Shown here: piece after piece, positions 1-64,000 of the stretch
How positions within the stretch are numbered: position 1 is the first letter of the stretch
Layout: each line of letters opens with the position of its first letter
Source: Strigamia acuminata
Lineage: Eukaryota > Arthropoda > Chilopoda > Geophilomorpha > Linotaeniidae
Assembly (NCBI GenBank): GCA_949358305.1
Contig: OX442321.1
Coordinates: forward strand, 6,783,605 to 6,847,604
Direction: 5' to 3'
Length of the DNA stretch: 64,000 nucleotides
The notes under the pieces: generated by a model
What the model was told of the DNA's origin: nothing
Seen by the model: only the letters and a program-made list of their open reading frames with translations
Databases searched by the model: none
Program-made: the position numbers and the translations under genes

Positions 1-302
1 TTACCGATTTTTATCAATTTTACCAATTTTTATCGATTTTTCTCTATTTTATCGCTTTTTTATATGGAATTGTAATGTTTTTTAAAGATTTATTGTTGAA
101 TAAAATCATAGATTTTGAGTCAAAAAATTTATTTTTGTGATTTGTGAGTCAAAAAATAAATTTCTGTGATTTGTCAGTCAAAAAATTGATTTTTGTGATT
201 TTTAACATGTAATGTCATATTTTTGTATGTAATTTAAATTTTTTTTTTGTAATTTTTATTTCAATTATTTTAGTAATTTTTATTTATCTTTTCCACATTC
301 CA

Positions 303-350
303 GGACTTTGGGGTATACCCCATGGGGTACCCCAATTGGGGTGTACCCCA
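303..350. repeat. Nested CCCC/GGGG palindromes
   Basis: Successive overlapping dyads of the form GGGGTATACCCC, CCCATGGG, GGGGTACCCC and CCCCAATTGGGG lie in under 50 bp. The block recurs once per monomer (for example near 2486, 6686, 8846, 11000, 13054, 15216, 17211 and 19342). The monomer at about 4548 has lost one 12-bp step. Confidence 0.85.
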
Positions 351-421
351 TGTTTTGTAGTGACCCGTATTGGGACACCCTAGACGTGACAGATCGGGAC
401 ACAAAGAATACTTCCCTTCGA

Positions 422-591
422 GGGGATGGACTAAACGTCAGGTGTGAGGCATCAGGTGTCAGGCGCCTGTTTATTTGGGACTAACTGTCAGGCGTCAGAC
501 GTCTGAATCTCCCTTTTCACCAAAACTAAACGTCATGTGTCAGGCGTCGGGTGCCAGGTGTCAGACCTGACACATGACGTTTAGTCCATCC
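422..591. repeat. Inverted-repeat segment with TGTCAGGCGTC motifs
   Basis: An outer inverted repeat (GGGATGGACTAAACGTCA near 422 against TGACGTTTAGTCCATCCC near 573) surrounds several GTCAGGYGTC-like repeats. Inside it, 525-544 and 566-585 form a perfect 20-bp stem with a 21-nt loop. The block is present in every complete monomer, and the arms in the terminal monomer differ but remain complementary. Confidence 0.88.
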
Positions 592-944
592 CCACTTGGA
601 GACACACATGGACACGACAATATGTACGAGACAATATTCAAAAGTTTCAGAGTTCTAGGTAAGCAACGAAGACAAGGTTATAAGTAGAACATGAGTATTT
701 ATGTGGATCAAACTAAGAAAAGTCGCACTGGATGCTGTTAGACCTGGAGCAGGCTCTGAGCACTAATAATTTGGCTTTGTAATTATTTTGCCTACACGGA
801 AGCTATTTCATACATAAAAGTTGCTCATAAAACGTGCATCAACATTAATCTTTTCTAATTAAAGAAAATGATGTTGACTGCAAACCTAGAGTGCTGTGGG
901 TACACAATGAGAAGAAATATCAATACAGAATGTGTAAATAAAAA

Positions 945-1165
945 TTATTTCAGAAAAAAAATTGTTTTGAAAAAACAAATCATTTCGGCAAAAACAAATT
1001 ATTTCGGGAAAAACAAATTATTTCGGGAAAAAACAAATTATTTCTGGAAAAAACAAATTATTTCTAGAAAAAACAAATTATTTCTGGAAAAAACAAATTA
1101 TTTCTGGAAAAAACAAATTATTTCTGGAAAAAACAAATTATTTCAGAAGGAAACAAATTAGTTTG
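945..1165 (+). repeat. 20-bp minisatellite inside the monomer (representative)
   Basis: The unit is close to TTTCTGGAAAAAACAAATTA, with about 10 copies here and 10-13 in the other monomers (near 3130, 5170, 7325, 9485, 11640, 13690, 15855 and 17850). Because 20 is not a multiple of 3, successive units are read in all three frames without stops. This creates an open frame of 97-122 codons starting at each landmark ATG. The frame is low-complexity and its length simply follows unit number, so I do not call it a gene. Confidence 0.9.
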
Positions 1166-1401
1166 GTGTAAATACAAAGTTTTTAGGTGGCAATAAATTT
1201 TATTGGTGAGAAATACATGCTTTTTCGTGTAAAAACAAATTTTCTTGTCCTACAATTCCACGCATCGGATTAAACAGTCCAAAAATCGAATTTGGCGCCA
1301 TACTATTGCCCAAGATGCATGGAGCGATGTGATTGGCCATGGGGATAATTATTATTGATCACTTGTGTCTGGGTTTCAAGCTATATGAAGGGTACAATTG
1401 T

Positions 1402-2439
1402 AAAATTACAAAAAAAAAATTTTAAATTACATACAAAAATATGACATTACATGTTAAAAATCCCAAAAATCAATTTTTTGATTGACAAATCACAGAAATT
1501 TATTTTTTGACTCACAAATCACAAAAATAAATTTTTTGACTGAAAATCTATGATTTTATTCAACAATAAATCTTTAAAAAACACTACAATTCGGTATAAA
1601 AAATCGATAAAAATGGAGAAGAAACGATATAAAAATCGGTAAAAATCGAGAAAAATCGGTAAAAATCGAGAAAAATGGAGAAAAAACGGTAAAAATCGGT
1701 AAAAATCGATTAAAATCGGTAAAAATCGGTAAAAATCGGTAAAAATCGATAAAAATTGGTAAAAATCGATAGAAATCGGTAAAAAACGGTAAAAATCGAT
1801 AAAAATCGTTTTTATCGATTTTTACCGATTTTTATCGATTTTTATCGATTTTTATCGATTTTTATCGATTTTTATCGATTTTTATCGATTTTTACCGATT
1901 TTTATCGATTTTTACCGATTTTTTGTCGATTTTTACCGATTTTTATCGATTTTTATTGATTTTTACCGATTTTTATCGATTTTTATCGATTTTTATCGAT
2001 TTTTACCGATTTTTATCGATTTTTACCGATTTTTATCGATTTTTACCGATTTTTATCGATTTTTATCGATTTTTACCGATTTTTAGCAATTTTTACCGAT
2101 TTTTATCGATTTTTACCGATTTCTATCGTTTTTTCTCTATTTTTACCGATTTTTATCGATTTTTCTTCATTTTTATCGATTTTTACCGATTTTTATCAAT
2201 TTTTACCAATTTTTATCGATTTTTCTCTATTTTATCGCTTTTTTATATGGAATTGTAATGTTTTTTAAAGATTTATTGTTGAATAAAATCATAGATTTTG
2301 AGTCAAAAAATTTATTTTTGTGATTTGTGAGTCAAAAAATAAATTTCTGTGATTTGTCAGTCAAAAAATTGATTTTTGTGATTTTTAACATGTAATGTCA
2401 TATTTTTGTATGTAATTTAAATTTTTTTTTTGTAATTTT
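1402..2439. repeat. Long palindrome of 10-bp repeats (representative copy)
   Basis: The left arm consists of AAAAATCGGT/AAAAATCGAT units and the right arm of TTTTTATCGA/TTTTTACCGA units, meeting at about 1808. The outer roughly 210 bp of the two arms (about 1402-1615 and 2226-2439) are non-repetitive and nearly perfect reverse complements. Further copies are centred near 3984, 6052, 8185, 10345, 12489, 14572, 16647 and 18750, and the window opens in the right arm of another. The right arm usually carries more 10-bp units than the left. T5/A5 runs recur every 10 bp, close to the DNA helical repeat. Confidence 0.93.
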
Positions 2440-5400
2440 TATTTCAATTATTTTAGTAATTTTTATTTATCTTTTCCACATTCCAGGACTTTGGGGTATA
2501 CCCCATGGGGTACCCCAATTGGGGTGTACCCCATGTTTTGTAGTGACCCGTATTGGGACACCCTAGACGTGACAGATCGGGACACAAAGAATACTTCCCT
2601 TCGAGGGGATGGACTAAACGTCAGGTGTGAGGCATCAGGTGTCAGGCGCCTGTTTATTTGGGACTAACTGTCAGGCGTCAGACGTCTGAATCTCCCTTTT
2701 CACCAAAACTAAACGTCATGTGTCAGGCGTCGGGTGCCAGGTGTCAGACCTGACACATGACGTTTAGTCCATCCCCACTTGGAGACACACATGGACACGA
2801 CAATATGTACGAGACAATATTCAAAAGTTTCAGAGTTCTAGGTAAGCAACGAAGACAAGGTTATAAGTAGAACATGAGTATTTATGTGGATCAAACTAAG
2901 AAAAGTCGCACTGGATGCTGTTAGACCTGGAGCAGGCTCTGAGCACTAATAATTTGGCTTTGTAATTATTTTGCCTACACGGAAGCTATTTCATACATAA
3001 AAGTTGCTCATAAAACGTGCATCAACATTAATCTTTTCTAATTAAAGAAAATGATGTTGACTGCAAACCTAGAGTGCTGTGGGTACACAATGAGAAGAAA
3101 TATCAATACAGAATGTGTAAATAAAAATCATTTCAGAAAAAAAATTGTTTTGAAAAAACAAATCATTTTGGCAAAAACAAATTATTTCGGGAAAAACAAA
3201 TTATTTCGGGAAAAAACAAATTATTTCTGGAAAAAACAAATTATTTCTGGAAAAAACAAATTATTTCTGGAAAAAACAAATTATTTCTGGAAAAAACAAA
3301 TTATTTCTGGAAAAAACAAATTATTTCAGAAGGAAACAAATTAGTTTGGTGTAAATACAAAGTTTTTAGGTGGCAATAAATTTTATTGGTGAGAAATACA
3401 TGCTTTTTCGTGTAAAAACAAATTTTCTTGTCCTACAATTCCACGCATCGGATTAAACAGTCCAAAAATCGAATTTGGCGCCATACTATTGCCCAAGATG
3501 CATGGAGCGATGTGATTGGCCATGGGGATAATTATTATTGATCACTTGTGTCTGGGTTTCAAGCTATATGAAAAGTACAATTGTAAAATTACAAAAAAAA
3601 AAATTTAAATTACATACAAAAATATGACATTACATGTTAAAAATCCCAAAAATCAATTTTTTGATTGACAAATCACAGAAATTTATTTTTTGACTCACAA
3701 ATCACAAAAATAAATTTTTTGACTGAAAATCTATGATTTTATTCAACAATAAATCTTTAAAAAACACTACAATTCGGTATAAAAAATTGATAAAAATGGA
3801 GAAGAAACGATATAAAAATCGGTAAAAATCGAGAAAAATCGGTAAAAATCGAGAAAAATGGAGAAAAAACGGTAAAAATCGGTAAAAATCGATAAAAATC
3901 GGTAAAAATCGGTAAAAATCGATAAAAATTGGTAAAAATCGATAGAAATCGGTAAAAAATGGTAAAAATCGATAAAAATCGTTTTAATCGATTTTTACCG
4001 ATTTTTATCGATTTTTACCGATTTTTACCGATTTTTATCGATTTTTACCGATTTTTATCGATTTTTACCGATTTTTATCGATTTTTACCGATTTTTATCG
4101 ATTTTTACCAATTTTTATCGATTTTTACCGATTTTTAGCAATTTTTACCGATTTTTATCGATTTTTACCGATTTCTATCGTTTTTTCTCCATTTTTACCG
4201 ATTTTTATCGATTTTTCTTCATTTTTATCGATTTTTACCGATTTTTATCAATTTTTACCAATTTTTATCGATTTTTCTCTATTTTATCGCTTTTTTATAT
4301 GGAATTGTAATGTTTTTTAAAGATTTATTGTTGAATAAAATCATTTAGATTTTGAGTCAAAAAATTTATTTTTGTGATTTGTGAGTCAAAAAATAAATTT
4401 CTGTGATTTGTCAGTCAAAAAATTGATTTTTGTGATTTTTAACATGTAATGTCATATTTTTGTATGTAATTTAAATTTTTTTTTTGTAATTTTTATTTCA
4501 ATTATTTTAGTAATTTTTATTTATCTTTTCCACATTCCAGGACTTTGGGGTATACCCCAATTGGGGTGTACCCCATGTTTTGTAGTGACCCGTATTGGGA
4601 CACCCTAGACGTGACAGATCGGGACACAAAGAATACTTCCCTTCGAGGGGATGGACTAAACGTCAGGTGTGAGGCATCAGGTGTCAGGCGCCTGTTTATT
4701 TGGGACTAACTGTTAGGCGTCAGACGTCTGAATCTCCCTTTTCACCAAAACTAAACGTCATGTGTCAGGCGTCGGGTGCCAGGTGTCAGACCTGACACAT
4801 GACGTTTAGTCCATCCCCACTTGGAGACACACATGGACACGACAATATGTACGAGACAATATTCAAAAGTTTCAGAGTTCTAGGTAAGCAACGAAGACAA
4901 GGTTATAAGTAGAACATGAGTATTTATGTGGATCAAACTAAGAAAAGTCGCACTGGATGCTGTTAGACCTGGAGCAGGCTCTGAGCACTAATAATTTGGC
5001 TTTGTAATTATTTTGCCTACACGGAAGCTATTTCATACATAAAAGTTGCTCATAAAACGTGCATCAACATTAATCTTTTCTAATTAAAGAAAATGATGTT
5101 GACTGCAAACCTAGAGTGCTGTGGGTACACAATGAGAAGAAATATCAATACAGAATGTGTAAATAAAAATTATTTCAGAAAAAAAATTGTTTTGAAAAAA
5201 CAAATCATTTTGGCAAAAACAAATTATTTCGGGAAAAACAAATTATTTCGGGAAAAAACAAATTATTTCTGGAAAAAACAAATTATTTCTGGAAAAAACA
5301 AATTATTTCTGGAAAAAACAAATTATTTCTGGAAAAAACAAATTATTTCTGGAAAAAACAAATTATTTCTGGAAAAAACAAATTATTTCAGAAGGAAACA

Positions 5401-8400
5401 AATTAGTTTGGTGTAAATACAAAGTTTTTAGGTGGCAATAAATTTTATTGGTGAGAAATACATGCTTTTTCGTGTAAAAACAAATTTTCTTGTCCTACAA
5501 TTCCACGCATCGGATTAAACAGTCCAAAAATCGAATTTGGCGCCATACTATTGCCCAAGATGCATGGAGCGATGTGATTGGCCATGGGGATAATTATTAT
5601 TGATCACTTGTGTCTGGGTTTCAAGCTATATGAAGGGTACAATTGTAAAATTACAAAAAAAAAAATTTAAATTACATACAAAAATATGACATTACATGTT
5701 AAAAATCCCAAAAATCAATTTTTTGATTGACAAATCACAGAAATTTATTTTTTGACTCACAAATCACAAAAATAAATTTTTTGACTGAAAATCTATGATT
5801 TTATTCAACAATAAATCTTTAAAAAACACTACAATTCGGTATAAAAAATCGATAAAAATGGAGAAGAAACAATATAAAAATCGGTAAAAATCGAGAAAAA
5901 TCGGTAAAAATCGAGAAAAATGGAGAAAAAACGGTAAAAATCGGTAAAAATCGATAAAAATCGGTAAAAATCGGTAAAAATCGGTAAAAATCGATAAAAA
6001 TTGGTAAAAATCGATAGAAATCGGTAAAAAACGGTAAAAATCGATAAAAATCGTTTTTATCGATTTTTACCGATTTTTATCGATTTTTATCGATTTTTAT
6101 CGATTTTTATCGATTTTTACCGATTTTTATCGATTTTTACCGATTTTTTGTCGATTTTTACCGATTTTTATCGATTTTTATTGATTTTTACCGATTTTTA
6201 TCGATTTTTATCGATTTTTATCGATTTTTACCGATTTTTATCAATTTTTACCGATTTTTATCGATTTTTACCGATTTTTAGCAATTTTTACCGATTTTTA
6301 TCGATTTTTACCGATTTCTATCGTTTTTTCTCCATTTTTACCGATTTTTATCGATTTTTCTTCATTTTTATCGATTTTTACCGATTTTTATCAATTTTTA
6401 CCAATTTTTATCGATTTTTCTCTATTTTATCGCTTTTTTATATGGAATTGTAATGTTTTTTAAAGATTTATTGTTGAATAAAATCATAGATTTTGAGTCA
6501 AAAAATTTATTTTTGTGATTTGTGAGTCAAAAAATAAATTTCTGTGATTTGTCAGTCAAAAAATTGATTTTTGTGATTTTTAACATGTAATGTCATATTT
6601 TTGTATGTAATTTAAATTTTTTTTTTGTAATTTTTATTTCAATTATTTTAGTAATTTTTATTTATCTTTTCCACATTCCAGGACTTTGGGGTATACCCCA
6701 TGGGGTACCCCAATTGGGGTGTACCCCATGTTTTGTAGTGACCCGTATTGGGACACCCTAGACGTGACAGATCGGGACACAAAGAATACTTCCCTTCGAG
6801 GGGATGGACTAAACGTCAGGTGTGAGGCATCAGGTGTCAGGCGCCTGTTTATTTGGGACTAACTGTCAGGCGTCAGACGTCTGAATCTCCCTTTTCACCA
6901 AAACTAAACGTCATGTGTCAGGCGTCGGGTGCCAGGTGTCAGACCTGACACATGACGTTTAGTCCATCCCCACTTGGAGACACACATGGACACGACAATA
7001 TGTACGAGACAATATTCAAAAGTTTCAGAGTTCTAGGTAAGCAACGAAGACAAGGTTATAAGTAGAACATGAGTATTTATGTGGATCAAACTAAGAAAAG
7101 TCGCACTGGATGCTGTTAGACCTGGAGCAGGCTCTGAGCACTAATAATTTGGCTTTGTAATTATTTTGCCTACACGGAAGCTATTTCATACATAAAAGTT
7201 GCTCATAAAACGTGCATCAACATTAATCTTTTCTAATTAAAGAAAATGATGTTGACTGCAAACCTAGAGTGCTGTGGGTACACAATGAGAAGAAATATCA
7301 ATACAGAATGTGTAAATAAAAATTATTTCAGAAAAAAAATTGTTTTGAAAAAACAAATCATTTCGGCAAAAACAAATTATTTCGGGAAAAACAAATTATT
7401 TCGGGAAAAAACAAATTATTTCTGGAAAAAACAAATTATTTCTGGAAAAAACAAATTATTTCTGGAAAAAACAAATTATTTCTGGAAAAAACAAATTATT
7501 TCTGGAAAAAACAAATTATTTCAGAAGGAAACAAATTAGTTTGGTGTAAATACAAAGTTTTTAGGTGGCAATAAATTTTATTGGTGAGAAATACATGCTT
7601 TTTCGTGTAAAAACAAATTTTCTTGTCCTACAATTCCACGCATCGGATTAAACAGTCCAAAAATCGAATTTGGCGCCATACTATTGCCCAAGATGCATGG
7701 AGCGATGTGATTGGCCATGGGGATAATTATTATTGATCACTTGTGTCTGGGTTTCAAGCTATATGAAGGGTACAATTGTAAAATTACAAAAAAAAAAATT
7801 TAAATTACATACAAAAATATGACATTACATGTTAAAAATCCCAAAAATCAATTTTTTGATTGACAAATCACAGAAATTTATTTTTTGACTCACAAATCAC
7901 AAAAATAAATTTTTTGACTGAAAATCTATGATTTTATTCAACAATAAATCTTTAAAAAACACTACAATTCGGTATAAAAAATCAATAAAAATGGAGAAGA
8001 AACGATATAAAAATCGGTAAAAATCGAGAAAAATCGGTAAAAATCGAGAAAAATGGAGAAAAAACGGTAAAAATCGGTAAAAATCGATAAAAATCGGTAA
8101 AAATCGGTAAAAATCGGTAAAAATCGATAAAAATTGGTAAAAATCGATAGAAATCGGTAAAAAATAGTAAAAATTGATAAAAATCGTTTTTATCAATTTT
8201 TACCGATTTTTATCGATTTTTATTGATTTTTATCGTTTTTTATCGATTTTTACCGATTTTTATCGATTTTTACCGATTTTTTGTCGATTTTTACCGATTT
8301 TTATCGATTTTTATTGATTTTTACCGATTTTTACCGATTTTTATCGATTTTTATCGATTTTTATCGATTTTTACCGATTTTTATCGATTTTTACCGATTT

Positions 8401-11400
8401 TTATCGATTTTTACCGATTTTTATCGATTTTTACCGATTTTTAGCAATTTTTACCGATTTTTATCGATTTTTACCGATTTCTATTGTTTTTTCTCCATTT
8501 TTACCGATTTTTATCGATTTTTCTTCATTTTTATCGATTTTTACCGATTTTTATCAATTTTTACCAATTTTTATCGATTTTTCTCTATTTTATCGCTTTT
8601 TTATATGGAATTGTAATGTTTTTTAAAGATTTATTGTTGAATAAAATCATAGATTTTGAGTCAAAAAATTTATTTTTGTGATTTGTGAGTCAAAAAATAA
8701 ATTTCTGTGATTTGTCAGTCAAATTGATTTTTGTGATTTTTAACATGTAATGTCATATTTTTGTATGTAATTTAAATTTTTTTTTTGTAATTTTTATTTC
8801 AATTTTTTTAGTAATTTTTATTTATCTTTTCCACATTCCAGGACTTTGGGGTATACCTCATGGGGTACCCCAATTGGGGTGTACCCCATGTTTTGTAGTG
8901 ACCCGTATTGGGACACCCTGGACGTGACAGATCGGGACACAAAGAATACTTTCCTTCGAGGGGATGGACTAAACGTCAGGTGTGAGGCATCAGGTGTCAG
9001 GCGCCTGTTTATTTGGGACTAACTGTCAGGCGTCAGACGTCTGAATCTCCCTTTTCACCAAAACTAAACGTCATGTGTCAGGCGTCGGGTGCCAGGTGTC
9101 AGACCTGACACATGACGTTTAGTCCATCCCCACTTGGAGACACACATGGACACGACAATATGTACGAGACAATATTCAAAAGTTTCAGAGTTCTAGGTAA
9201 GCAACGAAGACAAGGTTATAAGTAGAACATGAGTATTTATGTGGATCAAACTAAGAAAAGTCGCACTGGATGCTGTTAGACCTGGAGCAGGCTCTGAGCA
9301 CTAATAATTTGGCTTTGTAATTATTTTGCCTACACGGAAGCTATTTCATACATAAAAGTTGCTCATAAAACGTGCATCAACATTAATCTTTTCTAATTAA
9401 AGAAAATGATGTTGACTGCAAACCTAGAGTGCTGTGGGTACACAATGAGAAGAAATATCAATACAGAATGTGTAAATAAAAATTATTTCAGAAAAAAAAT
9501 TGTTTTGAAAAAACAAATCATTTCGGCAAAAACAAATTATTTCGGGAAAAACAAATTATTTCGGGAAAAAACAAATTATTTCTGGAAAAAACAAATTATT
9601 TCTGGAAAAAACAAATTATTTCTGGAAAAAACAAATTATTTCTGGAAAAAACAAATTATTTCTGGAAAAAACAAATTATTTCAGAAGGAAACAAATTAGT
9701 TTGGTGTAAATACAAAGTTTTTAGGTGGCAATAAATTTTATTGGTGAGAAATACATGCTTTTTCGTGTAAAAACAAATTTTCTTGTCCTACAATTCCACG
9801 CATCGGATTAAACAGTCCAAAAATCGAATTTGGCGCCATACTATTGCCCAAGATGCATGGAGCGATGTGATTGGCCATGGGGATAATTATTATTGATCAC
9901 TTGTGTCTGGGTTTCAAGCTATATGAAGGGTACAATTGTAAAATTACAAAAAAAAAAATTTAAATTACATACAAAAATATGACATTACATGTTAAAAATC
10001 CCAAAAATCAATTTTTTGATTGACAAATCACAGAAATTTATTTTTTGACTCACAAATCACAAAAATAAATTTTTTGACTGAAAATCTATGATTTTATTCA
10101 ACAATAAATCTTTAAAAAACACTACAATTCGGTATAAAAAATCGATAAAAATGGAGAAGAAACGATATAAAAATCGGTAAAAATCGAGAAAAATCGGTAA
10201 AAATCGAGAAAAATGGAGAAAAAACGGTAAAAATCGGTAAAAATCGATAAAAATCGGTAAAAATCGGTAAAAATCGGTAAAAATCGATAAAAATTGGTAA
10301 AAATCGATAGAAATCGGTAAAAAACGGTAAAAATCGATAAAAATCGTTTTTATCGATTTTTACCGATTTTTATCGATTTTTATCGATTTTTATCGATTTT
10401 TATCGATTTTTACCGATTTTTACCGATTTTTTGTCGATTTTTACCGATTTTTATCGATTTTTATTGATTTTTACCGATTTTTATCGATTTTTATCGATTT
10501 TTATCAATTTTTACCGATTTTTATCGATTTTTACCGATTTTTATCGATTTTTACCGATTTTTATCGATTTTTATCGATTTTTACCGATTTTTAGCAATTT
10601 TTACCGATTTTTATCGATTTTTACCGATTTCTATCGTTTTTTCTCCATTTTTACCGATTTTTATCGATTTTTCTTCATTTTTATCGATTTTTACCGATTT
10701 TTATCAATTTTTACCAATTTTTATCGATTTTTCTCTATTTTATCACTTTTTTATATAGAATTGTAATGTTTTTTAAAGATTTATTGTTGAATAAAATCAT
10801 AGATTTTGAGTCAAAAAATTTATTTTTGTGATTTGTGAGTCAAAAAATAAATTTCTGTGATTTGTCAGTCAAAAAATTGATTTTTGTGATTTTTAACATG
10901 TAATGTCATATTTTTGTATGTAATTTAAATTTTTTTTTTGTAATTTTTATTTCAATTATTTTAGTAATTTTTATTTATCTTTTCCACATTCCAGGACTTT
11001 GGGGTATACCCCATGGGGTACCCCAATTGGGGTGTACCCCATGTTTTGTAGTGACCCGTATTGGGACACCCTAGACGTGACAGATCGGGACACAAAGAAT
11101 ACTTCCCTTCGAGGGGATGGACTAAACGTCAGGTGTGAGGCATCAGGTGTCAGGCGCCTGTTTATTTGGGACTAACTGTCAGGCGTCAGACGTCTGAATC
11201 TCCCTTTTCACCAAAACTAAACGTCATGTGTCAGGCGTCGGGTGCCAGGTGTCAGACCTGACACATGACGTTTAGTCCATCCCCACTTGGAAACACACAT
11301 GGACACGACAATATGTACGAGACAATATTCAAAAGTTTCAGAGTTCTAGGTAAGCAACGAAGACAAGGTTATAAGTAGAACATGAGTATTTATGTGGATC

Positions 11401-14400
11401 AAACTAAGAAAAGTCGCACTGGATGCTGTTAGACCTGGAGCAGGCTCTGAGCACTAATAATTTGGCTTTGTAATTATTTTGCCTACACGGAAGCTATTTC
11501 ATACATAAAAGTTGCTCATAAAACGTGCATCAACATTAATCTTTTCTAATTAAAGAAAATGATGTTGACTGCAAACCTAGAGTGCTGTGGGTACACAATG
11601 AGAAGAAATATCAATACAGAATGTGTAAATAAAAATTATTTCAGAAAAAAAATTGTTTTGAAAAAACAAATCATTTTGGCAAAAACAAATTATTTCGGGA
11701 AAAACAAATTATTTCGGGAAAAAACAAATTATTTCTGGAAAAAACAAATTATTTCTGGAAAAAACAAATTATTTCTGGAAAAAACAAATTATTTCTGGAA
11801 AAAACAAATTATTTCTGGAAAAAACAAATTATTTCAGAAAGAAACAAATTAGTTTGGTGTAAATACAAAGTTTTTAGGTGGCAATAAATTTTATTGGTGA
11901 GAAATACATGCTTTTTCGTGTAAAAACAAATTTTCTTGTCCTACAATTCCACGCATCGGATTAAACAGTCCAAAAATCGAATTTGGCGCCATACTATTGC
12001 CCAAGATGCATGGAGCGATGTGATTGGCCATGGGGATAATTATTATTGATCACTTGTGTCTGGGTTTCAAGCTATATGAAGGGTACAATTGTAAAATTAC
12101 AAAAAAAAAAATTTAAATTACATACAAAAATATGACATTACATGTTAAAAATCCCAAAAATCAATTTTTTGATTGACAAATCACAGAAATTTATTTTTTG
12201 ACTCACAAATCACAAAAATAAATTTTTTGACTGAAAATCTATGATTTTATTCAACAATAAATCTTTAAAAAACACTACAATTTGGTATAAAAAATTGATA
12301 AAAATGGAGAAGAAACGATATAAAAATCGGTAAAAATCGAGAAAAATCGGTAAAAATCGAGAAAAATGGAGAAAAAACGGTAAAAATCGGTAAAAATCGA
12401 TAAAAATCGGTAAAAATCGGTAAAAATCGATAAAAATTGGTAAAAATCGATAGAAATCGGTAAAAAATGGTAAAAATCGATAAAAATCGTTTTTATCGAT
12501 TTTTACCAATTTTTATCGATTTTTAGCAATTTTTACCGATTTTTATCGATTTTTACCGATTTTTATCGATTTTTACCGATTTTTATCGATTTTTACCGAT
12601 TTTTATCAATTTTTACCGATTTTTATCGATTTTTACCGATTTTTAGCAATTTTTACCGATTTTTATCGATTTTTACCGATTTCTATCGTTTTTTCTCCAT
12701 TTTTACCGATTTTTATCGATTTTTCTTCATTTTTATCGATTTTTACCGATTTTTATCAATTTTTACCAATTTTTATCGATTTTTCTCTATTTTATCGCTT
12801 TTTTATATGGAATTGTAATGTTTTTTAAAGATTTATTGTTGAATAAAATCATTTAGATTTTGAGTCAAAAAATTTATTTTTGTGATTTGTGAGTCAAAAA
12901 ATAAATTTCTGTGATTTGTCAGTCAAAAAATTGATTTTTGTGATTTTTAACATGTAATGTCATATTTTTGTATGTAATTTAAATTTTTTTTTTGTAATTT
13001 TTATTTCAATTATTTTAGTAATTTTTATTTATCTTTTCCACATTCCAGGACTTTGGGGTATACCCCATGGGGTACCCCAATTGGGGTGTACCCCATGTTT
13101 TGTAGTGACCCGTATTGGGACACCCTAGACGTGACAGATCGGGACACAAAGAATACTTCCCTTTGAGGGGATGGACTAAACGTCAGGTGTGAGGCATCAG
13201 GTGTCAGGCGCCTGTTTATTTGGGACTAACTGTCAGGCGTCAGACGTCTGAATCTCCCTTTTCACCAAAACTAAACGTCATGTGTCAGGCGTCGGGTGCC
13301 AGGTGTCAAACCTGACACATGACGTTTAGTCCATCCCCACTTGGAGACACACATGGACACGACAATATGTACGAGACAATATTCAAAAGTTTCAGAGTTC
13401 TAGGTAAGCAACGAAGACAAGGTTATAAGTAGAACATGAGTATTTATGTGGATCAAACTAAGAAAAGTCGCACTGGATGCTGTTAGACCTGGAGCAGGCT
13501 CTGAGCACTAATAATTTGGCTTTGTAATTATTTTGCCTACACGGAAGCTATTTCATACATAAAAGTTGCTCATAAAACGTGCATCAACATTAATCTTTTC
13601 TAATTAAAGAAAATGATGTTGACTGCAAACCTAGAGTGCTGTGGGTACACAATGAGAAGAAATATCAATACAGAATGTGTAAATAAAAATTATTTCAGAA
13701 AAAAAATTGTTTTGAAAAAACAAATCATTTCGGCAAAAACAAATTATTTCGGGAAAAACAAATTATTTCGGGAAAAAACAAATTATTTCTGGAAAAAACA
13801 AATTATTTCTGGAAAAAACAAATTATTTCTGGAAAAAACAAATTATTTCTGGAAAAAACAAATTATTTCTGGAAAAAACAAATTATTTCTGGAAAAAACA
13901 AATTATTTCAGAAGGAAACAAATTAGTTTGGTGTAAATACAAAGTTTTTAGGTGGCAATAAATTTTATTGGTGAGAAATACATGCTTTTTCGTGTAAAAA
14001 CAAATTTTCTTGTCCTACAATTCCACGCATCGGATTAAACAGTCCAAAAATCGAATTTGGCGCCATACTATTGCCCAAGATGCATGGAGCGATGTGATTG
14101 GCCATGGGGATAATTATTATTGATCACTTGTGTCTGGGTTTCAAGCTATATGAAGGGTACAATTGTAAAATTACAAAAAAAAAAATTTAAATTACATACA
14201 AAAATATGACATTACATGTTAAAAATCCCAAAAATCAATTTTTTGATTGACAAATCACAGAAATTTATTTTTTGACTCACAAATCACAAAAATAAATTTT
14301 TTGACTGAAAATCTATGATTTTATTCAACAATAAATCTTTAAAAAACACTACAATTCGGTATAAAAAATCGATAAAAATGGAGAAGAAACGATATAAAAA

Positions 14401-17400
14401 TCGGTAAAAATCGAGAAAAATCGGTAAAAATCGAGAAAAATGGAGAAAAAACGGTAAAAATCGGTAAAAATCGATAAAAATCGGTAAAAATCGGTAAAAA
14501 TCGGTAAAAATCGATAAAAATTGGTAAAAATCGATAGAAATCGGTAAAAAACGGTAAAAATCGATAAAAATCGTTTTTATCGATTTTTACCGATTTTTAT
14601 CGATTTTTATCGATTTTTATCAATTTTTACCGATTTTTATTGATTTTTACCGATTTTTTGTCGATTTTTACCGATTTTTATCGATTTTTATTGATTTTTA
14701 CCGATTTTTATCGATTTTTATCGATTTTTACCGATTTTTATCGATTTTTACCGATTTTTATCGATTTTTACCGATTTTTATCGATTTTTATCGATTTTTA
14801 CCGATTTTTAGCAATTTTTACCGATTTTTATCGATTTTTACCGATTTCTATCGTTTTTTCTCCATTTTTACCGATTTTTATCGATTTTTCTTCATTTTTA
14901 TCGATTTTTACCGATTTTTATCAATTTTTACCAATTTTTATCGATTTTTCTCTATTTTATCGCTTTTTTATATGGAATTGTAATGTTTTTTAAAGATTTA
15001 TTGTTGAATAAAATCATAGATTTTGAGTCAAAAAATTTATTTTTGTGATTTGTGAGTCAAAAAATAAATTTCTGTGATTTGTCAGTCAAAAAATTGATTT
15101 TTGTGATTTTTAACATGTAATGTCATATTTTTGTATGTAATTTAAATTTTTTTTTTGTAATTTTTATTTCAATTATTTTAGTAATTTTTATTTATCTTTT
15201 CCACATTCCAGGACTTTGGGGTATACCCCATGGGGTACCCCAATTGGGGTGTACCCCATGTTTTGTAGTGACCCGTATTGGGACACCCTAGACGTGACAG
15301 ATCGGGACACAAAGAATACTTCCCTTCGAGGGGATGGACTAAACGTCAGGTGTGAGGCATCAGGTGTCAGGCGCCTGTTTATTTGGGACTAACTGTCAGG
15401 CGTCAGACGTCTGAATCTCCCTTTTCACCAAAACTAAACGTCATGTGTCAGGCGTCGGGTGCCAGGTGTCAGACCTGACACATGACGTTTAGTCCATCCC
15501 CACTTGGAGACACACATGGACACGACAATATGTACGAGACAATATTCAAAAGTTTCAGAGTTCTAGGTAAGCAACGAAGACAAGGTTATAAGTAGAACAT
15601 GAGTATTTATGTGGATCAAACTAAGAAAAGTCGCACTGGATGCTGTTAGACCTGGAGCAGGCTCTGAGCACTAATAATTTGGCTTTGTAATTATTTTGCC
15701 TACACGGAAGCTATTTCATACATAAAAGTTGCTCATAAAACGTGCATCAACATTAATCTTTTCTAATTAAAGAAAATGATGTTGACTGCAAACCTAGAGT
15801 GCTGTGGGTACACAATGAGAAGAAATATCAATACAGAATGTGTAAATAAAAATCATTTCAGAAAAAAAATTGTTTTGAAAAAACAAATCATTTTGGCAAA
15901 AACAAATTATTTCGGGAAAAACAAATTATTTCGGGAAAAAACAAATTATTTCTGGAAAAAACAAATTATTTCTGGAAAAAACAAATTATTTCTGGAAAAA
16001 ACAAATTATTTCTGGAAAAAACAAATTATTTCTGGAAAAAACAAATTATTTCAGAAGGAAACAAATTAGTTTGGTGTAAATACAAAGTTTTTAGGTGGCA
16101 ATAAATTTTATTGGTGAGAAATACATGCTTTTTCGTGTAAAAACAAATTTTCTTGTCCTACAATTCCACGCATCGGATTAAACAGTCCAAAAATCGAATT
16201 TGGCGCCATACTATTGCCCAAGATGCATGGAGCGATGTGATTGGCCATGGGGATAATTATTATTGATCACTTGTGTCTGGGTTTCAAGCTATATGAAGGG
16301 TACAATTGTAAAATTACAAAAAAAAAAATTTAAATTACATACAAAAATATGACATTACATGTTAAAAATCCCAAAAATCAATTTTTTGATTGACAAATCA
16401 CAGAAATTTATTTTTTGACTCACAAATCACAAAAATAAATTTTTTGACTGAAAATCTATGATTTTATTCAACAATAAATCTTTAAAAAACACTACAATTC
16501 GGTATAAAAAATCGATAAAAATGGAGAAGAAACGATATAAAAATCGGTAAAAATCGATAAAAATCGGTAAAAATCGGTAAAAATCGATAAAAATTGGTAA
16601 AAATCGATAGAAATCGGTAAAAAATGGTAAAAATCGATAAAAATTGTTTTTATCGATTTTTACCGATTTTTATCGATTTTTACCGATTTTTACCGATTTT
16701 TATCGATTTTTACCAATTTTTATCGATTTTTACCGATTTTTATCGATTTTTACCGATTTTTATCGATTTTTACCGATTTTTATCGATTTTTACCGATTTT
16801 TAGCAATTTTTACCGATTTTTATCGATTTTTACCGATTTCTATCGTTTTTTCTCCATTTTTACCGATTTTTATCGATTTTTCTTCATTTTTATCGATTTT
16901 TACCGATTTTTATCAATTTTTACCAATTTTTATCGATTTTTCTCTATTTTATCGCTTTTTTATATGGAATTGTAATGTTTTTTAAAGATTTATTGTTGAA
17001 TAAAATCATTTAGATTTTGAGTCAAAAAATTTATTTTTGTGATTTGTGAGTCAAAAAATAAATTTCTGTGATTTGTCAGTCAAAAAATTGATTTTTGTGA
17101 TTTTTAACATGTAATGTCATATTTTTGTATGTAATTTAAATTTTTTTTTTGTAATTTTTATTTCAATTATTTTAGTAATTTTTATTTATCTTTTCCACAT
17201 TCCAGGACTTTGGGGTATACCCCATGGGGTACCCCAATTGGGGTGTACCCCATGTTTTGTAGTGACCCGTATTGGGACACCCTAGACGTGACAGATCGGG
17301 ACACAAAGAATACTTCCCTTCGAGGGGATGGACTAAACGTCAGGTGTGAGGCATCAGGTGTCAGGCGCCTGTTTATTTGGGACTAACTGTTAGGCGTCAG

Positions 17401-19321
17401 ACGTCTGAATCTCCCTTTTCACCAAAACTAAACGTCATGTGTCAGGCGTCGGGTGCCAGGTGTCAGACCTGACACATGACGTTTAGTCCATCCCCACTTG
17501 GAGACACACATGGACACGACAATATGTACGAGACAATATTCAAAAGTTTCAGAGTTCTAGGTAAGCAACGAAGACAAGGTTATAAGTAGAACATGAGTAT
17601 TTATGTGGATCAAACTAAGAAAAGTCGCACTGGATGCTGTTAGACCTGGAGCAGGCTCTGAGCACTAATAATTTGGCTTTGTAATTATTTTGCCTACACG
17701 GAAGCTATTTCATACATAAAAGTTGCTCATAAAACGTGCATCAACATTAATCTTTTCTAATTAAAGAAAATGATGTTGACTGCAAACCTAGAGTGCTGTG
17801 GGTACACAATGAGAAGAAATATCAATACAGAATGTGTAAATAAAAATTATTTCAGAAAAAAAATTGTTTTGAAAAAACAAATCATTTTGGCAAAAACAAA
17901 TTATTTCGGGAAAAACAAATTATTTCGGGAAAAAACAAATTATTTCTGGAAAAAACTAATTATTTCTGGAAAAAACAAATTATTTCTGGAAAAAACAAAT
18001 TATTTCTGGAAAAAACAAATTATTTCTGGAAAAAACAAATTATTTCTGGAAAAAACAAATTATTTCTGGAAAAAACAAATTATTTCAGAAGGAAACAAAT
18101 TAGTTTGGTGTAAATACAAAGTTTTTAGGTGGCAATAAATTTTATTGGTGAGAAATACATGCTTTTTCGTGTAAAAACAAATTTTCTTGTCCTACAATTC
18201 CACGCATCGGATTAAACAGTCCAAAAATCGAATTTGGCGCCATACTATTGCCCAAGATGCATGGAGCGATGTGATTGGCCATGGGGATAATTATTATTGA
18301 TCACTTGTGTCTGGGTTTCAAGCTATATGAAGGGTAAAATTGTAAAATTACAAAAAAAAAATTTAAATTACATACAAAAGTATGACATTACATGTTAAAA
18401 ATCCCAAAAATCAATTTTTTGATTGACAAATCACAGAAATTAATTTTTTGACTCACAAATCACAAAAATAAATTTTTTGACTGAAAATCTATGATTTTAT
18501 TCAACAATAAATCTTTAAAAAACACTACAATTCGGTATAAAAAATCGATAAAAATGGAGAAGAAACGATATAAAAATCGGTAAAAATCGAGAAAAATCGG
18601 TAAAAATCGAGAAAAATGGAGAAAAAACGGTAAAAATCGGTAAAAATCGATAAAAATCGGTAAAAATCGGTAAAAATCGGTAAAAATCGATAAAAATTGG
18701 TAAAAATCGATAGAAATCGGTAAAAAACGGTAAAAATTGATAAAAATTGTTTTTATCGATTTTTACTGATTTTTATCGATTTTTACCGATTTTTACCGAT
18801 TTTTATCGATTTTTACCAATTTTTATCGATTTTTATCGATTTTTACCGATTTTTATCGATTTTTAGCAATTTTTATCGATTTTTACCGATTTTTATCGAT
18901 TTTTACCGACTTTTATCAATTTTTACCAATTTTTAGCAATTTTTACCGATTTTTATCGATTTTCACCGATTTCTATCGTTTTTTCTCCATTTTTACCGAT
19001 TTTTATCGATTTTTCTTCATTTTTATCGATTTTTACCGATTTTTATCAATTTTTACCAATTTTTATCGATTTTTCTCTATTTTATCGCTTTTTTATATGG
19101 AATTGTAATGTTTTTTAAAGATTTATTGTTGAATAAAATCATAGATTTTGAGTCAAAAAATTTATTTTTGTGATTTGTGAGTCAAAAAATAAATTTCTGT
19201 GATTTGTCAGTCAAAAAATTGATTTTTGTGATTTTTAACATGTAATGTCATATTTTTGTATGTAATTTAAATTTTTTTTTTGTAATTTTTATTTCAATTA
19301 TTTTAGTAATTTTTATTTATC

Positions 19322-19921
19322 TTTTCCACATTCCAGGACTTTGGGGTATACCCCATGGGGTACCCCAATTGGGGTGTACCCCATGTTTTGTAGTGACCCC
19401 GTATCGAGACACCCTAGATGTGACAGATCGGGACACAAAGAATACTTTCCCTCGAGGGGATGGACTAAACGTCAGGTGTGAGGCATCAGGTGTCAGGCCC
19501 CTGTTTATTTGGGACTAACTGTCAGGTGTCAGGCGTCAGACGTCTGAATCTCCCTTTTCATCAAAACTAAACGTCAGGTGTCAGGCGTCGGGTGCCAGGT
19601 GTCAGGCCTGACACCTGACGTTTAGTCCATCCCCACTTGGAGACACACATGGACACGACAATATGTAAGAGACAATATTCAAAAGTTTCAGAGTTCTAGG
19701 TAAGCAATGAAGGCAAGGTAAAACATGAGTATTTATGTGGGTCAAACTAAGAAAAGTCACATTGGATGCTGTTAGACCTGAGCACTAATAATTTGTCAAT
19801 TTTTTCGTCGGCTTTGTAATTATTTTGCCAACACGGAAGCAATTTCATACATAAAAGTTGCTCATAAAACGTGCATCAACATTAATCTTTTCTAATTAAA
19901 GAAAATGATGTTGACTGCAAA
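19322..19921. repeat. Diverged terminal monomer segment of the satellite
   Basis: This last segment shows many more differences from the consensus than internal monomers. Examples are GTATCGAGAC in place of GTATTGGGAC, an extra GTCAGGT near 19520, loss of bases around 19715, and a 14-base insertion near 19800. Homology ends at about 19921, just after the landmark ATG. This fits an array edge. Confidence 0.8.
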
Positions 19922-20392
19922 GTTTATCGATTGCAAAGAATTTATTAGTACGAATTAATATTTTATGAGTAATTTTTATAACATTTTGTGAATAATGCCT
20001 TCATCTCCAAGGAAAAGGCAATTTCAAATGTGAGTACTCATCACATGTAGTATTAATTATTTCCAATCTTCATTTCATTTCAGTTTTCTTGCATCAGTTT
20101 GACTAAAGATGAAAATGATTCTACATGTTTCTGCTTAGTAGAAAAAAAAACCAAGCATTATTATTGGAAAACAACAAACATTTTAAGGCACTTGATCAAA
20201 CATTTGTTCTCCCGCAGCGAGGAAATAAATATTGATTTATACGGTAATATAAACATGCCATGTCATTAAAGTCGTTTCATCCGGCCATAAAATAAAGTAT
20301 AACCGAATATCGATGTGTTTCACACGCCTACGTAATGAAAATCTACTCTCACCGCCGAGCCGAGCACATCGGATGGAATAAAAGTCTCTCCA
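19922..20392. other. AT-rich interval without recognised gene
   Basis: The sequence is unique in this window and AT-rich. It lies between the satellite edge and the first recognisable IR exon. Upstream exons of the plus-strand IR (amino-terminal domain, signal peptide) would be expected here, but I could not identify any. The reading frame of the 20393 exon stays open for a short distance upstream of its ATG. Confidence 0.5.
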
Positions 20393-21419
20393 ATGACATT
20401 ACAAACAAACCAACTTTCTACCCATACAATCCGAGTAGGCCTTATTGAAGTACGTAGAATATTTGACAAAAATTTACACCTTAACCCGAACACTATAAAA
20501 AAATATCGAAACTTTAGTTACCTCCCGAAATGGAATTACACGGCCCTGATGACAATATTACACTCGGTGGATATTATGGCGAATTTTTCGCTGTTCTCTT
20601 CATCCTAGTAAACACAAGGTAGACGCACACTAACCTTTATGACTCCTGTGGTGACTAATGATTGATTGATTTCAGTTATGAATATGTAAGAATTCCGGAT
20701 AACAAATTCGGGTCGATGAATAAGAACAAATCGTGGAGTGGAATGATGAAATATCTGGTAGAGAATGTAAGTTCGTGTCGTTGCATCAAACGTTTCGTTT
20801 TCACTAAACCACAATTTTTGCAGAAGATACAAGTTGGAGCCAGCTTGACCCAAACTAGAAAGAGACAAGAATACGTCAAATTTTCACCAATTTTATATTC
20901 ATCTTCTTACCGACTCTTATACAGAGAGCTAGAGAGCCTTGAATGGTCCTACGATTTTTTTCTAGAACCATTTCAGACTGATGTATGGATTTGTGTGTTA
21001 ATATTCAGCGGTGTAATGATTCTATTCGCACACATCTATAAACGAAAAATCTTTTTGTAAACATCGTGCTACTTAAAAAGCATTTGCAATTTTGTACACG
21101 ATATTTTTTTTCACCTCATTCTGTGTTGGCCAGTTGTCTTCTTGTCAGGTAATTCAACTTCAATTCACAAGTAAAAATAATACATTTTTACTCTGTTATT
21201 ACAGCTCATATGTCAGTGAACAACGCCTCTTCAAAAATTATTTTTCTCTGTTATTATTTATTCGTTATTGTTACAATTGCAAGCTACAGTAGTCATTTAA
21301 CAGCAATGCTCACAGTAGCAAAATACACGATTCCCTTCCACTCACTAGAAGACATGATTCTAGAAACCGATTATTTTCCGGTCATAGTTCAAGGAAGGAG
21401 TATAGAAGAAATGTTTTCG
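20393..21419 (+). pseudogene. Ionotropic receptor, 5' half (S1, M1, pore/M3), with nonsense codon
   Basis: I read five exons with GT-AG junctions and consistent phases: ?-20449, 20518-20618, 20676-20766, 20824-21148 and 21205-21419. The product would be an iGluR-related chemosensory receptor subunit in the dendritic membrane. Exon 1 ends in TIRVGLIE and exon 2 continues LPPEMELHGPDD...LGGYYGEFF, the usual start of the IR S1 lobe. Exon 4 carries the rest of S1 and a first membrane segment (VWICVLIFSGVMILFAHIY). Exon 5 holds the M3-type motif IASYSSHLTAMLTV. Inside exon 4 the frame meets a TAA at 21058-21060, after M1 and before the pore, while the same frame stays open on both sides. The minus-strand paralogues have an uninterrupted equivalent exon. 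True start not found. Confidence 0.82.
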
Positions 21420-21824
21420 GTAAGTAATGAACTAGGCCTAAATCGCCATAAATTAGTTGCACACTATTTATTCTTAATTTCGCACTATTTTTAATTGTTT
21501 TCCTCACTACTTTTTCCGCACTATTTCTACTGAATTTTACACTAAATCTTCTTTATTTGTCACTACTACCGAAAAACGTCCGGTAGACTTTTTTTTGGTA
21601 GTAGTAACGTTTTATGAACGTTCCGGCGCTATTTTAGTATGTATAGTAACGTTTCATGAACGTTTAGGCACTCTTTTAGTATATTTTAGTTCACCATGCA
21701 CAAACAATGGATTAGAGTCTACCAACAACACAATTAAATCCCATTACACTCTCCACAGCAGATTGCCTGTTCACAGGTTTTTTGAAGTGTTGAAGCGGAT
21801 GGTTTGAGATTGGTCGCTAGATAT
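21420..21824 (+). other. IR intron, upstream part
   Basis: The intron opens with a strong donor (TCG|GTAAGT at 21419/21420) and is cut at 21825 by Gypsy-1. It contains two imperfect copies of AGTAACGTTTYATGAACGTT (near 21603 and 21647). The remaining intron after the element is only 36 bp (30817-30852, acceptor TTAATAG). Apart from the inserted element the intron would be roughly 440 bp. Confidence 0.7.
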
Positions 21825-22325
21825 TGTTACGCGGTAGAGCCGTACCGTGTATCGGCTGGCTCTGCTCGCTCTGTTTAGGCATTTAATACAATGAATTCTC
21901 ACTAGACGGCGCTGTGCACCTAATTAGATGCACAGACCGTTCAACTTAGTTGATAGGGGGAATAGGAGTTTACTTAGTGAGTTGATTAAGCCAGAGAGCT
22001 CAGATCTCTTTTGATTCTCAAACTGTTACCTTCACCTACTACTGCCAGCCGGTTGACGGTCAGGCAGGACTAGGTTTCTTAAAATGAATTGAATTGACAA
22101 CAGCATCATCCTTATTTACTTATTTGATTTGAATGAACCATTTATGTGTTTTTAGATTAATAAATGAACAAATGTAATAAGAGCTGATGACCGAACATTT
22201 ACATTAGTAAATGTCCGACTTTGAATAATAAAGCCAATAGGCGTTTTACATATAAAACCCTGTGTCATTCTTGATTAAATTCATGTCACGTAGGACCAAA
22301 TCAATCCCCATTTAGCCACGTAACA
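21825..22325 (+). repeat. Gypsy-1 5' LTR
   Basis: 501 bp, starting TGTTACGCGG and ending CCACGTAACA. It contains AATAATAAAGCC (possible polyadenylation signal near 22225) and CATATAAAACCC (TATA-like, near 22250). The only difference from the 3' LTR that I see is C versus T near 22290/30788. The segment CACTAGACGGCGC near 21900 resembles a CTCF-type core. Confidence 0.95.
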
Positions 22326-22867
22326 ACTGGTGGAGATGCGGTCTCGATTGTAGCCCGTTTAGAATTAAAATCCTATTAAAATTGGATTAAAATTGCCAAA
22401 ATAATTTAATAAAATTCTAGAAATAAAAACTTGAAAATTGCTGATTTTATAGCAATTATCTTGAATGACTCAGAGTTGGTAAAAACAAGTGAAGTCACAG
22501 CTTGAATATTTAATGTCATTGTGTGAAATAATTTGCATTTTGGAAATGAAAATAGAGTTTAATTGTTTATTAGGGATTAATAAATTGATTTACAATTGTT
22601 ATATTTAGAATAAATAAAATATATAGTGTATAAATACTAATTTTGATATTTATTTACAGGAAATTTTGTGAATTTATAGGAATTGAAAAATTGTTTTGAA
22701 ATGTTATTGTTGGATTATTTTCTTTGTAATTTTGAGTGTAATATTTATGTATTATATGCTAATAACACTTTAAGTTTTCAGGTAATGAATTCGTGTTAGT
22801 GTATTCAGTGTTTAGAAAGAGATTAGTGCTAGTGAAGTGAATAAAAAGTGCAATATAAGGCTTCAGT
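22326..22867 (+). other. Gypsy-1 untranslated leader with primer-binding site
   Basis: A candidate primer-binding site TGGTGGAGATGCGG begins at 22328, two bases after the LTR. I did not match it confidently to one tRNA. The rest is AT-rich and non-coding. CAG/GTAATG near 22781 and GGCTTCAG at 22859-22866 are possible splice signals, the second lying directly before the gag frame. Confidence 0.7.
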
Positions 22868-24199
22868 GTGGATAAGCCAGTGAAATTGTCACAGTTCAAC
22901 TTGGATAATCTTCAGGATTTACAAAATTTGCAGTCACCTGAACCAAATTTGAAGAATATCACCACTAGGAAAAGTAAAAACGCTAAATCCGAATCTGACA
23001 CTGAACCTCAGAAGGAAGATAGAGAAGTCCGATCTCAACCTCAATCAATCCTACAGAAGTTGGATTTCGCTACTCCGTTAATAAAGTTAATTCCACAAAA
23101 AGGTTTAGAAGAAATAATAAAGACATTTACACCAGTAAAAACTAAACCAGTTCCAACCCTAATTGAACCAAATTTTCCAAAAATGACATCATCACAGACT
23201 CCAACGGACGTATTGACCGACTTGTTGAAGAGTTTGGTAGTGCAGAAGCGACCTGTTGTCACTTACGATACAGAAAAAGGCAACATCGACCAATGGCTTG
23301 TGGCATATGAAGCTACAATAGGAACAGATGATGAGAGAGTAAAACATCTAGCATTAGCCTTAAAGACTGATGGATTGGCATGGTTTGTGGAACAACTAAA
23401 GAAGAATCCGACATGGAAATGGACGGATTGGAAACCACAGATCGAGAAAAAATTTAGAAGAAGCCAAGAAAATGTTTACAATACTCTCCACTTCATGAAA
23501 CACAAAGAGGGTACAGCAGATGCCTTCATGAAGAAAGTCTTGGCCGAATGTGCGTTTATTCTACCAGAAATGACTGAAACTCAGAAAATAAATTACGTTT
23601 ACCAAGGTTTGAAGCCTGCAATGCAGAAGATGATGATAACAGTATTTCCATCGACGTTAGAAGAAATGGAACAGAGACTTAAATTGTATGAAAGTCACAA
23701 AACAGAAGAACCAGCGGATCTACTGCTCACAATGTTTAAAAAAGTTGTAGATGAAAAGGTGTACCCTACGACAACAGGTATACTGTCTGGAACAGGGGGA
23801 TCCCCAGTAAGCTACGCCGAGTTATTAGCTGAAAATATCAAATTAAAACAGCAAAAGCTCGTAAGTGAGTCAGTAGAGCCACAACAATTGGTTCCATTAT
23901 TCATACAAGGCGAGTGGTATATTCCAGCATCGCAGCGCGGACAGAACTTTAGAGGTAGATACAACAGAGGTAGACAGCGGTCAAATAGCAGTCCGACAAC
24001 AACGCGTTCATGTGGATGTTGGCATCGTTATGGTTGTGAACATAACACATCAGCGCCACAGGAGCAACAATCTCAAGAAAATAGAGGGAACCCAAACAAC
24101 AGAAGGTGGTTTAAGAAGAAAAGGATACAAGGGGCTGGTAAAACGAACCCTAATCCTAAGCAGAACCCACAACAAGGTCAACAAGAAGAGGAAAACTAG
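22868..24199 (+). CDS. gag: Gypsy-1 Gag polyprotein
   Basis: The frame encodes about 443 residues of structural Gag, which would package element RNA into a cytoplasmic particle. Residues about 135-275 match the retrotransposon Gag capsid fold by pattern (WFVEQLKKNPTWKWTDWKPQ, then FMKHKEGTADAF and INYVYQGLKPAM). The tail is basic and RG-rich (NFRGRYNRGRQR) and holds a Cys/His cluster, CGCWHRYGCEH, that is not a standard CX2CX4HX4C knuckle. The frame opens after a stop at 22856 and begins with GTG at 22868. The first ATG is at 23183, so initiation is either internal, non-AUG, or from a spliced leader through the AG at 22866. It ends with TAG at 24197, overlapping the pol frame. Confidence 0.87.
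   Translation: MDKPVKLSQFNLDNLQDLQNLQSPEPNLKNITTRKSKNAKSESDTEPQKEDREVRSQPQSILQKLDFATPLIKLIPQKGLEEIIKTFTPVKTKPVPTLIEPNFPKMTSSQTPTDVLTDLLKSLVVQKRPVVTYDTEKGNIDQWLVAYEATIGTDDERVKHLALALKTDGLAWFVEQLKKNPTWKWTDWKPQIEKKFRRSQENVYNTLHFMKHKEGTADAFMKKVLAECAFILPEMTETQKINYVYQGLKPAMQKMMITVFPSTLEEMEQRLKLYESHKTEEPADLLLTMFKKVVDEKVYPTTTGILSGTGGSPVSYAELLAENIKLKQQKLVSESVEPQQLVPLFIQGEWYIPASQRGQNFRGRYNRGRQRSNSSPTTTRSCGCWHRYGCEHNTSAPQEQQSQENRGNPNNRRWFKKKRIQGAGKTNPNPKQNPQQGQQEEEN
24190..24196 (+). promoter_or_regulatory. Candidate -1 ribosomal frameshift site
   Basis: The heptamer G GAA AAC is read in the gag frame immediately before the gag TAG. Pol lies in the -1 frame and is open from about 24160, giving roughly 40 nt of overlap. 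A slip of the A-site AAC to AAA would enter pol. The heptamer is not the strict XXXYYYZ form, so the exact site is an inference. Confidence 0.45.
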
Positions 24200-27100
24200 T
24201 GGGTCGGCCACAAAGAAGATGTCACCATCAACAAGGAAGATGTTGTCATCCAAAGAAGAAAAGAAAAAGTAGAAAAGAAAAGATAATCGTAGTCGAAATG
24301 AACATTTCAGAATCTCTATTGGAAATTCCAGTAATAGTGAACAACATGGAAGTCAAGGCAGTTATGGACACTGGAGGAAAACGCAACGTTATCAGCGAAG
24401 AGCTTGCTGAAGCTTTACAGTTGAAGTACCCGCCAAGCCCAAATATACGATTACAAGGGGTAAGCGGAGAACTTGTGACTCCAATAGGAAAAACCAAGAT
24501 GAACATTACAATTGGTGAATTAACATACAGGATCGAGGTCCTGATTGTTAAAGGATTTCATTATGAATTACTGCTAAGTGACCCATTCATGCTGTTCGCG
24601 AAGTGTGTGTTAGACTACGACAAACAAAAAATCTTTGTGGGCCGAACTAGTGGAAAGGAAGTGTCATTTCCAATGAATAAAACTTTTGTTGATCAGAATT
24701 ATGTTGCGAGGGTAATGAAGAATATCACAATTCCACCAATGCATGAGTGCATTGTTCCCATCTATTTGAATAAAGCAATAACATTGGACATGTTTGTGCA
24801 ACCATTGCATAATGTTACTGATAGATTTGCTGTGATAGGTTGTAAAACTTTGACAGATTTCAAGAACGGAAAAGGCATCATTCGAGTGGCTAACCCAACC
24901 AAGAAGACAGTCTTTCTGAAGGAGAAGTCAGCGATCGCAAAAGCTTATTATGTGGTTGATGTTGGGGTGTTTGATGAAAAACAGGTACACTGTTTTGACT
25001 TTGACTCCTCAATAGCAAAAGACAAAATGAATAAAGACCAACAAGAGCAAATGCGACAACTTCTTCAAAAGAATCAAGACAGATTTGCTGTTTCTGATAA
25101 GGATTTGGGAAGAGTTCAAGTGTATAAGCATAAAATCGATACTGGAGACCATGACCCAATACATTTGCAACCGTATCGTCGTTCTATGAAGGAAAAAGAA
25201 GTCGAAGCAGAGGAAACAAAGAAATTGCTTGATATGGGAGTGATAAGGGAATCAGAAAGTCCCTGGAGCGCGCCTGTATTGCTAATAAAGAAAAGAGATG
25301 GTAAGTGGAGATTTTGTGTCGACTGGAGACGTTTGAATGCGATAACAAAGAAAATGGTGTACCCATTGCCAAGAATAGATGACACTTTAGATCAGTTGGC
25401 AGGTGCACAGTTCTTCTCCATGATGGATCTTATTCAAGGATATTATCAAGTCGAGATAGATGAACAAGATCGTGAAAAAACAGCGTTTACCACTTCAAGC
25501 GGACATTTTGAGTTTAACGTCCTAGGAATGGGATTATGCAATAGTCCAGCAGCTTTTCAAAAGTTAATGAATAAAGTTTTAGGCAACCTCCTAGGCAAAG
25601 TTTGTATAGCGTACATTGACGACCTTATCATTTTCTCTAAAACATTCGATCAGCATTTGAAAGATCTAGACAACGTTTTCGACAAGCTTAGACAATCTAA
25701 CTTAAAGGTGAAGTTGAGCAAGTGCACATTTGGGACGAACACCATCAAGTATTTGGGACATGTCGTGGACTCTGAGGGTATATCACCAGACCCTAGGAAC
25801 TTGGAATCCGTCGCGAAGTTTCCAGTTCCTACTAACCTCAAACTTCTTCGAGGATTCATAGGGCTCTGTTCGTATTACAGGAAGTTCATTCCAAGTTTTG
25901 CGGACATATCCAAGCCCTTAGTCAATTTGACGAAGAAGGACGAGAAATTTGATTGGGGCCCACCGCATGACAAGGCCTTCAAAACATTGAGGACCGCCCT
26001 TATTACCGTGCCAGTGCTTGCGCACCCTAATTTCGAAGAACCCTTCATGGTATCGACAGACGCGAGCGCATATGGTCTTGGAGCAGTGTTGAAACAGAAG
26101 ATAAACAAACAAGAACATGTGATAGCTTATGCCAGCAGACTTCTCAGCCAAGCAGAACAGAATTACACAGCCACAGAAAGGGAATGTCTGGCTATTCTGT
26201 TTGGAATTGAAAAGTACCGACCTTATCTGTATGGTAAGAAGTTCCAGATAATTACAGACCATTCGGCACTCCAATGGCTAAAATCAGTCAAAAACCCCAA
26301 TGGCAGACTAGCTAGATGGAGCTTACAGCTAGTAGACTTTGATTTCGATGTGATCTACAAGAGCGGAAAAGCGCACAAAGATGCCGACGCCTTGAGCAGA
26401 ATTCCAGAGGATTTAAGCGAGGAAGAAAACGAAATAGTTCCCTCACTTTTACTCGAACAGCTCGACCTTCCTGCTGAGCAGCGTAAGGACAAGAAGCTAC
26501 TGGAATTGATCACCGCAATGAATCAAGTAGAGCAACTTCCGAAGAAGAGAAGACGTCCTCTAAAGCAGTTCGTCCTTCTCGACAATGTGTTGTTTAGGAA
26601 GAAAAATTCTTTGAATTCCCTAGACACGGAAGTAAATCTGTTATATGTTCCGCAGCATTTGAAAACTGCAGTTCTTGAAGAAATGCATGACGGACTGACG
26701 GGTGCTCACTTGGGCCTAAACAAAACGTGGAAGAGAATGAGAACAAGATTCTTCTGGCCCCGGATATATAAAGACGTTAGAAATTACGTACTTTCTTGTC
26801 CACATTGCGCGAGCTCGAAATCAATGACGACAGCGCCAAAAGGTTTAATGCAGCCGTGGTCTACGATATCTAAGCCTTTCGAGAGGATTGGAATCGATAC
26901 ACTGGGAAGTTTTCCAACCTCCGACAAGGGCAACAAGTATGTTTTCGTAATGACAGATTATTTGTCGCGGACAGTGATTGCTAGAGCAGCTCCAGCATCA
27001 ACAGCGTTGGAAGCAGCTAGAACCTTGCTTTATGAGTTAATGTTGAAGGAAGGCAGTCCGAGAGAAATCCTGAGCGATAAAGGCACAGAATACAGAAACA

Positions 27101-28143
27101 AAATGGTGGAAGAAGTATCAAATATGTTTAAAGCCCTACACAAAACCACTTCAGGGTACCATCCAAGGACCAATGGTCTTACAGAAAGATTCAATGCGAC
27201 GTTTGCAAAAATGTTGCAGATTTATGTTGATAAGGACCAGAGGGACTGGGATGATTTTTTGCCATTTTTGCTTTTCTCATATAATACCGGTGTGCATGAA
27301 ACGACTGGATATACACCTTATTATCTTTTGAAAGGATATGAAGTTGATTTGAACGTGGACGTAAACCTCAACTTACCTCAAAAAGAATTCACCTTGCGAA
27401 CCTCGAAATTCATCAGAGAAGCTAGGAAAATAGCAAATGAAAGGTTGGAGTGGCAAGGAGAAAAAAGCAGAAAAAGATTCGATCAAGGCCGAGTTCATGT
27501 GGAATTTGACCCAGGAGAATTAGTATATCTCAAAACACCCAATAGAAAAGTTGGGTTGAGTGAAAAACTCCTACCACAGTTCTCAGGCCCATATGAAATA
27601 GTAAGAAGAACCGCGCCAAATGACTATGAAATTAGAAGTTCAAATGGAAAGAAAACAGATATTGTTAATATTGAACGATTAAAACCGTATAAACCCAGAG
27701 AAGAAATTCCAGCGGAAATATTAGAAGAGTTGACAGCTAAAAAAGTCACATTTGCTGATGAAACTGCAACACAAAGTGAGAAACAACAAGAAATTGAAGA
27801 AAACACATCAATTTCGCCAATTCCGATCGCTAAAGAACGATTTATTAGCGATGACGATCAAATTTCGTTAAAAACACTCTTTGAACCTGAAGAAAATACA
27901 ACAAAAGTGTCAAATTTCCCAATTCCAAGCGAAAAAGAGCGATTAAAAGCGCTCTATGGACCGAAAGAAATCATGGAAAGATGGCAAAACGAAGACGAAC
28001 GGAAAAACAAAGAAAAACAATTGCGAAAATCGCCGACAGGTGTCGCTGACGCAGTCGATGACGCGTCGCCGCCTGAAATCGAGAGTTTCCGGTCACGTCG
28101 CCTTCGCAAACAGGCTCGTCGTGACTACAGTGGATTGTGTTAA
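24199..28143 (+). CDS. pol: Gypsy-1 Pol polyprotein (PR-RT-RH-IN)
   Basis: About 1314 codons, enough for protease, reverse transcriptase, RNase H and integrase. Approximate residues: aspartic protease AVMDTGG at 55-60; RT with VDWRRLNAI near 375 and YIDDLIIFS near 472; RNase H STDASAYGLG near 620, with TERECLAI and DHSALQW; integrase HHCC zinc region (HLGLNK...CPHCASSK) near 835-875; catalytic Asp in GIDTLG near 900, SDKGTE near 959 and TERFN near 995. A short basic and acidic tail extends past integrase. No ATG occurs at the start (first ATG at 24298), so expression as Gag-Pol by -1 frameshifting is likely. No internal stop breaks the frame. Confidence 0.94.
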   Translation: MGRPQRRCHHQQGRCCHPKKKRKSRKEKIIVVEMNISESLLEIPVIVNNMEVKAVMDTGGKRNVISEELAEALQLKYPPSPNIRLQGVSGELVTPIGKTKMNITIGELTYRIEVLIVKGFHYELLLSDPFMLFAKCVLDYDKQKIFVGRTSGKEVSFPMNKTFVDQNYVARVMKNITIPPMHECIVPIYLNKAITLDMFVQPLHNVTDRFAVIGCKTLTDFKNGKGIIRVANPTKKTVFLKEKSAIAKAYYVVDVGVFDEKQVHCFDFDSSIAKDKMNKDQQEQMRQLLQKNQDRFAVSDKDLGRVQVYKHKIDTGDHDPIHLQPYRRSMKEKEVEAEETKKLLDMGVIRESESPWSAPVLLIKKRDGKWRFCVDWRRLNAITKKMVYPLPRIDDTLDQLAGAQFFSMMDLIQGYYQVEIDEQDREKTAFTTSSGHFEFNVLGMGLCNSPAAFQKLMNKVLGNLLGKVCIAYIDDLIIFSKTFDQHLKDLDNVFDKLRQSNLKVKLSKCTFGTNTIKYLGHVVDSEGISPDPRNLESVAKFPVPTNLKLLRGFIGLCSYYRKFIPSFADISKPLVNLTKKDEKFDWGPPHDKAFKTLRTALITVPVLAHPNFEEPFMVSTDASAYGLGAVLKQKINKQEHVIAYASRLLSQAEQNYTATERECLAILFGIEKYRPYLYGKKFQIITDHSALQWLKSVKNPNGRLARWSLQLVDFDFDVIYKSGKAHKDADALSRIPEDLSEEENEIVPSLLLEQLDLPAEQRKDKKLLELITAMNQVEQLPKKRRRPLKQFVLLDNVLFRKKNSLNSLDTEVNLLYVPQHLKTAVLEEMHDGLTGAHLGLNKTWKRMRTRFFWPRIYKDVRNYVLSCPHCASSKSMTTAPKGLMQPWSTISKPFERIGIDTLGSFPTSDKGNKYVFVMTDYLSRTVIARAAPASTALEAARTLLYELMLKEGSPREILSDKGTEYRNKMVEEVSNMFKALHKTTSGYHPRTNGLTERFNATFAKMLQIYVDKDQRDWDDFLPFLLFSYNTGVHETTGYTPYYLLKGYEVDLNVDVNLNLPQKEFTLRTSKFIREARKIANERLEWQGEKSRKRFDQGRVHVEFDPGELVYLKTPNRKVGLSEKLLPQFSGPYEIVRRTAPNDYEIRSSNGKKTDIVNIERLKPYKPREEIPAEILEELTAKKVTFADETATQSEKQQEIEENTSISPIPIAKERFISDDDQISLKTLFEPEENTTKVSNFPIPSEKERLKALYGPKEIMERWQNEDERKNKEKQLRKSPTGVADAVDDASPPEIESFRSRRLRKQARRDYSGLC

Positions 28144-28557
28144 GGTTTTCTGAGACGAACCGGGTTTACTGTGTGACTCAAAGAAACCTAAAGCATTAAT
28201 AACAGCAGCAGTTGATTTGTGTGTGATTCCGTAAGTGAAAAGAGTGGATTTTGAACGAATTTGGCGAACAAATAGCTTGAAAACGAAACGAATCTATCGC
28301 GAATTTTGTGAGAAAATAACATCGCGAAATGGAAATTTAGGCTTAAATAATTGTGTTAAATCTTCAAAATGAAATTTTAGTGTGTGCATATATTATCAAG
28401 TGACTAATTAGTTGAAGAATTGTTAAATTTAGTGTAATTTAGTGCAACATGAAATGTTAAATGAAATAGTGAATGGAAATTGGAATAATTTTGTGAATAT
28501 TTTGAATTAATGAATTAATTTATTTTTTTTCTTTACAAACAATATATTAGAATCCGA
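28144..28557 (+). other. Gypsy-1 pol-ORF3 spacer with likely 3' splice site
   Basis: An AT-rich non-coding stretch lies between the pol stop and ORF3. It ends with a pyrimidine-rich tract (TTTTTTTTCTTTAC) and ATATTAG at 28545-28551, seven bases before the ORF3 ATG. That arrangement suggests ORF3 is translated from a spliced subgenomic RNA, as env is in errantiviruses. The matching donor was not identified. Confidence 0.55.
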
Positions 28558-29925
28558 ATGGACGAAATGGCAAGCAAATTTGATCGGATGGATGTGCGTA
28601 GTGACAGCGATACGGATTCGGTTTGCTCGATGCAAGTGGGCGATCTTTTGGAACGTCAACTTAAGAAAGGCGATGACTTGGAAATTTATCTAGCAAATAA
28701 GCCGAGCACAAGTAAAACTTTGGACGAATTGGTTAACTGCCCACGCCCGTTTACAGAAGGAAAACAGAAGGCGGAGGAAGATAAAAAGAAATATGCAGGA
28801 CCATTAACAAAGGGTGAAGAAGGCTTATTGCGTCGTCGTCGTAAGAATCGACAATTGAAACGAGATAAGAAAGCACAAAAGAAGAAAGTGTTTGATGAGC
28901 AATCGAAAAGGATCCGGGAAGAAGAAATGCGTCACACCGTTGATCGAAACAAACGCCGATTAAACGATTTGCGAATGGAGCACCGGAATATGGTCAACGC
29001 CATTAGAGCCAGGAAATTAAAAGGAGTGATGGGATTGCCCGACTATCAGTTGTGGAGAACAGGGGCGAATGCTTTGCTGATCCAGGAGGCGAAGATAAGA
29101 AAAAACATTTTAAAAGCCATCGCCCTAGCGAGAAGAGAGTCCTTCCAGGACCCTAGTGTAGTATTTCCTACTCCTATACGGGTATACCGTGTGGAGTTGG
29201 ACGCTGCACGACAGGTCCAGGCTCTCGGACTTGCATTAGATTATAGTAATGCGCCAAAATACGACTTAGCATTCGACGCCGTAGGTTGTCCGCCGATTAA
29301 AGTCATGAACTATCAGATGGCAGCATTAGGCGACCTAACGCCGGGACGACAGAGCTGGACGTATGACAGCGTCGTTGATCACTACCTCCAACTGTTAGAA
29401 GAACGATACCCGATATTGGCACCAATTCAATCTGAGTGGGTATACAAAATGGTGGACCCAGCTAAACGAAAGGAAGCGATCTATTGGCTAATGAGGAGAC
29501 TTCCAAGTGCTCAAAAGAAGATTTGGGTGTTCCCAGTTCCTATTGAAGAGCATTGGCAGCTTTTCATAGTGGATTGGCGGAAAAAGCCAACCCAATACGT
29601 GCTTTATGACCCAAGCGGACCAATAGAGCGCACATATCCAAAGTGGGAATCTTTAAGATACTCGTTGATGGATGCAGGAGTAAAGTTTCCAAACAAGTTC
29701 ATACGTTGGGACCCGCCACGTATGCACCAATTGGATAATGACAGCTGTGGCCCAACCATACTCTACTTCACTAGAAGATATGTTGAAGACCGTGACTTAA
29801 TGCAGTTTGGGGAGCCGTGCGAGTTACGCTTACGATTTGTGTATGAGATTGCAAATCGTGAAATTCTCCCATTCGAGTTGATCAAAGAAGAGGATAAGAA
29901 AGATCAAGCGGAAGGAGGAGAGTGA
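28558..29925 (+). CDS. Gypsy-1 ORF3: Ulp1/C48-like cysteine protease in the env position
   Basis: A 455-residue frame with a clear ATG, in the slot where env would sit, but with no signal peptide or membrane segment. Residues 1-165 are charged, with a very basic stretch (LLRRRRKNRQLKRDKKAQKK, about 98-117) likely to be nuclear-targeting or nucleic-acid binding. Residues about 265-425 follow the Ulp1/SENP (peptidase C48) pattern. A helix SWTYDSVVDHYLQLL is followed by WVFPVPIEEHWQLFIVDW with His332-Trp333, then VLYDPSG with Asp351, then HQLDNDSCGP with Gln391 and Cys397. The Gln-to-Cys spacing of six and the His-Asp-Gln-Cys order match the family. The usual activity is removal of SUMO or similar modifiers, or polyprotein cleavage. 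Which applies here is unknown. Confidence 0.85.
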   Translation: MDEMASKFDRMDVRSDSDTDSVCSMQVGDLLERQLKKGDDLEIYLANKPSTSKTLDELVNCPRPFTEGKQKAEEDKKKYAGPLTKGEEGLLRRRRKNRQLKRDKKAQKKKVFDEQSKRIREEEMRHTVDRNKRRLNDLRMEHRNMVNAIRARKLKGVMGLPDYQLWRTGANALLIQEAKIRKNILKAIALARRESFQDPSVVFPTPIRVYRVELDAARQVQALGLALDYSNAPKYDLAFDAVGCPPIKVMNYQMAALGDLTPGRQSWTYDSVVDHYLQLLEERYPILAPIQSEWVYKMVDPAKRKEAIYWLMRRLPSAQKKIWVFPVPIEEHWQLFIVDWRKKPTQYVLYDPSGPIERTYPKWESLRYSLMDAGVKFPNKFIRWDPPRMHQLDNDSCGPTILYFTRRYVEDRDLMQFGEPCELRLRFVYEIANREILPFELIKEEDKKDQAEGGE

Positions 29926-30315
29926 AGTGAACTTTAACTTTCTTTAAGTGAATAAGTGTAAAATCAACACGAACTTTGAACATTTTTTTTTGTGTGTGTT
30001 TTTTTTATTTTATAGAAAATTGAAAACTGAAAAAAAGTAATATAAAAATAAAAAACCAAAAAGTGTTAATTTTATTTAATTTTAAACTTTGAATATTGTT
30101 TCCAATGTAAAAGTGTAATAAAAAGTGACTATGACATTTATAAACATTGAAAAGTGTATCATATTATATTTTTGTAAAAATAAGGATGATGAAAAGAGAT
30201 TCTCAAAATTGTAAAATTGAGTTTATGATTTGAATTTTTTTTAATGTGAAAGGAGATGCGTTAGTTAGAACAATTCATTGTTTTTCGAGAGACCGAAAAA
30301 ATTAAAGGGGGGGGC
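29926..30315 (+). other. Gypsy-1 3' untranslated region and polypurine tract
   Basis: AT-rich and non-coding. A polypurine tract, AAAGGGGGGGG, occupies about 30304-30314 directly before the 3' LTR at 30316 and would prime plus-strand synthesis. Confidence 0.85.
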
Positions 30316-30816
30316 TGTTACGCGGTAGAGCCGTACCGTGTATCGGCTGGCTCTGCTCGCTCTGTTTAGGCATTTAATACAATGAATTCTCACTAGACGG
30401 CGCTGTGCACCTAATTAGATGCACAGACCGTTCAACTTAGTTGATAGGGGGAATAGGAGTTTACTTAGTGAGTTGATTAAGCCAGAGAGCTCAGATCTCT
30501 TTTGATTCTCAAACTGTTACCTTCACCTACTACTGCCAGCCGGTTGACGGTCAGGCAGGACTAGGTTTCTTAAAATGAATTGAATTGACAACAGCATCAT
30601 CCTTATTTACTTATTTGATTTGAATGAACCATTTATGTGTTTTTAGATTAATAAATGAACAAATGTAATAAGAGCTGATGACCGAACATTTACATTAGTA
30701 AATGTCCGACTTTGAATAATAAAGCCAATAGGCGTTTTACATATAAAACCCTGTGTCATTCTTGATTAAATTCATGTCACGTAGGACTAAATCAATCCCC
30801 ATTTAGCCACGTAACA
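30316..30816 (+). repeat. Gypsy-1 3' LTR
   Basis: 501 bp, same ends and length as the 5' LTR, with a single visible base difference near 30788. It is followed by the ATAT target duplication. Confidence 0.95.
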
Positions 30817-30852
30817 ATATGTTAAAGAATATTTTTATTTCTACATTAATAG

Positions 30853-31672
30853 AATGCAGAAGAAGAACCGTGGAAAAGTGGATGGGAAAAAATAATGCAA
30901 AACCAACCCACATCTATGGTAAACACCAACCTGGAAGGGATTGACACGGCTTATTCAACAAAGGCAGCCTTTATTACAACTTTAGAAAATGTACAAACGA
31001 TAACCAAAAACTGCAGTTTTAATTTTGCGCCTGGTTTCTTTGGCAAGTTAACTGACTCAATCTCTTACTCTCTCGATTTTCCACACACCGAAACATTTAA
31101 CCGAAGGTTAATGGATAAATGCAAATTAAATTAAAATACAACAATAGAAGTAGTGCTATATATACTCTTTCCGCACTCAAGATTAACCCTGGAAGCTGGG
31201 CTCCCATTGGCCGAGCTATTTCACTAGTGTAGCAGTAGTTGCATTGCAGTTATAAGTAGGCCCAATGGGAGCCCAGCTTCCAGGGTCAATCTTGAGTGCG
31301 GAAAGAGTATAGTCGTAAGAAAAGCCGTCATAAACGGAATCTAGTGTCTGAATTTGGCATTAAGATACCGGACAGAGACATACAGTACTTTTCTACTTTT
31401 GTAAAATGTAATTCACTGTGTCGTATTATACAGTAATTTGTTTTGTTCACAGAATAATCCAGATGGGAGAAGCCGGAATATTATATAAATTAGCTCGGCG
31501 CTATTACATCGGTGAAACATTATGTTCGACGTCAGGGACGTTTAAACCAGTTAAGCTGCATTCAGTCGTCAGTATAGTTCTCGTATGCACAGCAGGACTG
31601 ATGTTATCATTAATAGTTTGCTTAGTAGAAATACTGGTAACTAAAATTTCTGAGTTATTCGTCCACGGTTGA
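30853..31672 (+). pseudogene. Ionotropic receptor, 3' half (S2, M4), same gene as 20393-21419
   Basis: Exon 6 (30853-31106) resumes in phase 0 after the intron that holds Gypsy-1 and encodes the S2 lobe (NAEEEPWKSGWEKIMQ to DFPHTETFNR). The last exon (31453-31672) is entered in phase 2 and carries RIIQMGEAGILYKLARR, then a hydrophobic M4 helix (VVSIVLVCTAGLMLSLIVCL), ending at TGA 31670. The sixth intron (31107-31452) contains a foldback MITE. These exons have no stop, but the gene has a nonsense codon upstream at 21058, so the receptor is broken unless that codon is read through. Exon phases match those of the three minus-strand IRs facing it. Confidence 0.83.
31163..31309. mobile_element. 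TA-flanked foldback MITE (copy 1) in an IR intron
   Basis: 147 bp, flanked by TA (31161-31162 and 31310-31311). The ends are inverted repeats of about 48 bp beginning TACTCTTTCCGCACTCAAGA, with ATTGGCC at the inner edge. The TA duplication suggests mobilisation by a Tc1/mariner-type transposase. There is no coding capacity. Confidence 0.88.
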
Positions 31673-31711
31673 CCGAGTGAAAACCAATCGGATCAAGAAA
31701 CGAGTGTTCTA

Positions 31712-32136
31712 TACTCTTGTTCGACTCAAGAGGGTGCCCTTCTCCCATTGGCCGAGCCGTATTACTCCTACCTCAAGTTTTTATTACTACCACTAGAAGA
31801 AGTAGATTTTATTTTTATTATCATTTGTGATTGCTATAACCATTTAGGTTAATATAATTTTGATTATTTGTATCCATAAATGTTACTTCCTTTGAAGAAA
31901 TAAAGTTATATGAACATATAAATCAAAAACTCATTTTGGTTCTGTTTATCGGTTTTTTGGTCTGGACCGAACACATTTTTTGAATTATTTATTGGATGCT
32001 TTTTCTGAAATAACAAACAAAATGTCTGCACATTGGAATGCATTTCTGGTGTTTGGGTCTACATTTTTGGATCACTACACCAGTGATACGGCTCAGCCAA
32101 TGGGAGAAGGGCACCCTCTTGAGTCGAACAAGAGTA
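31712..32136. mobile_element. TA-flanked foldback MITE (copy 2) between the convergent IRs
   Basis: 425 bp, flanked by TA (31710-31711 and 32137-32138). Inverted repeats of about 50 bp start TACTCTTGTTCGACTCAAGA and end inside ATTGGCCGAGCCG. The empty site is visible in the two paralogous modules: GAGTGTTCTACC near 39222 and near 60641 has a single TA at this point. Insertion therefore followed the module duplication. Confidence 0.93.
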
Positions 32137-32159
32137 TACCAATCGTGCTTGAGGTTGTG

Positions 32160-35100
32160 TTACACTAAAGTTGCTACATTATCTTGCTTTGAACACTTGA
32201 TCGCTCCTGCAGCCAGGGCCGGCCTGGCTCCTAAGTCAACCGAAGAGTGCCCAGCAGATTTATCCTGTTGTTTGGGGGTGACATCTTGAGTCCCAGCAGA
32301 TTTATCCTGTTGTTTGGAGGTGACATCTTGAGGTTCATGCTTTAAACAGTTTATCTCTGCTGCAGCTAGGGCCGGCCTGGCTCGTAGGTCAACCGAAGAG
32401 TGCCCAGCAGATTCATCCTGTTGTTTGGGGGTGACATTTTGAGTTTCAGCACGAAGTGACAATAATTCTGGGCTCGGCCCTGGCTGCATGACATTACTCA
32501 CAATCAATTCCACGCTTAGCAGCAAAATGCAAATTAGCAGACCAACAGTTAACAAGTAAAATGGTACAATTACTTGACTCAAAGTCAGTGGCTGGAGACT
32601 TCGAGGTTTGTTGCAATCCGGTCTTTGCATCGAGACGTACTTTTCCGTTTCTTTTTGTATTATTCCTGCGGTCTTAAACAAGAGAAACCTGCAACAAAAT
32701 AAAATAAAATCGGTGAAAAAATGATATACAGTCGAAACTCTTTATAACGAATCGCAAGGGACCAGAAGAATCGATTCGTTATAACGAGAATTCGTTAAAA
32801 CGAATTAGGTAAAAAAATTAAATTTTATCATGAAAAACATTATTAATTCATAAACATGGTATTTCTTGGTAGTTTCATGTTAATTTTGTCCCGATTCTTT
32901 AAAATTGTTGAAATTTGCAGCTGAAATTGTAGAACGGGACAAATTAAACTCACAAGGGAACCACATGAATAAGTCATTTTAGATTTTGGCCAAATTTTGG
33001 CCAAATGATGTCTAAAGTGAGCTTAATAATTGCCTAAATTTTTAAATCTCCATGGTCAGCTGATTAACCATGGTAATTATCCCAAATCTGTACTCTTTTT
33101 GGGCTCTAGTAGACATTTTGAGTGAAAAGGCTGTGTGTAGGGATATGGTAAACAACTGGTTGCTGAGCAACAACTCCAGGAAAATAGTTCTGGAGCACTA
33201 ATCCAGAACTATTTTTTCTGGAGTTGTTTTCTGGTCACATGGTCACATCCAGGAATTTTAATACAATAATAGCTTGTAGTGGTGGTCCAGTGGTTAAGGC
33301 AATGGACTAGAAATCTTTCCACACAGGTTCAAATCCTGGTGTGTGTGTGTGAAAATTTTTACTTTTATTTTTTATTTGTTTTAGCAGTAATTTTAAAGTT
33401 TGTAATTTTATATTTCTTTTTAGAAATTTTAATTTAATTAATTTTAATTTTAATTTTTCTTTGGTTTCTAAATATAGGCATCAGATGTGATCAGTTTTGA
33501 AAATTCGTTATAACGAGAGCTTATGGGTATTACAGTGTACCTGAAAACTTGTTCGTTATAACGAATAATTCGTTATATCGAAATTCGTTATAACGAAAAT
33601 ATTTAACATGGTGTTCTATGGCTGGCCAACCAAGTCATTTTAAACAATTCGTTATATCGATAATTCGTTATAATGCGATTCGTTATAAAGAGTTTCGACT
33701 GTATAATTTGTGACTGCTTGGCCACCCAGGGTGACCCATGTCACTACCATGCACCACCATACGGCCCCAAGGTCATCTGCTCTGTGGGTGGACTGACCTA
33801 GCCTGGAGGAGGAGGGAGCTGAGTGGTGTGGGGAGGAGTCGAGTGTGAGAGGTGAGAGAGAGAGGTTGTCTGTCTCGCTGTCTGTCACCGGTCGTGCTAG
33901 AGAGAGGTGAGTCTCTCTCCGACCGTGAAGAAGAGGACCTGTGACCACCGAGGGGACAAGACGTGTCCCCGGCTATCGTGAACTCTGCACTCCTCGCCAT
34001 TCACCACAGCAAAGCTCAGTGTTAAGGCGGTCTCCATAATGCATCTTCCATGAGCGGCTGCGTGTGGCATAGGTGAGTACGACATGAATGTTATGTTGAA
34101 CCGACCACGTCACCCATGGGGCTTACGCCCTGTGTGTGACTGGTCGGTTGCCGGTGCAGTGTGCCTAAATGACACCCCCGCAACGGGTGACGGGATTCCC
34201 CATACCCCTAGACAACACATATTAAAGGCCAACAACCAATAATAGGGAGTCTTTGTCATTTATTCGTGAGTATGCGTCCCACACCAGGATACCAGTCCCC
34301 GGGTTACCTTTGATAAGACAATACCAGTCACAAATTTGTACAAACTTTTGTGAAAACAGTTCCTTCAGAGGTGAGTAGTTCGGAAACGCCATGCTGGCAC
34401 CTGATGGTAAATATTCAGTGGGAAGAAAATCCAACTCGCACATGTGTCTTATCTCATGCATGGCGTCGACTGAGTTATCAATAAATGCGAATTTCTCAGA
34501 CAACGCTTTCTGATACCCGTCTGCAGAATTCACAACATCATTTTCCAATACACCAAACAGTTCGATAAACGGTTGGGACTGCATAGCCTACAACGAAACA
34601 TTTGTTAAAATGACAAATTCGTTTAAACGTTTAAATAACCGGCACCTTAAGGTCTGAATAGTAGTTAGACTGGTTTTCTGTGCCAAATTTGAATTCGTGC
34701 TGAAGTAAATCTTCCAATGTTTCATACTGGTGTGCTTTTTCGTGAACTACTGCTTTAGAAATCAATAAACTGCTATACATCGACGACGTAATAACTGTGC
34801 AGAAAAAGTAAGCGGCAGTCACAATACTCATTGAAACTAAACGATTTTTTCTAAGCACATCTAAAAATTAAAAATTCAAATAAAGATAAACAGAAGGAAC
34901 CAAAAATGTTTGTTTCACCTTTTATTAAGACCAATTTCATCAAAGTACTTGCCACTTTCTGCCACAGCGTCTTTTCTTCAGTGTCGCAAAGTGTTGAAAC
35001 AATACACATCATTACCCATAATGCGACTAATACCAACCAAACATTTAATGGATAAGGATCGATATAATTTATTTCGTTCACGTCGTTCCGAGATGGCTGT

Positions 35101-36137
35101 CTTAAAACAACTGCCATGTAAACGTCAAAAATATTCGATGTTAAAAAATCTACATCGATGTAATCGGTTCGGCCAGGAATAAAACCGACACCTTCGAAAT
35201 CGACCTCCTTGCATATAATAACAGTATTAATAAAATAAAATAAATTGTTAAATATTTTTTTTTTTACGTTTTGTTTTACACTGTCGTACAATTCTCTATA
35301 CGCACCCGGCGGAAAAATACGAAATGTATAACTATGAATGATGAAATGTATATTTCAGTTCGGGTCGTTCAACTTGATTAAAAATTTTACCTGAAGTTGA
35401 GCACTTGCGCTAAAAGTTTTATCAATTCAACTAGTAATCCACCGGATACTACATTGTTAGTCACAATAAGGTTTGGAGGAATCTAGAAATACAGAGTTTA
35501 AATAGATATCGAGTTTATGAATGTCGGATAATACATGAAGGACTCCCACAGTCAAATTTTTTAGAATAGAAAATTCCATTGGAATGTTGCTCATAGTTTC
35601 GATTAACCTGGTCAACTAAACGATCGAGACGAAAGGCAATGGCCAGACCTAAGTAAAACCATATAACTATGATTAAAATAAAATAAAAATATTATTAAAT
35701 GAACAAATATATGCGTCAAAGTTAATTACAACTTCGCTCAAACGAAAATTAATCAGTAAACAACAAATCATGTTCATAAATTGACTAACCATATCCGAAG
35801 AGAAAAAACGAAGCACTACTAATTTGAAAATCGGTATTTACGTTTTTATTACTATGCGCTCACGCGAGCAGTCACACATTAATATAATTAAATTTAATTG
35901 ATTGATTAAAATTAACATACAAAAAACTAAGAATTAAGAAATAAGTAAATGGACAAACAAAAGTGCATTTCTATATAAGATAACTTACATTACTAATAAT
36001 CGTACATCCAAGCTAGAATAATCAACATCAAGGTCGATAAAGAAGAATTGTGTACACAAAAATCGCAAAGAATAAACTCGTATATAACGATTCAAAACAC
36101 TTCCGACTCCACCTGTGTCGCTGATGGAAATGACAAT
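32160..36137 (-). CDS. Ionotropic receptor A (minus strand, module 1)
   Basis: Exons read on the minus strand: 36137-35989 (probable amino-terminal domain piece), 35615-35535, 35482-35391, 35331-35268, 35207-34919, 34860-34646, 34587-34346 and 32688-32160. All visible junctions are GT-AG. S1 runs from LTVGVLH|IPPNLIV through LNFSYTFRIFPPGAY to VLRQPSRND. M1 is YPLNVWLVLVALWVMMCIV, M3 is NRLVSMSIVTAAYFFCTVI, S2 is in the 242-bp exon, and M4 is VIVPFYLLTVGLLICILLL in the last exon. The tail after M4 repeats TPKQQDKSAGHSSVDLxARP-like blocks. The phase between the two most upstream exons is not resolved and the start codon is not identified. The last intron is stretched to 1.66 kb by two transposons. 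From 35615 onwards I see no stop or frameshift. Confidence 0.8.
32729..33701. mobile_element. pogo/Tigger-like non-autonomous DNA transposon
   Basis: 973 bp with ends CAGTCGAAACTC...GAGTTTCGACTG and a TA duplication (32727-32728 and 33702-33703). CAGT termini and TA targets are typical of pogo/Tigger elements. Multiple TTCGTTATAACGAA-type dyads lie just inside both ends. No transposase frame remains. It lies in the last intron of IR A. The same intron in B and C has no such element, so it inserted after those duplications. Confidence 0.88.
33276..33347 (+). pseudogene. tRNA-Ser(AGA)-like sequence inside the pogo-like element
   Basis: Polymerase III A-box-like (TGGTCCAGTGG) and B-box (GGTTCAAATCC) motifs flank an anticodon arm GGACTAGAAATC, where AGA falls in the anticodon position. 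The long variable arm expected of tRNA-Ser is missing and the acceptor stem does not pair well. This suggests a degenerate tRNA or the tRNA-derived head of a SINE carried within the transposon rather than a working tRNA gene. Confidence 0.6.
33709..34332. mobile_element. TGTGAC...GTCACA element, copy 1 (intron of IR A)
   Basis: 624 bp with termini TGTGACTG...CAGTCACA and a 4-bp duplication AATT (33705-33708 and 34333-34336). The empty site is present in IR B (TATAATTTGTACAC near 39668). The identical site is occupied in IR C (61089-61704). Short terminal identity and a TGT/ACA ending fit either a solo LTR or a Ginger-type non-autonomous transposon. Confidence 0.88.
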
Positions 36138-36442
36138 CTAATTTATCACAAACATATTAATTTTTCTATAATTTTGTCAGCACGCAAGCTATGGGCACGC
36201 ATCAAGATAGAATATAAAATACTTATTTCACTACCAATATAAAAAAGTAATGGAACATAACACGTGTGGACAGTTTATCTGCCAAAAGATTTGGACGTGC
36301 TTGCTGTGGCAATTACCATCAGCCCAAATACAGCAAAGCCAAAGAGAAAATCCAAATAAGCCAGCAAGTACGTTCCAGGAAAAACGACGTAAAATAAGAG
36401 ACCAACTAGCTGCATTCAAAACGTGGTGTTATGTTGAAAGAT
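36138..36442 (-). other. Conserved upstream flank of IR A
   Basis: This stretch is repeated at 57261-57500 and 63403-63640, upstream of IR B and IR C. On the minus strand one frame reads a hydrophobic IWIFSLALLYLG-like run near 36330, suggestive of a signal peptide. Indels between the copies shift it, and no confident ATG or splice donor was found. The 5' end of the receptor may lie here. Confidence 0.45.
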
Positions 36443-37028
36443 TGTGACGGTATGATCGTGGCAGCCTGGGGACTGGTTACCATAAGGTGGGACTCATACT
36501 CACGTAAAATAAGACAAGGACTCCAGACTGTTGTGTTGTTGGCCTTTAATCGTTGTCTAGGGGTTGGAGTCTTCCATCTACCCTCGTGTTGGCTGTGCTG
36601 CGAAGGCACATCACCAGCAATCAACTCGTCGCACACAGGGAGGGATCCCCATGAATGACGTGGCCGGTTAGACATAACTATTCTTCCTTACTTACCCGCA
36701 CGGCTGTGCAACCGCTTATGGAGGCTGTGGTGGGTACAACATCTCACCACTGAGCGTCACCGTGGTGAATAGGGAGGAGAGCAGAGTTAGCACAGGGCAC
36801 GACTTGTCCTTGCTGGCTTCAGGACTTCATACCTCTGTCTTGGTTGAGACCCAATGCTCTTCTCTCTCCATACACCACTTAGCTCCCTTTTTCTTCATAC
36901 TGGGTCATTTCACTCGGCGAGGACGGATAACCTTGGGGCCATTGGGTGGTGTGTGCTAGTGATGCAGATCTCCCTTAGGGGATGTGTGGTAGTGCTGCAG
37001 GTCACCCTTGGGTGGCCAAGCGGTCACA
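36443..37028. mobile_element. TGTGAC...GTCACA element, copy 2 (inverted)
   Basis: 586 bp, opposite orientation to copy 1, with TGTGACGG at the left and CGGTCACA at the right, and a 4-bp duplication AGAT (36439-36442 and 37029-37032). Confidence 0.87.
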
Positions 37029-37495
37029 AGATATAAAAACAAACTCACAAACACCAAAAGCTGAATGCTGTCCTGTGTGGTCTTGTGCCTGATGAAACTT
37101 TAGTATTGATTTATACTTAGTCTGTTGTTGAGAAATTATGAAAATTATACACCTTGCCAGCGCAAGGTGTATAATTTTCATAAACTAACGAGACGAGAGA
37201 AACGTGAAAAAGGAAAGCCGCCTTAATTGCCGATTGAAAAATGATAAAAACCTATCTATTGATCTAGTTTGCATGGAGTTAGAGAAACTGCATGTTTATG
37301 ACACTATACTTTTCTTGTTATTATTTAAATGAAATCGATACTGTTAGACTTTCAAAACCCATAAAAATAACTCTACCCTTTTATTACGTGGAACCTCGCT
37401 AAAATTTTATCAGTTTATTATTTTTTTAAGCGACAACACATGAATTTTTGTTTAGCTGATATTTACACACTATTGCTGATATGTATCTCTGCTTA
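37029..37495. other. Intermodule spacer with a 21-bp-stem hairpin
   Basis: AT-rich non-coding sequence. At 37136-37156 and 37163-37183 there is a perfect 21-bp inverted repeat (TTATGAAAATTATACACCTTG and its complement) with a 6-nt loop. No gene or other repeat was recognised. Confidence 0.75.
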
Positions 37496-37806
37496 GGAGC
37501 CATTCATAAATTACGTAATGTTCCAAGGGGGGGGGGGGAGTGTTTCAGATTTTGTTACGGGTCATTAGTAAGGGAGAGGGGGGGTTCTCAATAATCTTAT
37601 GGTCCTTGAAAATTTTTTTTAATGTTTTAAAATTGAAAATATCGCAGTTTTGAGACTGATTTTTGAAAATTTTTGGGGGGGTGATTTCAGTTTTATTACG
37701 TAATTAGGGGGGTGGGGGTTTGCGAATTTGTTACGGCCTTGTTACAGAGGGGGGGAGGGGGTCTAAAATGCCCAAAATTGGCGTTACGTAATTTATGGAC
37801 GGCCCC
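37496..37806. mobile_element. PIF/Harbinger-like MITE with G-rich interior
   Basis: 311 bp with inverted ends GGAGCCATTCATAAATTACG / CGTAATTTATGGACGGCCCC and a TTA duplication (37493-37495 and 37807-37809). A 3-bp TTA target fits PIF/Harbinger. The interior has repeated runs of 6-13 guanines and TTACGTAATT-like dyads and no coding frame. Confidence 0.8.
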
Positions 37807-38072
37807 TTACTCGTAAACTTATGTCTTCTTCATGCACGTGAGCTAAATTGCTAGAATATGTAAGAAATTGAGAAATATTAGAAAACTATTTCCAGTGTTT
37901 TGTTTCCGTTGTGAGACAAGATGCTTACAGACGAGCTGCGCTGGCTTTTCTATTATTACTTTAATTACAAATCGGGGTAATTTGCATGTGGAGTTTTTAT
38001 TTGCAAATTTATAAAATATTTTTTTTCTAGGTTTTCTGGAAAGTGTTGCTGTTGTAAGAAATTGATAAGACT
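37807..38072. other. Spacer without recognised features
   Basis: Unique sequence between the Harbinger-like MITE and the paired TGTGAC elements. No gene, tRNA or repeat was recognised. It ends in GACT, the target duplication of the next element. Confidence 0.6.
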
Positions 38073-38623
38073 TGTGACCGTCTGGCCACCCACGGTGACC
38101 CACGTCACTCCACACACTGCTCACCGGCCCTAAGGTCATCCCCCATTGTGGAGTGGACTGACCCAGTATAGGGAAGGAGGGAGATGAGTGGTGTGGCGAG
38201 GAGAGAGAGTCAAGACAGCACTCAGAGAAGACGTGTGCTCGATAGGTCGCAGACAGCTAGGGAGGCCAGGAACCTGGACTCCACTCTCCTCCCATTCACC
38301 ACTGATGCTCAGTAACATGGCGTTGGGCCTGTTACATCCTCCATGAGTGGCTACATGGGCTGTTAGGTAAGTACAGCATGAATGTTATGTGTGACCGACC
38401 ACATCGCCCATGGGGCTCCCGCCCTGTGTGCGACAGGTCGGTTGCGGGTGTGGTGTGCCTTCATGGCACTGCAACACGGGTGATGGGAACTCCGACCCCT
38501 AGACAACGGATTAAAGGCCAACAACCAACAACCCGAAGTCCCTGTCTCCATTATTACGCGATGTTACGTCTTGCCCTTGACAGTCAATCCCCAGACTAAC
38601 ATGGATGGCCATAATCCATCACA
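38073..38623. mobile_element. TGTGAC element, copy 3a
   Basis: 551 bp, starting TGTGACCGTCTGGCCACCC and ending in a slightly degraded CCATCACA. It is flanked by GACT on both sides (38069-38072 and 38624-38627), and the right GACT is also the left duplication of copy 3b. Confidence 0.82.
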
Positions 38624-38627
38624 GACT

Positions 38628-39125
38628 TGTGACTGGTATGGTCTTACCGACAATAGTCTGGGGATTGACTACGATGGGAGGGACGCATACTCACGTAAAT
38701 GATACAGACATGAACTCCAGATTGTTGGTTTTTGAGCCCTAACCGTCGTCTAGGAGTCACACACAGGGCATGAGCCCTATTGGTGACGTGGTCGGTTACA
38801 CACAAACATTCCGTCGTACTTTTCGGTACGACCCATGTAGGTGCTCATGGAGGCTGCAGCAGGCACATCGCCATGCTACTGAGCGTCACAGTGGTGAATG
38901 ATGAGACAAGCAGAGTTAGCACTGGGCGCGGTTGCCCTTGCTGGCCTCAGGACCTTCGCAGCACACGTCTTCTCTCTCGGGTATCTCTGCTTAACTCTGT
39001 CACCACACCACTCAGCTCCCTCCTTCCTTAGCTGGGACAGTCTACCCTGCAAAAGGGGACGACCTTAGGGCCACTGGGCGGTGTGTGGAGTGAAGCGGAT
39101 CACCGTGGGTGGCCAAGTGGTCACA
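38628..39125. mobile_element. TGTGAC element, copy 3b (inverted relative to 3a)
   Basis: 498 bp, TGTGACTGGTATGG...GTGGTCACA, flanked by GACT (38624-38627 and 39126-39129). It lies head-to-head with 3a, so AGTCTGGGGATTGAC near 38667 is the inverted repeat of GTCAATCCCCAGACT near 38583. Confidence 0.84.
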
Positions 39126-39142
39126 GACTATCATATTACTTG

Positions 39143-39241
39143 TAGATATACTGGTAACTAAAATTTCTGAGTTATTCGTCCACGGTGGACCCGAGTGAAG
39201 ACCAATCGGATCAGGAAACGAGTGTTCTACCAATCGTGCTA
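39143..39241 (+). pseudogene. 3' remnant of a plus-strand IR (module 2)
   Basis: The sequence matches the end of the last exon and the following flank of the plus IR at 31630-31720 (ATACTGGTAACTAAAATTTC and onward), with small indels. The stop region reads GGTGGACCC in place of GGTTGACC. Everything upstream is absent, replaced by TGTGAC elements. It contains the empty target site of MITE copy 2. Confidence 0.85.
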
Positions 39242-39250
39242 GTAGCTGTG

Positions 39251-40945
39251 TTACACTAAAGTTGCTACATTCTCTAGCTTTGAACCCTTGATCGCTCCTG
39301 CAGCCAGGGCCGGCCTGGCTCGTAGGTCAACCGAAGAGTGCCCAGCTGATTTATCGTGTTGTTTAGGGGTGAAATCTTGAGTTTCAGCACTAAGTGACAA
39401 TATTAACTCTGGGATCGGCCTTGGCTGCATGACATTACTCACAATCAATTCCACGCTTAGCACAAGAATGCAAATTAGCACATCAGCAGTTAACAAGTAA
39501 AATGGTACAATTACTTGTCTCAAAGTTAGTGGCTGGTTACTTCGAGGTTTCTTGCAAACCGATTTCTGTGTCGAAATGTAGTGTTCTGTTTCTTTTTGTA
39601 ATATTCCTGCGGTCCTAAACAAGAGAAACCTGCAACAAAATAAAATAAAACCGGTGAAAAAATTATATATAATTTGTACACACTTTTGTGAAAACGGTTC
39701 CTTCAGAGGCGAGTAGTTTGGAAACGCCAAGCTGTCACCTGACGGTAAATATTCAGTCGGAAGAAAATCCAACTCGCAAACATGTCGTATCCCTTGCATG
39801 GCGTCGACCGAGTTCTCAATAAAGGCGAATTTCTCAGATAACGCTTTCAAATACCCGTCTGCGGGATTTATAATATCATTTTTAAATACATCAAAAAGTT
39901 TGATAAACGGTTGGGACTGCATAGCCTACAACGAAACATTCGTTAAAATGACAAATTCGTTTAAACGTTTAAATAACCGGCACTTTAAGGTCTGTATAGT
40001 AGTTGGATTGGTTTTCTGTACCAAATTTGAATTCGTGCTGAAGTAAATCCTCCAATGTTTCATACTGGTGTGCTTTTTCATGAACTGCTGCTTTGGAAAT
40101 CAATAAACTATTATAAATCGATGACGTAATAACTGTGCAGAAAAAGTAAGCGGCAGTCACGATACTCATTGAAACTAAACGATTTTTTCTAAGCATATCT
40201 AAAAATTATAAATTCAAATAAAGATAAATAGAAGGAACCAAAAATGTTTGTTTCACTTTTTATTAAGACCAATTTCATCAAAGTACTTGCCACTTTCTGC
40301 CACAGTGTCTTTTCTTCAGTGTCGCAAAGTGTTGAAACAATACACATCATTACCCATAATGCGACTAATACCAACCAAACATTTAATGGATAAGGATCGA
40401 TATAATTTATTTTGTTCACGTCGTTCCGAGATGGCTGTCTTAAAACAACTGCCATGTAAACGTCAAAAATATTCGATGTTAAAAAATCTACATCGATGTA
40501 ATCGGTTCGGCCAGGAATAAAACCGACACCTTCGAAATCGACCTCCTTGCATATAATAACAGTATTAATAAAATAAAATAAATTGTTAAATATTTTTTTT
40601 TTTACGTTTTGTTTTACACTGTCGTACAATTCTTTATACGCACCCGGCGGAAAAATACGAAATGTATAACTATGAATGATGTAATGTATATTTCAGTTTC
40701 GGGTCGTTCAACTTGATTAAAAATATTACCTGAAGTTGAGTACTTGCGCTAAAAGATTGATGAATTCAACTATTAATCCACCGGATACTACATTGTTGGT
40801 CACAATGAGGTTTGGAGGAATCTAGAAATACAGAGTTTAACTAAATATCGAGTTTATGAATGTCGGATAATACATGAAGGACTCCCACAGTCAAATTTTT
40901 TAGAATAGAAAACTCCATTGGGATGTTACTCATAGTTTCGATTAA
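39251..40945 (-). CDS. Ionotropic receptor B (minus strand, module 2), main exons
   Basis: Exons on the minus strand: 40945-40874, 40821-40730, 40669-40606, 40545-40257, 40198-39984, 39925-39684 and 39629-39251. The sizes 92, 64, 289, 215 and 242 bp are identical to those in A and C, and all frames are open. They encode S1 (VGFIPGRTDYIDVDF), M1, M3 (SMSIVTAAYFFCTVI), S2 and M4 (VIVPFYLLTADVLICILVL), ending at the stop at 39251. The last intron is a compact 54 bp without insertions, showing the ancestral state. A further upstream exon (57260-57133) is separated by Gypsy-2 and carries a TAG, and the first main exon is 9 bp shorter than in A and C. The gene is therefore probably damaged at its 5' end. 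Confidence 0.8.
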
Positions 40946-41101
40946 CTATCGAGACGAAAGGCAATGATCTGACCTGAGTAAAACCATATAACTATGATTA
41001 AAATAAAATAAAATAAATTATTAAATAAACAAATACAGTATGTGCATCAAACGTAAATTAATCAGCAAACAACAAATCGTGTTTATAAATTAACTAACCC
41101 A

Positions 41102-41717
41102 TGTGGTGACCACGAGGTCACAAAAATGTTTTAATTAATCTTAACCTAATAAATAGTGATTTTAATATTCATAATAATATATTGTCAGATTATTGCGGGA
41201 AAACTAGCTATACTAGTTTTACCGTTTCTGCGGGACTGACGTAACAACGTCATACATTTGCATAATTCTCCGGATTTATGCAAATACGTCATTTCCGGTC
41301 CAGCCAGTATTTAAACCCGTGTCCGACCGTAAACCCCCACTTTATAGATACCAGAGCAACATTAGCATCACCACCTCACCGTCAGGCCGTTTTACCGGAT
41401 TGATAGAGGATCGATGCCCGTTGCCAATTACATCTATAAATCAGAAGTCACAGATATTATCGTAGCAATACTACGATTGTAATATCTCCCGAAGCGAAGC
41501 GTTTGCGAACACGTGTTTCGCCAGACGCCATTACCCTAGACAACAACAGAAGCCACGTGTAAGACTGCCGTGCAGCAACAAATCGTATCCGCCGACAAGG
41601 ATCCGAGACCACAGCATTGTTAAGTATATTTGTATTATATTACAAGTGTGAAATAAAAGGGTGTTATTATTGTAAGATTGTGCGTTAAGTTTATTTACCG
41701 GAATCAAGGTTACGACA
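41102..41717 (+). repeat. Gypsy-2 5' LTR
   Basis: 616 bp, TGTGGTGACC...GTTACGACA. It holds a TATTTAAA box-like element near 41310, GTGAAATAAAAG (possible polyadenylation signal) near 41648, and a local inverted repeat AAAACTAGCTATACTAGTTTT near 41200. Confidence 0.95.
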
Positions 41718-41719
41718 CG

Positions 41720-41737
41720 TGGGGGTCTGTCCGGGAT
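41720..41737 (+). other. Gypsy-2 primer-binding site
   Basis: TGGGGGTCTGTCCGGGAT starts two bases after the LTR. It closely resembles the tRNA-Pro-type primer-binding site used by several retroviruses (TGGGGGCTCGTCCGGGAT), with two differences. Confidence 0.7.
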
Positions 41738-41803
41738 AGTTTTGAACATTCAAACTATTTTAAATAAACATATCTTACGGTTTGAACTTTGCAAACCATC
41801 GAA

Positions 41804-44800
41804 ATGACGAAAAGTAATAAGAACCGAAAACCTCCGACCGCAAGCGCCCGAAAAGCCGCCATGGAAAAAGCCAAGGCGGCAGCCGAAGCGTTAGCCAGCC
41901 TGAAGTTGAATACGACAATTAACCAGGCAATTAACGAAGTAATTACAGAAGAAGTAGTCAAATTAAAACTCGAATTAAAAAATAAAAAATCGAAAGAAAT
42001 AGAAACAAATAATAAAGAGATTAGCGACTCAAGTTCGGAAGACGAATTGAAAGCCAAATGGATAAACACCAATTGGTTAGAAAAACAAATTAAAGAATTA
42101 CAGAAAAAGGTCGTTTATTTTACTACGGCTTACTTCACCACAGAAAAACGCGAATATAGTGGCCCAACCACTAATACGGTAGACGGCGAAAAAATAGCCG
42201 AAATATTCCAAGAATTACCTCACGCCTACGAGGAGGCCCCACCCCGAAAGAAACGCATTTTACATTGTAATTTGGCTAAAGAAAGGAAGGACTCACTCGC
42301 GATGTTAACAATCAAGTTTAATGACAAAAAATTCATCGGTTTGTTGGATTCGGGAGCCGACCGGTCCTTTATCTCTTCAGATCTATACGAGTCGTTAGAC
42401 AAAAAACAACGCGACAAACTGCGGGGAATAAGCGAAAATGTGGCCGTAAAAACCGCTGCTGGAGAAGTGCGTCCAGTAGGGGTACTGACAACAAAAGTCA
42501 TATGGGAGGGCGGCGTAATAACCCATCCTTTCATCGTTTTACCAACCTACGACACGGTCCTACTCTTGGGTATGGACATCATGGCCATAATGGAGATCCA
42601 GCCAAACCCCATAACGAGGTCCTGGAACTATATCGATAAACGCGAGGACCCCCGACTAATGACAGTACCTACCGAACTCCTAGATTCAAACGACGAAGAG
42701 GACGAATGGAAAGGCGGAAATTTGAAACAATTCGTACAGGATTACGATTTCAAATCGTTTAACGCCCGACTCCAAGAAGGCAATTTGGCTCACGATTTGG
42801 CCATGGACGCGAACCTAGGAGAAACCCAGACTAAATTACTCGAAGAAATGCTACAAAAACATCGAAAAATCCTGACTAAAGAACCAGGAAAGACAAATTA
42901 CGTAAAACACGAAATAGAATTAAGTACGGATAAGCCAGTACGAGTTCCATTCAAGGGCATGAACCCCCAAAAACGCGAAATCGTCAAGACGATCTGTCAA
43001 GACTTGCTGGACAAGGGGATAGTGTCCGAAGCATTAGGAGAATATGCGATGAGAATCGTGCTCGTCATGCGTGCAGGATCGGAACCCAGACTGTGTATCG
43101 ATTATCGACCTCTAAACGCCATTACCGTTATCGACCCCGTCCAGATGCCATCAATCAAAGCTATTCTTCGAGAATTAGCCCCATTTAAATGGGTAACAAC
43201 GATGGATCTGTCGAAAGGATATTGGCAGGTCGAACTCCGTGCCGAAGACAAAGAAAAAACTGCTTTCTGGTCCCCGATGGGCAGATTAATGTTTAATGTC
43301 ATGCCATTCGGCCTAGTAAACGCCCCGGCAACATTTCAACGACTAATCGAGAAGGTTTTGGGCGACGCGCTACATAAATACGCCTGGGCTTACCTGGACG
43401 ATATTATTATTGTTTCCCAGACTTTTGACGAACACATCAGACATATCGACGAAGTAATACGTCGTTTAGCCGAGGCCGGGCTCCACATACACCCCGGAAA
43501 GAGCCAGTTTTGCCGAAAAGAACTTGCGTTTCTTGGATACAAAGTTGGAGTCAATGGCTTATCCATAGACCCAAAGAAAGTACGAGCAATCACCGACTTT
43601 CCAGCACCTACGGACGTGAAAGGAGTACAACGTTTTTTAGGAATGGTAAATTTCTTCGGCCGACTCCTGCCACATTTAGCGGAAGTCGCGGCCCCAATCA
43701 CCGATCTTTTAAAGACCGTCCAGAAAATAAATCCGAAGGAGGACCCACCGAAAGACCCCGAAATCAAATTTAACTGGACCAGCCATTGCGAAGCAGCGTT
43801 TGACAAAATCAAACAAATGCTAATCGACACCAAAACCATCCCTCTTCCAGACTTGAATCGCGAATTTATCTTACATACGGATGCAAGTAAAATCGGACTG
43901 GGGGCTGCGTTAATGCAGATGCACGAAATCGACGGTACCCAACAAGAAGTACCCACGATCTTCATCAGCCGGAAAATTCAAGCCGCCGAAAAAAATTACT
44001 CAGCGACAGAGCTCGAATGCTTGGCGATCGTATGGGCAGTCCGTAAATTCAGGCCTTACCTCGAATTCACAAAATTTACCGTCCAGACTGACCATCAAGC
44101 ACTAAGGTGGTTCATGGGCCTTAAAGAACCGTCGGGTCGGATGGCTCGATGGCAATTAGAGCTCATGGCTTACGACTTACAAATCGAGTACAAACCAGGG
44201 AAGTACAACACAGTCGCCGACGCGCTCTCTAGAGCTCCCGCCTCGGAACCCGACGAACCAGACGACGATGGTGACGACGATTCTCGGATAGCTTACTGTC
44301 CCACCCCGATCAGGAAATGGGAGTTCCGAAAACAGAACGAACTACCAAAAGAAAAGTTGGAATCCTCCGACGAAAAATACGTCGGATACTGGATGAGAGC
44401 GTATCAGTCGGCAAAAGATGCCAGACCAAATTACGACTTAACTATCGAACCCAGAGTCTCGGATAGGTTTGTACGAGCCTTCGTGTCACATGTTAGTAAA
44501 GGCACGAACTGTGTCCCACCTACTCGCGAGGAACTCATCGAAGCTCAGAAGAATGACACCGCCTTCTGTAAAAGGTTCTATGACTACTTGACCAACGAGA
44601 CTTTCCCTGGCGACGTCTACAGCGAAGAGTCCAGAGAGGAATTCAAAATTAAGGCATCCGCTTATCTGATAGACGATGGCCTACTTTTAAAGTACCATCC
44701 GAACTTTCGGGACGACTTGACAGAGTCAGGAAGTTCAATTAAAGTCGTAATTCCGAGAAAAGTTCGAACACAAATTCTGTGGATGGTACACGGCCACCCT

Positions 44801-45949
44801 CTAGCCGGACACGCCGGCGTGGCCAGGACTCTCTATCGGGCCAGTCAACTGTACTATTGGCCCGAAATGAGAAGGGACATCGTTCGATTTATACGACACT
44901 GCCCACGATGCCAAGCCTGCAAGCCTCGAAATAAGGCTAACTACGAGAATTTATCACTTGGACCATTCGCCCCCTTTGATTGTTGGAGCGTAGACCTTAT
45001 GGGTCCTAAGATAACAAGTGCAAATAGCCACAAATACATACTCGTGATCATGGATGTCGCAACAGGATGGCCAGAATTGTACCCGATGGCCCACCCGACT
45101 AAGCAGAAAATAATCCAGTGCCTTTACGAAGTCGCGTTACATTTTGGTTTCCCGCGGAAATTAATTTCCGACAATGGCCCACAGTTCGCATCAAAGTTAT
45201 ACAAGGACTTCTGCAATCAATTCGACATTCAACCATCATTTACTTCAACGTATAACCCACGGGCTAATCCCGTGGAGCGCCTCAACCGTGACATAAAATA
45301 TGCGCTTGCTATTTTCACAGACGTACATTCCAAGTGGGACGAATTCCTTAAAGAAATAGCATTTAGCATCCGAACGACCATTTCGAGAAACCGCGGCTTT
45401 TCCCCGGCTTATCTCAACTTCGCTCGAGAGCTACGAGTGCCCTGGGATCCACGCATCCCAGAAGGAATTCGAAAAGTCGATCCAAAAAATCCTCACATCT
45501 ACGTACATCAACTAGAACAAGCAATTTCGGCAACCTACCAACATATGATGTCACATGTGTTTGACATGCGCGAACGAGTGAAAAAGTCTGAAAAGAACAC
45601 ACAATTTTGTAATTTCAAAATCAACGATCTCGTATGGAAGGACACTCACATTTTATCCAGTGCAGATAAAGGGATTCATGCCGGCTTAGCCGACAAACGA
45701 GACGGCCCATACGTAATTACCAAAGCCCACGGCGGGAACGCATTTTCTCTGCAACGTTTGGCTGATAACGTAAATTTTCGATCAATCCACGCTCGAGAAC
45801 TGACGCCTTACTTGCCGGAATTTCCACAGGAAGAATGGGCCGAGGACCAAACACAGCCATCTCCATCGCCCACAATACGAGATATGTTCGACGACGTCGC
45901 CACCGTTTCAGACTTGAACGAAAATACGACTCACGTAACTCCAGACTGA
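41804..45949 (+). CDS. pol: Gypsy-2 Pol polyprotein, 3' end cut by Copia
   Basis: The first ATG (41804) lies 87 bp after the 5' LTR. Residues 1-150 are lysine- and glutamate-rich and helical, with no capsid pattern or zinc knuckle. The aspartic protease motif LLDSGADRSFIS is near residue 183. RT has CIDYRPLNAI near 430 and YLDDIIIVS near 531. RNase H has HTDASKIGLGAAL near 692 and ATELECLAI. The integrase zinc region is HAGVARTLY...CPRCQACK near 1003-1045, with DLMGP, SDNGPQF and NPVERLN for the DDE triad. The frame now ends in a TGA supplied by the Copia LTR at 45947. The same frame reopens after the Copia element (52806-53021), so about 72 C-terminal codons were separated. Confidence 0.93.
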   Translation: MTKSNKNRKPPTASARKAAMEKAKAAAEALASLKLNTTINQAINEVITEEVVKLKLELKNKKSKEIETNNKEISDSSSEDELKAKWINTNWLEKQIKELQKKVVYFTTAYFTTEKREYSGPTTNTVDGEKIAEIFQELPHAYEEAPPRKKRILHCNLAKERKDSLAMLTIKFNDKKFIGLLDSGADRSFISSDLYESLDKKQRDKLRGISENVAVKTAAGEVRPVGVLTTKVIWEGGVITHPFIVLPTYDTVLLLGMDIMAIMEIQPNPITRSWNYIDKREDPRLMTVPTELLDSNDEEDEWKGGNLKQFVQDYDFKSFNARLQEGNLAHDLAMDANLGETQTKLLEEMLQKHRKILTKEPGKTNYVKHEIELSTDKPVRVPFKGMNPQKREIVKTICQDLLDKGIVSEALGEYAMRIVLVMRAGSEPRLCIDYRPLNAITVIDPVQMPSIKAILRELAPFKWVTTMDLSKGYWQVELRAEDKEKTAFWSPMGRLMFNVMPFGLVNAPATFQRLIEKVLGDALHKYAWAYLDDIIIVSQTFDEHIRHIDEVIRRLAEAGLHIHPGKSQFCRKELAFLGYKVGVNGLSIDPKKVRAITDFPAPTDVKGVQRFLGMVNFFGRLLPHLAEVAAPITDLLKTVQKINPKEDPPKDPEIKFNWTSHCEAAFDKIKQMLIDTKTIPLPDLNREFILHTDASKIGLGAALMQMHEIDGTQQEVPTIFISRKIQAAEKNYSATELECLAIVWAVRKFRPYLEFTKFTVQTDHQALRWFMGLKEPSGRMARWQLELMAYDLQIEYKPGKYNTVADALSRAPASEPDEPDDDGDDDSRIAYCPTPIRKWEFRKQNELPKEKLESSDEKYVGYWMRAYQSAKDARPNYDLTIEPRVSDRFVRAFVSHVSKGTNCVPPTREELIEAQKNDTAFCKRFYDYLTNETFPGDVYSEESREEFKIKASAYLIDDGLLLKYHPNFRDDLTESGSSIKVVIPRKVRTQILWMVHGHPLAGHAGVARTLYRASQLYYWPEMRRDIVRFIRHCPRCQACKPRNKANYENLSLGPFAPFDCWSVDLMGPKITSANSHKYILVIMDVATGWPELYPMAHPTKQKIIQCLYEVALHFGFPRKLISDNGPQFASKLYKDFCNQFDIQPSFTSTYNPRANPVERLNRDIKYALAIFTDVHSKWDEFLKEIAFSIRTTISRNRGFSPAYLNFARELRVPWDPRIPEGIRKVDPKNPHIYVHQLEQAISATYQHMMSHVFDMRERVKKSEKNTQFCNFKINDLVWKDTHILSSADKGIHAGLADKRDGPYVITKAHGGNAFSLQRLADNVNFRSIHARELTPYLPEFPQEEWAEDQTQPSPSPTIRDMFDDVATVSDLNENTTHVTPD

Positions 45950-46379
45950 TAAGTCCGTGGAGGCCAGGAAACATCGGAAAGGAGTTGAAACCAGCTTAAA
46001 ATGTGCGGGGAGCTCGCACTTCGCGCCCGCCATGTTTTAATCACATGAAAGCATAAAAGCAACTGGGTTTGAGGCTAATTGGTCTCAAACCGTACAAAAT
46101 ATGACAATAGGACAAATCAATAGCAACAAGCATTGATTTGTTCTTTACAATATAAGTAATTGTTAACCTAGGCATAATTAACCGATAAACAACACGGAAA
46201 ACAACATTTATCGCTCTCTCAAGCAGACGACACAAGAAACATAGAATATGTGTGTTAACACACAAGAGTAGCATTAATATGCGCTACACGGGTATCCAAA
46301 GGATGCCAACACACATATCTGCCATGCCTATCCAGAAATGCATGGGGAAACGGACAAAATAATTAATCGCATACTAATA
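45947..46379 (-). repeat. Copia 3' LTR
   Basis: 433 bp. On the element's strand it runs TATTAGTATG...GGACTTATCA. It is identical by eye to 52368-52800. On the element's strand a polypurine tract, GAAGGGGGATT, directly precedes it (46380-46390). Confidence 0.94.
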
Positions 46380-46396
46380 AATCCCCCTTCGATTAA

Positions 46397-49300
46397 TCAA
46401 TTTGTCGCGACAAAAATGTGCTCGCACAACGCGTCCAATTTTGCGCGGGACAACCACTTTGTCATAATGTCCGCGACGTTGAGGGTCCCTGGGATGTGCC
46501 TGATTCGAAAAACACCTTTCTCGAACCAGTCGCGCAAGAAATGCAATTTCACGTCTATGTGTTTGTTTGCGCGATTTTCTATGCGGTTTTTCGCATATTG
46601 AATCGCAGGCATCGAATCGGCATAAACACATGGTATTTCCCGGTCAAACCCGTCAATCATCACTTCCGCGTCAAATATGCGTTCTAACCAAATTATCTCC
46701 TTCACACCGTCCACAACCGCCAAGAATTCGCTTTCCATAATGGAAAGAGCGGTAATGGTCTGCTTATGGCAGTTCCAGGAGACGGGGACACCACCCAGAT
46801 AGATAATGTGCCCGCCAAAACTTCGGCGCTTGTCTTGGTCCAGCGCGTAAGACGCATCTGTGTAAACAGTTAACTTGTCACTTTGACAGTTCCCAAGATT
46901 AATGGAGAAATTCGGCGTATTAGCCAGGTAACGCAACACTTGAAGCAGCATGTTTACGTGTCGTGTCGAGTGAGTCTCGTTGTATTGAGACAATACAATT
47001 ACAGAAAACAAGATATCGGGTCTTGTGCGACTTGCGATGAAGAGCAAACTTCCGACAAGAGACCGATATGGAAAACTCGAATTAACACGTTCTCCCGTTT
47101 GGACTTTTTGGATCATAGTGCCGGGCGTGCCAGGCACTCTAACACGGTGAGATGGGTCAATACCGTATTGCTTGCAGAGCTTCGCAATATAGGTGCGTTG
47201 ATGAATGAGGATATTCCCCCCGTCCCTACAAAACTCAATCCCTAATAAAAGGGTGACGGGGCCCAAATTGACAATCTCAAAGGATTGTTGAATCCATTCT
47301 AAAACGCACTCTTCTGCCAACTCATCCCTCGAAAATAATACAATATCGTCGACGTAAAAGATGAGTATGGCGTCCGAACCCAAGCTATACACACAGTTAA
47401 GACCCAAAACCGGTTCAAAACCTATTTCAATCAGCTGGTCGTGTAAGCGCTGGTACCACATACGACCAGACTGATGAAGCCCATAGAGAGATTTTCTCAA
47501 CTCCCAACATTTGTGTTGGTTTTCAGGTGTTCGATATCCCTTGGGGATGTTGATGTACTGCACCTCATCGAGGTCCCCATATAGATATGCGGCCTTGATG
47601 TCAAGGTGTAAGTCACGCCAGCTCCTTAATACTACAAGAGTACAAAAGAACATCATGACCAACACAAAGTTGACTACGGGGGAGAAGACCTCCGTAAAGT
47701 CAATGCCGGGCTTCTGCTTGAACCCTTGTGCAACAAGACGAGCACGATATCTGCTAATCGCACCCGTATGATCCCTTTTGAGTTTATAAATCCACTTTGA
47801 TCCTAGCAAGGTTTTATCCTTGACTTCACTTTTGTCAACCTCGACATACACCTCTCGTTCTTTAAAGATGTCGATTTCGTCCTCCATTGCCCTTTCCCAA
47901 TCAGGTTTCCCAACACCTGTCACAGCCTCTTCGTAGGTGTCAGGCTCTACAGAGCAGCAACCAGCAAAACCGACATTGATGTCTTTGAAGTTGAACAATT
48001 CCGAGATATACTCGTATCCCTCGTCCCGACACCACCGCACAACTTCAACACGACTTCGAATTCTGTCATGCTTTGGTGAAATGTAATAAACATCAACCTG
48101 TCCAGCCGTTGCGCCTGATTTTCGCACAGACTGCCGTCTTTGCCATTTAGACATGTCCAACGGCAATAACCCACCAGCTGGAACTGTGCGTTCCCCTGTA
48201 TCCTTTCCTTTTCGTGGGGGATTACGACGCACAGGTGTAGGTGACGTTCGGGGGGATAGTTGAGGACTCGCATCAGGATCCTCAATTTCATCCTCGTCAT
48301 CGGGGTAAATACTGAAGAAATTCTCATCGTCCCCCTTTGCCCCACCAATTTCATCAACATTTGCATCTCTAAGGACATCTTGCACTATATCCTCGATGAC
48401 ATCTTCCACGACACCAGCGTTCTCAACTTGTTCAGGTGCCTTTTCGGGCGCAGGTTCCTGAATTGGGGGTGGGGGAACCACTGCTTCCGGTAGGGGGCCA
48501 CCATGAACGCTGTCGTCGTCTGACGAGGAGCCATCCTCGTTTGAAGAATCAGACACGCTGTCGAAATATGAGGGGCTCGAGGGAGGAATTTTCAAATTTT
48601 CATACCAAAAATTCTGTTCCAATATTTTGACATGTTTCGAGAGGAACACTTGGTTCCGTTTCGGGTCCCAAATTCGATACCCACGGGTGGAAGCCGCATA
48701 ACCAATTAATGCCCCTGCCCACGCCCTTTCTTTCAATTTCCCACCCCTTGTCTGGGAAGGAATGTGGACATATGTCAATGCCCCAATGCATTTGACATGA
48801 CGCAGGGACAATTTCTTATTGTAAAACACATTGTAAGGTGTTTTCCCTCCTAATCCCGTGTGTGGGAATCGATTTTTCAAATAAACGACAGAAACTGCAA
48901 GTTCTGCCCACAAAGTTGGGGAAAAATTATTCTCAAAAAGAAAAGCCCGGATTCCATTAAGAATGGTGCGGTTCGCTCGCTCAGCAACCGAATTCATCTC
49001 GGGGCTGTATGTATTCGTCCTCATACATTTCAACCCAATGCTGTCAGTATAAGCATTCCATTGTTTCGATATGAATTCCCCACCATTGTCAGTTTTAATG
49101 GCTTTGACCTTTTTAGAAGTAAGCCGTTCAATTTCCGTCAACCACTTCTTGAAATGACCCAAAACTTCATCTTTCGTTTTCATGATGATAATCCACATCA
49201 GTCGGGAGAAATCATCAACCATAATTAGGTAATAAAATGCCCCACCAATGCTCTTAACCGGTGAGGGCCCCCAAACATCTAAGTGAACAATTTCCAAAAT

Positions 49301-51208
49301 CCCTTTAGTGGAGATATTAATAATGGGAGGAAAGCTTGCACGTGTGCTTTTCGCCCTCGAACAAGCATCGCAAGCCGACAATTCATTGTTGGAAAGTTTC
49401 AGCCCAAATACTTCATCGGATTTCTCCAACAATGCAATCCCTTTCGCATTAAGGTGCCCAAAACGTGAATGCCAAACATCCATCGTTTGAGGTTTGTCAG
49501 GCTTAATAAGAGCCTTATTCCCACCATTATCTTTCAAACTGTTTTGCACACCTTGTTTGGAAATCTTCGCAGTCTTTGATTTATTCCCATTGTTGACTAC
49601 CAGGCCAGTGTGTGTGTTATTCAAAACGTTCAATTTCTGTTTCGGACTCGCATTATTCGCAACGATCGCTGGCGCATTGTTCGCAGCAGTCACTTGCCCC
49701 ATATTCGCAATTGCAGGTTTCCCTGTCTTACTCAAATTTTGGGTTAATGCAGTCTTAAAATCTAAATGAGTTAGTAATGAATTAACAATTTCTTCACCCT
49801 TTAAAGGTGGACTAGGCTCCACTGCCGCATTCTGTTGCGCAGGTAATGCAGCAGCGTTAACAATGTGTGCAGTATTCACTTGACAATTGACTTTATACAT
49901 TCTATCACTCGTACGTGTCGCAGTGATAGAAGGCGCATCAATACTGTCATGAAAAATGGACATTTTTCCATTCTTTACAAATGTGGTAGCCCCAGCTTCA
50001 TCTGCACGACCTAATGAAATCAGATTCTTTCTGAAGTTTGGAGCGTAGAAGACATTTTTCAATTGTAATTCCCGTTTCTTTTGTCCATAAAAAGATATTA
50101 ATGTCACAGTCCCGATGCCCTCGATTTTCGACTTTCCTTCGCCCTGCTGGACGCTGTAACCAGTTAATGGTTTGAAGTCGGAGAACCAGGACTTGTTGAA
50201 CGAGAAATGGTCTGTCGCTCCTGTATCGACGTACCATTGCGAATCAAAGTTCGCATGTGACACCAGCGATACGACAGGAGGTTGCTCTTGATTCGAAATC
50301 GCTGCGGAGAAGTAAGAGATGGGGACGTCATCAAAAATATTCATTTGGGTGACGGCGGCCTTTTGCCGGCCTTTTCCACGTGATTTTCCTCGTGGATTGC
50401 CCCTAAACTGTCCTGTTGATCCGCCTCTTCCAGTAAGTTGCTGTTTAGGTGGAGAAGGGCAGTCGCGGGAAAAATGGCCTGTCCCACCGCAGGTAAAACA
50501 CACACGTGGGGAACTGGGCGCGGTTCCGCCGCGTCCACGTTGACCACTGCCTCCGCCAAAGAAGGCTCCAGTGTTTTCCAACGGTGTCGGGTTGGGCACT
50601 CCAAATTCGTCCCCCTTCTCGTAAAGGCGATTATACTCGCCTAAAAGTCTTTCTTTCACGGCAGCGGCCGTAAATTCCGGGTCGGGCCAGTGATACACTG
50701 TCTGTTTGACTGGCTCGAATTGGGGCGGCAAAAGGTCCAAGTACTGGAAAGCGTGGAACTCATCCGAGACCACAATCTTCACGTCGGCGAGTTGTGTAAC
50801 TTTCCGGTCGACACGGGAAGTAAAGACGACCATCTCTTCATCCTCCCGTAGACGCATATCGAGGAATTCCCGCCGGAGTCGGGCTTTGCGTGCGCGCGTG
50901 GTCGGCTGGTAAGCCGCTTTCAGCGCTTCCCACACACCCTTCGCGGTTGGGTGGGCCACAGCCACGACTTGCTGTGGTTCGTTGCAAGCCAGACAAATGG
51001 TGGAGCGGGCTTTTTCTTCGCCCTTTTCGTAGTCACGAATTTCCTTTGCCGGCGATCCAGCAGGCGGTTCCTTGATTTTGCCGGTCACATGTCCCCAAAC
51101 ACTGTATGATTGAAGCAAAAGCTGGATCTGCATGCTCCAGGTGGGATAATTGGAGCCGTCCAGTTTGCGTACATCCTTGTAATCATCATGTCGGTCCCAA
51201 TTCGACAT
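46397..51208 (-). CDS. gag-pol: Copia Gag-Pol polyprotein
   Basis: A single frame of 1603 codons from ATG at 51208 (MSNWDRHDDYKDVRKLDG) to the stop at 46397. The Gag region carries the Copia pattern (NYPTWSMQIQLLLQSYSVWG) and a CCHC zinc knuckle, CFTCGGTGHFSRDC, near residue 235. The protease is VDTGATDHFS near 325. Integrase has HSRFGHLNAKGIALL near 577 and a GPSP...KTDNGGEF...NSVAERANRT catalytic core. RT has YLYGDLDEVQY and YVDDIVLF near 1284. RNase H has YTDASYAL near 1450 and ENRANKHIDVKLHFLRD at the end. Order and content are complete for Copia, with no stop or frameshift. The frame also runs 10 codons upstream to a GTG, but the ATG is the better start. Confidence 0.95.
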   Translation of the reverse strand: MSNWDRHDDYKDVRKLDGSNYPTWSMQIQLLLQSYSVWGHVTGKIKEPPAGSPAKEIRDYEKGEEKARSTICLACNEPQQVVAVAHPTAKGVWEALKAAYQPTTRARKARLRREFLDMRLREDEEMVVFTSRVDRKVTQLADVKIVVSDEFHAFQYLDLLPPQFEPVKQTVYHWPDPEFTAAAVKERLLGEYNRLYEKGDEFGVPNPTPLENTGAFFGGGSGQRGRGGTAPSSPRVCFTCGGTGHFSRDCPSPPKQQLTGRGGSTGQFRGNPRGKSRGKGRQKAAVTQMNIFDDVPISYFSAAISNQEQPPVVSLVSHANFDSQWYVDTGATDHFSFNKSWFSDFKPLTGYSVQQGEGKSKIEGIGTVTLISFYGQKKRELQLKNVFYAPNFRKNLISLGRADEAGATTFVKNGKMSIFHDSIDAPSITATRTSDRMYKVNCQVNTAHIVNAAALPAQQNAAVEPSPPLKGEEIVNSLLTHLDFKTALTQNLSKTGKPAIANMGQVTAANNAPAIVANNASPKQKLNVLNNTHTGLVVNNGNKSKTAKISKQGVQNSLKDNGGNKALIKPDKPQTMDVWHSRFGHLNAKGIALLEKSDEVFGLKLSNNELSACDACSRAKSTRASFPPIINISTKGILEIVHLDVWGPSPVKSIGGAFYYLIMVDDFSRLMWIIIMKTKDEVLGHFKKWLTEIERLTSKKVKAIKTDNGGEFISKQWNAYTDSIGLKCMRTNTYSPEMNSVAERANRTILNGIRAFLFENNFSPTLWAELAVSVVYLKNRFPHTGLGGKTPYNVFYNKKLSLRHVKCIGALTYVHIPSQTRGGKLKERAWAGALIGYAASTRGYRIWDPKRNQVFLSKHVKILEQNFWYENLKIPPSSPSYFDSVSDSSNEDGSSSDDDSVHGGPLPEAVVPPPPIQEPAPEKAPEQVENAGVVEDVIEDIVQDVLRDANVDEIGGAKGDDENFFSIYPDDEDEIEDPDASPQLSPRTSPTPVRRNPPRKGKDTGERTVPAGGLLPLDMSKWQRRQSVRKSGATAGQVDVYYISPKHDRIRSRVEVVRWCRDEGYEYISELFNFKDINVGFAGCCSVEPDTYEEAVTGVGKPDWERAMEDEIDIFKEREVYVEVDKSEVKDKTLLGSKWIYKLKRDHTGAISRYRARLVAQGFKQKPGIDFTEVFSPVVNFVLVMMFFCTLVVLRSWRDLHLDIKAAYLYGDLDEVQYINIPKGYRTPENQHKCWELRKSLYGLHQSGRMWYQRLHDQLIEIGFEPVLGLNCVYSLGSDAILIFYVDDIVLFSRDELAEECVLEWIQQSFEIVNLGPVTLLLGIEFCRDGGNILIHQRTYIAKLCKQYGIDPSHRVRVPGTPGTMIQKVQTGERVNSSFPYRSLVGSLLFIASRTRPDILFSVIVLSQYNETHSTRHVNMLLQVLRYLANTPNFSINLGNCQSDKLTVYTDASYALDQDKRRSFGGHIIYLGGVPVSWNCHKQTITALSIMESEFLAVVDGVKEIIWLERIFDAEVMIDGFDREIPCVYADSMPAIQYAKNRIENRANKHIDVKLHFLRDWFEKGVFRIRHIPGTLNVADIMTKWLSRAKLDALCEHIFVATN

Positions 51209-52367
51209 GGTGAAGAATTTGGTGAAAAATCGATGCACAAATCACAAAATTCACAAATTTCGGCGAAAAACACTCGAAAAATTCACCAATTTGATGAAAA
51301 CACACACTAATATTCACAATTCCGGTGAATATGCCGTGCAGAGAAGCGAAAACACCCCCAAAAATTGAAGGCGAAACAATCACAAACTTCCCTTTGGGCA
51401 CCTCAATAAGTGAGGTGAAAAACCCGAATCTGGTCGCCCTACTAGCTTCCGACCGACCCACCTGGGGGCCGCGGGACGACTAGTTGGCCACGGACAAGCC
51501 CAGACCGGAATGAGACTGCACGTAGGCGACTGCCTAAAGGGTGCAGAATAAACAAAAGGACCCCAAAACAAAAACCTTAAGAATTAACAGAGTTTCACGA
51601 AAATAGCAACTAAAATACACTTTTCAGATGTGAAGTTGGCCAATTACGGGATCCTTGCGTCGTAATTGGTTCCCACGTTGCAGTAAACGTCGGCTTCACG
51701 TTGTCTTCGCACGGAACTGGGCTGACGTGCAGACCGCGTACACACTTCCGTGTATCGGCCAAAATCGATGTTGCGTACGTCCACGCCTTCGTACCCGCTT
51801 TCCTGGATGCGAAGCACGGAAATAACCGCCTGCACACACGCTTATCGTGTGCAGGACTTCTCGGTGATCGCCGGATTAAATTCGCGAGTTGAATCTCGTC
51901 GTTCTTGACGAAAAATCCAACGAAAATGGCTGCCGGTGCAACAATCGTCGATTCGCGACGATTTCTTCGCAAAATGACGGTTTCCAGACGTTCCCACGCT
52001 GGAAAGACACCAAATGCGGCGGCTAATCGACGTATTCGTTCGTCGAAACGTTGGGCGTGCGTGTGTCGTTCCGTACACACTCGTAGACACGCTAACTTCG
52101 CAAACAAAAATGGCGCCGCCCGAGAAAAACTCGGTTATATCGGCGAAAAATAAACGAAATGCAATGTTCCTTACACCGTTTTGCTCCAAATTCACTGTAG
52201 AATTGTCCGCACACGTCGTCACGGCTGTCCTTCGCGAAAAATTCCGGTTTTCGGCGATACGTCTCGGCGACGATCTGCGACGAACTTCCAACGTTCGTTT
52301 TCGCCCGAAAAACCTCACGAACTCGTCAATAACCTGTTGGCCCGATCGTGAGACCTCTGCTACCATT
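51209..52367 (-). other. Copia 5' leader with tRNA-iMet primer-binding site
   Basis: About 1.16 kb of GC-richer non-coding leader between the 5' LTR and the polyprotein ATG. On the element's strand the primer-binding site TGGTAGCAGAGG (52354-52365) begins two bases from the LTR and is complementary to the 3' end of initiator tRNA-Met. Several short open frames lie here on both strands, but none resembles a known domain. The length is unusual and could hold packaging or splicing signals. Confidence 0.85.
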
Positions 52368-52800
52368 TGATAAGTCCGTGGAGGCCAGGAAACATCGGAA
52401 AGGAGTTGAAACCAGCTTAAAATGTGCGGGGAGCTCGCACTTCGCGCCCGCCATGTTTTAATCACATGAAAGCATAAAAGCAACTGGGTTTGAGGCTAAT
52501 TGGTCTCAAACCGTACAAAATATGACAATAGGACAAATCAATAGCAACAAGCATTGATTTGTTCTTTACAATATAAGTAATTGTTAACCTAGGCATAATT
52601 AACCGATAAACAACACGGAAAACAACATTTATCGCTCTCTCAAGCAGACGACACAAGAAACATAGAATATGTGTGTTAACACACAAGAGTAGCATTAATA
52701 TGCGCTACACGGGTATCCAAAGGATGCCAACACACATATCTGCCATGCCTATCCAGAAATGCATGGGGAAACGGACAAAATAATTAATCGCATACTAATA
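52368..52800 (-). repeat. Copia 5' LTR
   Basis: 433 bp, same sequence as the copy at 45947-46379. It is followed by the CAGAC target duplication. Confidence 0.94.
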
Positions 52801-52805
52801 CAGAC

Positions 52806-53021
52806 AACGCCGAACTAACTAGCGCCCCAGATGGAAATTTGGGAGGGGAGGAAGCAGCAGTTAACGAAGAAACTCCTAAAACTCCTGAAAAAGAAAAAGA
52901 GATTACTAAAAGATCCACACGATCGAGAAGTAAAATACCGAAACCTATAATACGACAAAGTACAAGAAAAAAGGTACCAAACCCGTTTATAAAGGACGGT
53001 AAAATCACCGGGAGGACATGA
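52806..53021 (+). pseudogene. Detached C-terminal end of Gypsy-2 pol
   Basis: Beginning right after the Copia target duplication, this frame is in phase with the pol frame that stops at 45946. It has no stop until TGA at 53019-53021. It encodes a charged tail (TPEKEKEITKRSTRSRSKIP) of about 71 residues without a known domain. It is now separated from its start by 6.86 kb. Confidence 0.82.
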
Positions 53022-53267
53022 TAAAACAAGGAAAATCCAAAATGGTTGGCATAACCAATCAAAAGCGACAAAACAATATGACGTAATTACCCCGACCTCC
53101 TAGGGACAAAAACAATCACAAGGAGACTCCAACAATCAACTACGTATTACGTACGAAAGCCAATCAAGATACTTAACCTCGACTACCCTTTCAACTTTGC
53201 ACTCCGCGTTCTGTCACGACGACAACAGGTGCTTGACAAAAATCGCAACCAACGTATAAAATCAAAA
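53022..53267 (+). other. Gypsy-2 spacer between pol and ORF2
   Basis: Non-coding. It contains a possible splice acceptor CGACGACAACAG ending at 53228, upstream of the first ATG of ORF2 at 53268, as expected if ORF2 is expressed from a spliced subgenomic RNA. Confidence 0.5.
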
Positions 53268-56223
53268 ATGCGAAGAAACTGGAAGCAATCGCCCGATAAC
53301 GAAGAGGAAGAGATGGATCGGGACCCAAGCGAAGACGAGTGGAACGATCCCGCAAGATGGGACGAAGTTGAACCAGAAGAAAATCGGGAAAAGCCCGATG
53401 GTAACGAAAAGGTAAAAAATTAACAAAGAATTTAATTCGCGGCTAAACCACGAAAAACACGTGAAACAATATTCATAAAAGAAAACATCTTTATGTCAAC
53501 AAACGAAAAATTACACGAGCCATTATTTAATTCGACACGTGTAAAAAGCACATGGTCGATCATGGCGCCATCTTGAATCCAAATTCGGAATTTAACAAAA
53601 ATCTAATTTTTATGTATTCATTCCCCAGCCGGAACACCAACTTACGTGGGGACCCATCGATCCGCAAAACGTGTCTTCGGGTACACTCTGGAGAAGCGAA
53701 ATTCCGACCCCATTTCGAAGAGCGTTAGAGGACGACGTAGACACCGGACCATGGAAAATTCGGCTCACTTCATCCCGAGCCCGATCGCGATTTTGGGCAA
53801 GTCAGGAGACTTTGATACACTACTTCCCAGAAAAGATGCGCGACGCACTGAGGACTGAAATTCCAGAACGCGACGACGCACCAGCACCACTCCCAAACAA
53901 GTTTTTGGAAAAGGACTATCCAAGCGAACCCGAAGAGTGGGCTGTCCTCGAGAAGTGGCAAAACGCCGCTACAGACGAAGAGCGCCGACAAATACACAGA
54001 GACTACTACAACGAAGTCAGACGGACGGCGTATCGAGATCTCTTCAAAATACTGAAACCCGCAGGGTATTCGACAGATGAGATAAAAACTTGGTTAAGCC
54101 AGGTTCGAGGAGAAAGACCAGACGTTCCCAACTGGCGACCCGAACACGGATTCATCACCTCACAGAAAGCAATGCACCAGCTTCACTACCTGGGCATCTT
54201 TGGACGCAAGCGACAAAAAGCGGAGAAGCGACTCTCGAGCGAGTTGTTAAATAACGCACACGACAACAAACGACGACGCCTGGATCAGCCAAGCACGTCG
54301 TACAACACGCAAGATCGATCGCAGTCACATCCTCGAGTTTATTACCGACACGCTCGAGAACCCTCACCGCGACGAGAACCCTCACCGCGACGAGAACCCA
54401 GAGTCGAGAGACCACGAGCAGTTGAGACGTACCGCTACTCCAGAAACCGACCGAACCAACGCGGATGCCTCAGATTATCAAGGCCACGAGCGGAAACATG
54501 GGGACGCTTTGAGAGATCGCGAGAAGTCGATGAGGTAGAGACTTTGCAAGTGGAAGTTCGACAAGAAGTGCCGATAACGATCGAACGCGAACAATCGGTA
54601 GAGCCGATGATCGTACCCGAACAAGAAAAACTTTACACCGAAGCCGATATGGTAGCAGCCGTCCTGAAAGTTAAGAACGAACAGGCGAAACCCGTCTATC
54701 GGCCGACCAAATCAATCGAGATGAGCGTAACGTCGGTACCAAGCGCATTCATCAAGGCGCCAGCAAAACCAGTTAGTAGCGTACCTTCTAGTCTGCCCAG
54801 CGCATTCCGAAAGACTGTGATTATCGGGACCCCCACATCGCTGAGTCCCTTTGAACAACTCAAACGACGACAAGATCGTTTTGGACCAATTTTTCCAGCC
54901 GTACCGGAAGAAACGCGAAGCGAGACTTCTATGTCGAGAACGCCGATTGTTTGGGATGAGCCCGAACCCGACGTTCAACGAGTTTTAATTAACTCAAGAC
55001 AGACTGCCGTGGTTAGAACCGACGAAACCAATCAAGCGCCTTCAAGACCACCCCCCAATAACAGGTCTTCGGACACTCGAGCCACAACTCAGTTTGACCC
55101 GACATCGTACGAATTACAGTCGTTCCTCGATACAACCACGATCGAGCAGGCAAAAGAGATGGTGTCCGACATCGATGACTACCAAGCCAGAACGATGCAG
55201 ATCGCAGTAACGAATATCCGAGGTGCAGCCATCGAGTTTACCAACAGCCCTGGGCGGGATCACCCGTCAAGAATGGCGCGAACAACAGTCGTAATCACCG
55301 ACATGATGTCGCTTGTGCTGGCCGCGTCTACGTTTAGAAACGCCCGCGTAGCATTGGCGGCCTGGGCGGTCGTCGCGCATGAAAGTTTTCAGCTGCCTCC
55401 CGCTCTCGTCGAGCGATGGCTAAAACTGGTTCCTTCCTGTATCCAGGTTCGCGCACAATTAATTGCAGAAGATGCCGACCCAGAACGATCGTATCAAGTA
55501 GTCCGAGCTGTGGCTTTACCACAAAGCGAACCGGTCGTACTAACCAACGAACCTCTCCCCGAGACTCCGGCTAGCCAGACAGTCCCGGCAGCCACTCCAG
55601 AGGAAACGATAAAGTTCCCCGAAGGACTGGTTCCGATCGAAGGCGTGAAAGTAGTCGTCCGAAAGACGAAAACAAAACCGAAGATCCTGCGGCCCAAGAA
55701 AAAGTTAGAGCCGAAACCTTTGCCTCCGATCGACGCACAACTCAAACACTACTACCCGAGTTTGACGATGACCCAGAAGACGAAGAACCAGATCAAGCGA
55801 TCGAGCGACCACGGCCACTCGCTCTACTTATGGATGGAGCGAACTCTAGAGGCGGGTCCAGGCGTCGATTTCATTCAGCACCAACGTCTGCTGCGTGCAC
55901 ACCGCGCCCCGACGAATCCGGCCGAGGCTCAGAAGATCCACCATACCAATCAAGGCCTGGCCCCCTTCCTTTCGCGTATCTGGGTGCACGAACGAGTCGG
56001 CGCCCCCTACGAACCAGTTGGCGGCCACGATCGATACTTCATCGGGGAGTTCGAAGACCCGAGCGATCGTTCATCACGTCTCACTTCGATTTTGCCGATC
56101 GCCAACCCAACGACTCCCGCAATTTCGGAGATGGCTAAACCACCTGTAACCGAAGAATTACCTCCGCCTCCGCCTCCGCCTCCGGACGTTCCTCAGGGAT
56201 CATCTGAAAAGGAAGTGAACTAA
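53268..56223 (+). CDS. Gypsy-2 ORF2: spliced protein of unknown function
   Basis: I read two exons, 53268-53411 and 53629-56223, joined in phase 0 by GAAAAG|GTAAAA...TTCCCCAG (217-bp intron), giving about 912 residues. The second exon alone is open but lacks an ATG near its start, which supports the splice. Residues 1-48 are acidic. A helical region follows (EERRQIHRDYYNEVRRTAYR), then an Arg-Ser-Pro-rich tract (REPSPRREPSPRREPRVERP), a long proline-rich middle, an alanine-rich helical segment (MMSLVLAASTFRNARVALAA) and a terminal PPPPPPPP run. I see no signal peptide, membrane anchor, furin site, CCHC knuckle or protease motif. It occupies the env position but could instead serve as Gag, since no gag lies upstream of pol. 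Function unknown. Confidence 0.72.
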
Positions 56224-56296
56224 ATCTAACTTTGAGTTTTCGCAATGTTTGTTGTTTTATTGTAAATCCCCCAACAACATTGCTGAGGAGGGGACG
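56224..56296 (+). other. Gypsy-2 3' UTR and polypurine tract
   Basis: A 73-bp segment after ORF2, ending with the polypurine tract GAGGAGGGGA (56285-56294) just before the 3' LTR. Confidence 0.8.
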
Positions 56297-56912
56297 TGTG
56301 GTGACCACGAGGTCACAAAAATGTTTTAATTAATCTTAACCTAATAAATAGTGATTTTAATATTCATAATAATATATTGTCAGATTATTGCGGGAAAACT
56401 AGCTATACTAGTTTTACCGTTTCTGCGGGACTGACGTAACAACGTCATACATTTGCATAATTCTCCGGATTTATGCAAATACGTCATTTCCGGTCCAGCC
56501 AGTATTTAAACCCGTGTCCGACCGGAAACCCCCACTTTATAGATACCAGAGCAACATTAGCATCACCACCTCACCGTCAGGCCGTTTTACCGGATTGATA
56601 GAGGATCGATGCCCGTTGCCAATTACATCTATAAATCAGAAGTCACAGATATTATCGTAGCAATACTACGATTGTAATATCTCCCGAAGCGAAGCGTTTG
56701 CGAACACGTGTTTCGCCAGACGCCATTACCCTAGACAACAACAGAAGCCACGTGTAAGACTGCCGTGCAGCAACAAATCGTATCCGCCGACAAGGATCCG
56801 AGACCACAGCATTGTTAAGTATATTTGTATTATATTACAAGTGTGAAATAAAAGGGTGTTATTATTGTAAGATTGTGCGTTAAGTTTATTTACCGGAATC
56901 AAGGTTACGACA
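56297..56912 (+). repeat. Gypsy-2 3' LTR
   Basis: 616 bp, matching the 5' LTR except for one visible T/G difference (near 56526). It is followed by CCCA, also present before the 5' LTR. Confidence 0.95.
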
Positions 56913-57132
56913 CCCATTCAGAAACAACTCCAACCATATCTGAAGAGAAAAACGAAGCATTACTAATTTGAAAATCGCTATTTACGTTTTTATTACTTTG
57001 CCCTCACGCGAGCAGTCACACATTAATATAATTAAATTTAATTAATTGATTAAAATTAACATATAAAAAACTTAGAAATAAGAAATAAGTAAATGGACAA
57101 ACAAAAGGGCATTTCTATGTAAGATAACTTAC
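56913..57132 (-). other. IR B intron remainder downstream of Gypsy-2
   Basis: The sequence is homologous to 35790-35988 of module 1 and 63073-63247 of module 3 (ATATCTGAAGAG, CGCGAGCAGTCACA). It includes about 20 bp (near 56917-56935) with no counterpart in module 1. Confidence 0.7.
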
Positions 57133-57260
57133 ATTACTAATAATCGTACATCCTAATAGATAAAGAAAAATTGTGTACACAAAAATCGCAAAGAATGAAG
57201 TCGTATATAACGTTCAAAAACACTTCCGACTCCACCTGTGCCGCTAATGGAAATGACGAT
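57133..57260 (-). pseudogene. IR B upstream exon with in-frame stop
   Basis: On the minus strand, ATTAG|ATCGTC opens and AT|GTAAGT closes an exon homologous to 36137-35989 (149 bp) and 63402-63248 (155 bp). A net 21-bp loss joins the frame into TAT TAG (stop at 57155-57153). The preserved part reads SGTGGVGSVFERYIRLHS. If this exon is part of the receptor, B is a pseudogene. Confidence 0.6.
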
Positions 57261-57965
57261 CTAATTTATCACAAAAATATTAATTTTCCTATAATTTTGT
57301 CAGCACGCAAGCTATGGGCACTCATCACAATAGAATATATAAAATACTTATTTTACGACCGACGTAAAAAAAACTAATGGAACATAACACGTGTGGACAG
57401 TTTATCTGCCAAAAGATTTGCACGTGCTTCCCGTGGTAATTATCATTAGCCCAAAAACAGCAAAGCTAAGGAGAAAATCCAAATAATCCAATCAATGATG
57501 GCAAACAGGTTGAAATGAAGAAATTCCAAATAAAAATAAAAATTTCAAGAAACATTTAACCAATAATGCTTTACACTTCTTGTAAATTTGTTATGTGCCT
57601 TAACGACAGCTCACTAAACGTTTTGAATTCTCGTAATTCTTTAAAAGCGATTTTGATTAATAAACCGATCACAATTTTAACTTCCTTGGACGAAATAAAA
57701 CATGCTTTGCATTCAAAGAACAAGTTTATTTAAACATTTTTGGGGTATACATAATTGGAATAAAAAACAAAGGGAAAAACTGAACAATTCATTACACAAA
57801 ACCAAAAGCACCTCTTACAAGTTAGATGTGGCTTTTCTGCTTGACCCTGTGCACTAACCCACATTAACCCTCTTCTAAAATTCGCTGGTTTTCAAAAACG
57901 CCGTTTTCACTGGAGTTTGACACTTATTCAGTCCTTTGAAGTGACACCGACTGCCTCAATGATGG
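57261..57965. other. Conserved upstream flank of IR B
   Basis: It matches 63403-64000 closely as far as the window allows (for example CAAGTTTATTTAAACATTTTTGGGG), and its first part matches 36138-36360. It is AT-rich and no gene was recognised. The final portion leads into the 18S-like fragment. Confidence 0.7.
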
Positions 57966-58177
57966 TTTAGTTCGGTCATCTTCCCGGTGGGCCGACACAA
58001 CTCGAGAACAGTAGAGATTGCCAGTCCGAAGACCGCACTAAATCATTCAATCTGTAATAGCGACGGGCAATGTGTACAATAAGCAGGGACATAATGAATC
58101 ACGCTTACTGGGAATTCCTTGATCAGGAGAAAAACTTCAAGCTCCGATCCCTATCACGGGGTTCAACGGGTTATCCA
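57966..58177 (-). pseudogene. Degenerate 18S rRNA 3'-domain fragment (antisense)
   Basis: On the minus strand the sequence follows the 3' end of eukaryotic small-subunit rRNA: AACCCGTTGAACCCC, GATAGGGATCGGAG, GGAATTCCCAGTAAGCG, TTGTACACATTGCCCGTCGC, GATTGAATGATTTAGT and GACCGAACT occur in the correct order. Highly conserved positions are changed (for example CACATTGCCCGTCGC for CACACCGCCCGTCGC) and several blocks are missing. It is a dispersed pseudogene fragment, not rDNA. Similarity fades on both sides. Confidence 0.85.
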
Positions 58178-58728
58178 GTCCTTCGGAACTGCGGTAATCG
58201 CGTATTCCTGTTTTCTTTAATTAATTGATCTCGTTTCACTTCATTCATGTCGTGTAGTAGATCGCATTAATAAGGACAACATGTGTTCAGTGCAACTCGG
58301 GAACGAAGTGTGCCTTTAATCAGGTGTTCATACAGGGCGGCACCGGCGCCAGGTGTCGCCTTGATACATACCGCCATCTAGTGGCGTAACTACAAATGAG
58401 CGATACCACAATTCACTTTGTAAAAACTGGTGTTTTAATAGAAAGCAGGGACATGCGTGTTCGAGTGGAATGAGGTGTTGATGTGCGGAGAAGCCAACAT
58501 TCAGCAGGAGTATTTGAGCGATGACGAATGACGCGTAACAGGACGTCAGCGAAAAGTGTCATAAATTATGCTAAATTGTCCTTTGTTCCCTTGAATATTG
58601 ATATGTAAACCCCCAAGAATCTACAATAAACTTGTTCTCAACCCAAAAACACATGTTTTTATTGCTCGAATCCAGAAAACCAGTAAATCAGTAAATATAA
58701 TCAGTTTCTATCAAAATTAGTCATAAAT
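58178..58728. other. Unassigned interval upstream of module 3
   Basis: No gene recognised. It contains a CTCF-like site at 58371-58386 and AATAAACTTGTTC (polyadenylation-like) near 58625. It may include a decayed mobile element, but no termini were found. Confidence 0.5.
58371..58386 (-). promoter_or_regulatory. CTCF-like motif
   Basis: On the minus strand, CCACTAGATGGCGG fits the general CTCF core CCASYAGRKGGCRS at every position. Whether this organism's CTCF binds it is not shown by sequence alone. Confidence 0.35.
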
Positions 58729-58753
58729 CGATTTTCCACACACCGAAACATTT
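58729..58753 (+). pseudogene. Plus-strand IR S2 exon scrap (module 3)
   Basis: CGATTTTCCACACACCGAAA and the next few bases match the end of IR exon 6 at 31075-31098, which encodes DFPHTETF. The exon is then cut by a TGTGAC element. Upstream exons are missing. Confidence 0.8.
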
Positions 58754-59262
58754 TGTGACTGGTATGGTGTTCGCCAAGCTCATCCGGAGACTGGTTAACC
58801 TGGTGTGGGATGCATACTCACGTGAAATGACTAAGACTCCCTATTATTGGTTGTTGGCCTTTAATACTTGTTGTCTAGGGGAATGGGGAATCCCGTCACC
58901 CATTGCAGGGGTGCCAGTTAGGCACATTGCACCGGCAACTGACCCCTACCCACACAGGGCGTGAGCCCCATGGGTGACGTGTCGATTCAACATAACATTC
59001 ATGTCGTACTCACCTACGACCCAGGCAGCCACTGATGGAGGTTGCAGCACGGCCAACGCCGTACTACTGAGCATCGCCGTGGTGAATGGTGAGGAGAGCA
59101 GAGTTCACACGACAGGCTTGCCCTGGTTCACTTCAGGCCTGGGACACGTCTTGTCCCTTTGGTGGTCGCAGCTCCTCTCTCTCTCTCTCTCTCTCTCACA
59201 CCTCTCCTCTCACCTAACCACACCACTCCGCTCCCTCCTCCTCCGTACTGGGTCAGTCAAAA
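58754..59262. mobile_element. TGTGAC element, copy 4 (right end truncated)
   Basis: It starts TGTGACTGGTATGGTG like copy 3b and keeps the internal blocks, but ends near CTGGGTCAGTC without the GGTCACA terminus. No target duplication could be confirmed. Confidence 0.75.
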
Positions 59263-59935
59263 AGGAAAAGGAACTAACAATTTAACTGCGTAGGACGTTT
59301 GAACAAGGTCTGGCTCTAATGAAGTAAATATGTGAAAAAAAGAACAGAGTATTGATCATACTCTTACACTGAGTAAAATGTTACACGTTTAATCTAACTT
59401 TTACAAATACATCATTTACCTGTGGCGTCGTAAAAGTAAATTATACTCTAAACCGATACAACGTTTACCTATTTCCAGCCGGATTACGCCCAACTGTGGA
59501 CTGTACTCTATTATGCGAAATTGAAATATCGGTAATGTATTTTAGTTGCTATGCTACTAGAAATCATTTAAGTGACACTGGCCGTGACAGCAAAGGATGA
59601 AATAGCAATTTAACTTGTCTCGCTTCGCTACGTTCGTGAGTGATTGGGAGAAAATCACTTATTTATATTAAATTACCGCTCGTTTCAAGCGGTTACCCAA
59701 AGAAATGACAAACAGAAATATAATATAAAATGTATAAACGATTTATTTAACCCAAAGGTACAGTTAAAATAAGAATGATTGGAAATATGATTCGGATGGG
59801 AATAGGCGAAGTCGTCTTTGTTCCCGTTTCGGCTCAAGATGGCGTCTCGTCCTTGCGGCGTGGCGACGTCCTGGTACGGCGTGGTAATGGCGGCTTCGTC
59901 CCTCTTCTCGGGCTCACGCGGTTGGGAGTAAACAG
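59263..59935. other. Unassigned interval in the remnant IR intron
   Basis: No gene or complete repeat recognised. It probably belongs to an inserted element whose right end is the inverted-repeat terminus at 59936-59985. Confidence 0.45.
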
Positions 59936-59985
59936 GCTCGGCCAATAGGAACTGGGTACCCTTTAACGGTGAGGCAGAGTATAGT
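59936..59985. mobile_element. Solitary terminus of a third foldback MITE
   Basis: The reverse complement begins TACTCTGCCTCACCGTTAAA and reaches ATTGGCCGAGCC. It shares the outer TACTCT and inner ATTGGCCGAGC of MITE copies 1 and 2 but has a different middle. The matching left end was not found. Confidence 0.6.
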
Positions 59986-60112
59986 GTCTGAATTTGGCAT
60001 TAAGATACCGTACAGAGACATACAGTACACACTTTTCTACTTTTGTATTTTTTTTAGAGTGTAAAATGTAATTCACTGTGTTGTATTATACATTAATTTG
60101 TTTTGTTCACAG

Positions 60113-60608
60113 AATAATCCAGATGGGAGAAGCGGGAATGGTTATAGGCATTAGTTTGGGGTTATTGTGGCTTTGAAGGCCAATAGTTTGTATAACTTAT
60201 GGGTGTTTATTCTGTCACTGGGATATGAGCCCATTAGCTTGTGTAGCTTATCTGTTTAGTTAGTAAGAGAATGTTTTGCTTAGGTTGGGGGTTATAAGGA
60301 AAAAGGAGAAGTATACTAGTGTGACTACTTGGCCAATTGACTACTTCTAATGGTTGTGAGCCAATTCCGGTTAAGATAATTACTGTGTTTGCAAACATTC
60401 AAAATAGTATTTTTGATGCTATAAATTAGCTCGGCGCTATTACATCAGTGAAACATTATGTTCGAAGTCAGAGACGTTTAAACCAGTTCAGCTGCATTCA
60501 GTCGTCAGTATAATTCTCGAATGCACAGCAGGACTGATGTTATCATTAATAGTTTGCTTAGTAGAAATACTGGTAACTAAAATTTCTGAGTTATTCGTCC
60601 ACGGTTGA
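60113..60608 (+). pseudogene. Plus-strand IR last exon interrupted by an insertion (module 3)
   Basis: After a normal acceptor (TTCACAG) the exon matches 31453-31672 (ATAATCCAGATGGGAGAAGC and onward). It is split at 60140-60419 by foreign sequence, then resumes at TATAAATTAGCTCGG and runs to the TGA at 60606. The M4-encoding part is still recognisable. The gene is a pseudogene remnant. Confidence 0.88.
60140..60419. mobile_element. Unclassified 280-bp insertion in an IR exon
   Basis: Comparison with the intact exon at 31475-31487 shows about 280 bp (GGTTATAGGC...TTTTTGATGC) replacing a few bases. I see no terminal inverted repeats, LTR ends or poly(A) tail and no clear target duplication. 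The class is unknown. Confidence 0.65.
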
Positions 60609-60682
60609 CCGAGTGAAAACCAATCGGATCAAGAAACGAGTGTTCTACCATTCGTGCTAGTGGCTGTGTTAAACTAAAGTTG

Positions 60683-63402
60683 CTACATTTTCTTGCTTTG
60701 AACACTTGATCGCTCCTGCAGCCCGAGCCGGCCTGGCTCGTAGGTCATCCGAAGAGTGCCAGCAGATTTATCGTGTTGTTTAGGGGCGAAATCTTGAGTT
60801 TCAGCACGAAGTGACAATAATTCTGGGCTCGGCCCTGGCTGCATGACATTACTCACAATCAATTCCACGCTTAGCACCAAAATGCAAATTAGCACACCAG
60901 CAGTTAACAAGTAAAATGGTACAATTACTTGACTCAAAGTCAGTGGCTGGAGACTTCGAGGTTTGTTGCAATCCGGTCTTTGCATCGAGACGTACTTTTC
61001 CGTTTCTTTTTGTATTATTCCTGCGGTCTTAAACAAGAGAAACCTGCAACAAAATAAAATAAAAACGGTGAAAAAATTATATATAATTTGTGACCACTGG
61101 GCCACCCAGTGTGACCCGTGTCACTACCACCACCACCTTACGGCCCCAAGGTCATCTCTTCTGTGGGTGGACTGACCTAGCCTGGGGGAGGAGAGAGCTG
61201 AGTGGTGTGGGAAGGAGTCGAGTGTGAGAGGTGAGAGAGAAAGGTTGTCTGTCTCGCTGTCTGTCACCGGTCGTGCTAGAGAGAGGTGAGTCTCTCTCCG
61301 ACCGTGAAGAAGAGGACCTGTGACCACCGAGGGGACGAGACGTGCTATCGTGAACTCTGCACTCCTCGCCATTCACCACAGCAAAGCTCAGTGTTAAGGC
61401 GGTCTCCATAATGCATCTTCCTTGAGTGGCTGCGTGGGGCGTAGGTGAGTACGACATGAATGTTATGTTGAACCGACCACGTCACCCATGGGGCTCATGC
61501 CCTGTGTGTGACGGGTCAGTTGCCGATGCGGTGTGCCTAACTGGCACCCCTGCAACGGGTGACGGGATTCCCCATACCCCTAGACAACACATATTAAAGG
61601 CCAACAACCAATAATAGGGAGTCTTTGTCATTTATTCGTGAATATGCGTCCCACACCAGGATAACCGTCCCCGGGTTACCTTGGCAAAGACCATACCAGT
61701 CACAAATTTGTACACACTTTTGTGAAAACAGTTCCTTCAGAAGTGAGTAGTTTGGAAACGCCATGCTGGCACCTGATGGTAAATATTCAGTCGGAAGAAA
61801 ATCCAATTCGCACATGTGTCTTATCTCATGCATGGCGTCGACCGAGTTCTCGATAAATGCGAATTTCTCAGATAACGCTTTCTGATACCCGTCTGCAGAA
61901 TTCACAATATCATTTTCCAATACACCAAACAGTTCGATAAACGGTTGGGACTGCATAGCCTACAACGAAACATACATTAAAATGACAAATTCATTTAAAC
62001 TTGTAAGTAACCGGCACCTTTAGCTCTGAATTGTAGTTGGACTGGTTTTCTATACCAAATTTGAATTCGTGCTGAAGTAAATCTTCCAATGTTTCATACT
62101 GGTGTGCTTTTTCGTGAACTACTGCTTTAGACATCAATAAACTGTTATAAATCGACGACGTAATAACTGTGCAGAAAAAGTAAGTGGCAGTCACGATACT
62201 CATTGAAACTAAACGATTTTTTCTAAGCACATCTAAAAATTAAAAATTCAATTAAAAATAAATAGAAGGAACCAAATTGTTTGTTTCACCTTTTATTAAG
62301 ACCAATTTCATCAAAGTACTTGCCACTTTCTGCCACAGCGTCTTTTCTTCCGTGTCGCAAAGTGTTGAAAGAATACACGTCATTACCCATAATGCGACTA
62401 ATATCAACCAAACATTTAATGGGTAAGTATCGGTATAATTTATCTCGTTCACGTCGTTCTGAGATGGCTGTCTTAAAACAACTGCCATGTAAACGTCAAA
62501 AATATTCGATGTTAAAAAATCTACATCGATGTAATCGATTCGGCCAGGAATAAAACCGATACCTTCGAAATCGATTTCCTTGCATATAATAACAATATTA
62601 AGAAAATAAAATAAATTGTTAAATATTTTTTTCTTACGTTTTGTTTTACACTTTTGAACAATTCGCTATACGCACCCGGCGGAAAAATACGAAATGTATA
62701 ACTATGAATGATGCAATGTATATTTCAGTTTCGGGTCGTTCAACTTGATTAAAAATATTACCTGAAGTTGAGCACTTGTGCTAAAAGTTTTATCAATTCA
62801 ACTAATAATCCACCGGATACTACATTGTTAGTCACAATGAGGTTTGGAGGAACCTAGAAATACAGAGTTTAAATAAATATCGAGTTTATGAATATTGGAT
62901 AATATCAATACGTGAACGACTCCAACAGTCAAATTTTTTAGAATAGAAAATTCCATTGGGATGTTACTCATAGTTTCGATTAACCTGATCAACTAAACGA
63001 TCGAGACGAAAGGCAATGACCTGACCTGAGTAAAACAATATAACTATGATTAAAATAAATAAATAAAAAAAGGACTACTAATTTGAAAATCGCTATTTAC
63101 GTTTTTATTACTTTGCGCTCACGCGAGCAGTCACATATTAATATAATTAAATTTAATTAATTGATTAAAATTATCATATAAAAAACTTAGAAATAAGAAA
63201 TAAATAAATGGACAAACAAAAGTGCATTTCTATATAAGATAACTTACATTACTTGTACTAATAATCGTACATCCAAGCTAGAATAATCAACATCAAGTGA
63301 GATAAAGAAGAATTGTGTACACAAAAATCGCAAAGAATGAACTCGGATATAACGTTCAAAAACACTTCCGACTCCACCTGTGCCGCTAATGGAAATGACG
63401 AT
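60683..63402 (-). CDS. Ionotropic receptor C (minus strand, module 3)
   Basis: Exons on the minus strand: 63402-63248 (probable amino-terminal domain piece), 62992-62912, 62853-62762, 62701-62638, 62578-62290, 62232-62018, 61959-61718 and 61043-60683. Sizes and phases match A. They encode S1 (IGFIPGRIDYIDVDF), M1 (YPLNVWLILVALWVMTCIL), M3 (SMSIVTATYFFCTVI), S2 and M4 (VIVPFYLLTAGVLICILVL). A one-base deletion near 60759 (GTGCCAGC where A has GTGCCCAGC) shifts the frame of the cytoplasmic tail and gives a different end, but all membrane and ligand-binding regions stay open. The last intron carries TGTGAC copy 5. The phase between the first two listed exons and the start codon are unresolved. 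Confidence 0.78.
61089..61704. mobile_element. TGTGAC...GTCACA element, copy 5 (intron of IR C)
   Basis: 616 bp, TGTGACCACTGG...CCAGTCACA, with AATT duplications (61085-61088 and 61705-61708). Site, orientation and sequence correspond to copy 1 in IR A, so the two are one insertion inherited through duplication. Confidence 0.88.
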
Positions 63403-64000
63403 CTAATTTATCACAAAAATATTAATTTTTCTATAATTTTGTCAGCACGCAAGCTATGGACACGCATCAAGATAGAATATAAAATACTTATTTGACTACC
63501 AATAAAAAAAAGTAATGGATCATAACACGTGTGGACAGTTTATCTGCCAAAAGATTTGCACGTGCTTCCCGTGGTAATTATCATCAGCCCAAAAACAGAA
63601 GCCAAGGAGAAAATCCAAATAATCCAAAAAATGAAGGCAAACACGTTAAAATGAAGAAATTCCAAATAAAAATAAAAATTCAAGAAACATTTAACCAATA
63701 ATGCTTTACACCTCTTGTAAATTTGTTGTGTGCCTTAACAACAGCTCACTAAACGTTTTGAATTCTCGTAATTCTTTAAAAGCAATTTTGGTTTAAAAAC
63801 CGATCAAAATTTTAACTTATCTGATGATTTTCTCCTTGGACGAAATAAAACATGCTGTGCATTCAAAGAGCAAGTTTATTTAAACATTTTTGGGGTATAC
63901 ATAATTGGAATAAAAAACAAAGGAAAAAACTGAACAATTCATTACACAAAACCAACCTCATGTCCAAAAGCACCTCCTAGATGTGGCTTCTCTGCTTGAC
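63403..64000. other. Conserved upstream flank of IR C, to window end
   Basis: It is homologous to 57261-57850 upstream of IR B, with small indels. No gene was assigned. The module continues beyond the window. Confidence 0.7.

Follow-up and report, generated by a model that had tools for sequence, protein, structure and literature searches.

We analyzed a 64-kb window of the 237.5-Mb Strigamia acuminata assembly (G000:C10:6783605-6847604); by the window we mean this whole stretch of DNA. Positions 21825-30817 of the window are a complete Ty3/Gypsy LTR retrotransposon with gag, pol, and a third open reading frame, ORF3 (Table 1). The LTRs have TG...CA ends and differ from each other by one mismatch in 502 bp. 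The element also has a polypurine tract, a target site duplication, and the domain order PR-RT-RH-INT. The listed gag and pol ORFs overlap by one base and are in different frames. In pol, matches to the Pfam models Asp_protease_2, RVT_1, RT_RNaseH, Integrase_H2C2, rve, and Integrase_p58_C were all above the cut-off. Gag had a weak match to Ty3_capsid (9.4e-4) that was under the cut-off, and could be aligned with the gag of two other copies of the element, L057 and L059. The similarity with these copies (window positions 22868-23181) starts 5' of the first in-frame ATG. The start of gag may be a non-ATG codon, or may lie in another exon.

Table 1. Features of the retrotransposon, in window positions
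Feature	Position	Strand	Remarks
Target site duplication	21821-21824 and 30818-30821		ATAT, 4 bp
5' LTR	21825..22326	+	TGTTACG...CGTAACA
gag ORF	22868..24199	+	GTG-started as listed; true start uncertain
pol	24199..28143	+	aspartic protease, RT, RNase H, integrase (Pfam)
Intron-like segment	28231..28550	+	320 nt, GTAAGT...TTAG; separates the pol stop from the ORF3 start
ORF3	28558..29925	+	ATG start, 455 aa
ORF3, N-terminal half			basic region, residues 92-112 (NLS-like)
ORF3, C48 domain			~residues 255-440
Polypurine tract	30304..30315	+	AAAGGGGGGGGC; directly 5' of 3' LTR, read from sequence
3' LTR	30316..30817	+	502 bp

The element appears to be inserted in an intron of an ionotropic-receptor-like gene (GTAAGT at 21420, AG at ~30859). 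ORFs at 20662-21420, from ~30860, and at 34222-35291 have the look of ionotropic receptor fragments. Positions 1-20000 hold a large satellite array of ~2.1-kb units, with long inverted repeats and an internal periodicity of 10 and 20 bp. A second Gypsy pol is at 41789-45949, and an open Copia polyprotein frame (1613 aa) is on the minus strand at 46397-51238. Residues 1032-1074 of the Copia frame match the Pfam methyl-CpG-binding domain MBD (4.7e-9, above the cut-off), and this domain inside the polyprotein looked unusual for a Copia element. Beyond the Copia element is an 850-aa ORF (53671-56223) with no Pfam match at E≤0.01. It is perhaps gag or an accessory ORF of that element.

Resemblance of ORF3 to C48 proteases

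A previous reading of this DNA, made from its letters and without searches (the sequence-only reading), had proposed that ORF3 is a Ulp1/C48-like cysteine protease with key residues H332, W333, D351, Q391, and C397, occupying the place of an envelope gene and lacking membrane features. ORF3 is long: in 500 base shuffles of the interval from pol to the LTR, the longest ATG-started ORF had 133 codons, compared to 455 in ORF3. We found the five residues at the positions claimed. They were invariant, together with G398 and W267, in an alignment of 15 ORF3 sequences from the genome. Among the full-length ORF3s that we read, six checked residues that include these five were kept in 46 of 46, a count without L001, which duplicates the window, and without the broken or partial copies L031, L045, L049, and L050. 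The residues of SENP1 that match the His-Asp-Gln-Cys set are catalytic, and the SENP counterparts of W267 and W333 clamp the Gly-Gly tail.

We compared a profile of the 15 ORF3 sequences to the PDB. The profile matched SENP1 (1.9e-11), SENP5 (3e-8), SENP2 (7e-7), and yeast Ulp1 (5e-5), and the alignment with SENP1 extended over ~190 residues and kept the catalytic stretches in register. All 17 matches at E≤1 were to SENP1, 2, 3, 5, Ulp1, or XopD; the adenovirus protease was absent from them. Twelve of the 15 aligned ORF3s matched the Pfam C48 model at E≤1. The cut-off of this model (20.7 bits) was passed by L034 (22.5 bits) and, in another search, by three ORF3 loci, and L041 was below it (13.8 bits). 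The window ORF3 alone had no Pfam match (E≤1 in one search and E≤0.1 in another) and matched SENP1 weakly (E=0.0013). Its C48 assignment comes through its relatives. An AlphaFold prediction of the domain from the single sequence, made without an alignment, had a pLDDT of 39.5. Based on the profile match and the register of the catalytic residues, the proposed identity is supported at the level of sequence: ORF3 appears to belong to Peptidase C48 (Ulp1/SENP), and would have the C48 fold. Its closest sequences are SUMO proteases of the SENP1/2/3/5-Ulp1 class. ORF3 is like SENP1, SENP2, SENP5, and Ulp1 in catalytic register and in aligning over the length of the domain. However, the similarity is remote, and ORF3 is a retrotransposon gene with an N-terminal half of its own.

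No transmembrane segment is present in ORF3. On the Kyte-Doolittle scale, the highest mean over 19 residues was 0.72 for the window copy and 1.43 in the set of 15 sequences. Thus, the envelope-slot position and the lack of membrane features both held up: ORF3 is the third ORF, after pol, and has no membrane segment. Errantiviruses and insect endogenous retroviruses with env-F are likewise Ty3/Gypsy elements with a third ORF after pol. In contrast to env-F, ORF3 resembles a C48 protease and not a fusogen, and the element does not have the membrane envelope that is the third ORF of an errantivirus. A basic cluster in the N-terminal half of ORF3, with 10-13 K/R per 21 residues, has the same location in all 15 sequences. 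When the window protein was shuffled 2000 times, no shuffle reached the 13 K/R of its cluster. The cluster fits a nuclear protein, and the N-terminal half is probably nuclear-targeting.

C48 domains are known in other mobile elements. They occur in MULEs and Ginger (PMC2836005) and in Cryptons (PMC3212892). Those elements are DNA or tyrosine-recombinase transposons, whereas ORF3 belongs to an LTR retrotransposon, as an ORF of its own that is apparently spliced. In the Ulp1-bearing MULE and Ginger elements the DDE or Mutator transposase protein includes Ulp1; the window element has LTRs and a separate pol. The non-LTR retrotransposons NeSL and Utopia-1_TSP have an N-terminal Ulp1-like protease (PMC4640811). 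These are retrotransposons with an Ulp1-like domain, but they lack LTRs and the domain is within the RT protein. The MDG1 group, like the present element, is Gypsy-type with accessory non-envelope genes under constraint, sORF1 and sORF2. Unlike ORF3, the sORFs are short and located 5' of gag, sORF2 encodes a membrane protein, and neither is described as a protease in the source (PMC11952523). Our searches of the literature, much of it in partial text and with Repbase and most subscription papers outside its scope, turned up no LTR element that carries a C48 gene. The C48 gene appears to be an unusual accessory ORF for an LTR retrotransposon; non-env accessory ORFs are already known in Gypsy-type elements.

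We found no homologues of ORF3 outside this genome at E≤1 among 5112 and 7065 protein candidates, and neither ORF3 nor pol relatives in viral_contigs. As a control, a search of the same protein database with pol gave 2416 relatives at E≤1e-10, and those with species names among the 120 matches listed were arachnids. That is, the database does contain arthropod retroelements. The lack of ORF3 homologues in it proves little, as a word-based search is weak at 35% identity. Within the genome, none of six other C48 loci, some of which are single exons, was identified as the donor of ORF3; their profile scores were at most 25.8 bits (L052). One of them, L056 (7.9 bits), is a MULE-like ORF with C48 whose transposase and weak PHD matches are under the cut-offs. 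This ORF is repeated in the genome, at six loci that share one score.

Conservation, loss, and possible splicing and exchange of ORF3

A search of the genome with ORF3 gave at least 94 matches. This is a lower bound, as 93 of 510 candidates were scored; two loci were each split in two pieces. The ORF3s fall into five lineages: that of the window, which includes broken copies at 61-77% identity, and four others at about 33-47% identity to the window ORF3 in this search and 32-41% in the 15-sequence alignment. A one-off host capture is ruled out by this number of matches in five lineages. In four divergent copies that we read at length (L057-L060), ORF3 followed pol each time. Thus the search for related Gypsy elements with the same ORF, which the sequence-only reading had called for, did find them. 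Gag was in place in L059, present as an inverted piece in L057, and not recognised in L058 and L060, and the pol of L058 was broken. The complete order gag-pol-ORF3 was found in the window element and in L059, which has 570-bp LTRs that are 99.8% identical. We looked for LTRs of L060 and did not find them.

The dN/dS of the whole ORF3 was 0.03-0.15 within lineages, in the 9 of 19 pairs with estimable dS. For the same nine pairs it was 0.04-0.13 in the protease domain and 0.03-0.19 in the N-terminal half. Between lineages, synonymous divergence was saturated. ORF3 diverged more than pol: dN was 0.60-0.77 for ORF3 and 0.19-0.23 for pol in five of six element pairs, with synonymous sites saturated in both. 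Judging from these substitutions, ORF3 is maintained under purifying selection. The sequence-only reading had argued for maintenance from young LTRs and an open frame, and had suggested dN/dS across copies as a check; the ratios and the catalytic residues kept in every full-length copy that we read agree with it.

ORF3 is apparently expressed from a spliced RNA, on the evidence of one copy of 29. Of the close copies (L002-L030, read with 1.5-kb flanks), 28 of 29 were colinear with the window through pol, ORF3, and the 3' LTR. L027 lacks exactly the intron-like segment (Table 1) and is otherwise colinear, and the other 28 (L002-L026, L028-L030) all retain the segment with its GTAAGT. The clean GT...AG junction in L027 looks like the trace of a spliced RNA that was reverse transcribed. 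By eye, a pyrimidine-rich stretch ending in AG is present shortly 5' of the ORF3 ATG in L057, L058, L059, L060, and L075. The GTAAGT donor was absent from the four divergent pol-ORF3 spacers that we scanned.

Many relatives of the element lack an ORF3 match. We scored 112 integrase matches, the best of 6191 candidates. Among these, an ORF3 match was within 4 kb 3' of integrase at 42 of 49 loci with at least 90% identity and at 18 of 63 loci with 81-84% identity. Ten further ORF3 places, chosen by eye, paired with none of the 52 remaining integrase loci. We examined 12 of these 52, all of them among the loci with 81-84% identity. All 12 had a C-terminal remnant of ORF3 (E≤1e-3) in the 3' flank, and all 12 had open pol frames of 1309-1360 codons with no stops. 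The remnants and the open pol frames indicate that ORF3 was ancestral to these copies, was repeatedly deleted, and is dispensable in cis. The sequence-only reading had held that copies lacking ORF3 would point to a one-off host capture. Such copies do exist, but the 12 examined are deletions with a remnant and give no indication of a one-off capture. The deletions fall into six junction classes, four with overlaps of 3-11 nt and two with an unaligned stretch. None of the six is GT...AG, which rejects splicing as their origin, and template switching appears likelier.

ORF3 and pol can also have different histories. In L059 and L060, pol is 96% identical (pS 0.29) and ORF3 is 60% identical (pS 0.83), and nucleotide identity between the two, ~0.93 in pol, drops over the pol end and the spacer to 0.62. 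The simplest reading of this contrast, which comes from one pair, would be recombination. L060 is also not alignable with L059 5' of pol (0.46-0.64), and so it may be pol, and not ORF3, that moved. Together with the remnants in the 12 relatives, this pair suggests that ORF3 is a module that can be exchanged and is lost again and again. Neither this exchange and repeated deletion in pol-intact relatives nor the splicing of ORF3 was foreseen in the sequence-only reading.

Possible roles of ORF3

The reading that we favor, with a probability of roughly 0.55, is that ORF3 is a spliced, probably nuclear C48 protease that strips host SUMO in trans, most likely against silencing. ORF3 would be an accessory gene in one clade of Ty3/Gypsy retrotransposons, made from spliced RNA as envelope genes are. 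The env genes of insect endogenous retroviruses, for example, are expressed from subgenomic RNA that is spliced (PMC12992720). The basic N-terminal half would take the protease to the nucleus, and the protease would free host proteins of SUMO or a similar modifier. The targets would most likely be chromatin or small-RNA silencing proteins that repress the element, and action in trans would allow derivatives with the deletion to survive alongside complete copies. Our results support the gene, its family resemblance, its conservation, purifying selection, one splice trace, one pair in which pol and ORF3 differ in history, and repeated loss; we infer catalysis, SUMO as the substrate, the nuclear site, and the anti-silencing purpose.

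A role in countering host silencing is plausible and would fit the literature on SUMO. Piwi-guided transposon silencing in Drosophila involves the SUMO ligase Su(var)2-10 (PMC7272611, PMC7861614). Yeast Ulp1 that is tethered at nuclear pores restricts transcription of Ty1, which rises when the tethering complex is lost (PMC8585004). The yeast result indicates that the SUMO state controls LTR elements. Since Ty1 goes up when the tethering complex is lost, it also indicates that de-SUMOylation need not favor an element. Only tentatively would we go further and propose that a Ty3/Gypsy clade has in its envelope slot a SUMO-protease gene, spliced and exchangeable, whose product acts in trans to disarm transposon silencing that depends on SUMO, with pol-intact deletion copies able to spread as cheaters.

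It is improbable that ORF3 is instead a processing protease of the element that acts in maturation of Gag, Pol, or the capsid, by analogy to the adenovirus type, and not on host modifiers. Some viral relatives in its protease clan mature capsids, ORF3 follows pol in all four divergent copies, and the Gags of L057 and L059 have a common C-terminal GAPRGG stretch. However, pol has its own aspartic protease, above the Pfam cut-off, which weakens the maturation protease that the sequence-only reading had offered as an alternative. In addition, relatives without ORF3 retain an intact pol, and the structural matches of the profile are to SENPs, Ulp1, and XopD and not to the adenovirus protease. The window Gag has a single Gly-Gly, at residue 310, which has no counterpart in the Gags of L057 and L059, and it lacks their GAPRGG. 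We rejected processing of Gag at Gly-Gly by ORF3, as these sites are not common to the window and L057/L059 Gags.

It is also possible, but rather unlikely, that ORF3 aids integration, nuclear entry, or repair by acting on SUMO or ubiquitin on integrase, the nuclear pore, or repair factors, and not against silencing. The NLS-like basic region would suit such a role, which has been suggested for other transposons that bear Ulp1 or OTU; the authors of the Ginger study suggest a role in transposition and repair (PMC2836005). Against this, the many pol-intact loci without ORF3 (12 examined) indicate that it is dispensable in cis, a finding that is compatible with trans-complementation. We strongly doubt that ORF3 is a C48-type protein with no catalytic activity, one that would bind SUMO or other modifiers and leave them uncleaved. 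Its rapid change relative to pol, seen in five of six pairs, is in favor of this; the catalytic residues, kept in 46 of 46 copies, are against it. Least credible is that ORF3 is a recent, functionless passenger that has not yet decayed. The window copy is indeed young by its one LTR mismatch, but ORF3 is kept in five lineages with saturated synonymous divergence and low dN/dS, and this constraint across lineages already contradicts the idea.

If the proposed removal of host SUMO in trans is true, ORF3 would serve a retrotransposon in counter-defence, and the known roles of third ORFs would extend past cell entry. A constrained SUMO-protease-like gene that is lost and apparently exchanged like env would make retrotransposon counter-defence directly testable, and the sister elements with and without ORF3 in one genome are a natural experiment. 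We also looked for the host SUMO gene. The three Rad60-SLD matches that we read (L076-L078), of 23 in the genome, were ubiquitins. Two of these, L077 and L078, are divergent ubiquitin-like ORFs that end in LRLRGGD, and matches with similar scores are present at G000:C3:1901167 and C5:11682418.
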